64,000 bases of DNA from Siphonodentalium dalli (Eukaryota > Mollusca > Scaphopoda > Gadilida > Siphonodentaliidae), in NCBI GenBank assembly GCA_032622095.1, contig CP136065.1, positions 243,907,474 to 243,971,473 of the forward strand, written 5' to 3'. The translations under genes and the position numbers were made by a program. Of this stretch, positions 1-64,000 are shown piece by piece (position 1 is the first letter of the stretch; every line of letters begins with the position of its first letter). The notes under the pieces were generated by a model that saw only the letters and a program-made list of their open reading frames with translations, did no database searches and was not told the origin of the DNA.

Positions 1-229
1 CTACAACACATTCATTAAATGTTTGACATAATTCAGATCGCACAGAAGAAGTGTTTTACAGCATGACGCCTAACCTGGTGTATAATACGTTGTAACCGGC
101 ACAGTCCCACACTGGCCAGTGACGGAGTATATGTTCGAATCGGGGATTTTCTTAAATAAGACAAACCACAATATAGGGGACACACGATTTAAGTAGTAAG
201 AGCACTAGGCAAGTTGGACCACGAGAACA

Positions 230-790
230 ATAGATGACCTATTGTTCTCATGTTTACACAAGAAGTGATCCTCCCATTGTTCCATTGTTCTCGTATTTAC
301 GATCTAATGTTCTCGTGTTTACACAAAACCTGATCCTCCCATTGTAATACATAAAATAAAATTATATTTTAGGCAACAATTCCGGTCAAGTAAACATTCA
401 TCCTATTGTAATACCTGACCTCAATTCTATTTTAGGCAATAACACACAAGACATGATCATCCTATTGTAATACCTGACCTTAATTCTATTTTAGGTAATA
501 ACCCAGGTCGAGTAAATATTAATCCTATTGTAATACCTGACATCAATTCTATTTTAGACAATAACCCAGGTCGAGTAAATATTCAACATAATATAGTAAC
601 TGACCTAATTTCTATTTCAGACAATACCCGGGGCGAATAAACAATACTATTTACTATATGTAAACTCACTCAATACTTATGGTAACTCGAAATCATTTCT
701 TTTTGAGTAATAACCCAGTTCGAGTAAACAGCACTAAGGTCACTGACTATCCTATTATAATAACTGACCTGATTTCTATTTAATGTCGTA
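230..790. repeat. Degenerate ~62-bp tandem repeat array
   Basis: Units recur around 'attctattttaggcaataac', beginning near 361, 424, 483, 545 and 609. The spacing is 59-64 bp and each unit carries a 'cctattgtaatacctgac' segment. Weaker copies extend left to about 230 ('gttctcgtgtttacac') and right to about 785. No reading frame is open across the array. The flank at 1-230 shows only a possible tRNA-like segment. Confidence 0.8.
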
Positions 791-1500
791 CGTATCTGTA
801 TGTCCCACAGGGAATGCAACAAAAGAAAAAAGAAAATTAAATGCTTTTTAATTATTGAAAAGGACTGAAGTGCAGAGTCATACTTATTTTAAATTTAAAA
901 CTGGTTTTTTTTTCACTGTTTAACTAGAGATTGTCAACATGGTAAAATAAATATTTTTTCGGTACTGATCAATCAAATGTATAAGTACACAATCTATCCA
1001 CGAAAGTAATGAATATTAAAATATATGATTTCAATTATTTTTTAAGAAAACCATAAATTAAAATTAATATGACAATGCAACAAATAACTAATACCAATCA
1101 GATTAACAATTTTAACCAATCTAAGTGTAATAAATATTGAAAATGCAATCTCAACAAAAATATTTAATTTAGGAAGAAAAAATTACAAATAAAATGATAA
1201 ATTTAACAAAAACACTATTTATTTTTAAACACTTCAAAGTAAAAGTAGGTTCAATTTGACAAGTAATGTAATGCAATTTTTTTTTAAATATCAGTTATAA
1301 CTGCACAACCAAATCTAACGCCAAAAATAGGTATAATAATGATGATGTAGTTATGTTTCAATTAATCTGATTGGTCAAAGAAATAGATATAAAAGATAAA
1401 TCTGGTTAAAATATTAGTCTTTTCTTCTCGTATTGCTGCATCTCGTCCTGAAATATATAGAAGAAAGTAATAGTTAGTTATCAGAATGGCATAAGCACAG
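791..1500. other. AT-rich intergenic DNA, no gene seen
   Basis: This stretch is very AT-rich with homopolymer runs. I see no coding frame, RNA gene or clear repeat. It separates the tandem array from the first Polinton gene. Confidence 0.6.
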
Positions 1501-1518
1501 CTGGAAAAACAGATAATA

Positions 1519-1713
1519 TTGGATACCTCGCAAGATAAGCAGATCACAATAAATGTCGACTGCAAGACTATGATTATCATAAAGCAGAATAGAAAAAATA
1601 TATTTATTCAAAAAGGATCCAAATCTATATCATTTGATCTCGAAACATGGGACAGTATATGTGATATGAAAACCAGTGTGTCTTATATTCACTCATATTT
1701 GAACTTCAAATGA
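1519..1713 (+). CDS. Small hypothetical protein or last exon at the left edge of element A
   Basis: The open frame of about 64 codons ends in a stop just before the next gene. It has no ATG near its 5' end. The frame opens after a TAA at 1492-1494 and an AG that could be a splice acceptor ('gcacag', near 1500). The protein alternates short strands ('ITINV', 'MIIIK', 'NIFIQ') and ends in an amphipathic segment ('SVSYIHSYL'). This faintly recalls PC4-like single-stranded-DNA-binding folds and the product at 63301. The similarity is weak and the function unknown. The homology with the second copy at 48.5 kb starts just after this frame, so it may not belong to the element. Confidence 0.35.
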   Translation: MDTSQDKQITINVDCKTMIIIKQNRKNIFIQKGSKSISFDLETWDSICDMKTSVSYIHSYLNFK

Positions 1714-1716
1714 AAT

Positions 1717-2097
1717 ATGGATTATGTTGAGCATAATAGTGATTATTTCAAAATTGTTGATCAGCTAATGGAACATCACTCAGAAGTTATATTTCTGAGA
1801 ATTCAACAGTTAGCTCAACGGGATTGTTTCGGATACAGATACAGCAAAGGCAGTCAACGAGATCATGATTGTATCAACGAAACATTCAGCGAAAAACGAG
1901 AATATTACTTCGATGAAGCATTTAATGAAACGAATGTAGAAGAACTTATTGATCAATTCCAACTACTTAATGGTTACATAGGAGACTCATACAAAGTTAT
2001 TATTCAAACATTTCTCAACGACCAACAATGGATTCAACAAAGTCAACCTACATCTGGCTGGAGTCGTGCAGTTCTGAATATAATTGAACAGTTATGA
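1717..2097 (+). CDS. Conserved Polinton protein with CxxC...SQRxHxxC-type motif (element A)
   Basis: This intact 126-residue frame is the first gene of element A. Its stop overlaps the integrase start. The core 'DCFGYRYSKGSQRDHDC' (residues about 37-53) matches 'NCEGCKIEHPSQREHVLC' in the protein at 28801-29238 and the second copy at 48547. That pattern suggests a small zinc-binding site. In this copy the second Cys is Tyr, while the 48.5-kb copy keeps Cys, so the site here is probably damaged. The rest is acidic and helical. The family has no function I can name. Its recurrence in every Polinton here argues for a real element gene. Confidence 0.7.
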   Translation: MDYVEHNSDYFKIVDQLMEHHSEVIFLRIQQLAQRDCFGYRYSKGSQRDHDCINETFSEKREYYFDEAFNETNVEELIDQFQLLNGYIGDSYKVIIQTFLNDQQWIQQSQPTSGWSRAVLNIIEQL

Positions 2098-2714
2098 ATG
2101 TTTCATCAGAAGATTCTAAGGATGATTTCCTTCAGAGATACTATTACAATCCTACAAATCCTGGATCGTACACTGGCATAACAAAACTGTATAAAGTGTT
2201 ACAACATACAGACACCCCGCATATTTCCAAAGCCTATTTACGGAAATGGTTGAACAATCAGGATACACATACATTGCACAGGCAAGTGCGTCGCAAGTTT
2301 AACAGATTAAAAATTGTGACATCAGGTATCGACGATATGTGGGATATGGACCTACTTTCTGTACAGAATTTATCTGAATATAACGATCAATATCAATATT
2401 TATTGGTGATTATTGATGTATTTTCCAGGTTATTGTTCTGCTGACCTATCAAATTTAAGAATGCACAATCCGTGCACAAAGGTTTAAAATCTATATTGAA
2501 TGATACTGAGCGACGTCCTAATGTAATTAGGAGTGACAAAGGAGGTGAACTGCAGAAAGTAGAAAAGGATGAAAATTCACTGTGGATTGTCGAGAAAAAA
2601 CTGAAGAAAAGGACTAGAAATGGGCGCGTTCAGTTATTTGTGAAATTTGATGGATGGCCCAATTCATACAATTCCTGGATAAATGCAGAGGACATTGAAG
2701 ATGTTGGACAGTGA
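2094..2714 (+). pseudogene. Retroviral-type (rve) integrase of element A, broken
   Basis: The frame carries the N-terminal helical region, then 'SGIDDMWDMDLLSV' with the first catalytic Asp, the strand 'LLVIIDVFSR', and after an in-frame TGA at 2442-2444 the second Asp in 'RSDKGGEL'. It then jumps directly to a C-terminal chromodomain ('GRVQLFVKFDGWPNSYNSW'). The segment with the catalytic Glu is missing, so there is an internal deletion as well as a nonsense codon. DDE integrases with a C-terminal chromodomain are the hallmark integrase of Polintons. The gene overlaps its upstream neighbour by 4 nt. It cannot encode an active enzyme. Confidence 0.88.
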
Positions 2715-3147
2715 ACTATCACAGGAGAAATTTGTGTATATACAAAGTGACAAATATATCCAATATTATCCAGAAAATAAGCCTTACGAATTTCGTGTTC
2801 CTATAAAAAAACCAATACGACTCGTGGGAACTTGGAGAGTTGCATTAACCGACTTCCAATATGCGAATGAAAAAAATATTGAAAATGCTAATTTTGCGAA
2901 ACAATTATTTATATATTCAAATATCGTCAATGATTCTCTAGTATTTTGCGAAGAAAAACCAATACTGAATCGAGTTTCTATGAATGACTCAGGTAGATGG
3001 CTTTTAGAAGCAAACAGTATACCTTATATTTCGACACGGTTTAATGAAATTACACAAATAGATATATGTATAAGAACCCAATCACACGAAAAAGCTTCAT
3101 TTCTAACCAATCCAGTAGCACTGACGTTACACTTTAGACATGAGTAG
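2704..3147 (+). pseudogene. Minor capsid (penton, PY-like) protein of element A, internally deleted
   Basis: The 148-residue frame has the family N-terminus ('FVYIQSDKYIQYYPENK', then 'GTWRVALTDFQY'), matching the layout of the intact 283-residue protein at 30944-31795 ('WEVALVELITP'). Both ends align, but about 130 central residues are absent, with the break near 'NANFAKQLF'. The ATG at 2704 is preferred because the preceding 7 codons overlap the integrase chromodomain. Penton proteins of Polintons are single jelly-roll proteins placed at capsid vertices (family knowledge). The order penton, basic protein, major capsid matches element B. Confidence 0.7.
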
Positions 3148-3498
3148 AAAACTGTTTATCCCAAACCCGAAGACTTGGGTGGATCACTTTGCAAAAAACA
3201 TTACAAGAATGGAGAAAAACAGCAACAAATGATTGAAATTCAATCAATATATAAGAAGTCGGATGATCGAAAGAAACCAGTTGTGGTTGAAGTGGTTTCA
3301 CCAGCGCAACAAACAGTTAATCAAGCAGAAGACGACCTTATTCACGAAGAAGAGAAAGACGAAGATATGTCAAAAAAGAAAATGTATAAAAAGAGAACAA
3401 AAACGAGGACGAAGCATAAGAAGAAAGGAAGTCGTCGAGTAAAGAAGAAGGGGAAGAGAATAAATCGAAAGAAGTATAAAGATATTTTCTCAAAGTGA
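3140..3498 (+). pseudogene. Basic core-like protein between penton and MCP (element A), frameshifted
   Basis: An ATG overlapping the penton stop opens 30 codons ('MSRKLFIPNPKTWVDHF') that end at 3230-3232. The remainder continues in another frame to 3498, so one frameshift lies near 3225. The C-terminal half is extremely Lys/Arg-rich and ends 'KYKDIFSK'. The counterpart at 30564-30938 is also basic and ends 'ALDIFD'. Position and charge fit a DNA-binding core or PX-type protein of Polintons, by inference. There is no enzymatic motif. Confidence 0.6.
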
Positions 3499-3526
3499 AA
3501 TACAATGGAACGGAATCAGACAAACT

Positions 3527-4810
3527 ATGGCGATGTTGGACGAGAAATCATTCACTGAGGGATTACCCTCTGAACTCGAGTTGTTCAAGATAGAGCCCAC
3601 ACAAACGGCGGTCGAAAACATCTATTTCCAGGAATATCGACCTATATCTCAACTATCAGGACAATCACCTATTGAGTTTAATATTGCAAATCAGAATGCA
3701 ATGGACTTTCTCGACCTGAAAAACTCACTTCTTTACATGAAAATAAAGATTCAGAAAACAGATGGAAGTAATATAACAGCCACGGACAAGGTTGGACCAG
3801 TAAATCTTCTTCTACAGTCCTTATTCAACCAAGTGGATATCAGTGTCCAGGGCAATAATATAACTGCACCTAACCCTTATTACGCATACAAAGCGTATCT
3901 GAAGGTAATTCAGGAATATGGTGAAGAAAGTTACAGACGACAGATTAGCACTCAATTGTTCTACACCGACCGAAGTGGACACATGGATACAGGTGATACC
4001 AAAGGACCTAATACTGGACTGGTGGAGCGAAGCAAAATATTGAGTGAGAGTAAATCATTTGAAGTTGAAGGTCCAATTTACAGTGATTTATGTAATCTTG
4101 ATAGATATATTTTGAACCAAGTTGATGTACAATTGAAACTATATCGCAACCGACCATCGTTTTATTTAATGAGGTAGTTCGAATCCTGAATTCGAGATAA
4201 AAATAGAAGATATTGTATTCAAGGCATGTAAAGTACGTGTAAGTTCCGCTGTTATATTTGGACAGGCACAGATGTTAAAATCGGTAAATGCAAAATATCG
4301 ATTTACCAGAAGTGACATCAAATTACATTCAATACCCTCCGGGCAAATGAATTTTGTGTGGGATAACGTCTGGACCGCTGCCAAGCTCAAGAATATGACA
4401 ATCACATTTTGCAACAGTGAAGCAACCTCCGGCTCATGGACACTCAATCCCTATAATTTCGCTAATTTCGATGTAACTAGCATATCAATTTTAGCTGATG
4501 GCATACCGGTAGATAAAATTTGATTACAAAAATAAAGGTAGTAGGTTATGTGAATCTACTTCGAGGAAACGGTCTATGGCAAAACAGACTGTCGAACAGT
4601 ATTTATCGGGAAGAATTTGAAGATGGGTTTTGCATATATTCTTTCAATATAGAACCGACTTTTGACCAAAGTACACAAGTTTATTAAAATCGGCAAACAT
4701 TCGTATTGATGTACAGTTTGGAACAGCTCTTGCCAAGACAACTACATGTATTGCCGTCGGTGAATTCCCAGCTTATTTTGAAATAACGCAAAACACAGAA
4801 ATTATACTCG
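3527..4810 (+). pseudogene. Major capsid protein (double jelly-roll) of element A, broken
   Basis: Recognisable MCP sequence starts with 'MLDEKSFTEGLPSELELF'. It includes the family-typical 'LDLKNSLLYMKIKI' and the 'LLLQSLFNQVDISVQGN' strand region in the first 216 codons. The frame then breaks at 4177 and resumes in another frame to 4523 ('SDIKLHSIPSGQMNFVW'). It breaks again, and a last segment near 4685-4810 carries the C-terminal 'AVGEFPAYFEI', which matches 'LVYAEFDSEIEI' in the element B MCP. There are at least three lesions. Double jelly-roll capsid proteins are the main evidence that Polintons derive from viruses. Confidence 0.85.
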
Positions 4811-4824
4811 AATGAATAAAAAAG

Positions 4825-5501
4825 ATGTGTGAACACGGTGATAATGAATGGTGGATAAGGAACAGCTTGCTACTATATCGATCGCCCTCTAATATACTAA
4901 TAAATGGGCCAAGTCAGAGCGGGAAAACTTATTTTGTGAAGAAAATTCTACAGAATAAAGATGGAATGTTCAACAAGAAGATCGAGTCTATGTATTGCTA
5001 CACTGCTTGGCAACCACTATACACCGCAATGGGGAAAGACATTATTTTCCATCGTGGACTTCCATCAATGGAAACTGCAAAAATGGTTAAAATCAAATGA
5101 CAAGGAGCACAAGATCATCGTTCTCGACGATATGATTAATAGCGTGATGAAGGACACAGACATGCTGAACTTATTTACAGTATCATACCATCATGATGAT
5201 GTAAATGTAATATTTGTAACTCATCAGATTTTCCCAAAAGGGAAAAAAATCACGAGCGATATCGCTTAATTGTCAAATTCTTATCTTGTTTAAAAATAAC
5301 CGAGACAAGTTACAGGTTCAAACCCTAGCTCATCAAATCTATCCAAAACAAACATCTTACTTTATGGATGCATATGAAAAGGCGACTGAACAACCATTCG
5401 GTTATTTATTGATTGACTTGCACAACCTATCGGATAATCGCTATCGCCTAAGAACGGATATATTCCCAGGAGAAAACAGTATAATATTTGCCGAAAAATA
5501 A
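4825..5501 (+). pseudogene. FtsK/HerA-type genome-packaging ATPase of element A, broken
   Basis: The first frame holds the Walker A motif in 'ILINGPSQSGKTYFVKKIL'. A second frame from about 5085 holds Walker B 'IIVLDDM' and the sensor-like 'VNVIFVTHQIF'. A third frame from 5286 carries the conserved C-terminus ('LAHQIYP', 'RLRTDIFPGEN'). Two frameshifts separate them. The intact relative at 34924-35565 (213 residues) shows the same order in one frame. This family pumps DNA into preformed capsids in Polintons, adintoviruses and NCLDV relatives. This copy cannot make a whole protein. Confidence 0.88.
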
Positions 5502-5505
5502 GGTC

Positions 5506-5894
5506 ATGGTCGACGTTGAAATTATTCAGTCAATTGCGGAACAATTACATCGCTTCAACAAGAAAAATCGCAGCCTATTTCTGAAGAATCTAACAAAAAT
5601 ACGGTTGAAACACGTTGTGGAAGCCGTGTTGAATGTGCTTGTTGGTAACATAAAGATAAAAAAATACAGCAGCAGAAATTGAGACGATACAAGGGGCGAA
5701 TGAGGTCTGTAACTCAGAAAGATATTAGCATTGCTAGAAGAAGGAGGTTGCTCTCATACTGTGCTGAAGTTATACCTCTTATACTTGACACGGTTACGGA
5801 ATATCTAGTGAATGGCGAGAGAACTTATGCTAATACCAAAGGAGAGATACGAACAAATGATGATGAAAGAACAGGAGGAGATTCACCACAGTAA
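5506..5894 (+). pseudogene. Small conserved Polinton protein (basic, hydrophobic C-terminus), frameshifted
   Basis: The ATG at 5506 opens 'MVDVEIIQSIAEQL'. The frame is lost near 5675 and the second half, 'RRYKGRMRSVTQKDISIARR' followed by hydrophobic 'VIPLILDTVTEYL', is in another frame. The copy at 49500-49886 is open throughout, which places the break in this copy. Spacing and the core 'LLKGNVKL'/'VLVGNIKI' match the protein at 33877-34251 in element B. It may be a minor virion or membrane-associated protein. The function is not known. Confidence 0.6.
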
Positions 5895-6114
5895 AGATCA
5901 GTCACCTCCTATGGGCGAAGACAGTGCTATAGAGCCAGAGGCTGCGCAGAAGGTGGTAAATGATAGTACACCTCAAGAGGAAGAAAACTCAATGGAGAAC
6001 CCACAGAGTACGACTGTTCAGTATGTGAGAGAAAGGAAAATTCCAGTGGGAGGAGTTAGTGAACAGAACAATCCAGTGGGTGGTACTATTAAGTTGAAAA
6101 AAATTAAGATATAG
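5812..6114 (+). CDS. Conserved 'MxxxLVLVP'-type small protein of element A
   Basis: The frame opens with 'MARELMLIPKERYEQMMMK' and runs 100 codons, overlapping the preceding gene in another frame. The start resembles 'MKKMVIVPFRMLEDF' of the gene at 33143-33863. In both elements it follows the small hydrophobic protein. The C-terminal two thirds are acidic and low in complexity, and lack the domain seen in the element B homologue, so it may be truncated. In the A' copy the reading is cut off by a deletion near 50000. The function is unknown. Confidence 0.5.
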   Translation: MARELMLIPKERYEQMMMKEQEEIHHSKDQSPPMGEDSAIEPEAAQKVVNDSTPQEEENSMENPQSTTVQYVRERKIPVGGVSEQNNPVGGTIKLKKIKI

Positions 6115-6225
6115 ATCCTATTGTAAAAGCGTATGCGTGGATTGGACGAAACGATGGTCTTATAATTAGTAGATGACTCGATATGTTTATAAAATACAGA
6201 CACACACCTCACACAACCAGCAATT

Positions 6226-9200
6226 ATGGCTAACTACAATCCAATATATATTGACCGAACTGTGCAAGATTTGCCAGCGTCATTTTTGAATGATATAACA
6301 CGACTAGATCAGGGCGATTTCTCCAGATTGTTGGAAAATGTGCGCCCCACAACTATGGAAAGAAACGAGAAGCAAAAAGAATATATTTGTGAAATATGTC
6401 AGAAGAAGTATACCACGAAAAGTAATCTGAAACGACTTAAAATTCAACACAATGGGCAGACATATACATGTGATCAATGCGGACGAACTCTGAAAACTAT
6501 GAACTCGCTACGGAAACACCAAAGAAATCAACATATAAATAATCCTGTTGAAACTGTAGCACATTCCACACAAGATGAAACAGAGCAAACCTCATCGGCT
6601 TTGAATGAGAGTGCGTACGTGTAAAACATACATCCGGGAAGCACAGTAGAGAAACAAGATTTATTAACATTCTATTCCAACAAGTATGACACCATTAATG
6701 AACAACTAGAAAACAGAGTGAAAAATGGTGGAATCAAATGGTGGTTATGCAGACAGCTACATTTGATTAAATATATAACAGATGATGAAGGTCAACAAGA
6801 AGAGAAACGACTAACGACATATTTCAGAGGGGGAACATACTCCTATAACACAGTGCATGAGCTGAGTGATGACTACCTAAATCAATCCCTACAGCAAATG
6901 TATGAGAACTATAGCAATTTTATACATCTAGGCAGTGGCTGGAGGATAGAAACTGTAGGCCGTTTGCAGATCAACATGGCGAAATATAATCAAATCCGAT
7001 CATCCAGTTGTATTCCAACTCCAGTTAAACTCAGGGGACAACACGCCATCGTAAATGTTCAAAATGATGACGATATGTGTTTCGCCTATTCTGTTTTAGC
7101 TTCATTGTTTCCATGTGAGATCCATTCGAACAGAGTGAGTAAATATATTCCATATTTGAACCAACTGAATCTGACAGGTATTAAATTCCCACTCCCCATA
7201 TCTCAAGTGGGAATTTTCGAAAAACAAGATGACATATCTGTCAATATTTTTGGCTACGAAAAAGAAACTATTTTCCCACTCTATATAACAAAAGCTGTAT
7301 ATCAATCAATGCCACAACATGTCAATTTGCTTTTACTCAAAGAGGGTGAAAAATCACATTATATATGTATTAGAGATTTTGACAAGTTCATAAACTCAAC
7401 AAAACGTCACATACATACGATATATTTCCACTGTCCTTATTGCCTTCACGTGTTTATCAGAGGCGATCTTCTAGAAAAATAATATGCCCGAATGTCAAGT
7501 ACATGGGATGCAAACAACGACATTACCATCTGATAAGGATAATTTTCTAGAATTCACCGAATTTGGGAAACAAAATGCAGTTCCTTTTGTGCTATATTGC
7601 GACTTGGAGACATTAACAAACAAAAATTCCACTACAGAACCTAATCCAGAAAAATGTTACCACAATAATATTGCAAAATTAGATGCCATCAGCTACGGTA
7701 TCAAAAGAGTGTCGCATAGATGAGTCATATTCTAAAAATACATATATTCATAAAAGTGAAAATGGTCTGCTTGAACACTTTGTCGAAAAATTACTGAGAG
7801 AAGCGGAAGAAATAGACGGTATTTTGAGTAATGACGAACCTATGCAGATGACAGACGATGACAAAACTAATTACAAAAACTCCTATCAATGTTATATTTG
7901 TCATAAGCCATTTTACCTCAACAATGTCAAGGTCAGGGACCATTGCCACGTCACTAGCCGCTACCTCGGCGCTGCCCATAAAAAAATGTAACCTTTACAG
8001 AACAAAAAGAGGTGGAAAGTTCATACCTGTAGTATTACACGGATCCAGTAATTTCGACACACATTTGATTATGCAAATATTGGGTTCATTTAAAGACATG
8101 AAAGTAAGTTGTATTGCAAAATCAACTGAGAAATATGTGACATTTAGTCTGGGAAATTTGCGTTTTATAGATAGTTACCAATTCCTACATGCATCATTAC
8201 AAATTATAGTGGAAAATTTCTCAAGGACGAGGGGTGGAATGATGAACAATGCAAATTGTTGACCAGCAAACAGGTGTTCCCATATGATTACTTAGACTGC
8301 GTGGAAAAATTCAAAGCGACTGACCTACCCGAACAAAGCGAATTCTACAACAAACTGACAGACAAACACATCAGCGATGAAGACTATGCTCACGCAAAAT
8401 TAATATGGACTACTTTCGACTGCAAGACGTTGGTAGACTTTCACGATATCTACCTCAAAAGTGATGTCGTCCTTTTGGCAGAGGTCTTTGAAAATTTTCG
8501 CACATTAGCGAAAACATACTACGGGCTCGACCCAGCATACTACTGTACACTCCCCGGGTTTTCATGGGCAGCTTGTTTAAAGCAAACAGCAGTGCGTCTA
8601 GAGCTTATAACTAATATTGAAATATACCTCATGATAGAAAATGCTTTGAAGGGTGGTGTGTCCACGATATTCAAAAGGTATGCAAAGGCAAACAACAAAT
8701 ATATGGATGATTATGACCCTTCAAAGCCAAGTTCTTATTTGATCAGTCTCGACGCTAATAATCTATGGTTTTAGTATGATGAGCTATCTGCCTTGCGGCT
8801 CTTTTGAGCTCATGGAACGTGAAGATTTCGAAGCGTTGGATATTCCCAATTTGGCCGATGACTGTAGTGTGGGTTATTTATTTGAGGTCGATCTTGAATA
8901 TCCCCAACATTTACACGATGCTCACAATGATTACCCTGTAGCTGCTGAGAAATGAGCGACTAAATATGTAGAATTGTCTCCTTACTCCGAAAGGATGTGG
9001 AAGGAAATATACGGCTCAACAAATAACGCATCAGTTGAAAAGTTGGTACCCACACTCTCCAATAAGACGAAGTATCTGACCCACTATAGAAATTTGAAAC
9101 TGTACCTTCGTCTAGGTTTAATAGTGAGAAAAATTCACAGGGTTATAAAATTTAAACAAGTCCTTGGCTTAGACCATACATTGAATTCAATAGCAAAAAA

Positions 9201-10017
9201 CGTGCTAATGCTAAAAATAACTTTCAGAAGAGCCTATTTAAATATGCTAATAATGCTACTTTTGGAAAGACATGCGAGCAACTTCGCAATAGAAGGAACA
9301 TTAAACTGATAAATAATGACGAAAGATTTGAGCATTATGTGGCCAAAAGTTCCTTTAAAACATTCACTATTTTCAACGAGGACTTAGTCGACGTAGAGTC
9401 AAGAGTGTTAAATTTAGTCCTGTGTAAACCATTGTATGCAGGATTTGTCATACTAGAACTGAGCAAGCTACGTATGTACGAACATCATTACGATTACATG
9501 AAACCGAAATATGGTGAAAATGTATGTGTTCTGCTGACAGACACTGACAGTTTCTTGTATCAAGTTTACACTGATGACATATATGCTGATATGTTGGCAG
9601 ATATCGAACTGTATGACACAAGTAATTATAACTTAGACCATAAGTTGTACAACACTAAAAATAAAGCTATACCAGGGTTATTTAAGGATGAACAAGGTAG
9701 ACGTGCCATAAAATAATTTGTAGGTTTAAGACCGAAGATGTACTCATTCACCTACTCAACCAATGATGAACGTGAGAGCAAAGTGTTTAAATAATGCCAG
9801 CAACTACCTACAACACAAACTGTATATAGATTGTCTGTTCAACACACCACACTTTCTGACATGTAAATCAACTGATATCACGCATCATAAACATCTCTTA
9901 TATTGCACACGTATTAACAAAAAAGGTTTGTCTGCCTATGATGACAAACGTTATATATGTGAAAACGGTATCGACACAATAGCCTTTGGTCAATACAAAC
10001 TCGCAGATATTAGGTAA
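6226..10017 (+). pseudogene. Protein-primed DNA polymerase B (pPolB) of element A, heavily degraded
   Basis: The N-terminus carries two C2H2 zinc fingers ('YICEICQKKYTTKSNLKR', 'YTCDQCGRTLKTMNSLRKH'). Then follow 'MCFAYSVLASLFP', 'ISVNIFGYEKE' and 'HVNLLLLKEGEKSHY', all shared with the polymerase at 14044-20153. Exonuclease motif I is 'VLYCDLET' near 7600. The Cys/His insert is 'VRDHCHVTSRYLG', and Exo III is 'FHDIYLKSDVVLL'. Motif A is at about 8746 ('SLDANNLW') and motif C is 'LLTDTDSFLY' near 9535. There is an in-frame TAA at 6622 and at least eight frameshifts or stops, including an A-run near 7985. Small deletions include ~30 nt near 8220 relative to 50966. Nonfunctional. Confidence 0.9.
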
Positions 10018-10084
10018 AATGTCTATATTTGTAATTGAAAATTCCCCTAATTTACATGTAGATATTTTTTTAAGCTATGTAATT

Positions 10085-11160
10085 CAAGATCAGAAAAAAA
10101 AAAAAACTCGACAATCAATTGAGAAAATATTTCTCATCATCTGACAGTGTCCCTTTAAGTGAATATGAGTTCTGCGTACGTATTTCCCTATGTAACTTAT
10201 CAATCAGAAGAAAAAAAATATTCAAAGAATTTTTCTCATGATCTGAGAGTGTCACTTTAAGTGATTACGAGTTCTGCGTAATTCCTATATAATTTATCAA
10301 AAGTTTATTGATTCACCCATCAGAATTTTTTTTTATTTTAATCGTCTAAGAAATTTTTCTCATGATCTGAGAGTGTCACTTTAAGTGATTATGAGTTATT
10401 CGTACGTACTTTGTAATTGATCAAAAGTTTGTTGATTGTCCCATCAGAAAAAATATTTTATTCGTTGATCGTCGAAGAATTTTTTTTTTTTGATCTGAGA
10501 GTGCCACTTTAAGTGATTATGAGTTATGTGTATGTACTATGTAATTCATCAAAACTTTGTTGATTCTACCATCAGAAAAAAATATTTTATTCCTTGATCG
10601 TCTAAGAAATTTTTCTCATGATCTGAGAGTGTCACTTTAAGTGATTATGAGTTCTTCGTACGTATTTTCATATGTAATTCATCAAAACTTTGTTGATTCA
10701 ACAATCAGAAATTTTTTTTTACTCGATGATCGTCGAATAATTTTCTTCCTCATAATCTGAATGCGAACTTTCCTATATAATTGATCAAAACTTTGTTGAT
10801 TCTACCATCAGAAGAACAACGAATAAAATAATTGTTCGTCAAAGATTTTTTTTTTCATTATCTGACAGTGTCACTTTAAGTGATTACGAGTTATACACTT
10901 TCCTAAGTAATTCATCAAAAGTTTGTTGATTCTAACATCAGAAAAATATTTTATTCGTTGGTATACAAGATATTTTTCTTCTCAAGATCTGAGAGTGTGT
11001 CACTTTAAGTGATTGTCAATATCAAAAGTTTATTGAATCTGTCTTCAGAAAAATATTTTATTCATAGGTCGTTTAAGAAATATTTCTCTGTAATTGAAAA
11101 AAGTTTGACTCAATCTTGGGGGGGGGGAGGAAATCTTATTCATTGATCATCGAAGAAATT
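10085..11160. repeat. Satellite-like array, 115-130-bp unit with CACTTTAAGTG core
   Basis: About eight units share 'gatctgagagtgtcacttta' followed by 'agtgatta', then 'catcaaaagtttgttgattc' and an A-rich 'atcagaaaaaatattttatt' segment. Cores occur near 10147, 10246, 10367, 10499, 10626, 10866 and 10990. The core holds CACTT and AAGTG as 5-nt inverted arms. The array follows the PolB pseudogene and has no counterpart in the A' copy. Confidence 0.85.
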
Positions 11161-11162
11161 CT

Positions 11163-11664
11163 ATGTATATACCTTCCTTTGTTGAAAACCCAAAATTCTC
11201 ATCATCAAATTTTGGACTATTGATTCAGTGGCTAATGAATTTTTTTTCCCTTCAAATTACAAGTCGTTTCTTGACAGTGTTAATGCGTTCCGTTCATTTT
11301 TTATTGTATAGTTTATATTTTGTGTATTGTCGATTGTATGATTCTACTATATAAATATATATATTCTTATTTTATATTCCTCACACCCCCCCCCCTCTGG
11401 GCTCTTAAATAATTTGTACTCACACACTGTATACAGTTAACACACTGCGTTCTGTTCTTCGACCTGGGGGGAGAAAAAGGTTTACAAATATTTAATGTGT
11501 TTTTTTTTGTAAAGGTTTTACAAATATTCAATGTTTTTTGCAAAATTGTGAAAACAGCTAATTGAAAGAAAAAAAATTTAAGTTTACAACACCAAAATGG
11601 TGAGAGAGAACGGATTTCTATGAAAATTTCTTCCTCCAAAGTCAGGGGACGTTTTTTTAATAGC
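11163..11664. other. AT-rich spacer with poly-C/poly-T runs
   Basis: This stretch connects the satellite array to the conserved repeat block. Frames here are short and span homopolymers. I see no feature I would call. Confidence 0.5.
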
Positions 11665-12465
11665 GAGAACCCTAAACCCGCGTGCTGGTAGGAACGCAGT
11701 TGATCCGGTTCAGATCCACTGTTGTCCACACAACCTTAACTCGACCTGGATAGAAGGAAAAAATTCAGTGAATAGCACCCATTATCAAGAACTATGAGTT
11801 CTTAATCTACTGTCAGTCTCTAGCGAACCACGTGAGCTCTCGAGATTGAACAGCGGAGCCACTCTAAACACTGTGTTTACTAGTTATCGTTAAAAATACA
11901 AAAGGATATATATTTTTTTTTTTAAACACATACCTATTCGGTGTCGCTGTCGGTCTGTACCAGGTGAATCGGCACCGCCACTATGAAATAGGAAAAAACA
12001 AAAAAATAAAATAAAAAATAATTTTTAACCCCCACCCGCGCCCAAAAAAAAGGGGGGGCCCTTTATTGCCCCCGGAGGTGTGGTGCTTCTTTTTTTCTTT
12101 TTTTTTGTACACACCTTTTTTTGTTCTTGTCAGTCCTTGCAGCACTCTCATCGGCTATCGTCTCCCTCATCCTCTTCTGAATAAAAGAAATAACAATATA
12201 ACATCGGCTGGTGGTGTATGCCCTGTATTTTGACACAGGAATAGGACAATTGCAAATTTCACAGTCTCAATGATATATACTTACTGACGTTCATTTATGT
12301 CATATCATTCTGACATGCAAGCTAGGTCCCCATAATATAATAATTCTACAATATGAGACTGTTGTAAGTACTATTGCAAAGTTTATTACGTTGTCGAATA
12401 ATTGTAATTAACATAATTGAATTTGTAATTTTGTTAAAGTAATTGCAATTGTTTACTTTGGGTAA
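11665..12465. repeat. Dispersed block shared with 50001-50670 (right part of element A)
   Basis: Segments such as 'aaccctaaacccgc', 'gaacgcagttgatcc', 'ctattcggtgtcgctgtcgg', 'aacatcggctggtggtg' and 'catgcaagctaggtcccc' occur in the same order at 50001-50670, with indels in both copies. The A' copy joins this block directly to element A coding sequence. I therefore treat it as the noncoding right part of the element, perhaps near its end. It has no long open frame and no recognisable RNA. Confidence 0.7.
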
Positions 12466-13429
12466 GTAATTAACTCTATATCTGGCACGATTAATTGTAC
12501 ACAAAATAGAATTACTTACTATCCGCTGCGTCAGAGTGTGGCTCGCCTCCTGTGGAGAGAGAGAGAGATAGAGGATCTAATAGTTTTATAGTGACAGAAA
12601 TTTAGATTTATTTTAAATTGTGGTCCAAATTACAACTCTACTTACAGTTGGCATACATACAAACGTTAACAATTCGAATTGGACGAGTTTTTATAATCAA
12701 TAGCATTATTACATTTATTATTATACCCACCCTTCCTCCCAATATTTGTGCTTATGTTGCAAAGCGTGGTGAACTTCTCATGTTAGTTTTAAAAGTGGGA
12801 AGGAAGAAATATCTACACGTGTTTTTGTTGACAACCCATACAGACTTGATTTAGCGCGTATCAGAGTCTTGTGAATATATCACTTTCGATCAAAAACACC
12901 TGTTAATTTGAGCACGCCCACTCCTGTGCAGTCGACAGCGTGAAATTATAATTACCCAGCGAATTTATTGACAGCCCAACAGCGTTTGTGAATATATTAT
13001 TGTCAATCAAAAACACCTGCTAATATGAGCGCGCCCACTCCTGTACAAACCGCTGTCACCATGAATATATAATTAGCGAGCGGTGTTCGTAATAATGTCG
13101 ATAAATGTCTAAGGAAAATAAGCATTTTGCGATTTAACTAAACGATGCGTACTTGTGGAATGCAAAACACGGCTATCGCAGCCTCCTGTAAAACAAAACG
13201 AAATATCGTAGTAATTTATATATATCCCCTTTCGAGGGCCTCTTTCCAATAATTTGATAACGCAAGCACTTTTCGTCGTGTCAAATACATCACCAACTGG
13301 CTGACGCCGATGCGATTGTCTTTTCAATAACACTTTCGCCCACACCAAACACATCACCACCTGGTTGAGTGCCTTGACACCGACGCGCGATTGTCTTTGA
13401 TGATTGATGCATTGACCGCACACAGATAA
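12466..13429. repeat. Noncoding region with a ~120-bp tandem duplication
   Basis: Two copies of a unit containing 'atcaaaaacacctgttaat' and 'gcgcgcccactcctgtac' lie at about 12870-12950 and 12988-13070. Further right, a diverged pair shares 'acatcaccaactggctgac' and 'gcgattgtctttt' (about 13284-13325 and 13345-13400). A (GA)n microsatellite is at 12558-12570. No gene is recognised. Confidence 0.55.
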
Positions 13430-13619
13430 TTGAACTCATTCCGCGAAAAAGTGTGTCAAACAGTAAACACGTGGCGAATCACTGTAGAGTTATCCCGCGT
13501 TCATTGCATACTTGGCAAAACGAAACTATATTATGCTGAAATTCCGTGGGAAATCCCCTTATTGCCATTTACGAAGTCGGTTCACTCCCCCGTATTGTTT
13601 TTAGTGTACGGTCGCAATC

Positions 13620-13913
13620 ATGAACGCTTTAGTTTATATAATATGTCTGACATCCGTCTGCTCATGTACCGACTTCGGAGAAGTTTGCATAGCGAGAGAG
13701 CTGGAAAATTCTCTTCTATGCGAGAATCAGGTATTCCTTGAGAGCGAGGAATATTTATATTATAATCAAGTGGCATTGCATAATGTCAGTGGAGCGGATT
13801 TCTCGAAATTCCCAGACCTCAGTACGGTGTTGGTGCAATCGTCAAAGATAACGTGTAAAGATTTCAGGTCCACCACCGATGCACTGATATTTATAGATGG
13901 TATAAGCTGTGAG
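13620..13913 (+). CDS. First exon of a secreted/membrane glycoprotein-like gene
   Basis: The ATG opens a signal peptide ('MNALVYIICLTSVCSC'), then a Cys-containing ectodomain with an N-glycosylation site ('HNVSG'). The repeat-like stretch 'VLVQSSKITCKDFRS...IFIDGISC' resembles 'LIIQKSLNSTINCNLLS...IIIYLDKEEC' in exon 1 of the gene at 26096-28196. The exon ends at GAG|GTAAGT (13913/13914) in phase 0, the same as the other gene. No downstream exon is seen, because element C PolB sequence starts at 14044. This is a truncated member of a gene family represented several times in the window. The function is unknown. Confidence 0.55.
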
Positions 13914-15132
13914 GTAAGTATTACAATTATTTACAGGTAAATCTTGTCATCACTATAAAGCTAGGTCAAATAGCTACTGCCTCTTAACACGATGCTACAT
14001 CCCTAATTCCTATATGCCTGCAGCAAAGACATGAGAGGAGGCTATGAATACTTCTAAAACCTTTGAGGATATATTACTCAATACTCGCTTTACATGTGGG
14101 ATATGCAACAAACAGTATGTCAATCAATGTGGCTTGCAGAAACATTTATCAAGTCATAGCGGGGAAGTATATAATTGTGATATTTGCAAGAAAATTCTCA
14201 AAACAAAGTTTACGCTTCAACAACATCGGAAGGACGTTCATAAGATGGGAAAACGATAAAAAATATTCAATAATAAGGATATCACCAAAAAGAACAAGGG
14301 TGATAACCTACCAAGTACTTCAAAGGACGTGACTGATAATATGGAAATAAGTTATTCGAGAAATGAAGACAAATCTCAAAACGATAAAGATGAATATAAT
14401 ATTAATCCGGGAGATGCAAATATATCAGAGAGGAATAATGAAGACGCAAGATATCAGCATAATAGTTCAACAACTGATAATTCAAATTCTGATAAAGAAA
14501 TATTGGAGGGAAGTGAATCTGCTTTTAATGAAAATGCCAAGAGTTTCAAATTGACACCAAAGTTCAGATCTGAAAAAGAAGATATGTTGGTATTCTTCTC
14601 CAATAATTATGACAAAATTAAATCCCTTGTAAAACAGAACAGGAACCCTCGACAAGGTGTCAAATGGTATCTCAATACATCAGTTGTTATGTATAAACCT
14701 AGTGAAAATGAAGAATTGCCAAATGAGATAAGGACTCATTTTCGAAGTAATATTTTTCGTTATATGACAGAGGAGGATATCGAAGAAAACGAGATTGATG
14801 AAGCAATTAAAAAAATGTACGAATCTTAATGTCAGTTTGTAAACAGAGGCAGTGGATGGAGGATAAAGACAATACTATTTTTGGAATTGCATATTGCAAA
14901 GTACAATCCAATCTCTGCAAATGGTTTTATAGAAACCCCGGAAAAACTTGATAAATGTGAAAAACAATGATGAATATTGTTTTGTATGGTCAGTGCTTGC
15001 GAGTTTATACAGGACACATATCAATTCTAATCGAGTTACAACATATAAATCCTATTTTAATAGTCTTGATCTAAATGGTTTAATCTTTCCACTGACAATC
15101 GAACAGATTTCTAAATTTGAACAACTTTATAA

Positions 15133-15279
15133 GTTATTGTGGTTGATTGACGGTAACATGGTGTGACATTGACGGCTTGGAGCCTATGTTCAACCGAGTC
15201 GCGCTAGCAGCGACGAGGTTGAACATAGGCTCCAAGCCGTCAATGTCACACCATGTTACCGTCAATCAACCACAATAAC
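15133..15279. repeat. Perfect long hairpin (63-bp arms) at the left end of the Crypton
   Basis: The arm at 15133-15195 is the exact reverse complement of 15217-15279. The 21-nt spacer contains a further GTCGC...GCGAC pair. The structure begins only 9 bp from the insertion boundary. It could be a recombination or replication landmark, or a fold-back duplication. No open frame uses it. Confidence 0.92.
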
Positions 15280-15516
15280 GTATATGTTCCATTGACAGCC
15301 CTTTAATTTTGTGGTGACAGCTAGAATCAGTTTCATACTGGAACCGATGCGTCATATTATAGCATTCTCATGTTTACGCTATAAACCCGTTGCGCCCCCC
15401 AGTGAATGACGTCACGAAAAAATCAATAATGTAGTTTTATAAATAGAACAAGAAAATCACAGGAAGTTTTGAATGATCGTAGCACAATTTGAAAGTGGAT
15501 TTCTCTTGATTTCTCA

Positions 15517-16890
15517 TCAATTATGTGGAGGACTGCCGAAGTGAATGTTGTGAATGGTACATCCACTAAACATTGGAGCTCCCATGTAATGTCCAGTGCT
15601 GTCGAGGGACATTTGGACGTTTTCAATGGATAGGCCTACTTTGTCCAAAACACCACCGCCATTTCCTGCACATTTTTCAATTTGTTGTGTTGTTGTTGAA
15701 CATTTTTGCTGTATTTGCCGAGTCATTTGGGTTCCCGACATTACTGGTCGAACTTGAGGAATGTTCATGTCATCATGAGGCGGACACGCAGATCTCGGAT
15801 TTACGGGCGGATTGTATGGCACAAGTGAGTCACGTGAAACACTACCACCGATGGCCTCACCCATCGCCATTTTCTCCCTGTCAGAAACTCGTTGATACAC
15901 AGAGAGGGACGAGACTGACTTATGCTCGGTTACAGCCATAATTTGTGATGGGCTGAAATTTACCCTGCCCAGAATTGTAACTCCTGTAACACGGATACTG
16001 TGATTGGTGTAACGTTTGGATATGAGGATTTTTTCGCTCAGGTTTGGCATGAAAAGACGGAGTTTATCACGCCCTACTGGCTTATTTTGGTACCATATTT
16101 CACCAGGATAATCCTCGAAACTGTCTTTAGGATACTGCCAGAGACGTCCACATGCCGGATTTAATTTCCTGAGGTAAGTTTCAAATGTTTTTACTGGACA
16201 GTTGTCATTTTCATCTAAGTCTGCGGGCATGTGACCAGAAAAAGTCTCTTTGTCGCCACCTCGGTGATTTTTTGTCAATTCGTCCTTTTTTTTAAGGACA
16301 TATTTTCTGCCATCAGGATATTGGTGTATGGAAAATGAATCTTTGGTCATGAGTTCCATGTTTTCGTTTGCACGACGACAAAAGTATAATCTGATGTTCA
16401 TTTGCACTCGATTGAATAACCCGTATGGTGTTCTCGGTGATAAATACAGGCTGTTATATATTTGTTTCAAATCATCATCTTCAATTTGGTCATGGTGTGT
16501 GATATCCCCTTTCCCGTGAAGCTTTATTTCAGACATGGCCGTTTTGAAACACTCATTAGCTTCAGCAAATTCAGCATTGGTAATGATGTCGATTTTTTTC
16601 ATCTGTGGTGGAGACTTTAAATATCTATTCAAAGCATGTCTTATGTTATCAAACGTGCTTGCCTTATACATCTCCCCCTTTTTCGAGCGAGCGTCCATGT
16701 AAAAATGACACAAGTGCTCATTCAACTTTACAGCATCAAACGTTTCGAAATTAGTGTCCTGCTTTTTTTCTTGCAAATACTCCCTTAGTGTTCTGGCAGC
16801 TACCGCATTTGAACTCTGTGTATTTTTAGGAATATTATTCGCACGTTTGGAAATTATTTCATCCATCGAATGATCGGCGAAGCGCTTCAT
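15517..16890 (-). CDS. Tyrosine recombinase, Crypton / DUF3504 (KCTD1-like) type
   Basis: The frame runs 498 codons from 17013, but the ATG at 16890 ('MKRFADHSMDEIISK') gives a more typical start (457 residues). An N-terminal SAM-like region ('TLREYLQEKKQD...VKLNEHLCHFY') precedes the catalytic domain. The catalytic residues are visible: Arg in 'YFCRRANENMELM', His-x-x-Arg in 'YTNHSIRVTGVT', His in 'AVTEHKSVSSL', and the nucleophile Tyr in 'LSVYQRVS'. The gene is uninterrupted and could encode an active enzyme that cuts and rejoins DNA through a 3'-phosphotyrosine. A Gln/Thr-rich tail follows. It lies antisense inside the polymerase of element C and must have arrived after it. Confidence 0.88.
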   Translation of the reverse strand: MKRFADHSMDEIISKRANNIPKNTQSSNAVAARTLREYLQEKKQDTNFETFDAVKLNEHLCHFYMDARSKKGEMYKASTFDNIRHALNRYLKSPPQMKKIDIITNAEFAEANECFKTAMSEIKLHGKGDITHHDQIEDDDLKQIYNSLYLSPRTPYGLFNRVQMNIRLYFCRRANENMELMTKDSFSIHQYPDGRKYVLKKKDELTKNHRGGDKETFSGHMPADLDENDNCPVKTFETYLRKLNPACGRLWQYPKDSFEDYPGEIWYQNKPVGRDKLRLFMPNLSEKILISKRYTNHSIRVTGVTILGRVNFSPSQIMAVTEHKSVSSLSVYQRVSDREKMAMGEAIGGSVSRDSLVPYNPPVNPRSACPPHDDMNIPQVRPVMSGTQMTRQIQQKCSTTTQQIEKCAGNGGGVLDKVGLSIENVQMSLDSTGHYMGAPMFSGCTIHNIHFGSPPHN

Positions 16891-19154
16891 TTTGTCGTAT
16901 TTTGTTACTAAATGCAGACGACGTAATTTGTTTACATCACCTATACAACAGGTGCGAATACTAACACCCCCCAAGAGTGAGTAGAACCACCCAACTTGAC
17001 AAACGATGAACACTACAATTTGGATTAATCCATTAAAGTTAGGGACCGCTTAGTATAAGAAAAAACGTTCATTTCTATAATCAATAATTTTATAGTGAAC
17101 CTATTACATAAAACAGATCGATCGCCGTCAATTGTTATCTGAATTGTCAAACAAATTATTTGCAACACGGGCTTACACGTTTACGTGCCGGTAACGTTAT
17201 TCCCCCAGATGGAGCCTCTTGCTCTATGCAAATTAGATGATGTCACCCGCCAACATAAGAACCTTTGCACGCGCGAAAGCCGTAAACATGGGATATGTTG
17301 CGCGAGCGTTAACCAATTGAATGCCGAGGATTTAGCTGGAAATGGAACATAATAAAATATCTGTTAATATATTTGGATATGAAGATAATGAAATTTTTCC
17401 AATCAGAATTACAAAAACTGATTTTGAAAGTCAAAATTCTCATGTTGACCTCTTACTTTTGAAGCAAGAGGAAAATTCTCACTATACTTGTATCACCAAC
17501 TTAGATAGGTTTCTCAATAGCGTGAAAAGACTTTCATCACATCGAAACCATTTCTTTTGTCGATATTGTCTTTTCGCTTTTGGAAAGCAAGAAGATCGTA
17601 ATGATCATATGAAAGATTGTCAGTCTCATGGATGTCAAAAAACAATTTATCCATCAGAGGAAGATAGCAAGTTATCATTTACTGATTACCACAAGCAATT
17701 TGTGATTCCATTTGTATTATTTGTTGATTTTGAATGTTATTCTGAGAAAATATCCAAATGTGATCCTGATCCAACGAAAGCAAGTTCTACAGTATACAGT
17801 AATCTAACACCATGTAGCTTTGGTATAAAACGTGTTTGCAGGGTTAATGAAGATTATACAACTCCTACTTTTATATATAGATCCGATTCCAATGTTGAGT
17901 TTTTCTTAGAAAAATTGTTTGAACAGGAGGAAGAAATTAATGAGTTACTTGGAGATGAAGTAGCTATAACAATGACATCGGAGATGGAACTTCAATTTCA
18001 ATCTGCAACTAAATGTTATGTGTGTGAAAGAATATTCACAGAAGAAAGGACAAAATGTCGAGACCATTGTCATTTATCGGGGTCCTATAGGGGTGCTTGT
18101 TGCGATTCTTGTAATCTCCACCAAAAACCACCCTCCTTTATTCCAGTTGTAGCACATAATATGAGTGGATTTGATGGCCATTTAATTTGTCAGGCTATTG
18201 GAAAGCTCAAGGGTGAAAAAATAACGTGTATCCCATACAATATGGAAAAATATCTATCTTTTAGAAAAGGTAACTTGCGTTTTATTGATAGTTATCGGTT
18301 TATGAGTTCTTCATTGGAGCAGTTGGTTCAAAACTTGTGTCAATTTGAAGGGTATAACTTTCCATATCTATTGGATGAAGAATTTACATTAGAACAATGT
18401 AATCTTCTGAAAAAGAAAGGTACTTATTGCTATGATTATATAACTTCAGAAAATTCATTTTTCGAAACACAGTTGCCAGATAAAAAATATTTCTATAATA
18501 ATCTCACAAAATCCCATATCACTGATGAAGAGTATAGACATGCCAATGTAGTATGGAATGCATTTAAAATTAAAACATTAGGTGATTATCATGATATATA
18601 TTTGAAAACCGATGTTTGTTTGTTAGCATGTGTTTTGGAACATTTTAGAACCCTTTGTCTGGATTTCTATAACTTGGACATTCTCCATTTTTATTCACTA
18701 CCAGGTTTTAGTTGGAGTGCTATGCTAAAAAAGACTAAAATTGAATTTGAACTTCTTACAGATCCAGATCATTATCTTTTCATTGAAAGAGGTATACGTG
18801 GAGGTATTTGTAGTATTTTCAAAAGATTTTCAGAAGCTAATAATCAATATATCCCTGAATCATATGATCCAAGTCAGAAGAATATATTTCTAGCAAATCT
18901 TGATGCTAATAATCTTTACGCAGCTGCAATGGCATTGCCAATGCCGTATTCTTCATTTCGTTTTCTAACTACTGATGAGATAGTTGAACTCAATATACTT
19001 GATATGAAATTTGAGGATCAATATGGTTATATATTTGAAGTTGATATAACATATCCCAAAGAATTACATGATTATCATAATGATTTTCCATTGGCACCGG
19101 AGCGACGAAAATGGGATTTCAGTGAACTATCACCATACTGTAAAGAGCTCTGGA

Positions 19155-20632
19155 AAAATTATTATTCATCAGAGTATAAAGAAGTATTAAAATTAATGCT
19201 TACACTATATAATAAAAAGAACTATGTAATACACTGTATGAACCTGAAACAATGTCTTGAATTAGGCTTGAAAATAACAAATATTCATAAAGTTTTACAA
19301 TTCAAACAAAAATGCTGGCTCAAAGAATTTGTGGATTTCAACACAGAAAAGCGCAAAAAAGCTAAAAATAACTTCGAGCGCAACACGTTTAAATTAATTA
19401 ATAATGCCACCTATGGAAAATGTATCGTAAATGTTCGAAAAAGAAAGAATATTTATTTAATACAGGATGAGTCGAAATTCAAAAGGTATGTTGCAAAACC
19501 ATCGTTCAAAAGATTTGAAATATTCAATGAGGATTTGTTAGGAGTTGAATGTTCTAAAGTAAAACTCTTTTTGAACAAACCTATTTATTTAGGTTTTGTT
19601 ATTCTAGATTTATCCAAGTACATTATTTATAATTTTTATTATAAGTATATAAAGCCTAAGTATCAAGACAAAGTTACCTTGCTTTTCACAGATACTGATT
19701 CTTTCACTTTATCAAGATATGCTAATGGACAAGGTGTATTTTGATACAAGTAACTATCCACCATCCCATTTTTTATATAGTACAGAACGCAAGGCTTGTC
19801 TTGGACTCTTCAAAGATGAATGTGGAGGTATACCTCTATCACACTACGTTGGACTGCGCCCCAAAATGTATGCATATAAATATGGTAATAAGGAGAAAAT
19901 AAGAGCCAAAGGTGTTTCCGGAGCATATGAGAGTCTAAAATTTGAGGATTATAAAAGGTGTCTTTTTAACAATGAACTTCAAAGTATGACACAATCCAAC
20001 AGGATTTTACATAATAAACATAACTTGTTCTGTGCTCATGTTGTGAAACATTTATTATGTGCCTTTGATGATAAACGCTTTTTATTGTCAAATTGTATAA
20101 GTTCTTTGAGCTATGGACATTACAAAATCAATGAACTAATTGACAAATTTTAAAAGATAGCCTTGCATACATATATATGTATAAATAAAATATATATTAA
20201 TATATATATATATCTTGACTTAGTTTTTCCCAAATCTATCAGGAAGGTCTTGGAATGAACAGTATATATTATAGTATATATAGCTTTATATAACCTTATA
20301 ATACTAAAATTATAGAGATACTTCAATTCTGTTAAAAAAGTATTAAGGGTTCAGGTTAGTTAATTATAATATTGTTCTAACTTAAAGGCACGTGAGGCCT
20401 TAGTTGTCGAAAATATTCATATTTGTTCCAATCACCGTAAACAGAAAAATATTAAAACGCATACAGTTTCAGTCATATATACCATGACCATCACGTAAAC
20501 AGCATGTTATCACAAAGACCTACTATATTTTACCTAAGCAAGAGCCTGATTGTGTTACAGAAGACAGCACAATGCTACTGGCTAATCACACACAAATGGT
20601 ATAAACGCTCTTTATTAGTTCCATATCAGGTA
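19155..20632 (+). repeat. Tandem duplication, unit 1 (PolB 3' part plus flank)
   Basis: This 1,478-bp segment repeats at 20647-22124 at a constant offset of 1,492 bp. I noticed only a handful of substitutions (for example at the codon that reads L in 'KHLLCAF' here and S in the other copy). It covers motifs B and C of the polymerase, its C-terminus and about 480 bp of AT-rich 3' flank. Both copies share the frameshift near 19715, so the duplication is younger than that lesion. Confidence 0.95.
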
Positions 20633-20646
20633 GTTCCATATCAGGT
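20633..20646. other. 14-bp filler at the duplication junction
   Basis: The 14 bases repeat the end of unit 1 ('gttccatatcaggt'). They sit between 'gttccatatcaggta' and the start of unit 2. Such templated filler is typical of end-joining repair or template switching. Confidence 0.8.
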
Positions 20647-22124
20647 AAAATTATTATTCATCAGAGTATAAAGAAGTATTAAAATTAATGCTTACGCTAT
20701 ATAATAAAAAGAACTATGTAATGCACTGTATGAACCTGAAACAATGTCTTGAATTAGGCTTGAAAATAACAAATATTCATAAAGTTTTACAATTCAAACA
20801 AAAATGCTGGCTCAAAGAATTTGTGGATTTCAACACAGAAAAGCGCAAAAAAGCTAAAAATAACTTCGAGCGCAACACGTTTAAATTAATTAATAATGCC
20901 ACCTATGGAAAATGTATCGTAAATGTTCGAAAAAGAAAGAATATTTATTTAATACAGGATGATTCGAAATTCAAAAGGTATGTTGCAAAACCATCGTTCA
21001 AAAGATTTGAAATATTCAATGAGGATTTGTTAGGAGTTGAATGTTCTAAAGTAAAACTCTTTTTGAACAAACCTATTTATTTAGGTTTTGTTATTCTAGA
21101 TTTATCCAAGTACATTATTTATAATTTTTATTATAAGTATATAAAGCCTAAGTATCAAGACAAAGTTACCTTGCTTTTCACAGATACTGATTCTTTCACT
21201 TTATCAAGATATGCTAATGGACAAGGTGTATTTTGATACAAGTAACTATCCACCATCCCATTTTTTATATAGTACAGAACGCAAGGCTTGTCTTGGACTC
21301 TTCAAAGATGAATGTGGAGGTATACCTCTATCACACTACGTTGGACTGCGCCCCAAAATGTATGCATATAAATATGGTAATAAGGAGAAAATAAGAGCCA
21401 AAGGTGTTTCCGGAGCATATGAGAGTCTAAAATTTGAGGATTATAAAAGGTGTCTTTTTAACAATGAACTTCAAAGTATGACACAATCCAACAGGATTTT
21501 ACATAATAAACATAACTTGTTCTGTGCTCATGTTGTGAAACATTCATTATGTGCCTTTGATGATAAACGCTTTTTATTGTCAAATTGTATAAGTTCTTTG
21601 AGCTATGGACATTACAAAATCAATGAACTAATTGACAAATTTTAAAAGATAGCCTTGCATACATATATATGTATAAATAAAATATATATTAATATATATA
21701 TATATCTTGACTTAGTTTTTCCCAAATCTATCAGGAAGGTCTTGGAATGAACAGTATATATTATAGTATATATAGCTTTATATAACCTTATAATACTAAA
21801 ATTATAGAGATACTTCAATTCTGTTAAAAAAGTATTAAGGGTTCAGGTTAGTTAATTATAATATTGTTCTAACTTAAAGGCACGTGAGGCCTTAGTTGTC
21901 GAAAATATTCATATTTGTTCCAATCACCGTAAACAGAAAAATATTAAAACGCATACAGTTTCAGTCATATATACCATGACCATCACGTAAACAGCATGTT
22001 ATCACAAAGACCTACTATATTTTACCTAAGCAAGAGCCTGATTGTGTTACAGAAGACAGCACAATGCTACTGGCTAATCACACACAAATGGTATAAACGC
22101 TCTTTATTAGTTCCATATCAGGTA
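20647..22124 (+). pseudogene. Tandem duplication, unit 2: 3' fragment of PolB
   Basis: The unit contains frames 20688-21236 and 21211-21645, near-identical to 19196-19744 and 19719-20153. It includes motif B ('INNATYGK'), motif C ('FTDTDSF') and 'VGLRPKMYAYK'. It lacks the exonuclease domain and motif A, so it is a nonfunctional fragment. The 3' flank 21646-22124 duplicates 20154-20632 and contains (AT)n stretches and no gene. Confidence 0.95.
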
Positions 22125-24920
22125 TTCACCAACAAAGAACGCTCTTTATGTTTACCAGCATAATATAAACAAACATCAGAAAAGTAACTTTTTATGCCTT
22201 TGTTCACATAACAATAACATACTGTTTATGCGATATTTCTTATTTGTATACGGACAAAGTCTGTCTACATTTTGATGTTCTTTCTGTTTGTGGTGGTTTT
22301 TTGACGGATGTAAATATTTTTCACAGGATACCCACCGCCAAGCCCAACCGTGTGTTTAAGATCTGAACCCTTAATATATCTTTTAAAAGAAGAATTATAT
22401 CTGGTTTTAGTATAGTTCTAGCTGTATCAGATTTCCAAAAATCAGTTGAGAATTGTTTTGAGCGAATAAGATTTATTAAAACAATGAAAAAATCAACATA
22501 TATACATGATTGTAAGAAAATTGATCTCTGAAATAATAAACAATATCTATGATGATAAAACATATATACAGCACGTGTTTATAACCGTGTTACAAGACAA
22601 CCTTATATTCTTGATGTAAAACCCTATCAATATCTATTGGACTGTAATCAAATCGATCTTAATGCAAGATATTCAAATCATTACAACTAATTTAAATATT
22701 TAGGTTGTAGATATTCTTACCCCACAACCCTTAAAATTTGCTAGATCAACAATAGCAATCTGACAAAAACCAAAATATAATTCTAATCAGATAGTTTAAA
22801 CTGGAATACTAATGGATATGACTAATTAAAATAGTCCAACATAAATAAGTATTTCATGACCGATACTAGGTGAAATTTTACATTGACTATATAGCAATAC
22901 ACTCTCTTATATATGCCAGGAATTTGAAACCTCGCATATATAAAAAATGTATTGACATTACAAGCAGGGACGCTTATTGACATTACAAGCAGGGATGCTG
23001 CATAAGGGGGGTATCCCTCCCCTCCATTCCGGCATCCCTGCTTACAAGGTTAATATAAATATTGTTTACCCGAAGACATTCTCTATATATCAACTCAAAA
23101 TCTTTAATACTATATCAGTATAGTTCCCCTCCCTATCATGAAAGGGGTTAACAATAAAAAAAAATCAACAAATATACATGGATGTAAGTTAACAAAAAAA
23201 TAGTGATCTAAAAAATAAATAAAGATATGTATAGCAGTTATCCCCAGTTAGCGTTAAACTTAAAACAAGAGTATTGCTAGAACACAATAAAATACACTCC
23301 TATTATAATTTTCAACAAAGAATCATAACTCTGATGAAAATTGAAAAGATAAAATCCAAATTCTTAACTTTTTATATATTTTGGGAATCATAAAGTGGAA
23401 TAAAAAAATATTTTTCTATCAAGTTCAGACTTAATAAAGTTATAATTTGGAAACGGAAAATTGAATGTGAAAATTGCAACAAAAAATAAATATGTTTCCG
23501 AGGGGTTGGGGAGGGGGTGGGGTGGAGGAAAAATTTGAAGTTATGTTCTATTTTAACTGACAAACTGAAATATAATTTGACCCCCTAAAGTTCAAACTTA
23601 CTAAAGTTACATTCGCAATCAAAAATACGGTTGGATTGGCAAGGGGTAATAATCTAATACAAAATTAACAAATAAAAATGTACATGATCATAAAACATAT
23701 TGCCATATGATTAGAGTATTACAAGGTATTATAGGATATTTATATTGATTTAGTTGTGATTTCATAAATATCTGTGTTGACGTATGGAATTCCAAATAAA
23801 AAAAAAAAACTTGTAAATCCATATACAGTAACGCCCTAAATACTCTACTCCTTAACCACAACAGAATTATGAGATTACAATGACTTGTTGCTGTTCGATG
23901 AATAGCAACACGTTATTGTTATCTCATAATTATGCTGTGGTTGAGGAAACGATTATTTAAGGCATTACTTATATATACTATTTACCGAACAATGAACCGA
24001 AAAATATGGATGAACAGATGGACAGACAGAACAAAAAAATTATACCAGAACAAATAAGCGTTTAAAATCTATATGATAATAAAACATGTCTCAAAATCAC
24101 CAACGGATTACAATGTATACATCTATATTTATATTGAGATAGTAGTTTAGTTATTGTATACTATTATAACAAAACCATTTAGTCATGACGTCTGTCGTAT
24201 AATACGTTGGTTTCTGAGGTAGAGTGACGTGAATGCACGGATGATATGGATGAGTGATTACAAATACAAATGTTTTTTAAAAGATCTATAAAAATTAGAC
24301 TGTTGACCTTATACGGAACATAATATAGAATGGATGGATGCATATGAATCCTGTTACAATAGTTAAAAACATGAACTTTTTATCAAGTTGAACTGAACTA
24401 ATAAGATGAGAGCAATGACGTTTTTTTGTAATAGACTAGTTTTTTACATAACAAAATATAGAATTAGTTATTTCAAAACAATATAAAAAAAAAAAAATGT
24501 ACATAGTTGAGCAACTGGAATAGAATTCTGAGTATTATCTGTATATAGTGCTGAACAGTTAAGGTAGGTTATTACGCTTACTGGACATTTTAGAGTCTGA
24601 GATAGATTGTGAACTTTGATGACCTATTTCAAAACAAAATACTTATTTATACCATGATATATTCAAATGGACTTATAATACAACAGCTTTTGTTTCCCTA
24701 GCACGTTTTGAGGTATTCATTTCAGATATTGTATAGCAATGAAGTATTCTATTCTATTCAGCATCACGATACGAAAATGTTTTATTCAAAACAAATATTA
24801 TTTGTTGTCCTATAAGAAGTCTTGATTTTAAACCAAAATCACAGGCATCTGATCTGAGTAGAAGTACTGACGCTACCTATACAAACAATTAAACAGCACT
24901 ACACCATCATCTTAAAAAAA
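22125..24920. other. AT-rich region with local repeats, no gene recognised
   Basis: A 25-bp direct repeat ('attgacattacaagcaggga') lies at about 22951-23002. A stem-loop is formed by 'aagcagggatgc' (about 22990) and 'gcatccctgctt' (about 23032). 'cttaaccacaacagaattatg' (23852) and the inverse form near 23933 belong to a dispersed repeat also seen at 25.7, 26.7 and 62.2 kb. A G-rich run is at 23497-23530. No open frame looks coding. Confidence 0.5.
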
Positions 24921-24922
24921 GT

Positions 24923-25444
24923 ATGGCAGAAAGCAGTAACAGCACTACAATGGATGGAAACAACACTATACTATCTACACCATCTAAAAAAGATATAGGA
25001 TACACAGTTCATTGGTAACCAACATTGCCTCCGGATCACTCTATGGAAAGGGAAACCATACATGCATGTTTTTGACAATGGGATGAATAGTTCATTTTTA
25101 TGACTTTACCAGAAGCTAAATATTTTAAAAGCCTCTGGAATGAGTTATTGCTACAGATGATGACTATGACCGGCATGCCTGACAATGGTTGTGTGGACTT
25201 CCACAGAATGATCTTAGCTGAGCGGACCTCTCAAAATTTCACTGGATGGGAGAAAATGGTAAAACTAAGAAAGGATAATATGGAGAGGTTCGCTCTCCTT
25301 ATATCGCAGAAACTCCATACAAAGAATGGAAAAACTTTTTCTGGAGTTAGACTGTCTTTCGATCAGTTAAAGTATATAAACGATTCACCATACATTTATG
25401 TGATGGAGTCAATGGTTCCTGACCCTGGAAGCTATTTCAAGAAG
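24923..25444 (+). pseudogene. Hypothetical exon(s), probably decayed at the 5' side
   Basis: From about 25091 to 25444 one frame encodes 'MTLPEAKYFKSLWNELLL' ... 'FDQLKYINDSPYIYVM' and ends at a good donor, AAG|GTATGT (25444/25445), in phase 0. Upstream an ATG at 24923 starts 'MAESSNSTTMDGNN', in the same frame but separated by three stops (25016, 25058-25090 region). No short intron I tried restores phase. I do not recognise the family. It may be a broken member of the small-gene block that also occurs at 57-64 kb. Confidence 0.4.
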
Positions 25445-25654
25445 GTATGTATTATATTAATACCCAATTAAAAGGTCAGCACTTTTTAACAGTTGTATCT
25501 ATTCTTGAGTGTCTAAAAATAACGATTATAAATATCTTGAAGATTTTAATATCGCTGTAATATAACGTACGATGATAAATATGAAATAAAAGTTATCCGA
25601 AAATTGGATAGAAATATAAATTCAGGACTTATTTATGGATTATTTTTTTTGAAT

Positions 25655-25770
25655 TTATTGGTGAGCTTTCCGATGAATGGCAACAAGCCATATTTCTGAC
25701 TGAATCCTGAACAGTTAAATATAATTCTGTTGTGGTTAAGTGATCAATTACTTTGGGGTATTACTGTATA
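25655..25770 (+). repeat. Dispersed repeat, copy 1 (also at 62208-62310)
   Basis: 'gatgaatggcaacaagccat' followed by 'atttctgactgaatcctgaa' and 'attctgttgtggttaagtga' matches 62220-62300 ('gaatggcaacaagccatatt', 'ttatgttgtggttaagctat'). Related inverted pieces occur at 23852-23960 and 26713-26735. It is probably part of a non-autonomous transposon. The termini are not resolved. Confidence 0.65.
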
Positions 25771-26095
25771 TTTACTCATACCTGTATATATAATTAGACA
25801 CTCAAGAACATTTGACATGTATTGAGATCTGTAATATTCTGAAAATTTAATAGCTGAGTCGATCAGGTTTTCGTCTTACTCTGGTGGAACGTCTTGGCTG
25901 ATTAGTTTGGCTGCCATAGGATTTCATCTTACGTGTTACATATGTGATGCAATTCTTGATACAAGTTGACAATGCTATCTGTACAATAAGAAGTAATCGT
26001 CTGAAGTAGGCTGTGATAGCCAAAGCTATACAAATCAGTATACCTAAAAAAGAATATTACAGATCTCAATTAATGTCAAATTAAAAAGTTAATAA

Positions 26096-28196
26096 TTAAT
26101 CTTGCTTGACGAACGGTCTAACTCTCCTTACGGTGATGGGTGATTCAAATTCAATAACTTCCTCGTCGAGAGTTTTGCTGGCAGATAGAGCACGGCATCT
26201 TTTGTAGATGATTGCCGTGGCGGCAACAGCAATGACAATGACGACAAGTCCTATTGCAATAAATCCTACAATCCACTTCCAATTTGTCATATCTTTACTA
26301 GTAGTGTCAGGGTCCATAAATAAAATGATTAGTATAAAACATACATATAGCTATGCTAAAAGCAATCAGTTACCAAAATCTTAGATTAATAATATATATA
26401 TTTTGAGTGATACAATAAAGATAGCTCAAGAATAGAACTTGACAGATAACCAAAGATTGAAATATACCAGATTGTATTCTCACATAGATATACTAAGCAA
26501 TTACAATATATAAATGGATAAATAAGGAGTGTTTTTTATCATCTTGTGAGAAATATAAACAAGTTTTGAAGACTTAATTATAGTTTACAACTAGTAAATT
26601 TAACAAATAAAACTGATAACATTTTGTTAATTTTTCTTCAATTGAATTTACATAAAATATACTCTCAGTTGACTAATAATCATAATACACTACAGTAATG
26701 TCTACAAAGTAATTGGTCGCTTAACGACAACAGAATTATAGGGTAATATTGCATGATTTAGGGAAATATACCTTGCTGTCATCTGGAAAGCTAGCTTTGT
26801 GATAAATAGGAACAAGTTATATTTCCATTAATAATTTTGATCTAAATCCCCATTTTCCCATTATTAGTATTAAATAATTATGACTATTAGACAACTGAGA
26901 GTAGTTAAGTTTGAATACTTACTTTCTATTATAGATGAAGTAGTTTCCACAATCGACTCACTTAATTCCACGATCCATTTGGTTGACGAAAATCTTGGTG
27001 AATTGATAGTGGAACTGCTAACCTTGCTGGTTTTCGATCTTTCTGATATTGTTGTTGTTGTTGTTGATTTCTACAATTAAAAAAAATAATAATTTATTGA
27101 CAGGAGTTTATGACTTCAAAGAGGTCTGTGACATCATTTGGATCAACATCCATTGAACCACCAGCAAAAGTTGCTAGGAGAGTGGTATTGACTGCAAGCA
27201 GTACTAAAACAAAGGTTTGTACATATATTATACTATTGCTCTGATTTCAATTAGCTCAAAATATAAATATAGTAATTTTTAATGAATAAACTGAAGTCAT
27301 ATCTCATTTTATTATATAATTATTTTGAGTACATATGTATTTATACATTAATACATAACCAGCCCTTTTAATTCAGATTGTTTGGCTTCGGCAATCTGCT
27401 ACGGCAACCCTTTATCGTGGCCCAGCATATGGCGAGAGCCATGAGAATGATAGACTCCAATAGTGTACGGGTGGAGCCAATCCATGAAATAGATCTGGAT
27501 TTTGATGTCATTGAGACGGAGATTCAATACGAAAGTCAAGGTGAAACTGTAGAAGTGGACTGATCAAAAGGTAAATATATCATTTGTTATATATACTGAT
27601 ACATGCATGTATAGCGAAAATACGATACATGACATTGACAATTCCCTGATTCGCGATATAACGATACAGTGTCAATAATCACTGTATCGATACTGTATCG
27701 CGATACACGATATTCATATCGTTAGAAAATGATAATTTATATTAATCATTACATCTCTAAAACTATAGTTGACCATTGACTAAGAGTTGTAAACAATACA
27801 TTGCATTTGGATAACTGTTTTTAAAAAGATAAAACTTACCTGATCAGAGTGAGACTGAGAGTGTGATACGTGAGGCAAACATTCTTCCTTGTCCAGATAT
27901 ATAATTATATTGTTCAACACAAAATTTTGAATAGATAACAAGTTGCAATTTATAGTCGAATTGAGCGACTTTTGGATGATAAGCATCTGTAGACTGTTAC
28001 CGGCATTTTCGATTTTGACTGTGCCGAATGACAAAACACCTTCATTGACACACGCTGTGTTGGATCCTGCATAGCAGAATAAATCCACCCCTCGATTATC
28101 TTCTGTACAGTCCTCCGGTACATTAACATCGCACCCATTGACACAAGTGTATGTAAAAACACATACAATAGTGAAGATAATACAAATTGTTTCCAT
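26096..28196 (-). CDS. Three-exon type I membrane glycoprotein-like gene
   Basis: The model is exon 1 28196-27840, exon 2 27070-26923 and exon 3 26292-26096. These total 702 nt, which is 233 residues plus stop and open throughout. Junctions are CAG|GTAAGT with ttgtag|AAA (phase 0), and GAAA|GTAAGT with taaag|AT (phase 1). Exon 1 encodes a signal peptide ('METICIIFTIVCVFTYTC') and a Cys-rich ectodomain with an NST sequon ('KSLNSTINC'). Exon 2 encodes a Ser/Thr-rich stalk. Exon 3 encodes a transmembrane helix ('WIVGFIAIGLVVIVIAVAAT'), a basic stop-transfer 'YKRCR' and a short tail. Domain order and phases match the loci at 13620, 48284 and 61464. The third acceptor has a poor pyrimidine tract. 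It is likely a cell-surface protein of unknown role. Confidence 0.65.
27110..27563 (+). CDS. Small two-exon hypothetical gene with acidic C-terminus
   Basis: A first exon 'MTSKRSVTSFGSTSIEPPAK' (27110-27214) ends at AAG|GTTTGT. A second exon starts after 'cttttaattcag' at 27377 and, in one frame, reads a 61-residue acidic tail ('EPIHEIDLDFDVIETEIQ'), stopping at 27563. The two phases do not agree for that frame, so either the exons belong to different transcripts or a lesion exists. The acidic tail resembles the open segment at 57697-57827 ('EPPEIDWDIVIEIEM'), which supports it as coding. It lies entirely inside intron 1 of the opposite-strand membrane-protein gene. Confidence 0.4.
27600..27720. 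repeat. Palindrome-rich segment with TATCG motifs
   Basis: 'cgatacagtg' and 'cactgtatcg' form a perfect 10-bp stem around 8 nt (about 27668-27695). They are followed by overlapping 'gatactgtatcgcgatacac' motifs. It lies in intron 1 of the membrane-protein gene. It may be a small transposon remnant. Confidence 0.5.
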
Positions 28197-28554
28197 CTTT
28201 GATTCTTTAACTCTTCGATTTTCCTTTGTTTGCAAGAGGACACGTGACTTGTTGGGCGGGGGAAAAGCCTCCCTTCCAACAAATTGTATTACTCCCGTCG
28301 ATAGGAATTTATTAATTCTATAATTGTGTTTTATTTTTCAGGAATGAAGACACGATGTATTACTGGGAATTATGTAGACAAATTAATTATATATAATCTT
28401 ATATAATATTGGGAAATATTTAAAAAATTGGGATAATCTAATTTGTGTTTGTTTTTTATATATATACATGGGAGGGAATAGGAAGATCTTCCTATGTACT
28501 GTTTTAAGAGCGACTGGTTCCTATCCCCCTAGTACTTTCATACTATTTCACTGT

Positions 28555-28814
28555 ATTAATACTTACGATCGTAAAAATAAGCTTTTACTTGTCTCGGTGG
28601 TGGTAGTCCAAATGAGTCGAAGTATAGCTGATATTCCATTGAATAACATCAATGTCCAGTGTTCTCCTGGCTGATCCGATGAGTGCGTGTTCACAATATA
28701 TGCTTGAATATGCTGTGGTTTCTTCTCTGGTAACAGATCTCTAGCACAAACATGTGTGTTAAGTTTACACAACCAGGAATTGTCCAGAATATATTGAAGT
28801 TCAGCTGTCTGCAT
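28555..28814 (-). pseudogene. Adenain-like cysteine protease of element B, frameshifted and truncated
   Basis: The frame encodes 'MQTAELQYILDNSWLC', then 'AYIVNTHSSDQPGEHWTLM', which carries the catalytic His in the GxHW context typical of adenovirus-type and Polinton maturation proteases. The frame breaks near 28640. The next conserved piece, 'YFDSFGLPPPRQV' with the catalytic acid, is in another frame, and the coding ends by about 28563. The half bearing the catalytic Cys is absent, so element B is cut here. The family cleaves capsid precursor proteins. It follows the SQR-H-C protein with a 14-nt overlap. Confidence 0.78.
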
Positions 28815-29238
28815 CGTTGTAATTCTCTTTGACTCGCTGTGACCACATCAGAGTCCACTCTGCGTCGAATTTTTTGCGGTTGAGCTCCAAACTGTTTCTC
28901 AGATGATCCCACATGACGTATGCTTCGAACTTCTCCTTGCAGTGTGGGTTTAACTCCATCAGCTTCGGGAACCATCTTTCCATAACATTGTATATGTCAA
29001 GTTTAATCAGCGCTAAGTCGATAAACTGGTTTGTCCAATCATCAGTTGTAGAGAACAAACACAGAACATGTTCACGTTGACTAGGATGTTCTATTTTACA
29101 TCCTTCACAGTTTGCTGACACTTCCTTGCGAATAAGTTCTTGTAGTTCTTCAATCATAGCGTTGTTGAGTGTGTCCAAGATCAGGTTCCATCTCGGAGCA
29201 AAGTTTTGTGAACATTGGTATTCTTCATAGTAGTCCAT
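28801..29238 (-). CDS. Conserved Polinton protein with CxxC...SQRxHxxC motif (element B)
   Basis: This intact 145-residue frame begins 21 nt after the MCP stop. It shows 'NCEGCKIEHPSQREHVLC' (residues about 44-61), a likely four-ligand metal site (C, C, H, C). Two helical regions flank it: 'LDTLNNAMIEELQELIRKEV' before and 'FIDLALIKLDIYNVMERW' after. It is homologous to the proteins at 1717-2097 and 48547-48927. In element A the gene precedes integrase, here it follows MCP, so position varies while the motif is kept. No known function. An acidic helical protein with one zinc site could be an adaptor or assembly factor, which is inference. Confidence 0.75.
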   Translation of the reverse strand: MDYYEEYQCSQNFAPRWNLILDTLNNAMIEELQELIRKEVSANCEGCKIEHPSQREHVLCLFSTTDDWTNQFIDLALIKLDIYNVMERWFPKLMELNPHCKEKFEAYVMWDHLRNSLELNRKKFDAEWTLMWSQRVKENYNDADS

Positions 29239-29259
29239 AGCTGTGATGTGAACTCCATC

Positions 29260-30561
29260 CTAATAGTCAGTAAGCACTTCTCTCAAAGCTGTGATCTCTA
29301 TTTCACTGTCAAATTCAGCATACACCAAAACGTTGACGGCTGTAGTGAGAGCTGTCAAGAACTGAAGCTCCAAACGCAGGTTCCCTGTCTTTATAGGATG
29401 TAGATGTCCCTCGTCGCTTCCTTGGTCCGGTGTCAAGTCGAAACCCCACAAACAATAACCATTCATATATTCTTTTAAATTAATGCCAATTGATTTGTTA
29501 ACACCAAACATTCCTAAAGATTGATACAAAGATAAATATGATCTGAGACATTGTTTTGTTGCGAAGTTTGGTTCAAATGGACGGTTATGTATTGTATGAC
29601 CGTCTTGACTAACTTCCAATTTATTCAAACTGAAATGTTTGAAGTGGAATGGATTGGTACCCAAATCTCCATTCATATCTTTATTTTCGACCAACGCAAT
29701 AAAAAGTCTCTTTGGTAATTGTCCTTGAAATAAGTCTTCAATTTTTTATCTAAGTCCAGTACTAATTGTGAAAGTTTTTATTTCTACTCGTCTGATAGGT
29801 ATTTTCATTTTTGACTGGACAATTTCTTGATTTAATTTATTTGAGACCGCTGGAAAGAGACTAACTGTTCTGACATGGAACACTGCTGATTCGAAAACAA
29901 TTTGTCCATCCTCGGCGCCAATGAGGCAAAATTTTGATGGTGATCTGTTTAATCTGATACGAATTTCAATTCCATTTGGTAAATATTTTTCTTGAAGAAA
30001 CAGATCAGTGTGTAAGCGTCCACATAGTTCAACAATTTTACTACCACCGATCAAACTTTCTCTAGAAGTTAATCCAGCATTGCCACCACCTTTTGTATTC
30101 TCTTCAAATTGTTCTGCTGTATCGCCATACCACATTTCTAAATTTGCTAATTGATTATCTTTATATTCGGGAGAGTATCCCAACAGATTTTCGAAATATG
30201 CTCGGTATGGGTAAGTGTCAGAATTCGAAGTTATCAATTTGTTGTTCAAGTAAACATCGATACTGCTGAACATGCTATGAAAGAAATTGTTAACAGGTGC
30301 TAATTCCGTACCAGCTACCAAATTAGTTCCATCTTTTTTTGTAATTTTGAATTTCACATAAAGATAAGATTGATTAATATCTGTCCACTTTTCGGTTTGA
30401 GATGGTATGACAAACTCTATCGGAGCAGAATTATTCAGCGGTGCAATCGGATGATTTTCGATCCACTGCGATTCTGACATTGTAGCCACCGTTGGTGGAA
30501 CATGTGTTATATCAAGTTCCGATTTATTGCATTCGCATGATCCATTTACCATTTGTGCCAT
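29260..30561 (-). pseudogene. Major capsid protein of element B, one in-frame stop
   Basis: The frame covers about 433 codons with a single in-frame TAA at 29746-29748. The first part starts 'MAQMVNGSCECNKSELD' and includes 'IEFVIPSQTEKWTDINQSYL', 'FKITKKDGTNL' and the 'MFSSIDVYLNNKLI' strand. The second part ends 'VYAEFDSEIEI'. Order and spacing match the element A MCP and double jelly-roll capsid proteins of Polintons (usually 400-600 residues, from memory). Apart from that codon the gene looks whole, so the lesion may be recent. Confidence 0.88.
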
Positions 30562-30563
30562 GA

Positions 30564-30938
30564 TTAATCAAAAATATCAAGAGCTCGACTGCTAGGATGT
30601 TTTTTCGACTGACTTTTTCGGCGTTTGACAGCTGAATGATTCATTTTTGAATTCGCTACTCTTTTTCTAGGTTTTTGTCTCGAGTTCAAAATTTGATTTT
30701 TAGCTTGTGTGCCAAAAGATTTTAAAGCTTTTTTACCTTCAGATATCAACGCTTCTTTCGGACTTTTACCTTGATTAATAATTTCATCTGCAACACCAAA
30801 AGTGTGTTTTTTCGCAAGTTGTAAAGCTGTCTGACCAATCGGTTTTAGAAATGGTACAGCAGATCTCATAACTGATTTGAAAATTGAACCAATACCGTTA
30901 CCATATTGCCGTGGTACACCTCTATACACGGGGAACAT
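30564..30938 (-). CDS. Basic core-like protein (PX position) of element B
   Basis: The frame is intact, 124 residues, 2 nt upstream of the MCP start and 5 nt downstream of the penton stop. The N-terminus has an amphipathic 'GSIFKSVMRSAVPFL'. The centre carries 'HTFGVADEIINQGKSP' and the C-terminal third is rich in Lys/Arg ('RQKPRKRVANSK'), ending 'RALDIFD'. Small basic proteins with a hydrophobic N-terminus at this position recall adenovirus core or membrane-lytic proteins. That link is by analogy only. Confidence 0.65.
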   Translation of the reverse strand: MFPVYRGVPRQYGNGIGSIFKSVMRSAVPFLKPIGQTALQLAKKHTFGVADEIINQGKSPKEALISEGKKALKSFGTQAKNQILNSRQKPRKRVANSKMNHSAVKRRKSQSKKHPSSRALDIFD

Positions 30939-30943
30939 TGTTT

Positions 30944-31795
30944 TTAGAACTCCTCTCGTTTTCTGAAATGCAGCTTCGCCAAAGACTTACCACCAATAAA
31001 CTGAATTGATTTTCCTGTGTCGCCGCTTATATTTACACTAATTTTGTCAAAGTATGACTTTGAAACTGGAACATAATGTAAATTTAAAAATTCATGTTTT
31101 ACATGTAATCCGTCGATATCTCTTTTAATTCTGAAAGAAACAACTCGTAAAATTTGTACTTCAACATTTCCAACAATTGTGAAATCGGCAATATCAGAAT
31201 AAACAAACATTTGATTATGACCAACAAACAAATCTACACCAAACGGAAATCTATTATTTGAATAAAAATCTTCAGAAGCGTTTTCAGTTTTGTAACCCAA
31301 CTTGTGTAAAAGACATTGTGGTAATTCAATTCCTAGTTTTGGGATACTTACACTCTTGCGAATAATTTTCACACGTTTTGTAACTTTTGAGTACTTGATG
31401 TGAAATCCGTATTCGTTTTGCATTGCTTCTCCAAGTGTTTCATCAATTACATCTTGCATTGTATCAAGTAAATCTGCCGCAGAGCTATACGAACCTTCTC
31501 GTATCTGTATTTCAATTGCACGAACGCCATCAGGTCTCGTAAATATCTTTTCTTCAAAACGATTTTGAAGAACAGACAGTATTATTGCATCAGTTGTAAT
31601 CAAATTGAATTTACACGAATCCCCTGTATCATTGTATGTTTCTGAAGGTGTTATCAGTTCGACTAATGCAACTTCCCATTTTTCTTTATCAATTTGAATT
31701 GGTTTTGGTAATTGTACAGTAAAACAACATTGAGAATTGTTTGGATACATTACCATTGAACTGTCGCTCGGAATTGTAATGTAGAAAGAATTCAT
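30944..31795 (-). CDS. Minor capsid (penton, PY-like) protein of element B
   Basis: This is an intact 283-residue frame. Its N-terminus 'FYITIPSDSSMVMYPNNSQC' and 'KEKWEVALVELITPSETY' is characteristic of Polinton pentons. The middle has 'VKIIRKSVSIPKLGIELP' and 'FPFGVDLFVGHNQMFVYSD', and the C-terminus 'FIGGKSLAKLHFRKR' is the typical closing strand. Penton proteins form the five-fold vertices of the capsid alongside MCP. The tight spacing to the next two genes suggests a capsid cluster. Confidence 0.85.
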   Translation of the reverse strand: MNSFYITIPSDSSMVMYPNNSQCCFTVQLPKPIQIDKEKWEVALVELITPSETYNDTGDSCKFNLITTDAIILSVLQNRFEEKIFTRPDGVRAIEIQIREGSYSSAADLLDTMQDVIDETLGEAMQNEYGFHIKYSKVTKRVKIIRKSVSIPKLGIELPQCLLHKLGYKTENASEDFYSNNRFPFGVDLFVGHNQMFVYSDIADFTIVGNVEVQILRVVSFRIKRDIDGLHVKHEFLNLHYVPVSKSYFDKISVNISGDTGKSIQFIGGKSLAKLHFRKREEF

Positions 31796-31894
31796 ACTTT
31801 CAAAATTTCTGCCGACTGATTTTTCAAATATTTCAAACGCGGTGTTGGTAAAATGTATCCTAAAGAACTACTGAGTAAAATTAACCACAGTTCG

Positions 31895-32056
31895 TTATTT
31901 TAACTTTGTAAACTTAAATGAACAATTGCTGTAGCGATTATACCAACAATTATAATAATTTGTGTAAAATATGGTTACTTGATTTTTTGCAATTTTTTCT
32001 CCACAGATTTGAAATTGTGATGGAGCATCCAGACCAACTGAACCATTTTGAGACAT
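31895..32056 (-). pseudogene. Small membrane-anchored conserved protein of element B, frameshifted tail
   Basis: The ATG at 32056 opens 'MSQNGSVGLDAPSQFQIC', immediately after the integrase stop. After about 33 codons the read frame becomes polar and Cys/Tyr-rich. The adjacent frame (about 31900-31960) reads a strongly hydrophobic helix with Ile/Val repeats ending in a stop, so a single-nucleotide shift near 31960 is likely. Its presence between integrase and penton suggests a small tail-anchored virion or assembly protein. I do not know a function. Confidence 0.5.
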
Positions 32057-32066
32057 GTTAAAAGTT

Positions 32067-33161
32067 TTATACCAAATTTGTGGCAGGAATCCAACTGTCA
32101 AATTTTTTAGGATAACCAGCCCAATGAACTTTAATTTCTCTAACTGATTTACCAGCAACTTTTCTTGAACGCTTACCAACAACTGATTCAATTTCGTAAA
32201 CTTTATTATCTTTTATATGTTGAATTTCTTTACCATAAAATGATCCTGCGATGTTTTCACCATCTAAATCTACTAATTTGTAAGTTAATGGTGTACTTTT
32301 ACAAACTCTACTAATTTTGAACATTTCTTTTGTCCAATTTGGAAGATATCCTTTATCAAAAGTTCTCTTTGTTTTATTTATTCTAACAAAATCTCCAACT
32401 TTCAAGATCTTATCTTTTTTCGTTTTTAACTTTCCATAAAGATTTCTGGAAACTTCAATTTCATTTTCTCGAGTTACTAAAACTGGTGCCATCTTAATAC
32501 TTCTATGAAAACTTTTGTTGTAAGAATTCACAAAATCGTGCAAAACATCATTGTATTTCAAAGTTTGATTATGTGTAAAATATTTCCACATCTTTGTTTT
32601 CAACGTCCGTTGAAAACGTTCAACTATACTTGCTTTTGTCTCTGGATTCTCTGTTGTGAAAAAATGAATTTTCTTAGATTTCAAAAATTGTAAAAATAAT
32701 TTATTTTTGAATTCTGAACCTTTGTCAGATTGAAATGAAACAGGTTTTCGTTTTGATGATTTGAGAATTTTCTGAAATGTTTTAACTAAAGTTTTACCAG
32801 TTTTGTCTTTAATTTTTTCAACTCATGCAAATTTTGAGAACACATCAATAACACAAAATAAATATCTGTAATTGTCATTGTGCTTTTGCGAAGTTTGCAA
32901 ATCTGCCAAATCAGCTTGCCACTGAATATCAATTCCTGCAACAATAGTTTTACGTCTGCGAAATTTCCGAACAATTGGTTTGTGCAAAGTGTATGTTTTT
33001 TGCCATTGTAACCATTTTTTAACATCTGAAAGTTTAATTTTGTTTTTTGTTTCTTTCGCATTTTTAAAAAGTTGATTTGCTCCACTGAAACCACCAACTT
33101 CTTTTGGATTGTAGTAAATTTCAGTTAGAAGTTTGTCAAATTTTATGTAAGTGGGGACCAT
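32067..33161 (-). pseudogene. Retroviral-type (rve) integrase of element B, one in-frame stop
   Basis: One frame of about 364 codons holds the whole enzyme apart from an in-frame TGA at 32823-32825. The catalytic triad is visible: Asp in 'GIDIQWQADLADL', Asp in 'SFQSDKGSEF' and Glu in 'ETKASIVERFQRTLK'. The C-terminus has an SH3-like segment ('KVGDFVRINKT') and a chromodomain ('VREIKVHWAGYPKKFDSW'). Polinton integrases insert the element and create 5-6-bp target duplications (family knowledge). The start lies within the 3' end of the upstream gene (19-nt overlap). The stop sits just after the first-Asp strand 'FCVIDVFSKFA'. Confidence 0.88.
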
Positions 33162-33863
33162 CCTTTCAAAATAGATTTTCTGGTTTTAGGAAAACTTTGA
33201 GGTGTGAAAATATCAACTGAACGTTTTCTTGACTTGCCACTGCTAGGAGTTGCATGAGGTGTATGAAACTCATCACCAGTGTGACCTTCTTTTAAATGTC
33301 TTTGTATCCACAACCATCGATTCCTGTTACCTACATAATCTTGTGGTACATTAAGTTCCCCCAATCCGCGTAGGAATGTTTCATAACCAACTGGGTCAAA
33401 ACCTTTTCGGTGACGAACAACATCGTTTATCAAATCAATTATATTTGATCCAGTAACTGTTTCTGTTCCATAAATTAATTGTCCACGATCATCCCATCTA
33501 AGTTTAGGATTAGTTGACAACAATGTTAAAATTTGTTGTGCTTTACCACGAAGTTTAGATGGCACACTTTCCAATATATGTTCACTCATTTTCCCAAAGT
33601 TTTCAGATAACTTTTGTTCAGGTAAACTGAATTTTGAATTTAAAGATTTTTGTGAAGTTTTCAATTTGTACAAATTTTCTCCAAATAACTGACTTTTCTG
33701 ATTCAGAAATATTTTTATCATAAACTGATTTCAATTCTTTGTAAGAATCTGAAACATTTGAAATTGCAGGATCCGGAGGTAATTGAGGTTTATTCATTTC
33801 TGACATTTTCCATTGTTTGAAATCTTCCAACATTCTGAATGGTACAATAACCATTTTCTTCAT
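33143..33863 (-). pseudogene. Conserved 'MVxVP' protein with PxLxWDDRG domain (element B), frameshifted
   Basis: The start is 'MKKMVIVPFRMLEDF'. The frame shifts between about 33720 and 33650 and continues with 'VPSKLRGKAQQILTLLSTN', 'LRWDDRGQLIYG', 'NIIDLINDVVRHRKG' and 'GLGELNVPQDYVGN'. This compact domain is widespread in invertebrate Polinton-like loci as an unnamed protein (from memory). A Ser/Arg-rich tail ends 'SILKGWSPLT'. The element A relative at 5812-6114 keeps only the N-terminal part. The function is unknown. Its position between the hydrophobic proteins and integrase is conserved. Confidence 0.65.
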
Positions 33864-33876
33864 ATTTATTTGAGAT

Positions 33877-34251
33877 TTAGTTTTTCAAAATATTGTTAAC
33901 AACTGCACCTAATGTTTTGCTAATCAATGGAGCAAGAAATAATAATGGTAAAAAGCCACCTTTTTTATTCAAAATTTTCTTCTTTTGTTGCAAAGGTTTG
34001 TTCTTGTCTGCAAGATATCTGATATGTTTACGCTTCGAATGTAACTTACGGTTCTGAGCTTCATTCAGTTTTACATTACCTTTTAAAAGATTTTGACAAC
34101 ATTCTGAAATACAATCCATCACTTGTTTCGGAGCATCGTTGATCATTTTCTTTTTATATGCAGTTGGAACTTTACTCATTGCAACAATCAACTCACCATA
34201 TTTTTTTATCAGCGGTGCTTTCCTGCTCTTAGTTTTTGAAGGCATCTTCAC
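33877..34251 (-). CDS. Small basic protein with hydrophobic C-terminus, element B (1)
   Basis: This intact 124-residue frame is Lys-rich through the middle ('KLHSKRKHIRYLADKNK', 'QQKKKILNKKGGFLPLL'). It ends with a hydrophobic helix 'FLPLLFLAPLISKTLGAVV'. The GGFLP-hydrophobic ending is shared by many Polinton proteins and recalls virion peptides processed by adenain in adenoviruses. It is homologous to 5506-5894 in element A. An internal virion protein is possible, but this is inference. Confidence 0.6.
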   Translation of the reverse strand: MKMPSKTKSRKAPLIKKYGELIVAMSKVPTAYKKKMINDAPKQVMDCISECCQNLLKGNVKLNEAQNRKLHSKRKHIRYLADKNKPLQQKKKILNKKGGFLPLLFLAPLISKTLGAVVNNILKN

Positions 34252-34301
34252 AGTCTAAGTAGTTGTCTCAAAATGAGCAGAAAAATTATATGTTTCATCT
34301 T

Positions 34302-34889
34302 TTATCTTTTCTGATTGAACCATTCTAAAGCTTCGAATGCAGATTTCGATGCATCAGACAACCGCATAAATTTTGAAAATTCAAGATCAATAACTGGGTT
34401 TTTTTGTAATGGTTGATGTTGAGGGTTCTGCTGAGAAGGTATAGGTGTAAATTTAGAATGTTGATTTTGTTGAGTTTGCATCGGTGTAAACTTTGAATGA
34501 TTTAGAGAAAGCTTTGTTTTACGTTTAGATTCTTTTTGACTACCCCTTTGTTGTGTTTGCATCAGTGTAATCTTTGAATGTTTTGGAGAAACCTTTGATT
34601 TACTTTTAGATTGTCTACCAGTTTGTTCAAATGAATTTTTCAAAAGACTTCTAATTAAAACTCCTCCAAGGAACCCACTACCACCTCGTTGTAAAATTAA
34701 TTTGCGTTTTGTTTCCATATCAGTTGATCGATCAGAGATTTTTTTAAGAACTTTTTTATTTCTCTGAAAAAACTTTTTTGTCTGTGATGGTAATTTCCAA
34801 TCATTTTCAAGAAATAATTCAGCTGCAAAAGTGAAGAAATTTATAATTTGTGACAGTTCATCATGACTAAACATCTCGGTGGACGACAT
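34302..34889 (-). CDS. Small basic protein with GG-hydrophobic segment, element B (2)
   Basis: The ATG at 34889 ('MSSTEMFSHDELSQIINFF') is chosen because the upstream 23 codons overlap the ATPase 3' end. The 195-residue product has helices, a Lys-rich region, then 'KLILQRGGSGFLGGVLIRSLL', a paralogue of the hydrophobic motif in the next gene. It then has two to four copies of a 'HSKxTxMQTQQ' repeat. The repeats and Gln/Lys richness suggest a disordered tail. Paralogous neighbours of this kind probably arose by duplication inside the element. The function is unknown. Confidence 0.55.
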   Translation of the reverse strand: MSSTEMFSHDELSQIINFFTFAAELFLENDWKLPSQTKKFFQRNKKVLKKISDRSTDMETKRKLILQRGGSGFLGGVLIRSLLKNSFEQTGRQSKSKSKVSPKHSKITLMQTQQRGSQKESKRKTKLSLNHSKFTPMQTQQNQHSKFTPIPSQQNPQHQPLQKNPVIDLEFSKFMRLSDASKSAFEALEWFNQKR

Positions 34890-34923
34890 GGTTCTAAAAT
34901 GAGAAAAGTAACAACAACTGAAT

Positions 34924-35565
34924 TTATACTTTTGAATAAATGACAGGACCTCGGTCATTAGCTGTCAACCATTTATGGAAAATATCAGTTCTAATTCGAA
35001 AATAATTTTCTGTTCTAGGATGAAAATCTACTAAAACATATCCATGATTTATTGAAGTTGCATCTTCGTATGCTTGTTTCAAATGATTGATTTGCATTTG
35101 ATGAGCCAAAACTTTTATTTGATTTTTATCTCGAACGCTTTGAAATAAAACCATGTAGTGTGCATTCAAACTTATAGTTCTGCTACTTTTTGATTTTTGG
35201 AACATGTTTTGAGTAATGTAAATTATTGAAGCATTTCGATGGTGACCTTTTCTAGTAAACCAAAGCATTATTTTGTCTTCATCTTGTTCCCCCATCATGT
35301 CATCGAAAACAACAAGATGAGGAAATGATACAATTTCCTCATCATCGTCTGGAATACCATCGATAAACTCAACGTTATCAATTTCTTTTATACGATTGTA
35401 TGTGTCTTGCCATTCTTTGTAACACCAAACTATTTTCTTTGGTGGTGTTTGGAATAAATCGTGTTTAAATTCAATAACTTTTTTAACAAATTCTGTTTTA
35501 CCTGATCCACTAGGTCCGCTGATAAAGAAATTACACGGATGTTGGAAAAGTAAAGATTCTTCCAT
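34924..35565 (-). CDS. FtsK/HerA-type genome-packaging ATPase of element B
   Basis: This is an intact 213-residue frame. Walker A is 'FFISGPSGSGKTEFVKKVI' (residues about 13-31). Walker B is 'HLVVFDDMM', a sensor strand is 'SIIYITQNMF', and an arginine-rich C-terminus is 'FRIRTDIFHKW'. The length and motif spacing are normal for Polinton packaging ATPases, which belong to the A32-like clade. It would translocate DNA into capsids built from the neighbouring MCP and penton. Of the enzymes in element B, it alone has no visible lesion. Confidence 0.92.
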   Translation of the reverse strand: MEESLLFQHPCNFFISGPSGSGKTEFVKKVIEFKHDLFQTPPKKIVWCYKEWQDTYNRIKEIDNVEFIDGIPDDDEEIVSFPHLVVFDDMMGEQDEDKIMLWFTRKGHHRNASIIYITQNMFQKSKSSRTISLNAHYMVLFQSVRDKNQIKVLAHQMQINHLKQAYEDATSINHGYVLVDFHPRTENYFRIRTDIFHKWLTANDRGPVIYSKV

Positions 35566-35598
35566 GTTGTCACTTTGATGCCTAATCAGAGAGTGAAC

Positions 35599-36186
35599 TT
35601 AACGACGTGTGAATTTAGTTTTTAAACAGAAATCTCCATAGCTGTAAATATTTCCAAACATTTCTATAATCCAAGTATTATAGTCTTCTATTCTTCTGTT
35701 TGTTCTGTAAACAAAAAAATCATTTCCTATAATGTTTTTAATTTTTGCATATGTTGACATTTTTTTTGTTAACAAATACCCATATATCCTAGGAACTGAT
35801 TTAAAGGTTCCCCTAGCAAGAGGATAATTATCTTCATACTTTGTATAATGAATATAGTCATGTTCATCAAAAGTTTCTAAATCTAAATGGTGTTCATCAC
35901 CACCAAATATCCAAAAATCAGATATTCTTTCAATGAGAAAAAATGTTTTGAATTTAATAAATGATTTAATATATTTTTGAGAGAAATGAGAAAATATACT
36001 TGTCTCAAGATAGTCCAATCTCTGTAAACATTCGTCGACATCACAGCATCGTAGTATTGCTTACTTTTCTCTTTCAAACCAGACTTCTTGTAATTCCTTC
36101 TTTATCTCTGGAATAAGTGTTGACTGTGCCACCAAATATCCATAAATCTTCTCAGCAATTTCTGGAGGTACTACTCCTGTCAACAT
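35599..36186 (-). pseudogene. Unknown element B protein with F-box-like N-terminus, one in-frame stop
   Basis: From the ATG at 36186 the frame reads 'MLTGVVPPEIAEKIYGYLV', meets TAA at 36061-36063, and continues in the same frame to 35599. The second part includes 'LETFDEHDYIHYTKYEDNY' and 'SVPRIYGYLLTKKM'. The opening resembles the first helices of an F-box ('LPPEIxxKIxxYL'), which in viruses would recruit a ubiquitin ligase. The similarity is short and I hold it weakly. It sits between PolB and the ATPase. Confidence 0.4.
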
Positions 36187-36202
36187 CTTGACATGAAATG
36201 AC

Positions 36203-39200
36203 TCAACATCTGCATCCGTATGGATATGTGTGAATACCATTGACGAGTTTTCGTTTTGTGTACACCGATCTGAAAGTTTTGGTTTGACACTCACTAATCA
36301 GTTGATGGTTCTTTTGTCTTTTAATTCTGGAAGGATACTCAACAACAGTTTTGAAATTTTCACGATCATTAACACATTGTACCATTGTTTCAAAATAAAT
36401 TTTTGACTTGCGCTGTAATCAAGAGTGATACCTTTTACCTTACATTTGGTGTATCTTCTCCCATCTTTGATGTATTCATATCCGTAGTTCTTTGGCCCAA
36501 GTCCAACAAATTTGACAATCTTTGCATCTGGATGTTCGTCGCTCCATTTCCCCAATCTTCCTTCGATAGTTTTGATGTTCTTCTTTGATGGATCACTGAC
36601 ATACATACAGCTGTCTGTATCAAAATACAGCACTCTATCTCCAAGTTTTTAAAAAACTTTATACAATTGTAATCTTGCATACGCTGTAACAAAAGAAGCA
36701 ACAACAACATTTGCTGAATGATGAGGTTCAATATTATCTAAAATATCAACATAATTTACCAGAATGAATTTGTCACCATCAAGAAGTGTAACATTTTGAA
36801 CAATTATATTGTTACTAGTAAGCAATTCAAAATAACGTGATGGCTTATCCACATACTCTGTTTTTGACATCAGATCTCTTTGTGCATTCTTACCCCATAT
36901 ACAATTAATCATAATTTTAGATATTTGGCGTTTTCCTGGATTCTTCTCGATGTTCTCCAATTTTATACCCTCAGCTGCATAATAATCCTGTACAAACTTT
37001 TGCTTCTGTTCTTCTGTCCCAACACCAAATGGATAACCACTACATTCCTGTTTGATCTTTAGATGTTTGTCGATATAGGATTTGTATATTTAATCTGTCC
37101 AATCTGTCCAATGCCAAATTTGGTACACATCAAGTATTTTGTAGCCAACATCCATTGCTTTGAATAATTCTGGCGTGGTCCACACTCCGGTTATAGCTCG
37201 ATCTTCTTCTGAATGGTTACATGTCTCGTTCTCATTGATGGCGCAAGTTTTGCACAAAGTTAAAACCATTTTGTTGTTACAATGAATCGGTAGAACTGGA
37301 ATATACAATTTCGATGGTGGTAAAATTGTACATTTAACAAGCCCCGCATAGTCTCTAATGTGTTCTTGATCGATCTGCTCTTGGCTCAAAATTTCTGGAT
37401 GTCCAACAGGGTAGAATTTATATTTGTTGCAAAATGGATACAACGAACACACATCGATGAACTTGATTTCTTTTGTGGAATCTTGATCAATTTCCTCGTA
37501 CAATTTGATGGCATTTGTATGTCCACCACCAAACAATGCTTCTCTTGGCAAAATGGGGTCTCGATGTTTGTAGAAAGATTCCATTTGTTGTTTGAATTTC
37601 ACATCCAATTTCATTCTTTCGTCGATCTGATGTCCCCAAAGTGATTCAACTCTGTAACAAAGACTTTCCAGTTCATCTTTCTTCTGTTGAGTTCTTGTAT
37701 ATAATTCTTCCATGGTGAGCATCGTATAGGGATTCTTGTATTGTCTGTTGTTGTAACATTTTGGACATCCATGAAACAGACATCCATTCATCTCAAAAAC
37801 TGTTCTTGTGGCTTCCTCATATCCATCGACGTAGTGTCCACCAATCTTGATTTCTCCTCCATTCAAAGCATGCTTAATTGTTATCATACGTGACAATGAT
37901 AGATGTTGAAGCCAACGTATCGCTTTCATGGAATAGTTTTTAGCACATGGGTATCCACCATCTGGAATGACTCCAATTGTTTTCTCTGGCATTGAATTCT
38001 TCCTCCATGCCAAATTGCAAACTTGCGCCAATGTTATTGACTCAATGAACGGGTCAATCTGTTCTGTTTCCAATATGTATTTCCTGAAATTTCCACATCC
38101 ACGGCGAAGAATATCCACGTCTGATTTGCAGTACTTCTCCATCTCTTCTTGGAAGTTGAATATCACGTAATTTTCTATTTTCTCATTGTACCATTCAAAG
38201 AATTTCTCTCGATTTTCCACGCTCATCATGTCTGGTTTGTAGTAATCAGAAGCCAAGTAAGGTCCAATGTAATTTTGAAACTTTGGTGAATTCGCCCAAT
38301 GTGGAAAGTGTCCTTTCGTCATCTCATTCAGCTGAAAAGTTTGTGGAAACTTTGAAAGTGGCATCATCAGAAAACTCAGAGAATCAATAACTTTCACGCT
38401 GTTGCATTTTAAACTGAGAATTTTGTTTCCATTCATGATCAGTTCTGGTTTATGAATTCCACTTTGTATGAGTGCTTGAAGTAGAAACTGTGCATCGTAT
38501 CCCTGAGCATTATGTGCTATTGCAACACATCCTTTGTGATCTTGGTGGAATAACCAGTTTGTGAGTCTGTTAAAACGTTGTCACCCTTGAATACAAATTC
38601 TCTGGAATCCAGTCCGCATGTTTCACATTTTTCGTCGATTGGTTTGCACATGCAATCTCCACAAGCGGTATGTGCAACACAGAAGTTTGGAATATGAACA
38701 CCTGTGTCTTGTCTGCATTCAAAGTCAAAGAATACATATGGAATCTTTGCAGGTTTCTTTTCCGGTGATTCATATTTTGGAATGTAGCACCTGTGATCTG
38801 CTTCAACGATTTCTTTGCAATGTTTGCATTTCTTCAACCCCGCACATATATGTCTGCTTGATTTATTGGTGAGAATTTCTTCATCACAATTGTTGCATAG
38901 TTGAACCAAATCACATATTTTTCTTTTCTGTTTTCCTTCCGTCTTCAAATGGTTGTCGAAACAAGATTTACTTCTGAATGATCGTCGACACGTTCTACAC
39001 TGTCAATGACCAGCATGCACAAACAAATCTGCATCGATGATCGCCACGACTTTTGAATCCAATGTCACAGAATTCGCAGTAGTAGCTGGTGCCTAGAAAT
39101 CCTTTGATTGATGTTATGGTGTCGAAGTGATTGTTGTTGTAGTAGATGTGTACACATTTGCTCTCCGAACACATTTCTGCAGGTTCAAATAGAAATCCAG

Positions 39201-40143
39201 CGCCAGCAAATTCATTGTGAATTTTCACAACATATTCTGGATACAATATTTCTTGAATCTTGTGGAACTCATTGATACTGCAAACTGTATCGTGCGGAAT
39301 GCCAGCACGGTTGAGTAGATTTTTTGCGGCATCTGTTTGTGCTGTGTATATTGATTGTCTTATTCTTTTCCATTTCTTTGACCAGCACGCAGATCCATCA
39401 CTATCTGCCTTACACATACCGACGACAATAGATCTTGCCATACACATAACATCATCAGCATTTTCAATCCGGACAATACTTCTTTTTACTTTTGTCAGCT
39501 TGTTCTTGTCTGCAAATGGTCCATAATGTAGTGAGTGTCGTGTACCACCTTCCGGAATATCTGTAACGAAGATTCCGAAATTGAGTGCACCGTCATGAAT
39601 TGTAAAGTCTGCATTTGATTGAACTACATTTTGAATATTATCCATGAGTGTCCCACCATTCAATTCACTGGCTTTTGTGAATGGAATGAAAATGCTCATA
39701 TCAAGTCCTGGATGATTTATCGTAACTCTGATTCTTGTCTTCTCATTTGCTGAACATTTCTGTTTCAATTCTTCTGTCAACTTCTCAAATATCTCTGGAA
39801 TGTTCTCGATTGGATCTGTAAATTTCTCGAATTTCACACCAAATTGTCGTGCTGCTGATTTAAATTTTCTGGAAAATTTCTCCGAGTTCAGCTCCAATTT
39901 GAAATATTTTGTTGGATTGAACACAACACGCTCTCTAGCCAGACTTCTCTTTCTCTTCCCACCAATTTCTCTATTCTGTCTTCGACCGCGTCCAATCTGC
40001 CCATCACTAGAACTTTCTTCACTTTCTGCCCCATCAGTTTCCATATCACTCTCTTCAATAACTGCAGGCCTTGGTCTTTTTCTAACAATATCTTCTTCGC
40101 CTGTGGCGTCGTCTGAAACAGGTCTTTTAATTCTCTTAAACAT
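36203..40143 (-). pseudogene. Protein-primed DNA polymerase B of element B (adintovirus-like), broken
   Basis: The start 'MFKRIKRPVSDDATGEED' lies inside the terminal inverted repeat. It is followed by 'DDVMCMARSIVVGM', a Cys/His finger region ('YYCEFCDIGFKSRGDHRC'), Exo I 'VFFDFECRQD' and Exo II 'IAHNAQGYDAQFL'. Exo III is 'YCKSDVDILRRG', motif A 'FIDVCSLYPF', motif B 'MINCIWGKNAQ', motif C 'YFDTDSCMYV' and then 'VGLGPKNYGYEY'. Lesions are frameshifts near 38990, 38530 and 36395, and in-frame TAA at 37090 and 36649. It differs strongly from the PolB of elements A and C, for example in motif A 'SLYP' and motif B 'WGK', so B belongs to another lineage. Confidence 0.9.
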
Positions 40144-40431
40144 TTTTTTCTTGAGTTTTGTCAGCAAAAAATATTGCGACTGGCTTCTTCGGAGTTGAAG
40201 TGTAAAGTGTAGAATTACACCTGCTTTTATTGCATTCGATGCTATAAAAGCAGGTGTAATTCTACACTTTACACTTCAACTCCGAAGAAGCCAGTCGCAA
40301 TATTTTTTGCTGACAAAACTCAAGACAAAAATGTTTAAGAGAATTAAAAGACCTGTTTCAGACGACGCCACCAGCGAAGAAGATATTGTTAGAAAAAGAC
40401 CAAGGCCTGCAGTTATTGAAGAGAGCGATAT
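40045..40431. repeat. Head-to-head terminal inverted repeat (about 190-bp arms, 3-nt centre)
   Basis: The left arm (about 40045-40235) is the reverse complement of the right arm (about 40239-40431) with only a few mismatches. The arms are separated by the 3-nt centre 'tcg' at 40236-40238. Each arm contains the same gene start, 'MFKRIKRPVSDDAT', reading outwards. That of the left arm is the PolB start (minus strand, 40143) and that of the right arm begins at 40331 (plus strand). This is what two abutting terminal repeats of a linear, protein-primed element would give. A circular or concatemer junction and a later fold-back duplication are both possible. Confidence 0.9.
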
Positions 40432-40930
40432 TGAGCTACATAAAGAAGATTAAAAAAAATCTACACAACCACTGACTAGAAAAATTCAAGATAATCTTGT
40501 CGAATTGAGACAGATCTCTACCGATTTGTTTAAACTTTGTAACAAAATGCAATGGCAAGAGAAACAAGAGAAAAACAAAGCTGATAAAAATTGGAAACCG
40601 CCATATGGTTACTGTTACAAATGCGGCCAAGACACCCATTGGTCCTTCCATTGTAAAGTAGATTTCGGCGACAAAAAAAATGTGAAAACTATACAAAAGT
40701 CTACAAGCAGTAACAATACAAGAACAAATGCAGATATCAAAACTGAAGAGATGTCTACAACATCAGATTTTTCCAAACAAGACCGATCTGTTGATCCTAC
40801 GAATGATTCACAGAACAAATCTGAAGATAAACATCCAGAAATTGAAAATTCCAAGAAAACTTCCAAGAAAAAGAAGCTGAGACCATTCTACATTCCAAAA
40901 ACAGATAAACGAATCGACACAAACAATTGA
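40331..40930 (+). pseudogene. CCHC zinc-knuckle protein sharing the PolB N-terminal tag, one in-frame stop
   Basis: The ATG at 40331 gives 40 codons shared with PolB through the inverted repeat, then TAA at 40451. The same frame continues through 'KIQDNLVELRQISTDLFKL' to the zinc knuckle 'CYKCGQDTHWSFHC' (CX2CX4HX4C) and a Lys/Ser-rich acidic tail. It ends 'RPFYIPKTDKRIDTNN' at 40930. CCHC knuckles bind single-stranded nucleic acid, as in Gag proteins. A poly(A)-like 'aataaa' follows at about 40945. The shared 5' end explains the tag. The downstream part may be a separate gene starting after the stop. Confidence 0.55.
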
Positions 40931-41018
40931 AAATTATGTTGTGTGAATAAATTATGAATTGAACAATCGTGTTTTGTTTTTTCAGCTATGAAAGAGTAAC
41001 CTTTTGGGAAATGTGGGT

Positions 41019-41034
41019 GGCCCTGAAAAGGGCC
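41019..41034 (-). terminator. Histone-type 3' stem-loop (minus strand)
   Basis: On the minus strand the sequence reads GGCCCTTTTCAGGGCC, preceded by AAAAC and followed by ACCCACA. This matches the metazoan histone mRNA 3' stem-loop (6-bp stem, 4-nt loop, ACC-type flank) recognised by SLBP. It lies 60 nt after the stop of the 41094-41390 gene. Confidence 0.88.
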
Positions 41035-41093
41035 GTTTTCTCTTTTCCAGGATTCATAAGAATTCTGACAAATCAGGATATATCCCGTTAGGA

Positions 41094-41390
41094 TTAATTG
41101 TCACAGACCAAATAGGATTTGATCTGAGCAAAGCTGTCAATCGCTGCATTGCACAGATCTTTCTTCTTGATCTGTGACAAGATCTCCACGAGATCAAGAT
41201 TGCTTGATTCTTGAACATCACATACTTTAGGCAATGGTCGTCGGCGAGCCAAAAAATCTCTTATCATCTGCTTCTGAACCATACTTTGTTTAGGAGAATC
41301 CTGCCATTTCCTATATCTTCTTATTTCCGTCACCTCTGACGAATCTCTCTTCCTCCACAACTTCTTGAGAAATTTCTTTAAAGACGGCAT
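41094..41390 (-). CDS. Small basic protein of unknown family, histone-type 3' end (cassette 1, minus)
   Basis: This is a 98-residue frame from 'MPSLKKFLKKLWRKRDSSE' with a basic N-terminal half and 'SNLDLVEILSQIKKKDLC' near the end. I recognise no family. Its stop is 60 nt from a canonical histone stem-loop at 41034-41019. It is transcribed divergently from 42005-42223 across a 614-bp spacer that is nearly identical to the spacer of the second pair. The shared control sequences at both ends make it a credible gene despite its size. Confidence 0.55.
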   Translation of the reverse strand: MPSLKKFLKKLWRKRDSSEVTEIRRYRKWQDSPKQSMVQKQMIRDFLARRRPLPKVCDVQESSNLDLVEILSQIKKKDLCNAAIDSFAQIKSYLVCDN

Positions 41391-42004
41391 AATGAATGAA
41401 GTTCACTGAAAAAGTGAAATTATTTGTATACATTTGACACGGGCGACAATGAAACCACATGTCGCATTGGCGTTAAAATTGACAAATATTTCCTGACGTT
41501 GTGTTTTTTCAGAGACGGATCACCATGCATATTTTTCTTGATCATTATTGCATAGCGATCAAACAAATGTTTTTAATATCGTTAGATCATTATCTATTAT
41601 TTGGTACACATGATTGATATATTTATTACCTCGTTAGGCAAATATGGAATGTTTTTCTAGTTTTTGTTTTTGGAATTGTACATATTTTATACATAAAAAC
41701 TGAACACAAGAAACATACTGAACATTTTTCTTGATCATTGCATTTTGATAACTTTACTTGGTCATCGTTTATGAACGAAGATGAATTCATATGTTAAAAC
41801 ATCTTAATTAATTGTATATACTATCATGAATTTAATCTATAACATATCGAAATGGTGAAACTAACAGATAATGCACTGAAAAGAAACACAACGTCAGGAA
41901 ACATTTGTCATTTTTAACGTCAAAGTATTATGTGCTTTCTCTACCGCCCGCGCAATCGTGATACAAGTTCAAGACGGATCTTCAGGCTTATTCTGCATTC
42001 AAAG
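41391..42004. promoter_or_regulatory. Bidirectional promoter region, cassette 1
   Basis: The spacer between divergent starts is about 97% identical by eye to 43034-43660 over some 550 bp. It contains an imperfect inverted pair of about 37 bp: 'gcgttaaaattgacaaatat' plus 'ttcctgacgttgtgtt' near 41472, and its reverse complement near 41888-41925. The right side ends 'ctgcattcaaagATG' at the plus-strand start. The symmetry suggests both directions use the same factors, as in histone gene pairs. Confidence 0.7.
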
Positions 42005-42223
42005 ATGACTGCAATACCCGAACCCTTGATGGCGATACTGAGAGGAACTATGGGGATAACACCGCAGATAATGTGGGGCAGGTACGCAAGAGAAGTGACC
42101 GACCGTTCAAAGCTGATCATGCAAAAAAGAACAGCAACCATACCAACAGAGTCTAGCTGTCCTATTTTATCTGAGGCGGCGCAACAAAAGCAAAATTCTC
42201 ACTCTGAGAAAATTGGGGAGTGA
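42005..42223 (+). CDS. 72-residue protein of unknown family, histone-type 3' end (cassette 1, plus)
   Basis: The ATG at 42005 is chosen because 'ttctgcattcaaagatgact' is conserved before the start of 43661-44125, while the frame upstream is promoter DNA. The product reads 'MTAIPEPLMAILRGTMG' and ends 'QQKQNSHSEKIGE'. Only 'MTA' is shared with the other plus-strand gene. Two histone-like stem-loops follow within 65 nt. No family is recognised. Confidence 0.5.
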   Translation: MTAIPEPLMAILRGTMGITPQIMWGRYAREVTDRSKLIMQKRTATIPTESSCPILSEAAQQKQNSHSEKIGE

Positions 42224-42243
42224 ATTTTGATGTCGTACAAAAC

Positions 42244-42286
42244 GGCCCTTTTCAGGGCCAAAACAAAAACGGTTCTTTTCAGGACC
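42244..42286 (+). terminator. Two tandem histone-type 3' stem-loops
   Basis: GGCCCTTTTCAGGGCC lies at 42244-42259, 21 nt after the stop codon, and GGTTCTTTTCAGGACC at 42271-42286. Both are preceded by AAAAC/AAAAAC. The second has a G-T wobble in the stem and is followed by AACCAA. Tandem copies are unusual. Confidence 0.85.
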
Positions 42287-42497
42287 AACCAATTTTTTCA
42301 AAAAGAAAAACTTTTAGCATTGCTTAAGAACTAATAATGTTCATTGTACCCTATGTTTCGTTTTGAAAAAATCACGCCACAAATAATTTAAAACAAAATA
42401 TACTTGCAAATATTTGTTGTTGAATAAATTATGAAATGAACAATCGTATTTTGTTTTTTTTCAGCTATGAAAGAGTAACCTTTTGGGAAATGTGTGT

Positions 42498-42513
42498 GGC
42501 CCTGAAAAGGGCC
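42498..42513 (-). terminator. Histone-type 3' stem-loop (minus strand, cassette 2)
   Basis: The minus strand reads AAAACGGCCCTTTTCAGGGC with the closing C and then ACACAC. It lies 23 nt after the stop of 42536-43033. The 100 bp around it are nearly identical to those around 41019-41034. Confidence 0.88.
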
Positions 42514-42535
42514 GTTTTAAATTTATCATCTGACT

Positions 42536-43033
42536 TTAACACCGTTTTGTGTTTTTCTTATATCTTGACATATCTTTCCCATGAGAACCGAGAGCTTTTG
42601 CGAATTCATCACAATTCTCTGTATCTCTAGATTCTTTACAAGGAAGATGAAATCTGACTTTTGTCTCAGTAGAAGCCTTCATGACACTCTTAGGTTGTTT
42701 TTCTTTCGTCGCCGATGATTTTCCTTTTTTGATCTGTTTCTGCTCTTTCGATCTCTGAACATCATGAACATCATGCACCCTAATTGGGATATCTATCTGT
42801 TCTGCAACGAAACGAAGATTCACTTTCACTTCTTGATGCGTTACTTGCGTTTTCACGTCAATATCCCTGCGAAGGCATCTCAGTTCATCTAAAATCGCTT
42901 TTAAAATGAGTGTATCACCACCTATAGTCATTGTCGTATTAGCTTGGCCTGTTGACTGTGGCGCAGCATATGTATTCTGTGCAACAGGACTACTGTATAT
43001 CTCACTCTGAAGAAATTCTGTTAACGGATCCAT
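42536..43033 (-). CDS. 165-residue protein of unknown family, histone-type 3' end (cassette 2, minus)
   Basis: The ATG at 43033 ('MDPLTEFLQSEIYSSPV') is preferred to one 11 codons upstream because promoter homology ends nearby. The centre is helical ('ILKAILDELRCLRRDI'), then 'VKVNLRFVAEQIDIPIRV', and a Lys/Ser-rich region with 'SKEQKQIKKGKSS'. It shares no visible sequence with the minus-strand gene of cassette 1, although flanks on both sides are nearly identical. A Lys-rich tail suggests nucleic-acid binding, by inference. Confidence 0.55.
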   Translation of the reverse strand: MDPLTEFLQSEIYSSPVAQNTYAAPQSTGQANTTMTIGGDTLILKAILDELRCLRRDIDVKTQVTHQEVKVNLRFVAEQIDIPIRVHDVHDVQRSKEQKQIKKGKSSATKEKQPKSVMKASTETKVRFHLPCKESRDTENCDEFAKALGSHGKDMSRYKKNTKRC

Positions 43034-43660
43034 CTCTTGATAGCAATGCAATGTAAGGTTGATCAAATTCGAAAATATTTGTATACATTTGACACGGGCG
43101 ACAATGAAATCACATGTCGCGTTGGCGTTAAAATTGACAAATATTTCCTGCCGTTGTGTTTTTTCAGAGACGGATCAACATGCATATTTTTCTTGATCAT
43201 TATTGCATAGCGATCAAACAAATGTTTTTAATTTCGTTAGATCATTATCTATTATTTGGTACACATGATTGATATATTTATTACCTCGTTAGGCAAATAT
43301 GGAATGTTTTTCTAGTTTTTGTTTTTGGAATTGTACATATTTTATACATAAAAACTGAACACAAGAAACATACTGAACATTTTTCTTGATCATTGCATTT
43401 GATAACTTTACTTGGTCATCGTTTATGAACGAAGATGAATTCATATATTAAAACATCTTAAGTAATTGCATATACTATCATGAATTTAATCTATAACATA
43501 TCGAAATGGTGAAACTAACAGATAATGCATTGAAAAGAAACACAACGTCAGGAAACATTTGTCATTTTTAACGTCAAAGTGTTATGTGCTTTCTCTACCG
43601 CCCGCACAATCGTGATATATGTTCAAGCACGGCAGCGAACAATTTATTCTGCATTCAAAG
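43034..43660. promoter_or_regulatory. Bidirectional promoter region, cassette 2
   Basis: It is colinear with 41391-42004 ('catttgacacgggcgacaat', 'cgttaggcaaatatggaatg', 'ttatgtgctttctctaccgc'), with scattered substitutions. It retains the same inverted pair (near 43125 and 43546). Each side leads into a different coding sequence from cassette 1. Confidence 0.7.
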
Positions 43661-44125
43661 ATGACTGCTGTAAACATAACCGATCTTGACGAGATAATGG
43701 TCCGTGGGGTATACTGTAAAGCAGTGTACGGCGAAGAAATATCTCTATTTTGGAAGGCACTCAGCATTGGGATTTACGGGGCGACCGATGGATGGATGGT
43801 TCTGAGAGATGCGGCCGTTGAACTGTACTACACAGAGAGGGACGAACTTGGTGCGTCGGCACAAGACTTACGACACTCACCACTTTTGGCCGAATCAAGA
43901 TTGATGGTTGAATTAGCGGCGACTGTTATACAGCGACCTATCGTCATGTTTGATGCTACCAAAGGCGGCTACAAATCAACACCAAGATTCAAGTCATCAA
44001 TACCTCTAGTGTGGATCCCGCACGTTTGCCACGAGCATTATTGTGAATGCGAAATATGGATGAGGAGAGGAGACAAATCAATTGAAGTTTTGGCGAACAA
44101 AGAAGTTCAATGTGGCGGATTCTAA
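43661..44125 (+). CDS. OTU-like (vertnin-like) domain protein with a replaced catalytic Cys, histone-type 3' end (cassette 2, plus)
   Basis: This 154-residue frame starts 'MTAVNITDLDEIMVRGVYC'. The segment 'ISLFWKALSIGIYGATDGW' followed by 'VLRDAAVELYY', then 'ELAATVIQRPIVMF' and 'SIPLVWIP', follows the order of OTU-fold domains (DGNCLFRALS, LR helix, ANVLxRPIxV, closing strand). The usual catalytic Cys position is Ser and the preceding Asp-Gly is absent, so an active deubiquitinase is unlikely. The end, 'VCHEHYCECEIW', is Cys/His-rich. The assignment is moderate to weak. The stop is 20 nt before a perfect histone stem-loop. Confidence 0.5.
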   Translation: MTAVNITDLDEIMVRGVYCKAVYGEEISLFWKALSIGIYGATDGWMVLRDAAVELYYTERDELGASAQDLRHSPLLAESRLMVELAATVIQRPIVMFDATKGGYKSTPRFKSSIPLVWIPHVCHEHYCECEIWMRRGDKSIEVLANKEVQCGGF

Positions 44126-44144
44126 ACTATAACAAAAATAAAAC

Positions 44145-44160
44145 GGCCCTTTTCAGGGCC
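44145..44160 (+). terminator. Histone-type 3' stem-loop
   Basis: AAAACGGCCCTTTTCAGGGC, then CACCA, is the textbook histone 3' processing signal including the ACCA flank. The purine-rich 'gatcgaaaagata' 9 nt further could act as the histone downstream element that pairs with U7 snRNA. Confidence 0.92.
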
Positions 44161-44307
44161 ACCAACTGATCGAAAAGATACTCTTGATAGCTAATTGATA
44201 TTTTCCAAAGTGAGATTTTCCTTTTGAAAAAAATAATTCTAAGTCCATTTTTCATTTTTTCGATCAGAAATGTCACATCAATGACAGGAACATCTATCCT
44301 CAGGGGG

Positions 44308-44697
44308 GAAACTATGGCCCAGTACCCCCCAGACATGGGCACTATGGCCCAGTACCCCCCAGACATGGGCACTATGGCCCAGTACCCCCCCCCCCCCAGA
44401 CATGGGCACTATGGCCCAGTACCCCCAGACATGGGCACTATGGCCCAGTACCCCCCCAGACATGGGCACTATGGCCCAGTATCCCCCCAGACATGGGCAC
44501 TATGGCCCATGTCTGGGGGGGTACTGGGCCATAGTGTCCATGTCTGGGGGGTACTGGGCCATAGTGCCCATGTCTGGGGGGTACTGGGCCATAGTGCCCA
44601 TGTCTGGGGGGTACTGGGCCATAGTGCCCATGTCTGGGGGGTACTGGGCCATAGTGCCCATGTCTGGGGGGTACTGGGCCATAGTGCCCCCCATTAC
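44308..44697. repeat. Inverted arrays of a 30-bp repeat (giant hairpin)
   Basis: About six to seven copies of 'actatggcccagtacccccc' plus 'agacatgggc' run forward to about 44505. They then run as the reverse complement to about 44690, the centre being 'atgggcactatggcccat'. The poly-C length varies from 5 to 12. The 30-bp period makes six open frames that read 'TMAQYPPDMG' or similar, which is an artefact of period 3n. Confidence 0.95.
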
Positions 44698-44699
44698 TA

Positions 44700-45216
44700 C
44701 TCGCGCCGATATAATCGCGCATAAATAAACTAGAAAAATATCTGGTGTGTTATATAATTGAGCTGTGACTGCATTGGATGCATACAACACCCATTCTGTA
44801 ATCCAATATAGACGTTGACAACGCGATAGTTTTACCAACTTACCAGGTGTGTATTTGACTATATCTCATAGTTTCTTCCCTGTAATATTAACAAAAATTC
44901 ATCCTGTATCCAAGGTTATAACAAATATTCATGATCCGATGTCCCGCAAATGTTTTGATTTTTATCTTTTTCGTGGGACTTAACACATATTCGTAGTATG
45001 TCTCGATTCCATTTTCTATCTTTCTCATTGGTGCTGCCATTTTAACTGTTTGGTTTGCCCGTTGTGCGCGATTTCAGTCATTTTATACTATAGTGTGCAC
45101 GTGACTATTTCATTGACAATGTAAAGAACCTTTGTCAGTTTTTTTTTTCTTGTCAACTGATAAGGACACGCCAGATATTTTTCTCATTTATTTATGCGCG
45201 ATTATATCGGCGCGAG
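44700..45216. mobile_element. TIR element (MITE-like), 517 bp
   Basis: A perfect 30-bp inverted terminal repeat ('ctcgcgccgatataatcgcg' plus 'cataaataaa') lies at 44700-44729 and 45187-45216. It extends imperfectly inward to about 58 bp. The interior has no coding frame. Target-site duplication is not clear. It abuts the inverted array. Confidence 0.8.
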
Positions 45217-46120
45217 CTTAAATATAGAGACATTTAGAACAGAAAATTACAACAACACAGTGGGAAGTAATTACAAGACACGCGCGATTAATTAACGTGT
45301 AAAACATTTGTGCGAATGACTGCATTTCACATCGATCAACGTTTTTACAGACAGACGTGTAGTGATCGCTAAATCGTTTGTAATAAATATCGTGATATAT
45401 AATTCATTTGTTTTATTACCATCACCGTTTCGTACCAGACAGGCGAAACGTGTGAAATTATTACTTTCATTAATTATAGACAATCAGATTGTGAGGTGCA
45501 AAGACCGTAGGATTGCGCTAACAACATTTCCGATATCATGTAATTTACTAAATAGTTGCCATTGTTTTCTTCTCATTGAAATTTGGTATATAGCGAACGT
45601 TTTTCAACATTCTTCGACTAAAATTTGATAATTTCAACCCTTGAGACGATACAATTAATTTACGATTTAGAGTTGTTCAATCTGATTGTGTATCTTTAAT
45701 ACGTTCACTATCTTCATTTTCTTTAAGAATACTGTACAGTTATATTGATAGTGTATTTTTATGATTTTCAATATGACTACCTCAACAAGGTTGGATTTCC
45801 CGATCGTATAATATTACTCTCGACTGAGCAGCGATAGACGAACATATAACTTTGCTTATCTTTCTGATCATATATGCCGATTCATTAAACGATTTTCTGA
45901 GCTTTATTGGGTTAAATTCCCAACTATAACCTGACATATATCATTATATTCGTGACACTAGAAATTGACATTCTACATTTTTCGCGGTTGGTCTTATTGA
46001 CTGTCCTCCCAAGGTCTGTATGCATTTGATATATATCAAACAGTGGGTTCGGTCGGAATAATATTGTCCGTTGTTATCATGTAAATATTGCCTCTGTGTT
46101 GAAATTAAACTTGGACGGTT
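45217..46120. other. Intergenic region, no gene seen
   Basis: AT-rich sequence without open frames of coding character, clear repeats or RNA genes. Confidence 0.5.
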
Positions 46121-46530
46121 TTTATGTTTACCCATACCATGTATGGTAAACATAGTGTCGTTGTCCGGATTGACCACTCGTCGTTCGTCCGTACGTCCGT
46201 CCGTCTGTCCGTCCGTAGACACTTCACGTGTAATGCGATAACTCAACCATTTTCTATCCAATCAGAAGCAAATTGTGTATATGGGTATATCAGCCCAAAA
46301 TACAGATCGAGTTCGTATTTGGGTTTGATCCGAGTTTTTGTTACAGAGTTATGGCCCTTTTTCTACTTAGAATTCACACATTCTGCCATAACTCAAACAA
46401 TTTTTATCTGATTGGAACCAAATTTGGTATGTGAGTTTCACAGCCCAAAATACAGATCTAGTTCGAATATGGTTTGATCCGATTTATTTTAAAGGAGTTA
46501 TGACCCTTTTTCGAAAAAGAAATTGAAAAA
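46121..46530. repeat. Bivalve-type dispersed repeat, two units, with (CCGT)n microsatellite
   Basis: A short palindrome ('tttacccataccatgtatgg', then 'taaa') at about 46128 and a CCGT/CTGT microsatellite at 46185-46217 precede two units of about 120 bp. The units share 'tcagcccaaaatacagatc', 'gagttcg', 'tttgatccga' and 'gagttatggcccttttt'. I associate this repeat with bivalve genomes from memory. Confidence 0.7.
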
Positions 46531-47796
46531 AAAATCGATTTTTTTTTTTTTTTTTTTTAACTTTTATAATAATAATAAAAAAAATGTCATTGACATTGTC
46601 ATTTGTTTTCATTTAGATATTGATGATTATGATACAAGTTGATAAAAAGATTTCCAATGTGTCCCTTTAATTTTTTTAAATAAATAAAAACAATTATAAC
46701 CATTATAACTCTGCCAAGGGTACCCCGAATCACCACACCAAATTTGATTAAATCGGTCCAAAATCTTGTGTTATGTACTGGTAAATCTGTTTGGAGCAAC
46801 ATTAAATCCAATTCACCAATTGCATTTGGACTACTTAGCTATTGATAAAGCTATATTATTTTCTGATGTCTCTTATGCCAATGCGCAAATAATCTGTTAA
46901 AGAAGCCTGTGGTATCTAATTTAAAATAAAGATTCAACAATAAACATCACATGATATTAACAGTAGACTTGGACATCTGTGCTGCAGAGTTATATTATCA
47001 GATGGTCTGATATCATTATAATTGTTATTGGTTTAATAGAGGTCAGTGTTCAACATAAACAATTCCTGTGATTTTTTGACAGCTGTGCTATATAATTGAT
47101 ATTAATGGGTCAGTGGTGAGGTTTCTTATCTGTATACTAGGACACATTATTATTGTAAACTTAAATTGGACTCTCTTAACCCAAGTATTCCATGTCCAGG
47201 GCAGACCTATACATTTAACCCACGGACTTGCTGGCTGTGGCGGTTTAGCATTACAGATCCTGTACCAGTGCATTCTCTTATATAAATGCCAGTGACCCAT
47301 AAATTCCAATAATTTGTGTTATGTACATTTGTCTATAATAGTACATAACAGTATACTCTATAATTCAACACCAAAACTCTCATTAATCCGATCATATTAA
47401 ATTTGTATCGCCAAGGGATGGGTTAACATCTGCCGATCGTGATCGGCCTCTCGTTCATTGTAAGCTTAAATACATATTTGTTTTGGGTGACCTACCCATT
47501 TGAAGGTTAGTGCAGATTATGAGAGATTGTCAGATATATAACTTCGACAGCATTTTTTCATTTCCCGCATTTGCGTTCAATTATGATTCACGTTGATCAG
47601 ACAAGTCCATATCGATAGTCTCGTGTAAAGAGGTACTATCTCCCTTCTTAGTTAGTATTGAGTTAGCGCCTTTCTCTGTGAGACCCTCGATCGATATAGT
47701 CGTGCGTATGATACCAAAATTTTCATTTATGATCAGTGAAGCTTAAAGGTGTTCAATCCGAACAGAGGGTCACCATCTCAACAGATTCCAACAACA
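46531..47796. other. Intergenic region, no gene seen
   Basis: It contains a poly-T run (46537-46558) and AT-rich unique-looking DNA. None of the short frames resembles a protein. Confidence 0.5.
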
Positions 47797-48218
47797 ATCC
47801 GATAAAACTCCTCTCAATTACTATTTCTTTGGCTTTGGGGGTAAAAAATATTTGATTCGAGTCGAGGAAATCCATCAAACAAAGCTCAGAATTATTAGAT
47901 ATCGATTTTTGAAATTTATTATTTTTTTATTATCGGGAATACTTTCTGACCCAGAACTCAGTCAAAATTGTGTTATTATTACCACTTGATTTTAGAGTTA
48001 TAAATCCTTGTCTGTTTGAAAGGTGTTTTGGTGTACACGTCTCGAGCAGGTTACGAAATTGACGCCAATTATTAGTATTTATCTCGATCAAATAACAAAT
48101 TTCAAAAATCAATATCTAATAACTCTGAGCTTTGTTTGATTGACTTCATCGACTCGAATAAAATATGTTTTACCCCTAAAGCCAAAGAAATAGTAATTGA
48201 GAGGAGTTTTATCTGATT
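47797..48218. mobile_element. TIR element with ~120-bp inverted ends
   Basis: 'gataaaactcctctcaatta' followed by 'ctatttctttggctttgggg' at about 47799 is repeated inverted, ending about 48216. The arms match over about 120 bp with several mismatches and include 'catcaaacaaagctcagaat'. The roughly 170-bp interior has no frame. It is probably a MITE or fold-back element. Confidence 0.8.
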
Positions 48219-48283
48219 TAGTACCTTTAACTGACTTTTTTGGTTATGTAATAAAAATACGATTGTCTCTTGGATTATTTCAC

Positions 48284-48414
48284 TTATCGTCTCATTTTCT
48301 GGGCATTATGTTTATCATTTATGTTTATCATTCTTCGCCGTATGAACCGCACGAACAACCCAGCCAATACACTCAACACTCCACCACCAATCACACCAAC
48401 TATCCATTCCCATT
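48284..48414 (-). CDS. Solitary transmembrane exon of the glycoprotein-like family
   Basis: After an acceptor with a long pyrimidine tract (tttttttttag|AA) the exon reads 'EWEWIVGVIGGGVLSVLAGL', then 'FVRFIRRRMIN', and stops at 48284. The phase-1 entry, the aromatic-Ile-Val-Gly start and the Arg-rich stop-transfer match the last exons at 26096 ('NWKWIVGFIAIG') and 61464 ('LEDDDGFIALISSVGGAVF'). No upstream exon is present. Element A' begins at 48536 where one would be expected. Confidence 0.5.
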
Positions 48415-48546
48415 CTAAAAAAAAAATTACATACCGGCGATAAGTCAAAGTGTGAAATGGAAAATTGCTGATGTATATCTCGTTCCGGATCAATATCAAG
48501 CGGGGTATAATGAATTAAGTAATATGATGTTTGTGTCAAATGAAAT

Positions 48547-48927
48547 ATGGATTATTTTGAGCATAATAGTGATTATTTCAAAATTGTCGATCAGCTAATG
48601 GAACATCATTCGGAAGTTATATGTCTGAGAATTCAACAGTTAGCTCAACGAGATTGTTTCGGATGCAGATACAGTAAAGGCAGTCAACGAGATCATGATT
48701 GTATCAATGAAACATTCAGTGAAAAACAAGAATATTACTTCGATGAAGCATTTAATGAAACGAATGTATAAGAACTAATTGATCAATTCCAACTACTTAA
48801 TGCTTACATAGGAGATAAACACAAAGTTATTATTCAAACATTTCTCAACGACCAACAATGGATTCAACAAAGTCAACCTACATCTGGCTGGAGACGTACA
48901 GTTCTGAATATAATTGAACAGTTATGA
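48547..48927 (+). pseudogene. CxxC...SQRxHxxC protein, copy in A', one stop
   Basis: It is nearly identical to 1717-2097, with TAA at 48769-48771 and continuation in the same frame to 48927. It keeps 'DCFGCRYSKGSQRDHDC', so both Cys of the CxxC pair are present here although Tyr replaces one in element A. This supports the metal-site reading of the motif. Confidence 0.75.
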
Positions 48928-49440
48928 ATGTTTCATCAGAGGATTCTAAGGATGATTTCCTTCAGAGATACCATTACAATCCTATAAATCCTGGAGCGTA
49001 TAGTGGCGTATAAAGTGTTACAACATACAGACGCCCCGCATATTTCCAAAGCCTATTTACGAAAATGGCTTAACAACCAAGATACACATACATTGCACAG
49101 ACAAGTGCGTCGCAAGTTTAACAGATTAAAAATTGTGACATCAGGTATCGATGATATGTGGAATATGGACCTACTTTCTGTGCAGAATTTATCTGAATAT
49201 AACGATCAATATCAATATGTATTGGTGATTATTGATGTATTTTCCAGGTTTTTGTTCTGCCAACCTATCAAATTTAAGAATGCACAATCCGTGCACAAAG
49301 GCTTAAAATATGTACTGAATCAAACCCTAGCTCATCAAATCTATCCAAAAAAACATCTTACTTTATGGATGCCTATGAAAAGGCGACTGAACAACTATTC
49401 GGTTATTTATTGATTGACTATCGGATAATCGCTATCGCCT
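48924..49440 (+). pseudogene. Integrase 5' part fused to the ATPase 3' end by deletion (A')
   Basis: The integrase segment ('HISKAYLRKWLNNQDTHTLH', 'GIDDMWNMDLLSV', 'LVIIDVFSRFLFC') has a 10-nt deletion near 49003. It runs into the ATPase C-terminal segment at about 49321 ('TLAHQIYP'), where the frame shifts again. The position that is a stop in element A (2442) is Gln here. It has no Walker motifs and no catalytic Glu. Confidence 0.82.
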
Positions 49441-49499
49441 AAGAACGGATATATTCCCTGGAGAAAACAGCATAATATTTGCCGAAAATTAAGGTCATG

Positions 49500-49886
49500 G
49501 TTGACGTTGAAATTACTCAGTCAATTGCGGAACAATTACGTCGCTTCAACAAGAAAATTCGCCGCCTATTTCTGAAAAATCTATCAAAAATACAGTTGAA
49601 ACACGTAGTGGAAGCCGTGTTGAATGTGCTTGTTGGTAACATAAAGATAACAAAAATACAGCAGCAGAAATTGAGACGATACAAGGGGCGAATGAGGTCT
49701 GTAACTCAGAAAGATATTAGCATTGCTAGAAGAAGGAAGTTGCTCTCACACTGCGCTCAAGTGATACCTCTCATACTTGACACTGTTACGGAATATCTAG
49801 TGAATGGCGAGAGAACTTATTCTGATACCAAAGGAGAGATACGAACAAATGATGATGAAAGAACAGGAGGAGATTCACCACAGTAA
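49500..49886 (+). CDS. Small conserved Polinton protein (basic, hydrophobic C-terminus), intact in A'
   Basis: The frame is open from 'MVDVEITQSIAEQLRRF' through 'RRYKGRMRSVTQKDISIARR' and 'VIPLILDTVTEYLVNGER' to 49886. The element A homologue is broken near 5675. The following 'MARELILIP' frame continues to about 50000, where a deletion cuts it. Confidence 0.6.
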   Translation, partial: VDVEITQSIAEQLRRFNKKIRRLFLKNLSKIQLKHVVEAVLNVLVGNIKITKIQQQKLRRYKGRMRSVTQKDISIARRRKLLSHCAQVIPLILDTVTEYLVNGERTYSDTKGEIRTNDDERTGGDSPQ

Positions 49887-50000
49887 AGATCAGTCACCTC
49901 CTATGGGCGAAGACAGTACTATAGAGCCAGAGGCTGCGCTGTAGAGACTGTGCAGAAGGTGATAAATGATAGCACACCTCAAGAGGAGGAAAACTCAATG

Positions 50001-50670
50001 GAGAACCCTAAACCCGCATGTTGGTAGGAACGCAGTTGATCCCGATCAGATCGGTTCAGACCCACTGTTGTCCACACAACCTTAACTCTACCTGGATAGA
50101 AGGAAAAAATTCAGTGAATAGCACCCATTATTAAGAACTATGAGTTCTTAATCTACTGTCAGTCTCTAGCGAACCACGTGAGCTCTTGAGATTGAACAGC
50201 GGAGGCACTCTAAACACTGTGTTTACTACTTAAATACAAGATTGCCGTAAATACATATTTGTTTTTTTAAACACTTACCTATTCGGTGTCGCTGTCGGTC
50301 TGTATCAGAATCAGCGCCACTCTGAAATAAGAAAAACAAAAAATAAAATAAAAATAATCTTTAACCCCCCACACACACACCCAGCACCCCAAAAAAGGAG
50401 GGGGGCCCCTCTACCGCCCCCGGATGTGGGATGTTTTTTTTTTTTTTACACACCTTTTCTTCTTCTCTGCCCGACTTTCGTCAGCCACCATCTCCTTCAT
50501 TCTCTTCTGAATAAAAGAAATAATAATATAACATCGGCTGGTGGTGTGTGAGGACAATTGTCGTATCATGCAAGCTAGGTCCCCATAATAAGTTTATTAC
50601 GATGTCGAATAATTGTAATTAAAATAATTGAATTTGTAATTCTGTTAATTGCAATTGTTTACTCCGGGTA
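50001..50670. repeat. Copy of the dispersed noncoding block of element A
   Basis: It is colinear with 11665-12465 with many indels. A 13-bp direct duplication ('gatcccgatcaga' region, 50039) and a CA-rich tract near 50372 are specific to this copy. No gene. Confidence 0.75.
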
Positions 50671-51020
50671 ACAATGGCAAGGTCAGGGACCATTGCCACG
50701 TCACTAGCCGCTACCTCGGCGCTGCCCATAAAAAATGTAACCTTTACAGAACAAAAAGAGGTGGAAAGTTCATACCTGTAGTATTACACGGATCCAGTAA
50801 TTTCGACACACATTTGATTATGCAAATATTGGGTTCATTTAAAGACATGAAAGTAAGTTGTATTGCAAAATCAACTGAGAAATATGTGACATTTAGTCTG
50901 GGAAATTTGCGTTTTATAGATAGTTACCAATTCCTACATGCATCATTACAAACTCTAGTGGAAAATTTAAAAGACGATACGACTCATGACTTTAAATTTC
51001 TCAAGGACGAGGGGTTGGAA
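50671..51020 (+). pseudogene. PolB fragment (Cys/His insert to Exo II region) in A'
   Basis: It encodes 'VRDHCHVTSRYLGAAHKKC' and 'LHGSSNFDTHLIMQILGS' in one frame, matching 7921-8240. It keeps a shorter A-run near 50727, and 30 nt near 50970 that are deleted in element A. The fragment is displaced relative to its normal order and ends at the env remnant. Confidence 0.85.
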
Positions 51021-51036
51021 TTTCAGTTTGTCCAAT

Positions 51037-52724
51037 GAATCAATTAACTGATGTAAAGGTATTTTAGTAACACCTTTCAATGCGATTGGTAATGTAAAAT
51101 TCCTAAAACGATCAATTCTGTCCAAGACAGGTTTCCAAAGGTAGAACTCGGAAAGATTAAATTTAGGAAGAATCTCGTTATCAAACGCATTTATAAGCTG
51201 AGAGTTGTCACCTGAGAAGTGACTCAATTTTCACATTCGGGGCAGAAGCGATACACGTAGGTTGTAAAGTTAGTAATCCAATAGGCGGAAATAATGTCAC
51301 TTCTTGAGAACTTACATAATCTTTACACCTTACCGAGAAAGTTATTGGTTTAGCTAAGCTAATGACAAAGAGTCCAGTGTTTACATTTCTGACATATGGT
51401 AGTTTAACGCTCGGTTGCACTTCTATAATGCACTGGTCTTTTATTGACCTCGTGTCATTCATGAGTAATGCGATAGGGCATGGTTTATCGTTGTAAAGCG
51501 TTCGAATAACAACATCAAAAGGACAGAATGGCAATGGATTCATTAAGCAGATCGAGTTATCGGGTAATGTTATGAATTGAGTACGACCAGCATTTATTAT
51601 TAAGTGTTTATGGTCAAACCGATATTCAGCAATCATTTGTCTTAAATCTGAAGATAAAGATTTTTTATTAGGTGTGTATGGGAACGAATGAATCCTAAAG
51701 AGTTCAAATTTGTTCCTTATGTTGATCAGAGGAATTTTCACTAGTACAATTAGTCGACTGTTTGTAAACAGAGTAGAACACATGAAGTTTTGATAATACT
51801 TCCACAATTCAGTGTTGGGATCAAATGGTAATTTAAGATGATCTGGAAGATGTTTGTCCAAGTCAGATAACACTCGTCGTAGGGTATTAATACGAACCAC
51901 ACTTGGAGCAATTCGTTTGGTAGTTAAGATACTTGTTTGTGTATGCATGTGTTCTACATGAAATCTAGCAGCAGTAATCATTTGAGTTATCTCTGTAATT
52001 CTTAGGTCAATATGATTATGCAAATTAGCGTAATATTCCAATGTCGTTAATTTGTGTGATTGCTTGTTGAATACCTCAGTGATTACATTCTGAATATATT
52101 TAACTGTTTCAACCAACTGATTAGTTTTCATTCTATTTTCACGGATGTAATTCCGGGAGACGTCCATTAGGCTAAAACTTTCTTTGAGAGTGTGCTCAAT
52201 TTTTCGTTGATTATTAGCCAATTTATTAATGTTATTATTAATATTATTGAGGTCGTTCTCACTGACTGTTCCAAACAGCCAGGATAATCCTTCTCCTATG
52301 AAGGGGAGCAGCGACCTTTTAATCTTATGCGGCGAGTCATCGTGAAGTGTTTTGAATTCGACAAATTGCGAAACAACTTCTAAGTATTCGGTGTTTAGTA
52401 TCTCTAAGTTTTCACTGAAACTTGCGAAGATCTCGTCGAATTGTTTAGTTGTACCTGTCAAGTTAAACGACTCATGTCCGTTTGTTTGTATTGTTTTTAA
52501 CTTTGTTCGGTCCAACTCTTTTCGAGCTATTTTTATTTGTCTTGACATGGATTTCAAGTTGTTTTGAAATGGTTCTAAGTTTACTACGAAACCTATTGTC
52601 CAATCTGCATTGGTCATATATATATCTTTAAGTTTTTGGAAAATCACATTATGTCGTGTCACAATAATGCTATTCGTTTGACCTAATTCTAGTGAGATTA
52701 AGGTCACACAGAGTACTAGTATTG
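51037..52724 (-). pseudogene. Envelope fusion-like glycoprotein (baculovirus F / errantivirus Env type), truncated
   Basis: The main frame (52724-51208) starts at a likely splice acceptor (aatttcag|CA) and first reads a hydrophobic signal-like segment, 'ILVLCVTLISLELG'. A basic cleavage-like site is followed by a fusion-peptide-like 'LLPFIGEGLSWLFGTVSEND' and a heptad-rich region ('INNNINKLANNQRKIEHTL'). This is the order typical of Ty3/Gypsy env and baculovirus F. Near 51215 the frame shifts. The tail 'PKFNLSEFYLWKP' is in another frame until about 51040, where element A' abuts and the membrane anchor is lost. It is an old, broken copy in the genome. Confidence 0.82.
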
Positions 52725-53396
52725 CTGAAATTAGTCACATGATTAGAGTGATCTCGTAGGTTAGGGTTGGGGTATGTCTAGTTGTTGTGTCTGGTTGCCT
52801 TTGTTATCCTTGTAATTGTAACTATTTACCTAGCTTAAATGCACTCGTTGTTGGAGATTTGCAACTCTCCAAAACAAATATTAATTCGAACATTCCCAAC
52901 TATGGTATTATTTAGATTGGCGAATTTCGGGCGTGCAATGGTACTACTTAAATTTAAGTCAATAAATTTAAATTTCCCTTCTTACTTTTTCACCTATCTA
53001 TTTTTACAAAGAAGGAATCAGACTGCAGTCACAGGGAGGAGTTCAGACAAAAAATAAATATTTGTTCATTTGTTTGAAAGAGGACAGGTCTTCTGAAAAG
53101 GTGTACGTGACAGACGTACTCAGGTCAGTTCTTCAAAAGACGTATACAGGTCAACACCGTGCGGCCGCACATGTCAACGCTGCATAATCCTCCCTAACAA
53201 GGAATTCTTTAGCAGAGCTAAAGAAGGCAAAGAATAAATGAGCAGCGGGGATAAACAAACCGCGGAATAAGCTCGGCCATTAATGGGACCTTGTAAATAA
53301 TCAAGGACATGCAGTAGAAATGCATGTGATTACGGCTAATCCATATCCATTAATGGAAAAGGGAACAACAGACTATTCGACAGGGTAGTCAGTTAT
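52725..53396. other. Spacer between env and integrase remnants
   Basis: No coding frame is convincing. A SINE-like or LTR-like structure was not found. The splice acceptor for env lies at its left edge. Confidence 0.5.
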
Positions 53397-55139
53397 TTAG
53401 AGATCAGTCTCTAGAAGGGGCATAACTGTCAGTGGTTCAATGGTAAGCAGGCGACCAGGTTCAAACTGAGATTCATCTGAGTCGTCCTCTGCTATTGATA
53501 ATTTGGCATGAACAGATTCAATGTCTGCAGCCATTGTGATGTCTTGTAATCCCAGATTGGGAGGTACATCATAATCGTCGGTAGATGCGTTATATGCATT
53601 GTGCATATCATCACTGTACTCTTCGGTAGAGGCACTATAATCATTCTGAGCCTCTTGAGCTAGTTTACGAGCACGCAGCTTGGTGCGAAGCTCGTTAAGG
53701 GGTATATCGTCTTCGTCCTCCGAATCTGATCTGACCTGGCGTTTCATTGTACGAAGACGCTGAAGAGGTATGTTATCCTCGGAGTCGGGGTCAGAATCAG
53801 ATGAGGAGGGGGGTACAACATAGCGCTGCGCTCTGACAGCAGCTTCTTTGTCAGTTTTGACAGGCAGAGTCCAATCTATGGCAGCTCTGCGGAGGAGGTC
53901 AGCATGACTCTTAGTCACACGACCTGTAAGTTGATTACGGATGCGGTATGAAACAGGTGACCGCTTTTCAATGACGCGATAATATGGTTGCCACTTAAGG
54001 GCTAACTTATTTTTGGTGGGATTGTCTTTGTAATAGACAGGGTCGCCCACCTCAAAAGAGTTATCGGTCGCCTTCTTATCTTGGTAGGTTTTCTGTCGCT
54101 TGTTAGCAGACTGTAGATGACGATGCATCAACCGAAATGAACGATGCATTTCTTGATGTGCGACCTTGTGAAAGTCACCACCCACATACTTGTGATGAGG
54201 GCTGAGCAAATTGTCAATTGGTAAAATGGGGTCGCGTTGATATAGCAGGTAGAATGGCGAGTATTTAGTAGATTCATTCACACTGAATCGTATACTAGCC
54301 AGTGTGTGGGGAAGATACAGATCCCATGTCTCAAGTTGATTATTAAGCAACTTGGAAAGAATGTCATGCATAGTCCGGTGAACGCGTTCAACTTTGGCGT
54401 TACTCTGAGGATGATAATAAGAAGAAGTGACGTGATGAATACGAAGTTCTTCTAAGACATCATGCATGACTTGATTAATAATCTCGGTGCCATTATCAGT
54501 TACCAGTTCCAGCGGTGCTGAGAAACGAGGAAAAATCTCACTGAGTAACAAATTGGCAATAGTGGAGGCAGATTTGTCTGGTACTGCAAAACTTTCTGGC
54601 CAACCACTATAGAGGTCGATGAAAGTGACGATGTAGACGTTCCCACTTAACGTCGATAGGTAGGGTCCAATTAAATCGAGACCAATTTTAGCGAAGCGGT
54701 AAGGTGCTATGTCTGTTTCTTGAAGAGGTGATTTCTTTTTCTGAAGTTTTCGACTTTGGCAGGGAATGCATTTTTCACAATATGCATATATATCTTTGTA
54801 AAGATTCTTCCAATAATACTTGGATTTGATTGAGGAAAACATTTTATCGGTACCTAGATGCCCATTATCATCGTGGTACTGTTGCATAATGTGAGTTTGT
54901 AAATGAGAAGGAATACACATGCGAAGGACAGGGTCATCCTTGGCATGACTAATATAATGCAAGATGTCATTGATAAGTATGTATTTTTCCCAAATGGAGG
55001 GTGGTGGATTGTTGCAATTATATTGTTTCTTAAGCTCTACTATATCAGCATCTTTATCTTGTTCTAGAGTCATGTTGAAATCAACATGTGTGAGTTGAGA
55101 TTGACGAGAGTAGTATGTAGACGAGATAGTCTGGAACAA
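53397..55139 (-). CDS. Ty3/Gypsy Pol C-terminal part: integrase with long tail
   Basis: This 580-codon frame lacks reverse transcriptase and RNase H, so it is 5'-truncated. Integrase is complete. The HHCC zinc domain is 'HDDNGHLGTDKMF' with 'CEKCIPCQ'. The catalytic core has Asp in 'FAKIGLDLIGPYL', Asp in 'ELVTDNGTEII' and Glu in 'SNAKVERVHRTMHDIL'. A GPY/F-like region follows ('KLALKWQPYYRVIEKRSPVS'). The C-terminal 150 residues are acidic and Ser/Asp-rich with repeated 'SEDEDDIPLNELRT' and 'DSEDNIPLQRLRT' modules. It precedes the env remnant on the same strand, as in errantiviruses. Confidence 0.88.
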   Translation of the reverse strand: MFQTISSTYYSRQSQLTHVDFNMTLEQDKDADIVELKKQYNCNNPPPSIWEKYILINDILHYISHAKDDPVLRMCIPSHLQTHIMQQYHDDNGHLGTDKMFSSIKSKYYWKNLYKDIYAYCEKCIPCQSRKLQKKKSPLQETDIAPYRFAKIGLDLIGPYLSTLSGNVYIVTFIDLYSGWPESFAVPDKSASTIANLLLSEIFPRFSAPLELVTDNGTEIINQVMHDVLEELRIHHVTSSYYHPQSNAKVERVHRTMHDILSKLLNNQLETWDLYLPHTLASIRFSVNESTKYSPFYLLYQRDPILPIDNLLSPHHKYVGGDFHKVAHQEMHRSFRLMHRHLQSANKRQKTYQDKKATDNSFEVGDPVYYKDNPTKNKLALKWQPYYRVIEKRSPVSYRIRNQLTGRVTKSHADLLRRAAIDWTLPVKTDKEAAVRAQRYVVPPSSSDSDPDSEDNIPLQRLRTMKRQVRSDSEDEDDIPLNELRTKLRARKLAQEAQNDYSASTEEYSDDMHNAYNASTDDYDVPPNLGLQDITMAADIESVHAKLSIAEDDSDESQFEPGRLLTIEPLTVMPLLETDL

Positions 55140-55240
55140 TACATTCCACCCGGAAACCTATTGTTCTTAATTATATTCCACCCGGAAAACCTATTGTTCT
55201 TAAATATATTCCACCCGGAAAACCATTGTTATTAAATAGC
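55140..55240. repeat. 33-bp tandem repeat at the truncated Pol edge
   Basis: Three copies of 'tattccacccggaaaaccta' plus 'ttgttcttaaa' follow the Pol frame directly. The last Pol codons already resemble the repeat start ('caatacattccac'). A single related piece is at 55411. Confidence 0.85.
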
Positions 55241-56090
55241 ATGTGATTTAAGAGAACAAAGCATTCTACTTTTCCTAAACAAAAGAATGAACTTTATACC
55301 CCACAGGTGTTTGGAGAACAATACAATATATTCCTTAGAAAATCAAAGCTATTGTTATATAAAGACAAAGCATGTGAAATCGTGAATCTGTATCAAACTT
55401 ACAACAATACATTCCACCATTTTGAAGTATCAAAGTTATTCATACACACAAAGACTCGTGAACCTGAATGAACCTAAGGTAGAATTAAACCTAAACAAAG
55501 AAATCTATATTTATAATATGGATCTATTGTCAATGAGAACATTATAAATAACAAACAAATCAAAATATACAAGCACAATCCATCTACGTATAGTAGAATG
55601 GATGGGAATGCACCCTATCCGTTTAAAGTTTATACACAGAAAATATCAGACTGAAGAAACTGCAAATACCAATGGAATTAGTTCACAATAAATCGAAGCC
55701 TAATACGAATCCGAGCGTGTCAGGGTTAAAACCATATAATACACGATATGTAATACCTAGGGATATGCGAATCGAGCAATTTCAATTAGAATCGAATCTC
55801 GATTCAAATCAGTCAAGCCAATCGAAACTCGAATCGAAATATTGCATCAGTGGTATGACTGGTATCAACAGTGAATATGTAGACATAACCTGAATAAGGT
55901 ACAATACCAGCATCCATTGATCCACTTGGTAACGATAATAAATGATTATAGGTATATAAAGTAAACATTATCCATAGTTTAAACCAAATGTTTGTGACTC
56001 TAACTACTATAAAATAATATTAACCACCAACCAAGTCAGTAAGAATCGCAATTATGTAGATAAGTTCGACAAAATTACAAATTTGCTAAT
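55241..56090. other. Intergenic region, no gene seen
   Basis: AT-rich. A short frame at 55672-55893 contains a local 'IEQFQLESNLDSNQSSQSKL' repeat of the DNA 'atcgaaactcgaatcga', which looks like simple-sequence DNA rather than a gene. Confidence 0.45.
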
Positions 56091-56094
56091 TTGG

Positions 56095-56357
56095 TTTGTT
56101 AGGGTTTATCGTCGTTATAGCCCAAACACGACGTTGTCAATTTACGGGTGGAGGAAAGACCACACAGAGGCGTAATTTCACCGAGAAATCGTCCCACGTC
56201 GTGTAGAAACCACCTACCCCCGGAAAACAACCGACAAAATTACCCAGATACACGATTCCGGTCACTCTACCTATGACGGGAATCGAACCAGCTTCGTCGG
56301 CGCTGGACGATCTGTGACGGGGTAATGCATATGGCACTATACCAACTGAACAACCCC
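56095..56357 (-). mobile_element. tRNA-derived SINE
   Basis: On the minus strand the element starts 'gttgttcagttggtatagtg' (A-box-like) and has a B box 'GGTTCGATTCCCG' about 70 nt in. It continues with a non-tRNA body ('ggtggtttctacacgacgtg') and ends 'gctataacgacgataaaccc'. The poly-C run at 56349-56371 flanks it. The RNA polymerase III boxes and the unrelated tail are the SINE signature. The family name is not known to me. Confidence 0.75.
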
Positions 56358-56579
56358 CCCCCCCCCCCACCCCAATTTAGCTAGATCAGTTATACGAGTC
56401 TTGCAATGTATCTATGGTATATAATTCAATGAAACTGGTACCGATGATTCGAATCAAATCGAAACAGAAGAAAGAAAAAATATTCGCAGGGCCCTAGTAT
56501 ACCGCAGCACTACACAATATAATATACAAGAGGTACGCTGTCGCATGATATTTCACCCCCCCCCCCCAGCAATTCGGAA

Positions 56580-57130
56580 TAAGCATGGACGCGGAAACTC
56601 AAAAACAAACGATCCTGAAACCCAAAATCAAGCAACATTTCAAATTTTCTAAGTTGAAAAAAGACCCATAACTCTGACAAAAATCATCAGATTATACCCA
56701 AATTCGCACTTGACATGTATTTTGATATAACTGATCCACAAAATACGGGATTTGCAATCGTACCACCAAAGCTCACGCTATCATCTGGAAACCCAAAAAC
56801 AAGAGACAATTGAATTTTCTAAGTTAAAAAAAGGCCATAACGCAGGTGAAAAAGGGTGGACGAAACCCGCGCTATGCATGTAGCTGTTCACCTATGCTGC
56901 TCTATCAACATACCAAATATCAGCTAAACACGCCCAGCTGTTGCTGAATAACAATCCAAAAACAGACAAAATTGAATTATCTAAGTAAAAAAAGGGTCAT
57001 AACTCTGGTGAAAATGTGTGGACGAAACCGGGCTATGCATGTAGCTGTTCCCCATGCTACTCTATCATCATATCAGCTAAATATGCCCAGCGGTTGCTAA
57101 ACAATAATGCAAAATGGAAGGACGTACAAT
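56580..57130. repeat. Three units of a ~170-bp dispersed repeat
   Basis: Units share 'aattttctaagttaaaaaaa', 'ggtcataactctggtgaaaa', 'gtgtggacgaaacc' and 'gctatgcatgtagctgttc'. The second and third are most alike. This resembles bivalve repeats built around 'ccataactctg'. No gene. Confidence 0.75.
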
Positions 57131-57696
57131 GTACGAACGTACGGAAGGAGATGTCGACTATATACTCATCAACTTCAAGTTGGGGACATAAAAACACACC
57201 AATATATAAGCTATAGCCAAAACATAGGCGAATTGGTGGAAACAAAATAAGGAAAGGTGAGTCAAGGGATGAGATAGTTAGTATACTCGATTTTCAGATG
57301 CAATTGAATTCAGAACTCGGAAAGAAATATAAATAAATCACAAACCTACCTTCAGCCCCCTGCTAACCAAACAAAAGCAAACATGCGAAAAACAATTGAC
57401 TGTTGTGTAACTATAGAAAGCAGTATCCGGGACATTAACCTATTCATAATAACGGACGTGACAAATAAAGATTTAGTAAAATAACACAGTTTCCTCATAC
57501 GGAAAGGTTTGATTTATCATCACGTGCATGGCTCAAGTTACAATAATGCAGATGGTTTGCGGAATGTTTCCTAGTCGTGCATGTTCACCAAAATCGTAAA
57601 AAATTGTACGTTCAGAGGAAATAAAAAAACATGCAACTATATAAGCGAAACATAATGGCGATAAAATATATTCACCTCTATACCCCAATTATCAAG
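57131..57696. other. Intergenic region, no gene seen
   Basis: No convincing frame, RNA gene or repeat. The sequence leads into the acidic exon-like segment. Confidence 0.4.
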
Positions 57697-57827
57697 AGTT
57701 TGATGATGGTATAGAAGTAGATTATGCAGATGAGCCTCCAGAAATAGATTGGGATATTGTCATTGAAATAGAAATGGCAGAAATAGATTGGACGGATGAT
57801 GAAGATGAGGGGTTTGAACAGTTGTAG
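57697..57827 (+). CDS. Acidic terminal exon, paralogue of the 27377-27563 exon
   Basis: After 'ccccaattatcaag' the frame reads 'FDDGIEVDYADEPPEIDWDI' and 'EMAEIDWTDDEDEGFEQL', then TAG. The pattern EP-x-EID-x-D-x-VIE matches the acidic tail at 27.5 kb. It has no ATG, so it would be a last exon. The upstream exon was not found. The opposite strand is crossed by poly-G runs and is not coding. Confidence 0.4.
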
Positions 57828-58149
57828 TCCCCCCCCCCACCGCCCCTATCCCACAAGGTTCTATTAAGAACCAACCAAAAAAAACTATAGTTAGTACACC
57901 CCCCCCAATCAGGGGTAGGGGTCCAACGCTGGTAAAAATCAATTCCATGATGGAGTTGACTTTGCAACACAAAATGCTGACTGAAGGTGTAAACTCCTCG
58001 CCGATAATTAGTGATTTCAACGTGCACAATGACTTATTCTTCCAACCGAAAATCACAGATACAGCTATAAAACTAGTAATAGTCTTAACAGCTTAAACGA
58101 ATTCAAACCCTAATCTATAATGGGGGGGGCAAGAGCAATACTTACAAAG

Positions 58150-60620
58150 CAATAAAAGCCTGATGAATATATAGTGATACACATATGTCCACACAGTAGA
58201 CCTATTGCGACAGGTGAATAATCAAGAGCGTTTCACATAAAATATGATTATGATCAACCCTCTAGTACTTAAAGGTACACGTATGCGTCTTATATAGAGT
58301 TCACCAAAACATTATATTAGATGCACGGAAATGGTATACATAAGCTCGTATAGTAGACCTATTATTATGAGATCAATATATTCAATGAACGAAGAGTCCT
58401 ATCAATAAAGAGCAATATACTGCAAAACAAATTTGTCGTATACGCAATTCAGGACCTTCCCCAATAAATGACAAGGCATGTTTACACGATAGGATTGGTG
58501 CTACGAGGTGTTTAAATTCAAAATAGCTTCCTAAATTAAATAAAGAGCGTTATGTTGAATAACTAAATGATTGATGGTAGCACCCGGGTGATAAATATTC
58601 GATCAAGCCTCTGTGTACTATATGTCCACACAGTACACCTATTGTGGCAGGTAATTAACGAAGAGCGTTTTAAACAAGGATCAGCCCCCTCCCCTTTAAA
58701 GACATATATATGAGTCTTACAGAGGGTTACTTAATACCTGTAAGAAATGGTATACAAATGCACACAAAGTAGGCCTATTATTGTAAGATAAATGGAAAAA
58801 GCCATCAAAAGACTACCTAACGAGACATACACCAACAAAAAGAGCATCAATTATAAGCTCGTAAGATATGTACACATATGTTCACACAGTAGGCCTATTC
58901 TCATAGAATAGCCAGCATAACGGTACATGAAGGGGGGGGGGGGTAATAGAATACGCAGCCAATAGAGAGTATTGGATGGATTAAAGGGGTATACACCGTT
59001 TGTCCTATAACACTACGAGATGTGTAGGGTACATATATGGTCATACACTAGCTCGATTGTAAGCACACTTTTGACCTGAGGGTATACATATGTTCACAAA
59101 GTAGGCCTATTCTCATGGGAATGATAGAACATGACTAATTAAATGGAGACTATTTGTATAATCAATAAAGAGCAATATATGTCTTTATCAATCCTCGAAT
59201 GACTTAAAGGGGTATACATGGGAAATAAAGAGCATCATTGTTTTCAAAACAAGGTGTATGTACCTAACCCAAACTAATAGAAATTGAGAGTATATGACAA
59301 TACAACTTTTTATTCTGATTGTTAAATAACGATAATCAACATGTCTAAGAAAATAGCTGTTTGCTAGAAAAATATGTATAAATTTGTTTAAATATATAGC
59401 ATTTGGCACAAAAAACAAAATTAAGAAATAGATCTGAATTTGTGCAGGTACCGATCCAATGTAGGATATAACTATAGTCAAAACCAATGAAATGTTTAAC
59501 TAGCATTATAAAATAAACATCAAACTATCAACATATCAAAGCTTTAGTCATATATAATTAATAAATATGGCACCTGTAAAAGTCAGACCAATCTCTCAAC
59601 AGACTTTCAGTCAGATAATATATGTAAGAAAATAAAAAAAGAGTAAATCACATTATAGAAAGACCGGCATTTGGCACTTACAATAGTGAGGTATGGATAT
59701 AAATAAGATCAGGACACAAATTTAGTATAAATATTGGAGGAATTGAAATAAATTCCTGAGTATCTATAAGAAATGGCTCTATGTTATTCAAGGTATTGAA
59801 CCTACTATATAACTAAAAATACATAGCATAACAAATTGATTTAAATATATGACTGTAAACACTAATCTGACGAGACCATATATATATATACTTATATCCA
59901 TACATCAAAAAGAGGTCATAAAAACAAGTATAGCAAAAGTTACATCGGCATAAAAGAATAACGGAGATATGGATCTTAATTTAATGCGGGGGACAAATTA
60001 AATTCGGAATAATAGGGGATATCATCGAATTCATAGTATCAGTACACAGAAACTAGCCTAGAAGTTCCACAATATTTCTCTATACCCCTTTAATAGGTAG
60101 GATTGAAATTTAATCAGCAAAAGTGTAGTCAGATCCATATCTCAGAACAGATCCACTATTATATTTATGAAACCGATGTAATAATATCATAATAAATATA
60201 AACATCACCCCCCCTATAATGTTATATAGTTTGGACCATAAGTCAACAAGTTCCCCTATTTAGTTAACAGTAGAAGAACAAATGCCAAATAGGGCTGTGG
60301 TAAAAACAATTAACCCACCCCACCCTCCCCATATCCGAGGTCAACAATACAAATCAACAAGAAAATACCAAAATCAGCACCAGAGGTATGTTATATAGTT
60401 TGGACTATTAAATAAAGAGCGTTCTATGATGGTAGCACCTAAGCGATAAATATTTTATCAAGCCCCTGTGTACACATTTATCCTAATGTAGTCCCTCCCC
60501 ACCACATTAAGGTATATATATATATCAAACCTACAGAGGGTTACCTACTTGTAAGAAAATGGTACACATGTGCGCACATAGTAGGCCTATTACTGTAATA
60601 TAAATGGAAAAGTCCTAAAA
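58150..60620. repeat. Irregular tandem array with 'acacagtaggcctatt' motif
   Basis: Copies of 'atatgttcacacagtaggcc' plus 'tattctcat' or close variants lie near 58183, 58345, 58619, 58759, 58878, 59089 and 60567. They are often followed by 'aagagcgttt' or 'taaatggaaaa'. Unit length varies from 100 to 300 bp, with gaps. Poly-G/C tracts (58929-58941) and AT-rich DNA fill the rest. I see no gene in this stretch. Confidence 0.7.
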
Positions 60621-61000
60621 TCATTACCTAAAGGAGGTGATTTAACAATCATTAGTCGGTAATATATCTCAGTAGAAGAATGAAGGTAAATGACCCCCCC
60701 CCCCAGGTTTACAATGCAAATGAACAACAAAATACCAGATTCAGCACCAGAGGTATGTTATATAACACCCCCCCTCCCCCTTGTTTTATCAACAATATCC
60801 CAGTAGAAAAAATAACTGTGAGAACATAAACAGATATAAAAAAACGACATGTAGAAATACTAACATCGATAAAATTTGTGGAGTTGGGAAGCTTAGAGTA
60901 CAAATATCAAATGCATAGTATGGGAGAAAATTATAACTAAGGTAGCATGCACTTAAAATTTAACACCTGCTATCGATAATACAGTGTAGAAATAGTGAAC
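60621..61000. other. AT-rich DNA with poly-C tracts, no gene
   Basis: Two C-runs (60692, 60769) and AT-rich sequence lead into the promoter-like segment at 61001. Nothing coding is seen. Confidence 0.4.
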
Positions 61001-61100
61001 AGGAAATAAGAATTTCCTGTAAAAGGATTCAGATATGTCTTGTTAAATTGAACACCTGTTTCAACAGGAAATAAGAATTTCCTTGATAGAAAGGTATTTA
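61001..61100 (+). promoter_or_regulatory. Promoter-like segment with two AGGAAATAAGAATTTCCT palindromes
   Basis: 'aacaggaaataagaatttcc' occurs at about 61000 and 61056. It is an inverted motif, AGGAAAT...ATTTCCT. A TATA-like 'gtatttataagcc' follows at about 61086. A diverged form ('aacaggaagaaaaaaacctt') with 'ggtttataagaca' precedes the gene at 63301. This suggests a shared promoter type. Confidence 0.45.
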
Positions 61101-61141
61101 TAAGCCAGAAAAATACAATCAATATCCACCACATGATAAAA

Positions 61142-61400
61142 ATGTCTCAAATAAATTTTACCGAGAACCGAAATTGCCACGAGACCGGAGTTTTGACCTT
61201 TCGAGGCCATATAAATCCTAGAAAGGATACTCATCAAAATGCTCAATGGCAAAATGCTGATTGAGCTTACAAACACTACGAGCGGGCAGACAGTATGCCC
61301 AACTGGAGTGGATTATAGAGCTATGGTAGCCAACTATAGCAATATTCTGGACTATTATGAAATAGTCCAGAAGTGGGAGAAAGCTGTGAAAAATGGTGAG
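61142..61400 (+). CDS. Hypothetical first exon(s) near the second small-gene block
   Basis: An ATG at 61142 opens 39 codons ('MSQINFTENRNCHETGV'). Overlapping in another frame, an ATG at 61239 opens 'MLNGKMLIELTNTTSGQTV' and runs to a donor, GAG|GTGAGT (61400/61401). Only one of them is likely to be used. The second has a better splice donor and an N-glycosylation-like site, but no signal peptide. I do not recognise either product. Confidence 0.35.
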
Positions 61401-61463
61401 GTGAGTATCAACTCTACAAATTTTATCGATGTTAGTATCCTCTACCCCCCCCCCCCCCCCTGC

Positions 61464-62714
61464 CTACAAATCTAAGCGTCTCGGAGGAGCAATATACTTT
61501 CTAAGATTGTAGCGGGGGGTAGAGGCTACAACTGTATCATCATCATCTGTTGAACTAGCTGCTGCAGAAGCAGTGGGTGAGGTCATGTCCAGCTCAGTGA
61601 CCTGAGTGGCGCTAGACTGGTCAGCCAACGAAACTGGAGATAAATCGGCCAAAGGAATCATCCCTGTTATATCAATGAACCTTTGTCGATATCTCCTTAT
61701 CCGTCGCCTGATCAACCAAGCGACCAAACCCGCCAGAGAGCTGAACACGGCTCCTCCCACTGATGAAATCAAAGCAATGAAACCATCATCATCTTCTAAT
61801 CTCTTCTGTAATCCTAAAAAAGATAGGGATAATATATTAAATAATAGAATATTGTAACATGTGTAGGAAACAAGCATCATCAAATGCATGGGTTCCAATC
61901 GCAGAGAATACAAGCTTAGACGAAATTATGGACAATTTACAGTCAGTTTAAATAAACAGATCATACAAACACAGAACGGACATATATGTAAGTAACTCTT
62001 AGAGTTTGTATCTGTCATAATACCTTCAGTTTGATCTCCTAAATGATTCAGCCCCCCCCCCCCCCAATCGCAGAAAGGTAGTTTTATACCTGGGGAAATA
62101 TAAACAAACTAGTAACTGCTATTAGGTAGGGAGCAAAGTCCACTAATGTAGTTGTTGTTGGCACTCACGGCTTGGAGACCACCGGATGATTTGTAATGGT
62201 CACAGCTGAGAGCTTTCACATGAATGGCAACAAGCCATATTTCCGACTAAATCCTGAAAAATTACCCATAATTATGTTGTGGTTAAGCTATCAACTACTT
62301 TGGGCATTACGATAGCATCTGATCAATAACATTCTATAATCATAGCAAGAGACTTACTATCTTTAAACTTATCCAGCATGCATGTTGAGGTAGATGAGGT
62401 TGAAATCATGGTGGACGTCATCATGTGTGTGGTTGGTTCAGTGGCGGGTGAGGTAGTGGTCGGTTGAAGGGTGGATGTCGTGGTTGTTGGTTCAGTAGTG
62501 GCAGGTGAGGTGGTCGGTTGAAGAGTGGAGGTACTAGTTGTTGATTCAGTAGTGGCAGGTGAGGTGGTCGGTTGAAGAGTGGAGGTACTAGTTGTTGGTC
62601 CGGTAGTGGCGGGTGAGGTTGCGAGTTGAAGAGTCATGGTTGTTGATCCGGAAGTGGTGGGTGAGGTGCTCGGTTGAAGAGTGGAGGTCGCGGTAATATC
62701 TTCAGGAGTAAAAC
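61464..62714 (-). CDS. Mucin-like type I membrane protein, last two exons
   Basis: The stalk exon (62714-62358) follows 'ttactatag' and encodes about 119 residues of Thr/Ser/Pro repeats with an 18-residue period ('TSTSTLQPTTSPATTEP'). It ends GATA|GTAAGT in phase 1. The last exon (61813-61464) follows 'cttttttag'. It encodes a transmembrane helix ('FIALISSVGGAVFSSLAGLV'), an Arg-rich stop-transfer 'RRRIRRYRQR' and a Ser/Asp-rich tail ending 'RKYIAPPRRLDL'. The two exons join in frame. The signal-peptide exon was not found upstream, where an inverted duplication of the stalk (62889-63033) may have disturbed the locus. The architecture matches 26096-28196. Confidence 0.6.
62208..62310 (+). repeat. 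Dispersed repeat, copy 2
   Basis: It matches 25655-25770 ('gaatggcaacaagccatatt', 'ttatgttgtggttaagctat', 'tactttgggcattac'). It lies in the intron of the mucin-like gene. Confidence 0.65.
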
Positions 62715-63033
62715 CTATAGTAAAAATAGAAAGAATTATATTTAATATTAATGACCGTGGTCCATTCTACAACCTATATCCCAACCAATAACCAAAATAT
62801 CAAAAGTTATATGGGAATAAGAAATTGGATAGTTGACATGTTAAATAATAGGGAAAACACACTTTTATGTGAATACCCAGCTTAGAATAACCTCACCCGC
62901 CACTACCGGACCAACAACTAGTACCTCCACTCTTCAACCGACCACCTCACCTGCCACTACTGAATCAACAACTAGTACCTCCACTCTTCAACCGACCACC
63001 TCACCTGCCACTACTGAACCAACAACCACGACA
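62477..63033. repeat. Inverted duplication of the mucin repeat (145-bp arms)
   Basis: The segment 62889-63033 is the reverse complement of 62477-62620 with essentially no differences. The arms enclose about 270 bp. The right arm reads as a short Thr-rich frame on the plus strand (to 63057), but it has no splice or start context. It is better explained as a duplication of part of the stalk exon. Confidence 0.85.
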
Positions 63034-63300
63034 TTAGTGCTACAACGTCTTCAATGAGTACACCTATTTGAATAGGGCAAACACTCAGTATGTGGTAGAG
63101 GGGAGATAATTATATAATTCAACAAAAAATTATATGTAGGATTTGAACCTTATGACAGGATAGTATATCCTTGATGTGTGATTATTACACCCCGGAAAAA
63201 CTGAACAGGAAGAAAAAAACCTTCCTTATGGTAAATTGTATGAGGTTAGGTTTATAAGACAGAGAAAAAAGGGCAGTCTATCAGATCTACTATTGTAAAT

Positions 63301-63714
63301 ATGAAATTTTTCCAAAAAAAAATGCAATACAGAAGTCGGGTCAGCAAGGGGATGGTCATAGATCTAAATTCTACTCGCAATGAATGGCGAATTAAAATTT
63401 ACACAGCTGATGGGAACATGTGGATAACTTCTGAAGATTACATTCATTTAGTTAACCGGAGAGATCCAATAATGAGAGATTTTCAGAAGTTAGAAAACAA
63501 CGAGTGTACAGAAGGATCCCAAAAGATTATATTCAGGAGCTGTGTGAGTCCTTCTTTGTCAATAGAACTAACTTCTATTGACAAAGAATGGTACCTAATT
63601 CTATATAATGGGAACAAGTTCGTAAGGATTAGGGCCGAAGACTTCAATATATTCGCCAATGAGAAAGACAACATTATGAGACATTTCGAGCTTATTGAAG
63701 CGAGCATCTCTATG
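63301..63714 (+). CDS. Two-repeat protein (PC4-like folds?), first exon
   Basis: The ATG follows a TATA-like 'ggtttataagaca' by about 50 nt. The 138 codons hold two similar halves: 'MVIDLNSTRNEWRIKIYTAD...WITSEDYIHLV...IMRDFQKLE' and 'LSIELTSIDKEWYLILYNGN...RIRAEDFNIFA...IMRHFELIE'. The strand-rich pattern, an 'I(x)xEDF' turn and a terminal helix recall PC4 (p15) ssDNA-binding domains, which I offer only as a weak analogy. The exon ends ATG|GTGAGT (63714/63715). A paralogous single unit may exist at 1519-1713. The function is unknown. Confidence 0.5.
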
Positions 63715-64000
63715 GTGAGTAATTTAAATTAATCTACCTCAACCTAGTAGTCTATTTCATGTACATTATGGGGTTATATTTGAATAATTTACCAGTCTAG
63801 ATGTTTAAATTTCACACAACACGATTAAATTCTTATGTCGTAACTCCTAAACAGTCAGTTTAACATAAAACAAATCTATTTCTCTCTAAATCTTCTCGAT
63901 ACTCAATCGCCCTCAATGTGCTGGAGATTATGTGAAGGTCCAGGTGTTACCACGACCGAGTAACTTTATAAACCTGTGGTAGCATTGTTCAACGTGCACA
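63715..64000. other. Window end, probably intron
   Basis: AT-rich, following the 63714 donor. Nothing else recognised. Confidence 0.4.

Follow-up and report, generated by a model that had tools for sequence, protein, structure and literature searches.

In the 64,000-nt window analysed here (the whole stretch of DNA, taken from the scaphopod Siphonodentalium dalli), four ORFs with unrelated products, A to D, lie beside a Polinton/adintovirus-like element. Each of them appears to sit in the same cassette: a common core promoter is followed by a short leader and a variable coding sequence, and the unit closes with a histone-type 3′ end, the latter with a 6-bp stem, a 4-nt loop, a putative cleavage region and a putative purine-rich downstream element (Table 1). 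While the anatomy of the cassette and the homology of its flanks are read directly from the DNA, we consider A to D to be probably accessory genes of the element, carried in a histone-type, SLBP/U7-dependent and S-phase-coupled cassette that was duplicated and differently loaded, and we put the probability of this reading slightly above even, at roughly 0.56. A preliminary description of this locus had proposed histone-type architecture with non-histone cargo, and this was borne out by Rfam matches, by the common promoter halves and 3′ ends, and by the lack of any significant core-histone match in the window.

Table 1. Positions of the cassette features and of the adjoining element genes in the window.
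Feature	Position	Strand	Remarks
Integrase with C-terminal chromodomain, two pieces split by a stop	32067..33185	-	Chromo, rve
A32-like packaging ATPase	34924..35565	-	Pox_A32 4.3e-8
Type B DNA polymerase, broken by stops and frame changes	36298..40143	-	DNA_pol_B_2
CCHC zinc-knuckle ORF of the element	40454..40930	+	zf-CCHC_3 E 4.2e-4, below cut-off
3′ tail block of A	40927..41039	.	shares 4 bases with the end of the CCHC ORF, contains its AATAAA
Cleavage-type region and purine-rich downstream element (CCCAAAAGGTTACT) of A	40995..41018	-	alignable stretches behind C, D and, loosely, B's second hairpin
Histone-type stem-loop after A	41019..41034	-	exact 16-mer; Rfam Histone3 40.8 bits, E 1.4e-8
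ORF A, 98 aa, basic (22 K+R)	41094..41390	-	ORF from assigned ATG
Bidirectional promoter/spacer of pair A/B, inverted-symmetric	41416..42012	.	reverse-complement self match E 1.1e-19
ORF B, 72 aa from assigned ATG	42005..42223	+	about 97 aa from the frame's first ATG
First histone-type stem-loop after B	42244..42259	+	exact 16-mer; 21.4 bits, below cut-off
Second, variant stem-loop after B	42271..42286	+	31.0 bits, E 6.1e-5, below cut-off
Duplicated 3′ tail block of C	42404..42518	.	copy of 40927-41039; AATAAA on + strand
Histone-type stem-loop after C	42498..42513	-	exact 16-mer; Rfam Histone3 40.1 bits, E 2.5e-8
ORF C, 165 aa	42536..43033	-	LxCxE motif LPCKE at residue 130, then acidic residues
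Bidirectional promoter/spacer of pair C/D	43071..43668	.	96% identical to 41416-42012
ORF D, 154 aa from assigned ATG	43661..44125	+	168 aa from first ATG at 43619
Histone-type stem-loop after D	44145..44160	+	exact 16-mer; Rfam Histone3 39.3 bits, E 5.2e-8

Stem-loops and tails behind the four ORFs

Exact copies of the hairpin GGCCCTTTTCAGGGCC occurred four times, one behind each of ORFs A, B, C and D, as previously described, and a fifth hairpin, absent from that description, is a variant copy after B that mismatches the search pattern at 2 positions. These 5 hairpins compare with 0.04 expected and a maximum of 1 in any of 100 shuffles. The hairpin was on the coding strand and close behind the stop in 4 of 4 genes, with the first hairpin at 59 (A), 20 (B), 22 (C) and 19 nt (D), the earlier figure being 20-60 nt, and no such hairpin was present within 250 nt of any of the 11 other element genes examined. 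All four exact copies have 22 identical letters in common. A covariance search with the model of the histone 3′ stem-loop (Rfam Histone3, RF00032; gathering score of 34 bits as cut-off), which the preliminary description had proposed, recovered the 16-nt architecture above the cut-off in three of the four genes (A, C and D) and scored both hairpins of B below it. The second hairpin of B preserved its stem via changes on both sides. Stem pairing was kept in 36 of 36 cells, with both-side changes at two pairs, a count matched in 94 of 500 shuffles of the stem control.

Tails of A and C (40927-41039 and 42404-42518) were 92% identical over 117 columns, and the tail of D aligned with this block in reverse orientation, hairpin included (E 2.8e-8). 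Homology among the 3′ ends of A, C and D continues past the hairpin, and B shares it only weakly. Stretches alignable to the CCCAAAAGGTTACT region of A follow C and D and, loosely, the second hairpin of B, and an AAAAG-type block, a putative U7 site, is located 12-13 nt past the stems of A, C, D and the second hairpin of B. AATAAA was observed 200 nt after the stop of B and 12 nt after that of D. It was not found within 250 nt of the stops of A and C, which is not distinctive because 5 of the 11 other element genes likewise had none within 250 nt.

Shared promoter and unrelated coding sequences

The near-identity of the two spacers, earlier put at about 97%, was confirmed with a measured value of 96% over 600 columns, and on the plus-strand side the homology also took in the first 8 nt of the coding sequences. 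Both spacers are inverted repeats in which the promoter halves of all four genes can be aligned, and one core promoter is therefore common to A, B, C and D. Similarity between the two pairs ended near the gene boundaries. Coding DNA was no more similar than shuffles between A and C (p 0.37) or between B and D (p 0.54), and protein comparison among the four gave no match, as the preliminary description had it.

The longest ORF in 500 shuffles of the region was 159 aa, a length surpassed by both C and D (the latter in its 168-aa form). In a rank test with 500 shuffles, 154 aa as the second longest was never reached, while 98 aa as the third longest and 72 aa as the fourth were reached in 0.2% and 5%, respectively; the length of ORF B is within reach of chance. 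Searches with A returned nothing from Pfam at E 10 or from PHROG at E 1, its best PDB match was a ribosomal protein (E 0.41), and the codon-usage score did not favour its assigned frame. The assigned frame of B was favoured by this score; B had no match in Pfam at E 10 and a PHROG match at E 0.2. By eye, ORF D, also with nothing in Pfam at E 10, resembles an OTU fold in which Ser occupies the catalytic Cys position; we treat this as a lead only. The LxCxE motif (L.C.E) of C was the only instance among the 81 window ORFs of at least 70 aa (11,904 aa), and 7% of shuffles gave the motif in one of the four proteins. Low-sensitivity contig scans for relatives returned only chance matches.

The adjoining element and alternative explanations

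Like adintoviruses and Polintons (Mavericks), the neighbouring element has a viral/organellar type B DNA polymerase, a retrovirus-like integrase with a chromodomain and an A32-like packaging ATPase. DNA_pol_B_2 matched 37093-38436 (E 1.3e-27) and, below the cut-off, 36652-37089 (E 5.9e-5). Assignment of the remaining polymerase pieces was by position, with no Pfam match for 36301-36648 and 38520-39002, and no relevant Pfam match and no OTU match for 38998-40143; we take this polymerase to be of the protein-primed type. The integrase piece 32070-32822 matched Chromo above (1.1e-5) and rve below (3.1e-5) the cut-off, and the piece 32826-33185 had no Pfam match. Polymerase and integrase are both broken, thus this copy of the element is decayed. 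The ORF that we presume to be the major capsid protein (Hexon) had no Pfam match; over 202 aa it was 30% identical to an ORF belonging to the other element in the window. The polymerase and the CCHC ORF are directly beside the cassettes, with the integrase and the A32-like ATPase further upstream, and the CCHC ORF is in frame behind a stop, at which an inverted copy of the polymerase N-terminus terminates. In a search for terminal inverted repeats, the best pair between 20-36 kb and 36-52 kb reached only E 0.045, and the 14-mers common to 23-30 and 43.9-49 kb were poly-A only, with no terminal repeat enclosing the cassettes. Because terminal inverted repeats were not found, the edge of the element is not fixed and the cassettes are assigned to it by adjacency. 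Their use by a virus-like element, as suggested earlier, is favoured by the adjoining polymerase and by the CCHC ORF with its AATAAA in the duplicated tail.

A to D could instead be an orphan or fast-evolving host gene array with histone-type flanks, the element having inserted beside or into it; the cassettes would then be regulated like histone genes and be uninformative about viruses. We consider this unlikely. The unfixed right edge of the element and the histone 3′ end, a host system, are consistent with a host array, as is the G+C of B (0.47) and D (0.46), higher than in the 12 element ORFs measured (0.29-0.42). However, A (0.40) and C (0.39) are inside that range, 4 bp of the CCHC ORF, and also its AATAAA, lie within the cassette tail block, and an inverted copy of the polymerase start precedes the CCHC ORF. 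It is highly improbable that the hairpins and repeats act on DNA rather than RNA, as recombination or exchange sites swapping coding sequences between fixed flanks. Such sites would fit the end of pair-to-pair similarity close to the gene boundaries and the identical letters of the exact hairpins, but the similarity of A, C and D runs on downstream into the place of histone processing signals, pairing is kept in stem variants, and the coding-strand orientation after every stop is not predicted.

It is in our estimate distinctly improbable that A and B descend from a divergent H3/H4 pair, made unrecognisable by decay or divergence, of which hairpins and promoters are the residues. The stretch EIRRYRK of A is H3-like (in shuffle tests, two pairwise scores gave p 0.02 and 0.0125 and a three-sequence profile gave 0.013), and LR..GIT of B is H4-like by eye. 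The profile comparison comprised 24 tests, however, in which p fell to 0.008 for an element ORF unrelated to H4, while B against H4 gave shuffle p of 0.955-1.0, or 0.21-0.57 for an extended reading of B, and 0.70 by profile. In a tblastn search of the window with four core histones, the best match was that of H4 (E 0.24), which overlapped the beginning of C, and none fell inside A or B at E 10; phmmer against PDB returned 37 sequences for A up to E 10, none a histone, and no sequences for B or C. Apart from the weak H3-like stretch in A, these similarity searches found no histone fold in A to D, and they do not support residues of degraded histone genes, a refuting case named in the preliminary description. 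Decay would also not be expected to leave matching flanks beside open reading frames.

Known systems and a possible S-phase cassette

Replication-dependent histone genes are characterized by non-polyadenylated mRNA, a stem-loop and a purine-rich element (PMC5011920), and the histone mRNAs of one bivalve have the palindrome near the stop (PMC6210712). As in metazoan replication-dependent histone gene pairs, A to D are divergent, short and without evident introns, with near-identical repeated flanks and a perfect 16-nt stem-loop shortly after the stop, followed by a cleavage-type region and a purine-rich stretch that may serve as the downstream element. Unlike in those pairs, no histone was recognised, the four proteins are unrelated, the flanks lie beside a Polinton-like element, and one gene (B) has a tandem double hairpin. 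In PMC11071296, adintoviruses are defined by Hexon and by a PolB whose N-terminus is OTU-like; an integrase ending in a chromodomain is named as a further feature, and candidate oncogenes are reported for most of the mammal-associated species. The element here differs from adintoviruses and Polintons in that an OTU-like PolB domain (Pfam) and terminal repeats were not detected, and in the histone-type 3′ ends and common promoter of its putative accessory genes, which were unreported for Polinton or virus genes in the titles and abstract openings of the matches listed. A histone link is also described for adomaviruses and their 'Histoid' genes, in a virus group that mixes with adintoviruses, one of them from a clam dataset (PMC11071296); there the protein resembles a histone, whereas at this locus the resemblance lies in the regulatory flanks and not in the proteins. 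C may recall the oncoproteins of small DNA tumour viruses, the likeness being the motif alone, LPCKE followed by acidic residues. LxCxE oncoproteins are a feature of those viruses, in which the motif binds the pocket protein Rb.

If A to D are accessory genes of the element, a single histone-type transcription unit, presumably of histone-gene origin, would have been acquired once, inverted-duplicated into a divergent pair and then tandem-duplicated, and between flanks that kept their likeness the coding sequences would have been swapped or rapidly replaced. Their RNAs would be cut by the SLBP/U7 machinery without receiving poly(A) and would be stable only in S phase, and the output of accessory proteins would thereby be matched to the host DNA synthesis needed by the polymerase of the element. 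The S-phase, SLBP-dependent expression proposed earlier is a reasonable inference from the sequence; the shared promoter and end signal suggest, short of proof, that the element tied A to D to the phase of host DNA copying. A doubtful extension is an animal DNA virus family with an S-phase feed-forward module. The captured cassette would drive accessory proteins only while SLBP is present, C, with its LxCxE, and perhaps others of them would push cells into S phase and so reinforce the module's own expression state, and the fixed flanks would be sockets for swapping in new cargo genes.

To our knowledge, histone-type 3′ ends in animals are regarded as exclusive to the replication-dependent histone genes. 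Their use by a Polinton/adintovirus for unrelated genes, if real, would show that the SLBP/U7 pathway can be captured as a portable cell-cycle switch. This would provide a natural example of non-histone genes with S-phase-limited expression, and would explain how an element needing host nucleotides, and using no poly(A) tail, couples itself to the cell cycle.

Hairpins and 3′ tails of four divergent ORFs

Two divergent pairs of small ORFs, A/B and C/D, occupy 40.9-44.2 kb of the window, and GGCCCTTTTCAGGGCC was found downstream of all four, on the coding strand each time. The hairpins follow the stops of A, B, C and D by 59, 20, 22 and 19 nt, and a further, variant hairpin lies 11 nt beyond the first one of B. 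With 5 hairpin sites observed in the window vs 0.04 expected from dinucleotide shuffles, the near-stop hairpins reported in the preliminary description held up for every ORF. The Rfam Histone3 model, which spans the hairpin and the downstream stretch, placed the 3′ ends of A, C and D above its 34-bit cut-off (39-41 bits, E 1.4e-8 to 5.2e-8), whereas the two hairpins of B scored 21.4 and 31.0 bits, so the histone-type assignment stood in this model for three of the four genes.

Coordinates of the ORFs, their flanks and neighbouring genes of the element
Feature	Position	Strand	Remark
ORF A	41390-41094	minus	divergent partner of B
ORF B	42005-42223	plus	divergent partner of A
ORF C	43033-42536	minus	divergent partner of D
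ORF D	43661-44125	plus	divergent partner of C
Spacer A/B	41416-42012
Spacer C/D	43071-43668
Tail block of A	40927-41039
Tail block of C	42404-42518
CCHC ORF	40454-40930	plus
Type B DNA polymerase	left of cassettes	minus	DNA_pol_B_2 1.3e-27
A32-like ATPase	left of cassettes	minus	4.3e-8
Integrase with chromodomain	left of cassettes	minus

Across 6 stems (the five of A-D plus one of looser form at 57.85 kb), 36 of 36 pairs were standard and 2 had both sides changed. The paired-cell share was matched by 11 of 500 shuffles and the count of both-side-changed pairs by 94 of 500, controls that are exceeded just modestly because so few sequences were compared. The looser stem belongs to a further histone-stem-loop-like site (57852-57896, plus strand, loop ATTA; 28.6 bits with Histone3, under the cut-off); an acidic reading frame has its stop 28 nt ahead of this stem.

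Over 117 columns, the 3′ tail of A was 92% identical to that of C. The tail of D matched these two in reverse orientation (E 2.8e-8) and that of B weakly (E 5.6e-4 and 1.2e-3), all values including the hairpin, and the first match of the B tail reaches hardly beyond the hairpin itself. In the alignment, an AAAAG-type purine block 12-13 nt past the stem was common to A, C, D and the second hairpin of B, approximately the position at which a U7 site would be expected in histone pre-mRNA. PMC5011920 locates a purine-rich element 3′ of the histone stem-loop. AATAAA or ATTAAA was absent within 250 nt of the stops of A and C, and lay 200, 12 and 16 nt from those of B, D and the CCHC ORF; since the signal was also missing in 5 of 11 other element genes examined, its count does not set these genes apart.

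Promoter spacers and the coding sequences beside them

The spacers, which are the bidirectional promoter regions within each pair, were 96% identical over 600 columns, with mismatches concentrated towards the ends; their near-identity was thus upheld, at a value slightly below the about 97% estimated by eye. The spacer also aligned to its own reverse complement (E 1.1e-19), so that the promoter half of each gene can be aligned with the other three, an inverted symmetry that is new relative to the preliminary description. The common block runs in the order AACGTCAGGAAAYATTTGTCAWTTTTAACG, ATGTG.TTTC and CGCCCG, followed at about 40-52 nt upstream of the ATG by a TATA-like stretch, with a single letter altered in the ACGTCA of the C copy. 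Immediately 5′ of the start codon, A, B and D have the word CATTC, which presumably resembles the histone cap-site consensus.

No similarity was found among the coding sequences of A-D, as expected from the earlier claim of unrelated coding sequences between similar flanks. Searches of the four gave no Pfam match at E 10 and a best PHROGs E of 0.2. The longest ORF in 500 shuffles was 159 aa, exceeded by C (165 aa) and by D from its first ATG (168 aa); D at 154 aa is below that maximum, but as second-longest ORF this length was never reached in 500 shuffles, and rank values for A and B (72 aa) were 0.2% and 5%. A codon-usage score, trained on 12 ORFs of the element, favoured the tabulated frame in B, C and D, and not in A. 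LPCKE in C is the sole L.C.E among the window's 81 ORFs of at least 70 aa (11,904 aa), and shuffling produced the motif at a rate of 1.7% for C by itself and of 7% for at least one of the four proteins. By eye, D is OTU-like, with a conserved His and with Ser in place of the catalytic Cys, which we treat as a lead only, the tests being mixed: Pfam gave no OTU match, PDB at E 1 returned two ribosomal proteins only, and p was 0.003 and 0.31 against two OTU domains, 0.51 against a two-sequence profile and 0.42 against the N-terminus of the element's own polymerase. Single-sequence structure models of D and A (pLDDT 39 and 48) were too poor for use.

It had been considered earlier that the stem-loops could be residues of degraded histone genes. 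Nothing significant was obtained by tblastn with four core histones, pairwise scores, small H3 and H4 profiles or phmmer against PDB, with one exception: an H3-like stretch in A (p 0.0125-0.02) was marginal and was not accepted as homology after multiple tests.

The surrounding element, its repeats and its relatives

The genes to the left belong to a Polinton/adintovirus-like element, a decayed copy given that polymerase and integrase are interrupted by stops and frame changes. Further ORFs without a Pfam match, similar to the other such element at 3.5-5.5 kb, resemble capsid genes. The polymerase start is inverted-duplicated in a near-perfect palindrome at 40040-40434 (two arms of 196 nt, 97% identical, around a 3-nt centre). 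It has TATA-like boxes close to its middle and copies about 35 polymerase codons, and would form a third divergent promoter, flanked by the polymerase and the CCHC ORF. The 3′ end of this CCHC ORF and its AATAAA both lie inside the duplicated tail block, an interlock that provides the strongest argument for assigning the cassettes (each a common promoter half, an ORF and a histone-type hairpin with its tail) to the element. Their membership is not proven, because no convincing terminal inverted repeats of the element were found, and the histone-type flanks could be owned by host genes instead, which we consider rather unlikely.

Several other features were observed in the window. Directly after the D cassette, a 30-bp G/C-rich minisatellite (44300-44692) folds back into a large palindrome. 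A 1.49-kb direct repeat (19149-22127, 99.5% identity) overlies the 3′ portion of an ORF. Endonuclease_7 was the only Pfam match of that ORF, which looks to us like the other Polinton-like element's polymerase. Stretches of the first element's region (1706-2501, 5318-6002, 7920-8219 and 11665-12217) are repeated at 48536-50968 with 83-99% identity, and 48.5-51 kb is thereby a second partial copy. A palindrome at 15128-15284 (75-nt arms) adjoins a presumably Crypton-like ORF (15517-16890, minus) whose DUF3504, phage-integrase and QRICH1 matches were all under cut-off. On the minus strand, 51208-55073 holds a Gypsy-type integrase (H2C2, rve), then a 469-aa ORF without a Pfam match that looks to us like an envelope protein. 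Mir-type Rfam matches, under cut-off and within palindromic repeats, were set aside.

Among viral contigs, the promoter search had no match; of two hairpin searches one had a single match, in a contig without an Rfam match whose ORFs are phage-like by eye, and the other had none. D, the polymerase piece and the ATPase, each queried with six exact 8-residue words, matched at 1, 5 and 0 words, and none of these matches was confirmed; because such exact-word searches reach close kin only, absence of relatives says little. A hairpin match in a bacterial MAG contig, from the genome contigs, had no core-histone match at E 1e-3 and was judged chance. Among the matches listed from open-licence PMC, no title or abstract opening reports Polinton or viral genes with histone-type 3′ ends; two of the listed papers, PMC6827988 and PMC6713331, mention SLBP in connection with a viroid or a herpesvirus.

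A proposed origin and use of the cassettes

The best explanation, to which we give a probability of somewhat over one half (0.56), is that these are histone-type expression cassettes of the element, loaded with unrelated accessory genes. Beyond the anatomy and flank similarity observed here, a transcription unit of histone type, comprising both promoter and 3′ end, would have been acquired once, probably by capture from a histone gene. Inverted duplication, of which the younger palindrome at the polymerase gives an example with another promoter, would have produced a divergent pair; two pairs would then have arisen by tandem duplication, and the coding parts would have been replaced. If the ends behave like those of histone genes, cutting past the stem would be directed by SLBP and U7, and the RNAs of A-D would have no poly(A) and would persist only during DNA copying. 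An element with its own polymerase, the probable owner, would gain by expressing accessory proteins in that phase. Any role of D would be as putative as that of C, whose LxCxE would suit a protein driving cells into the DNA-copying phase.
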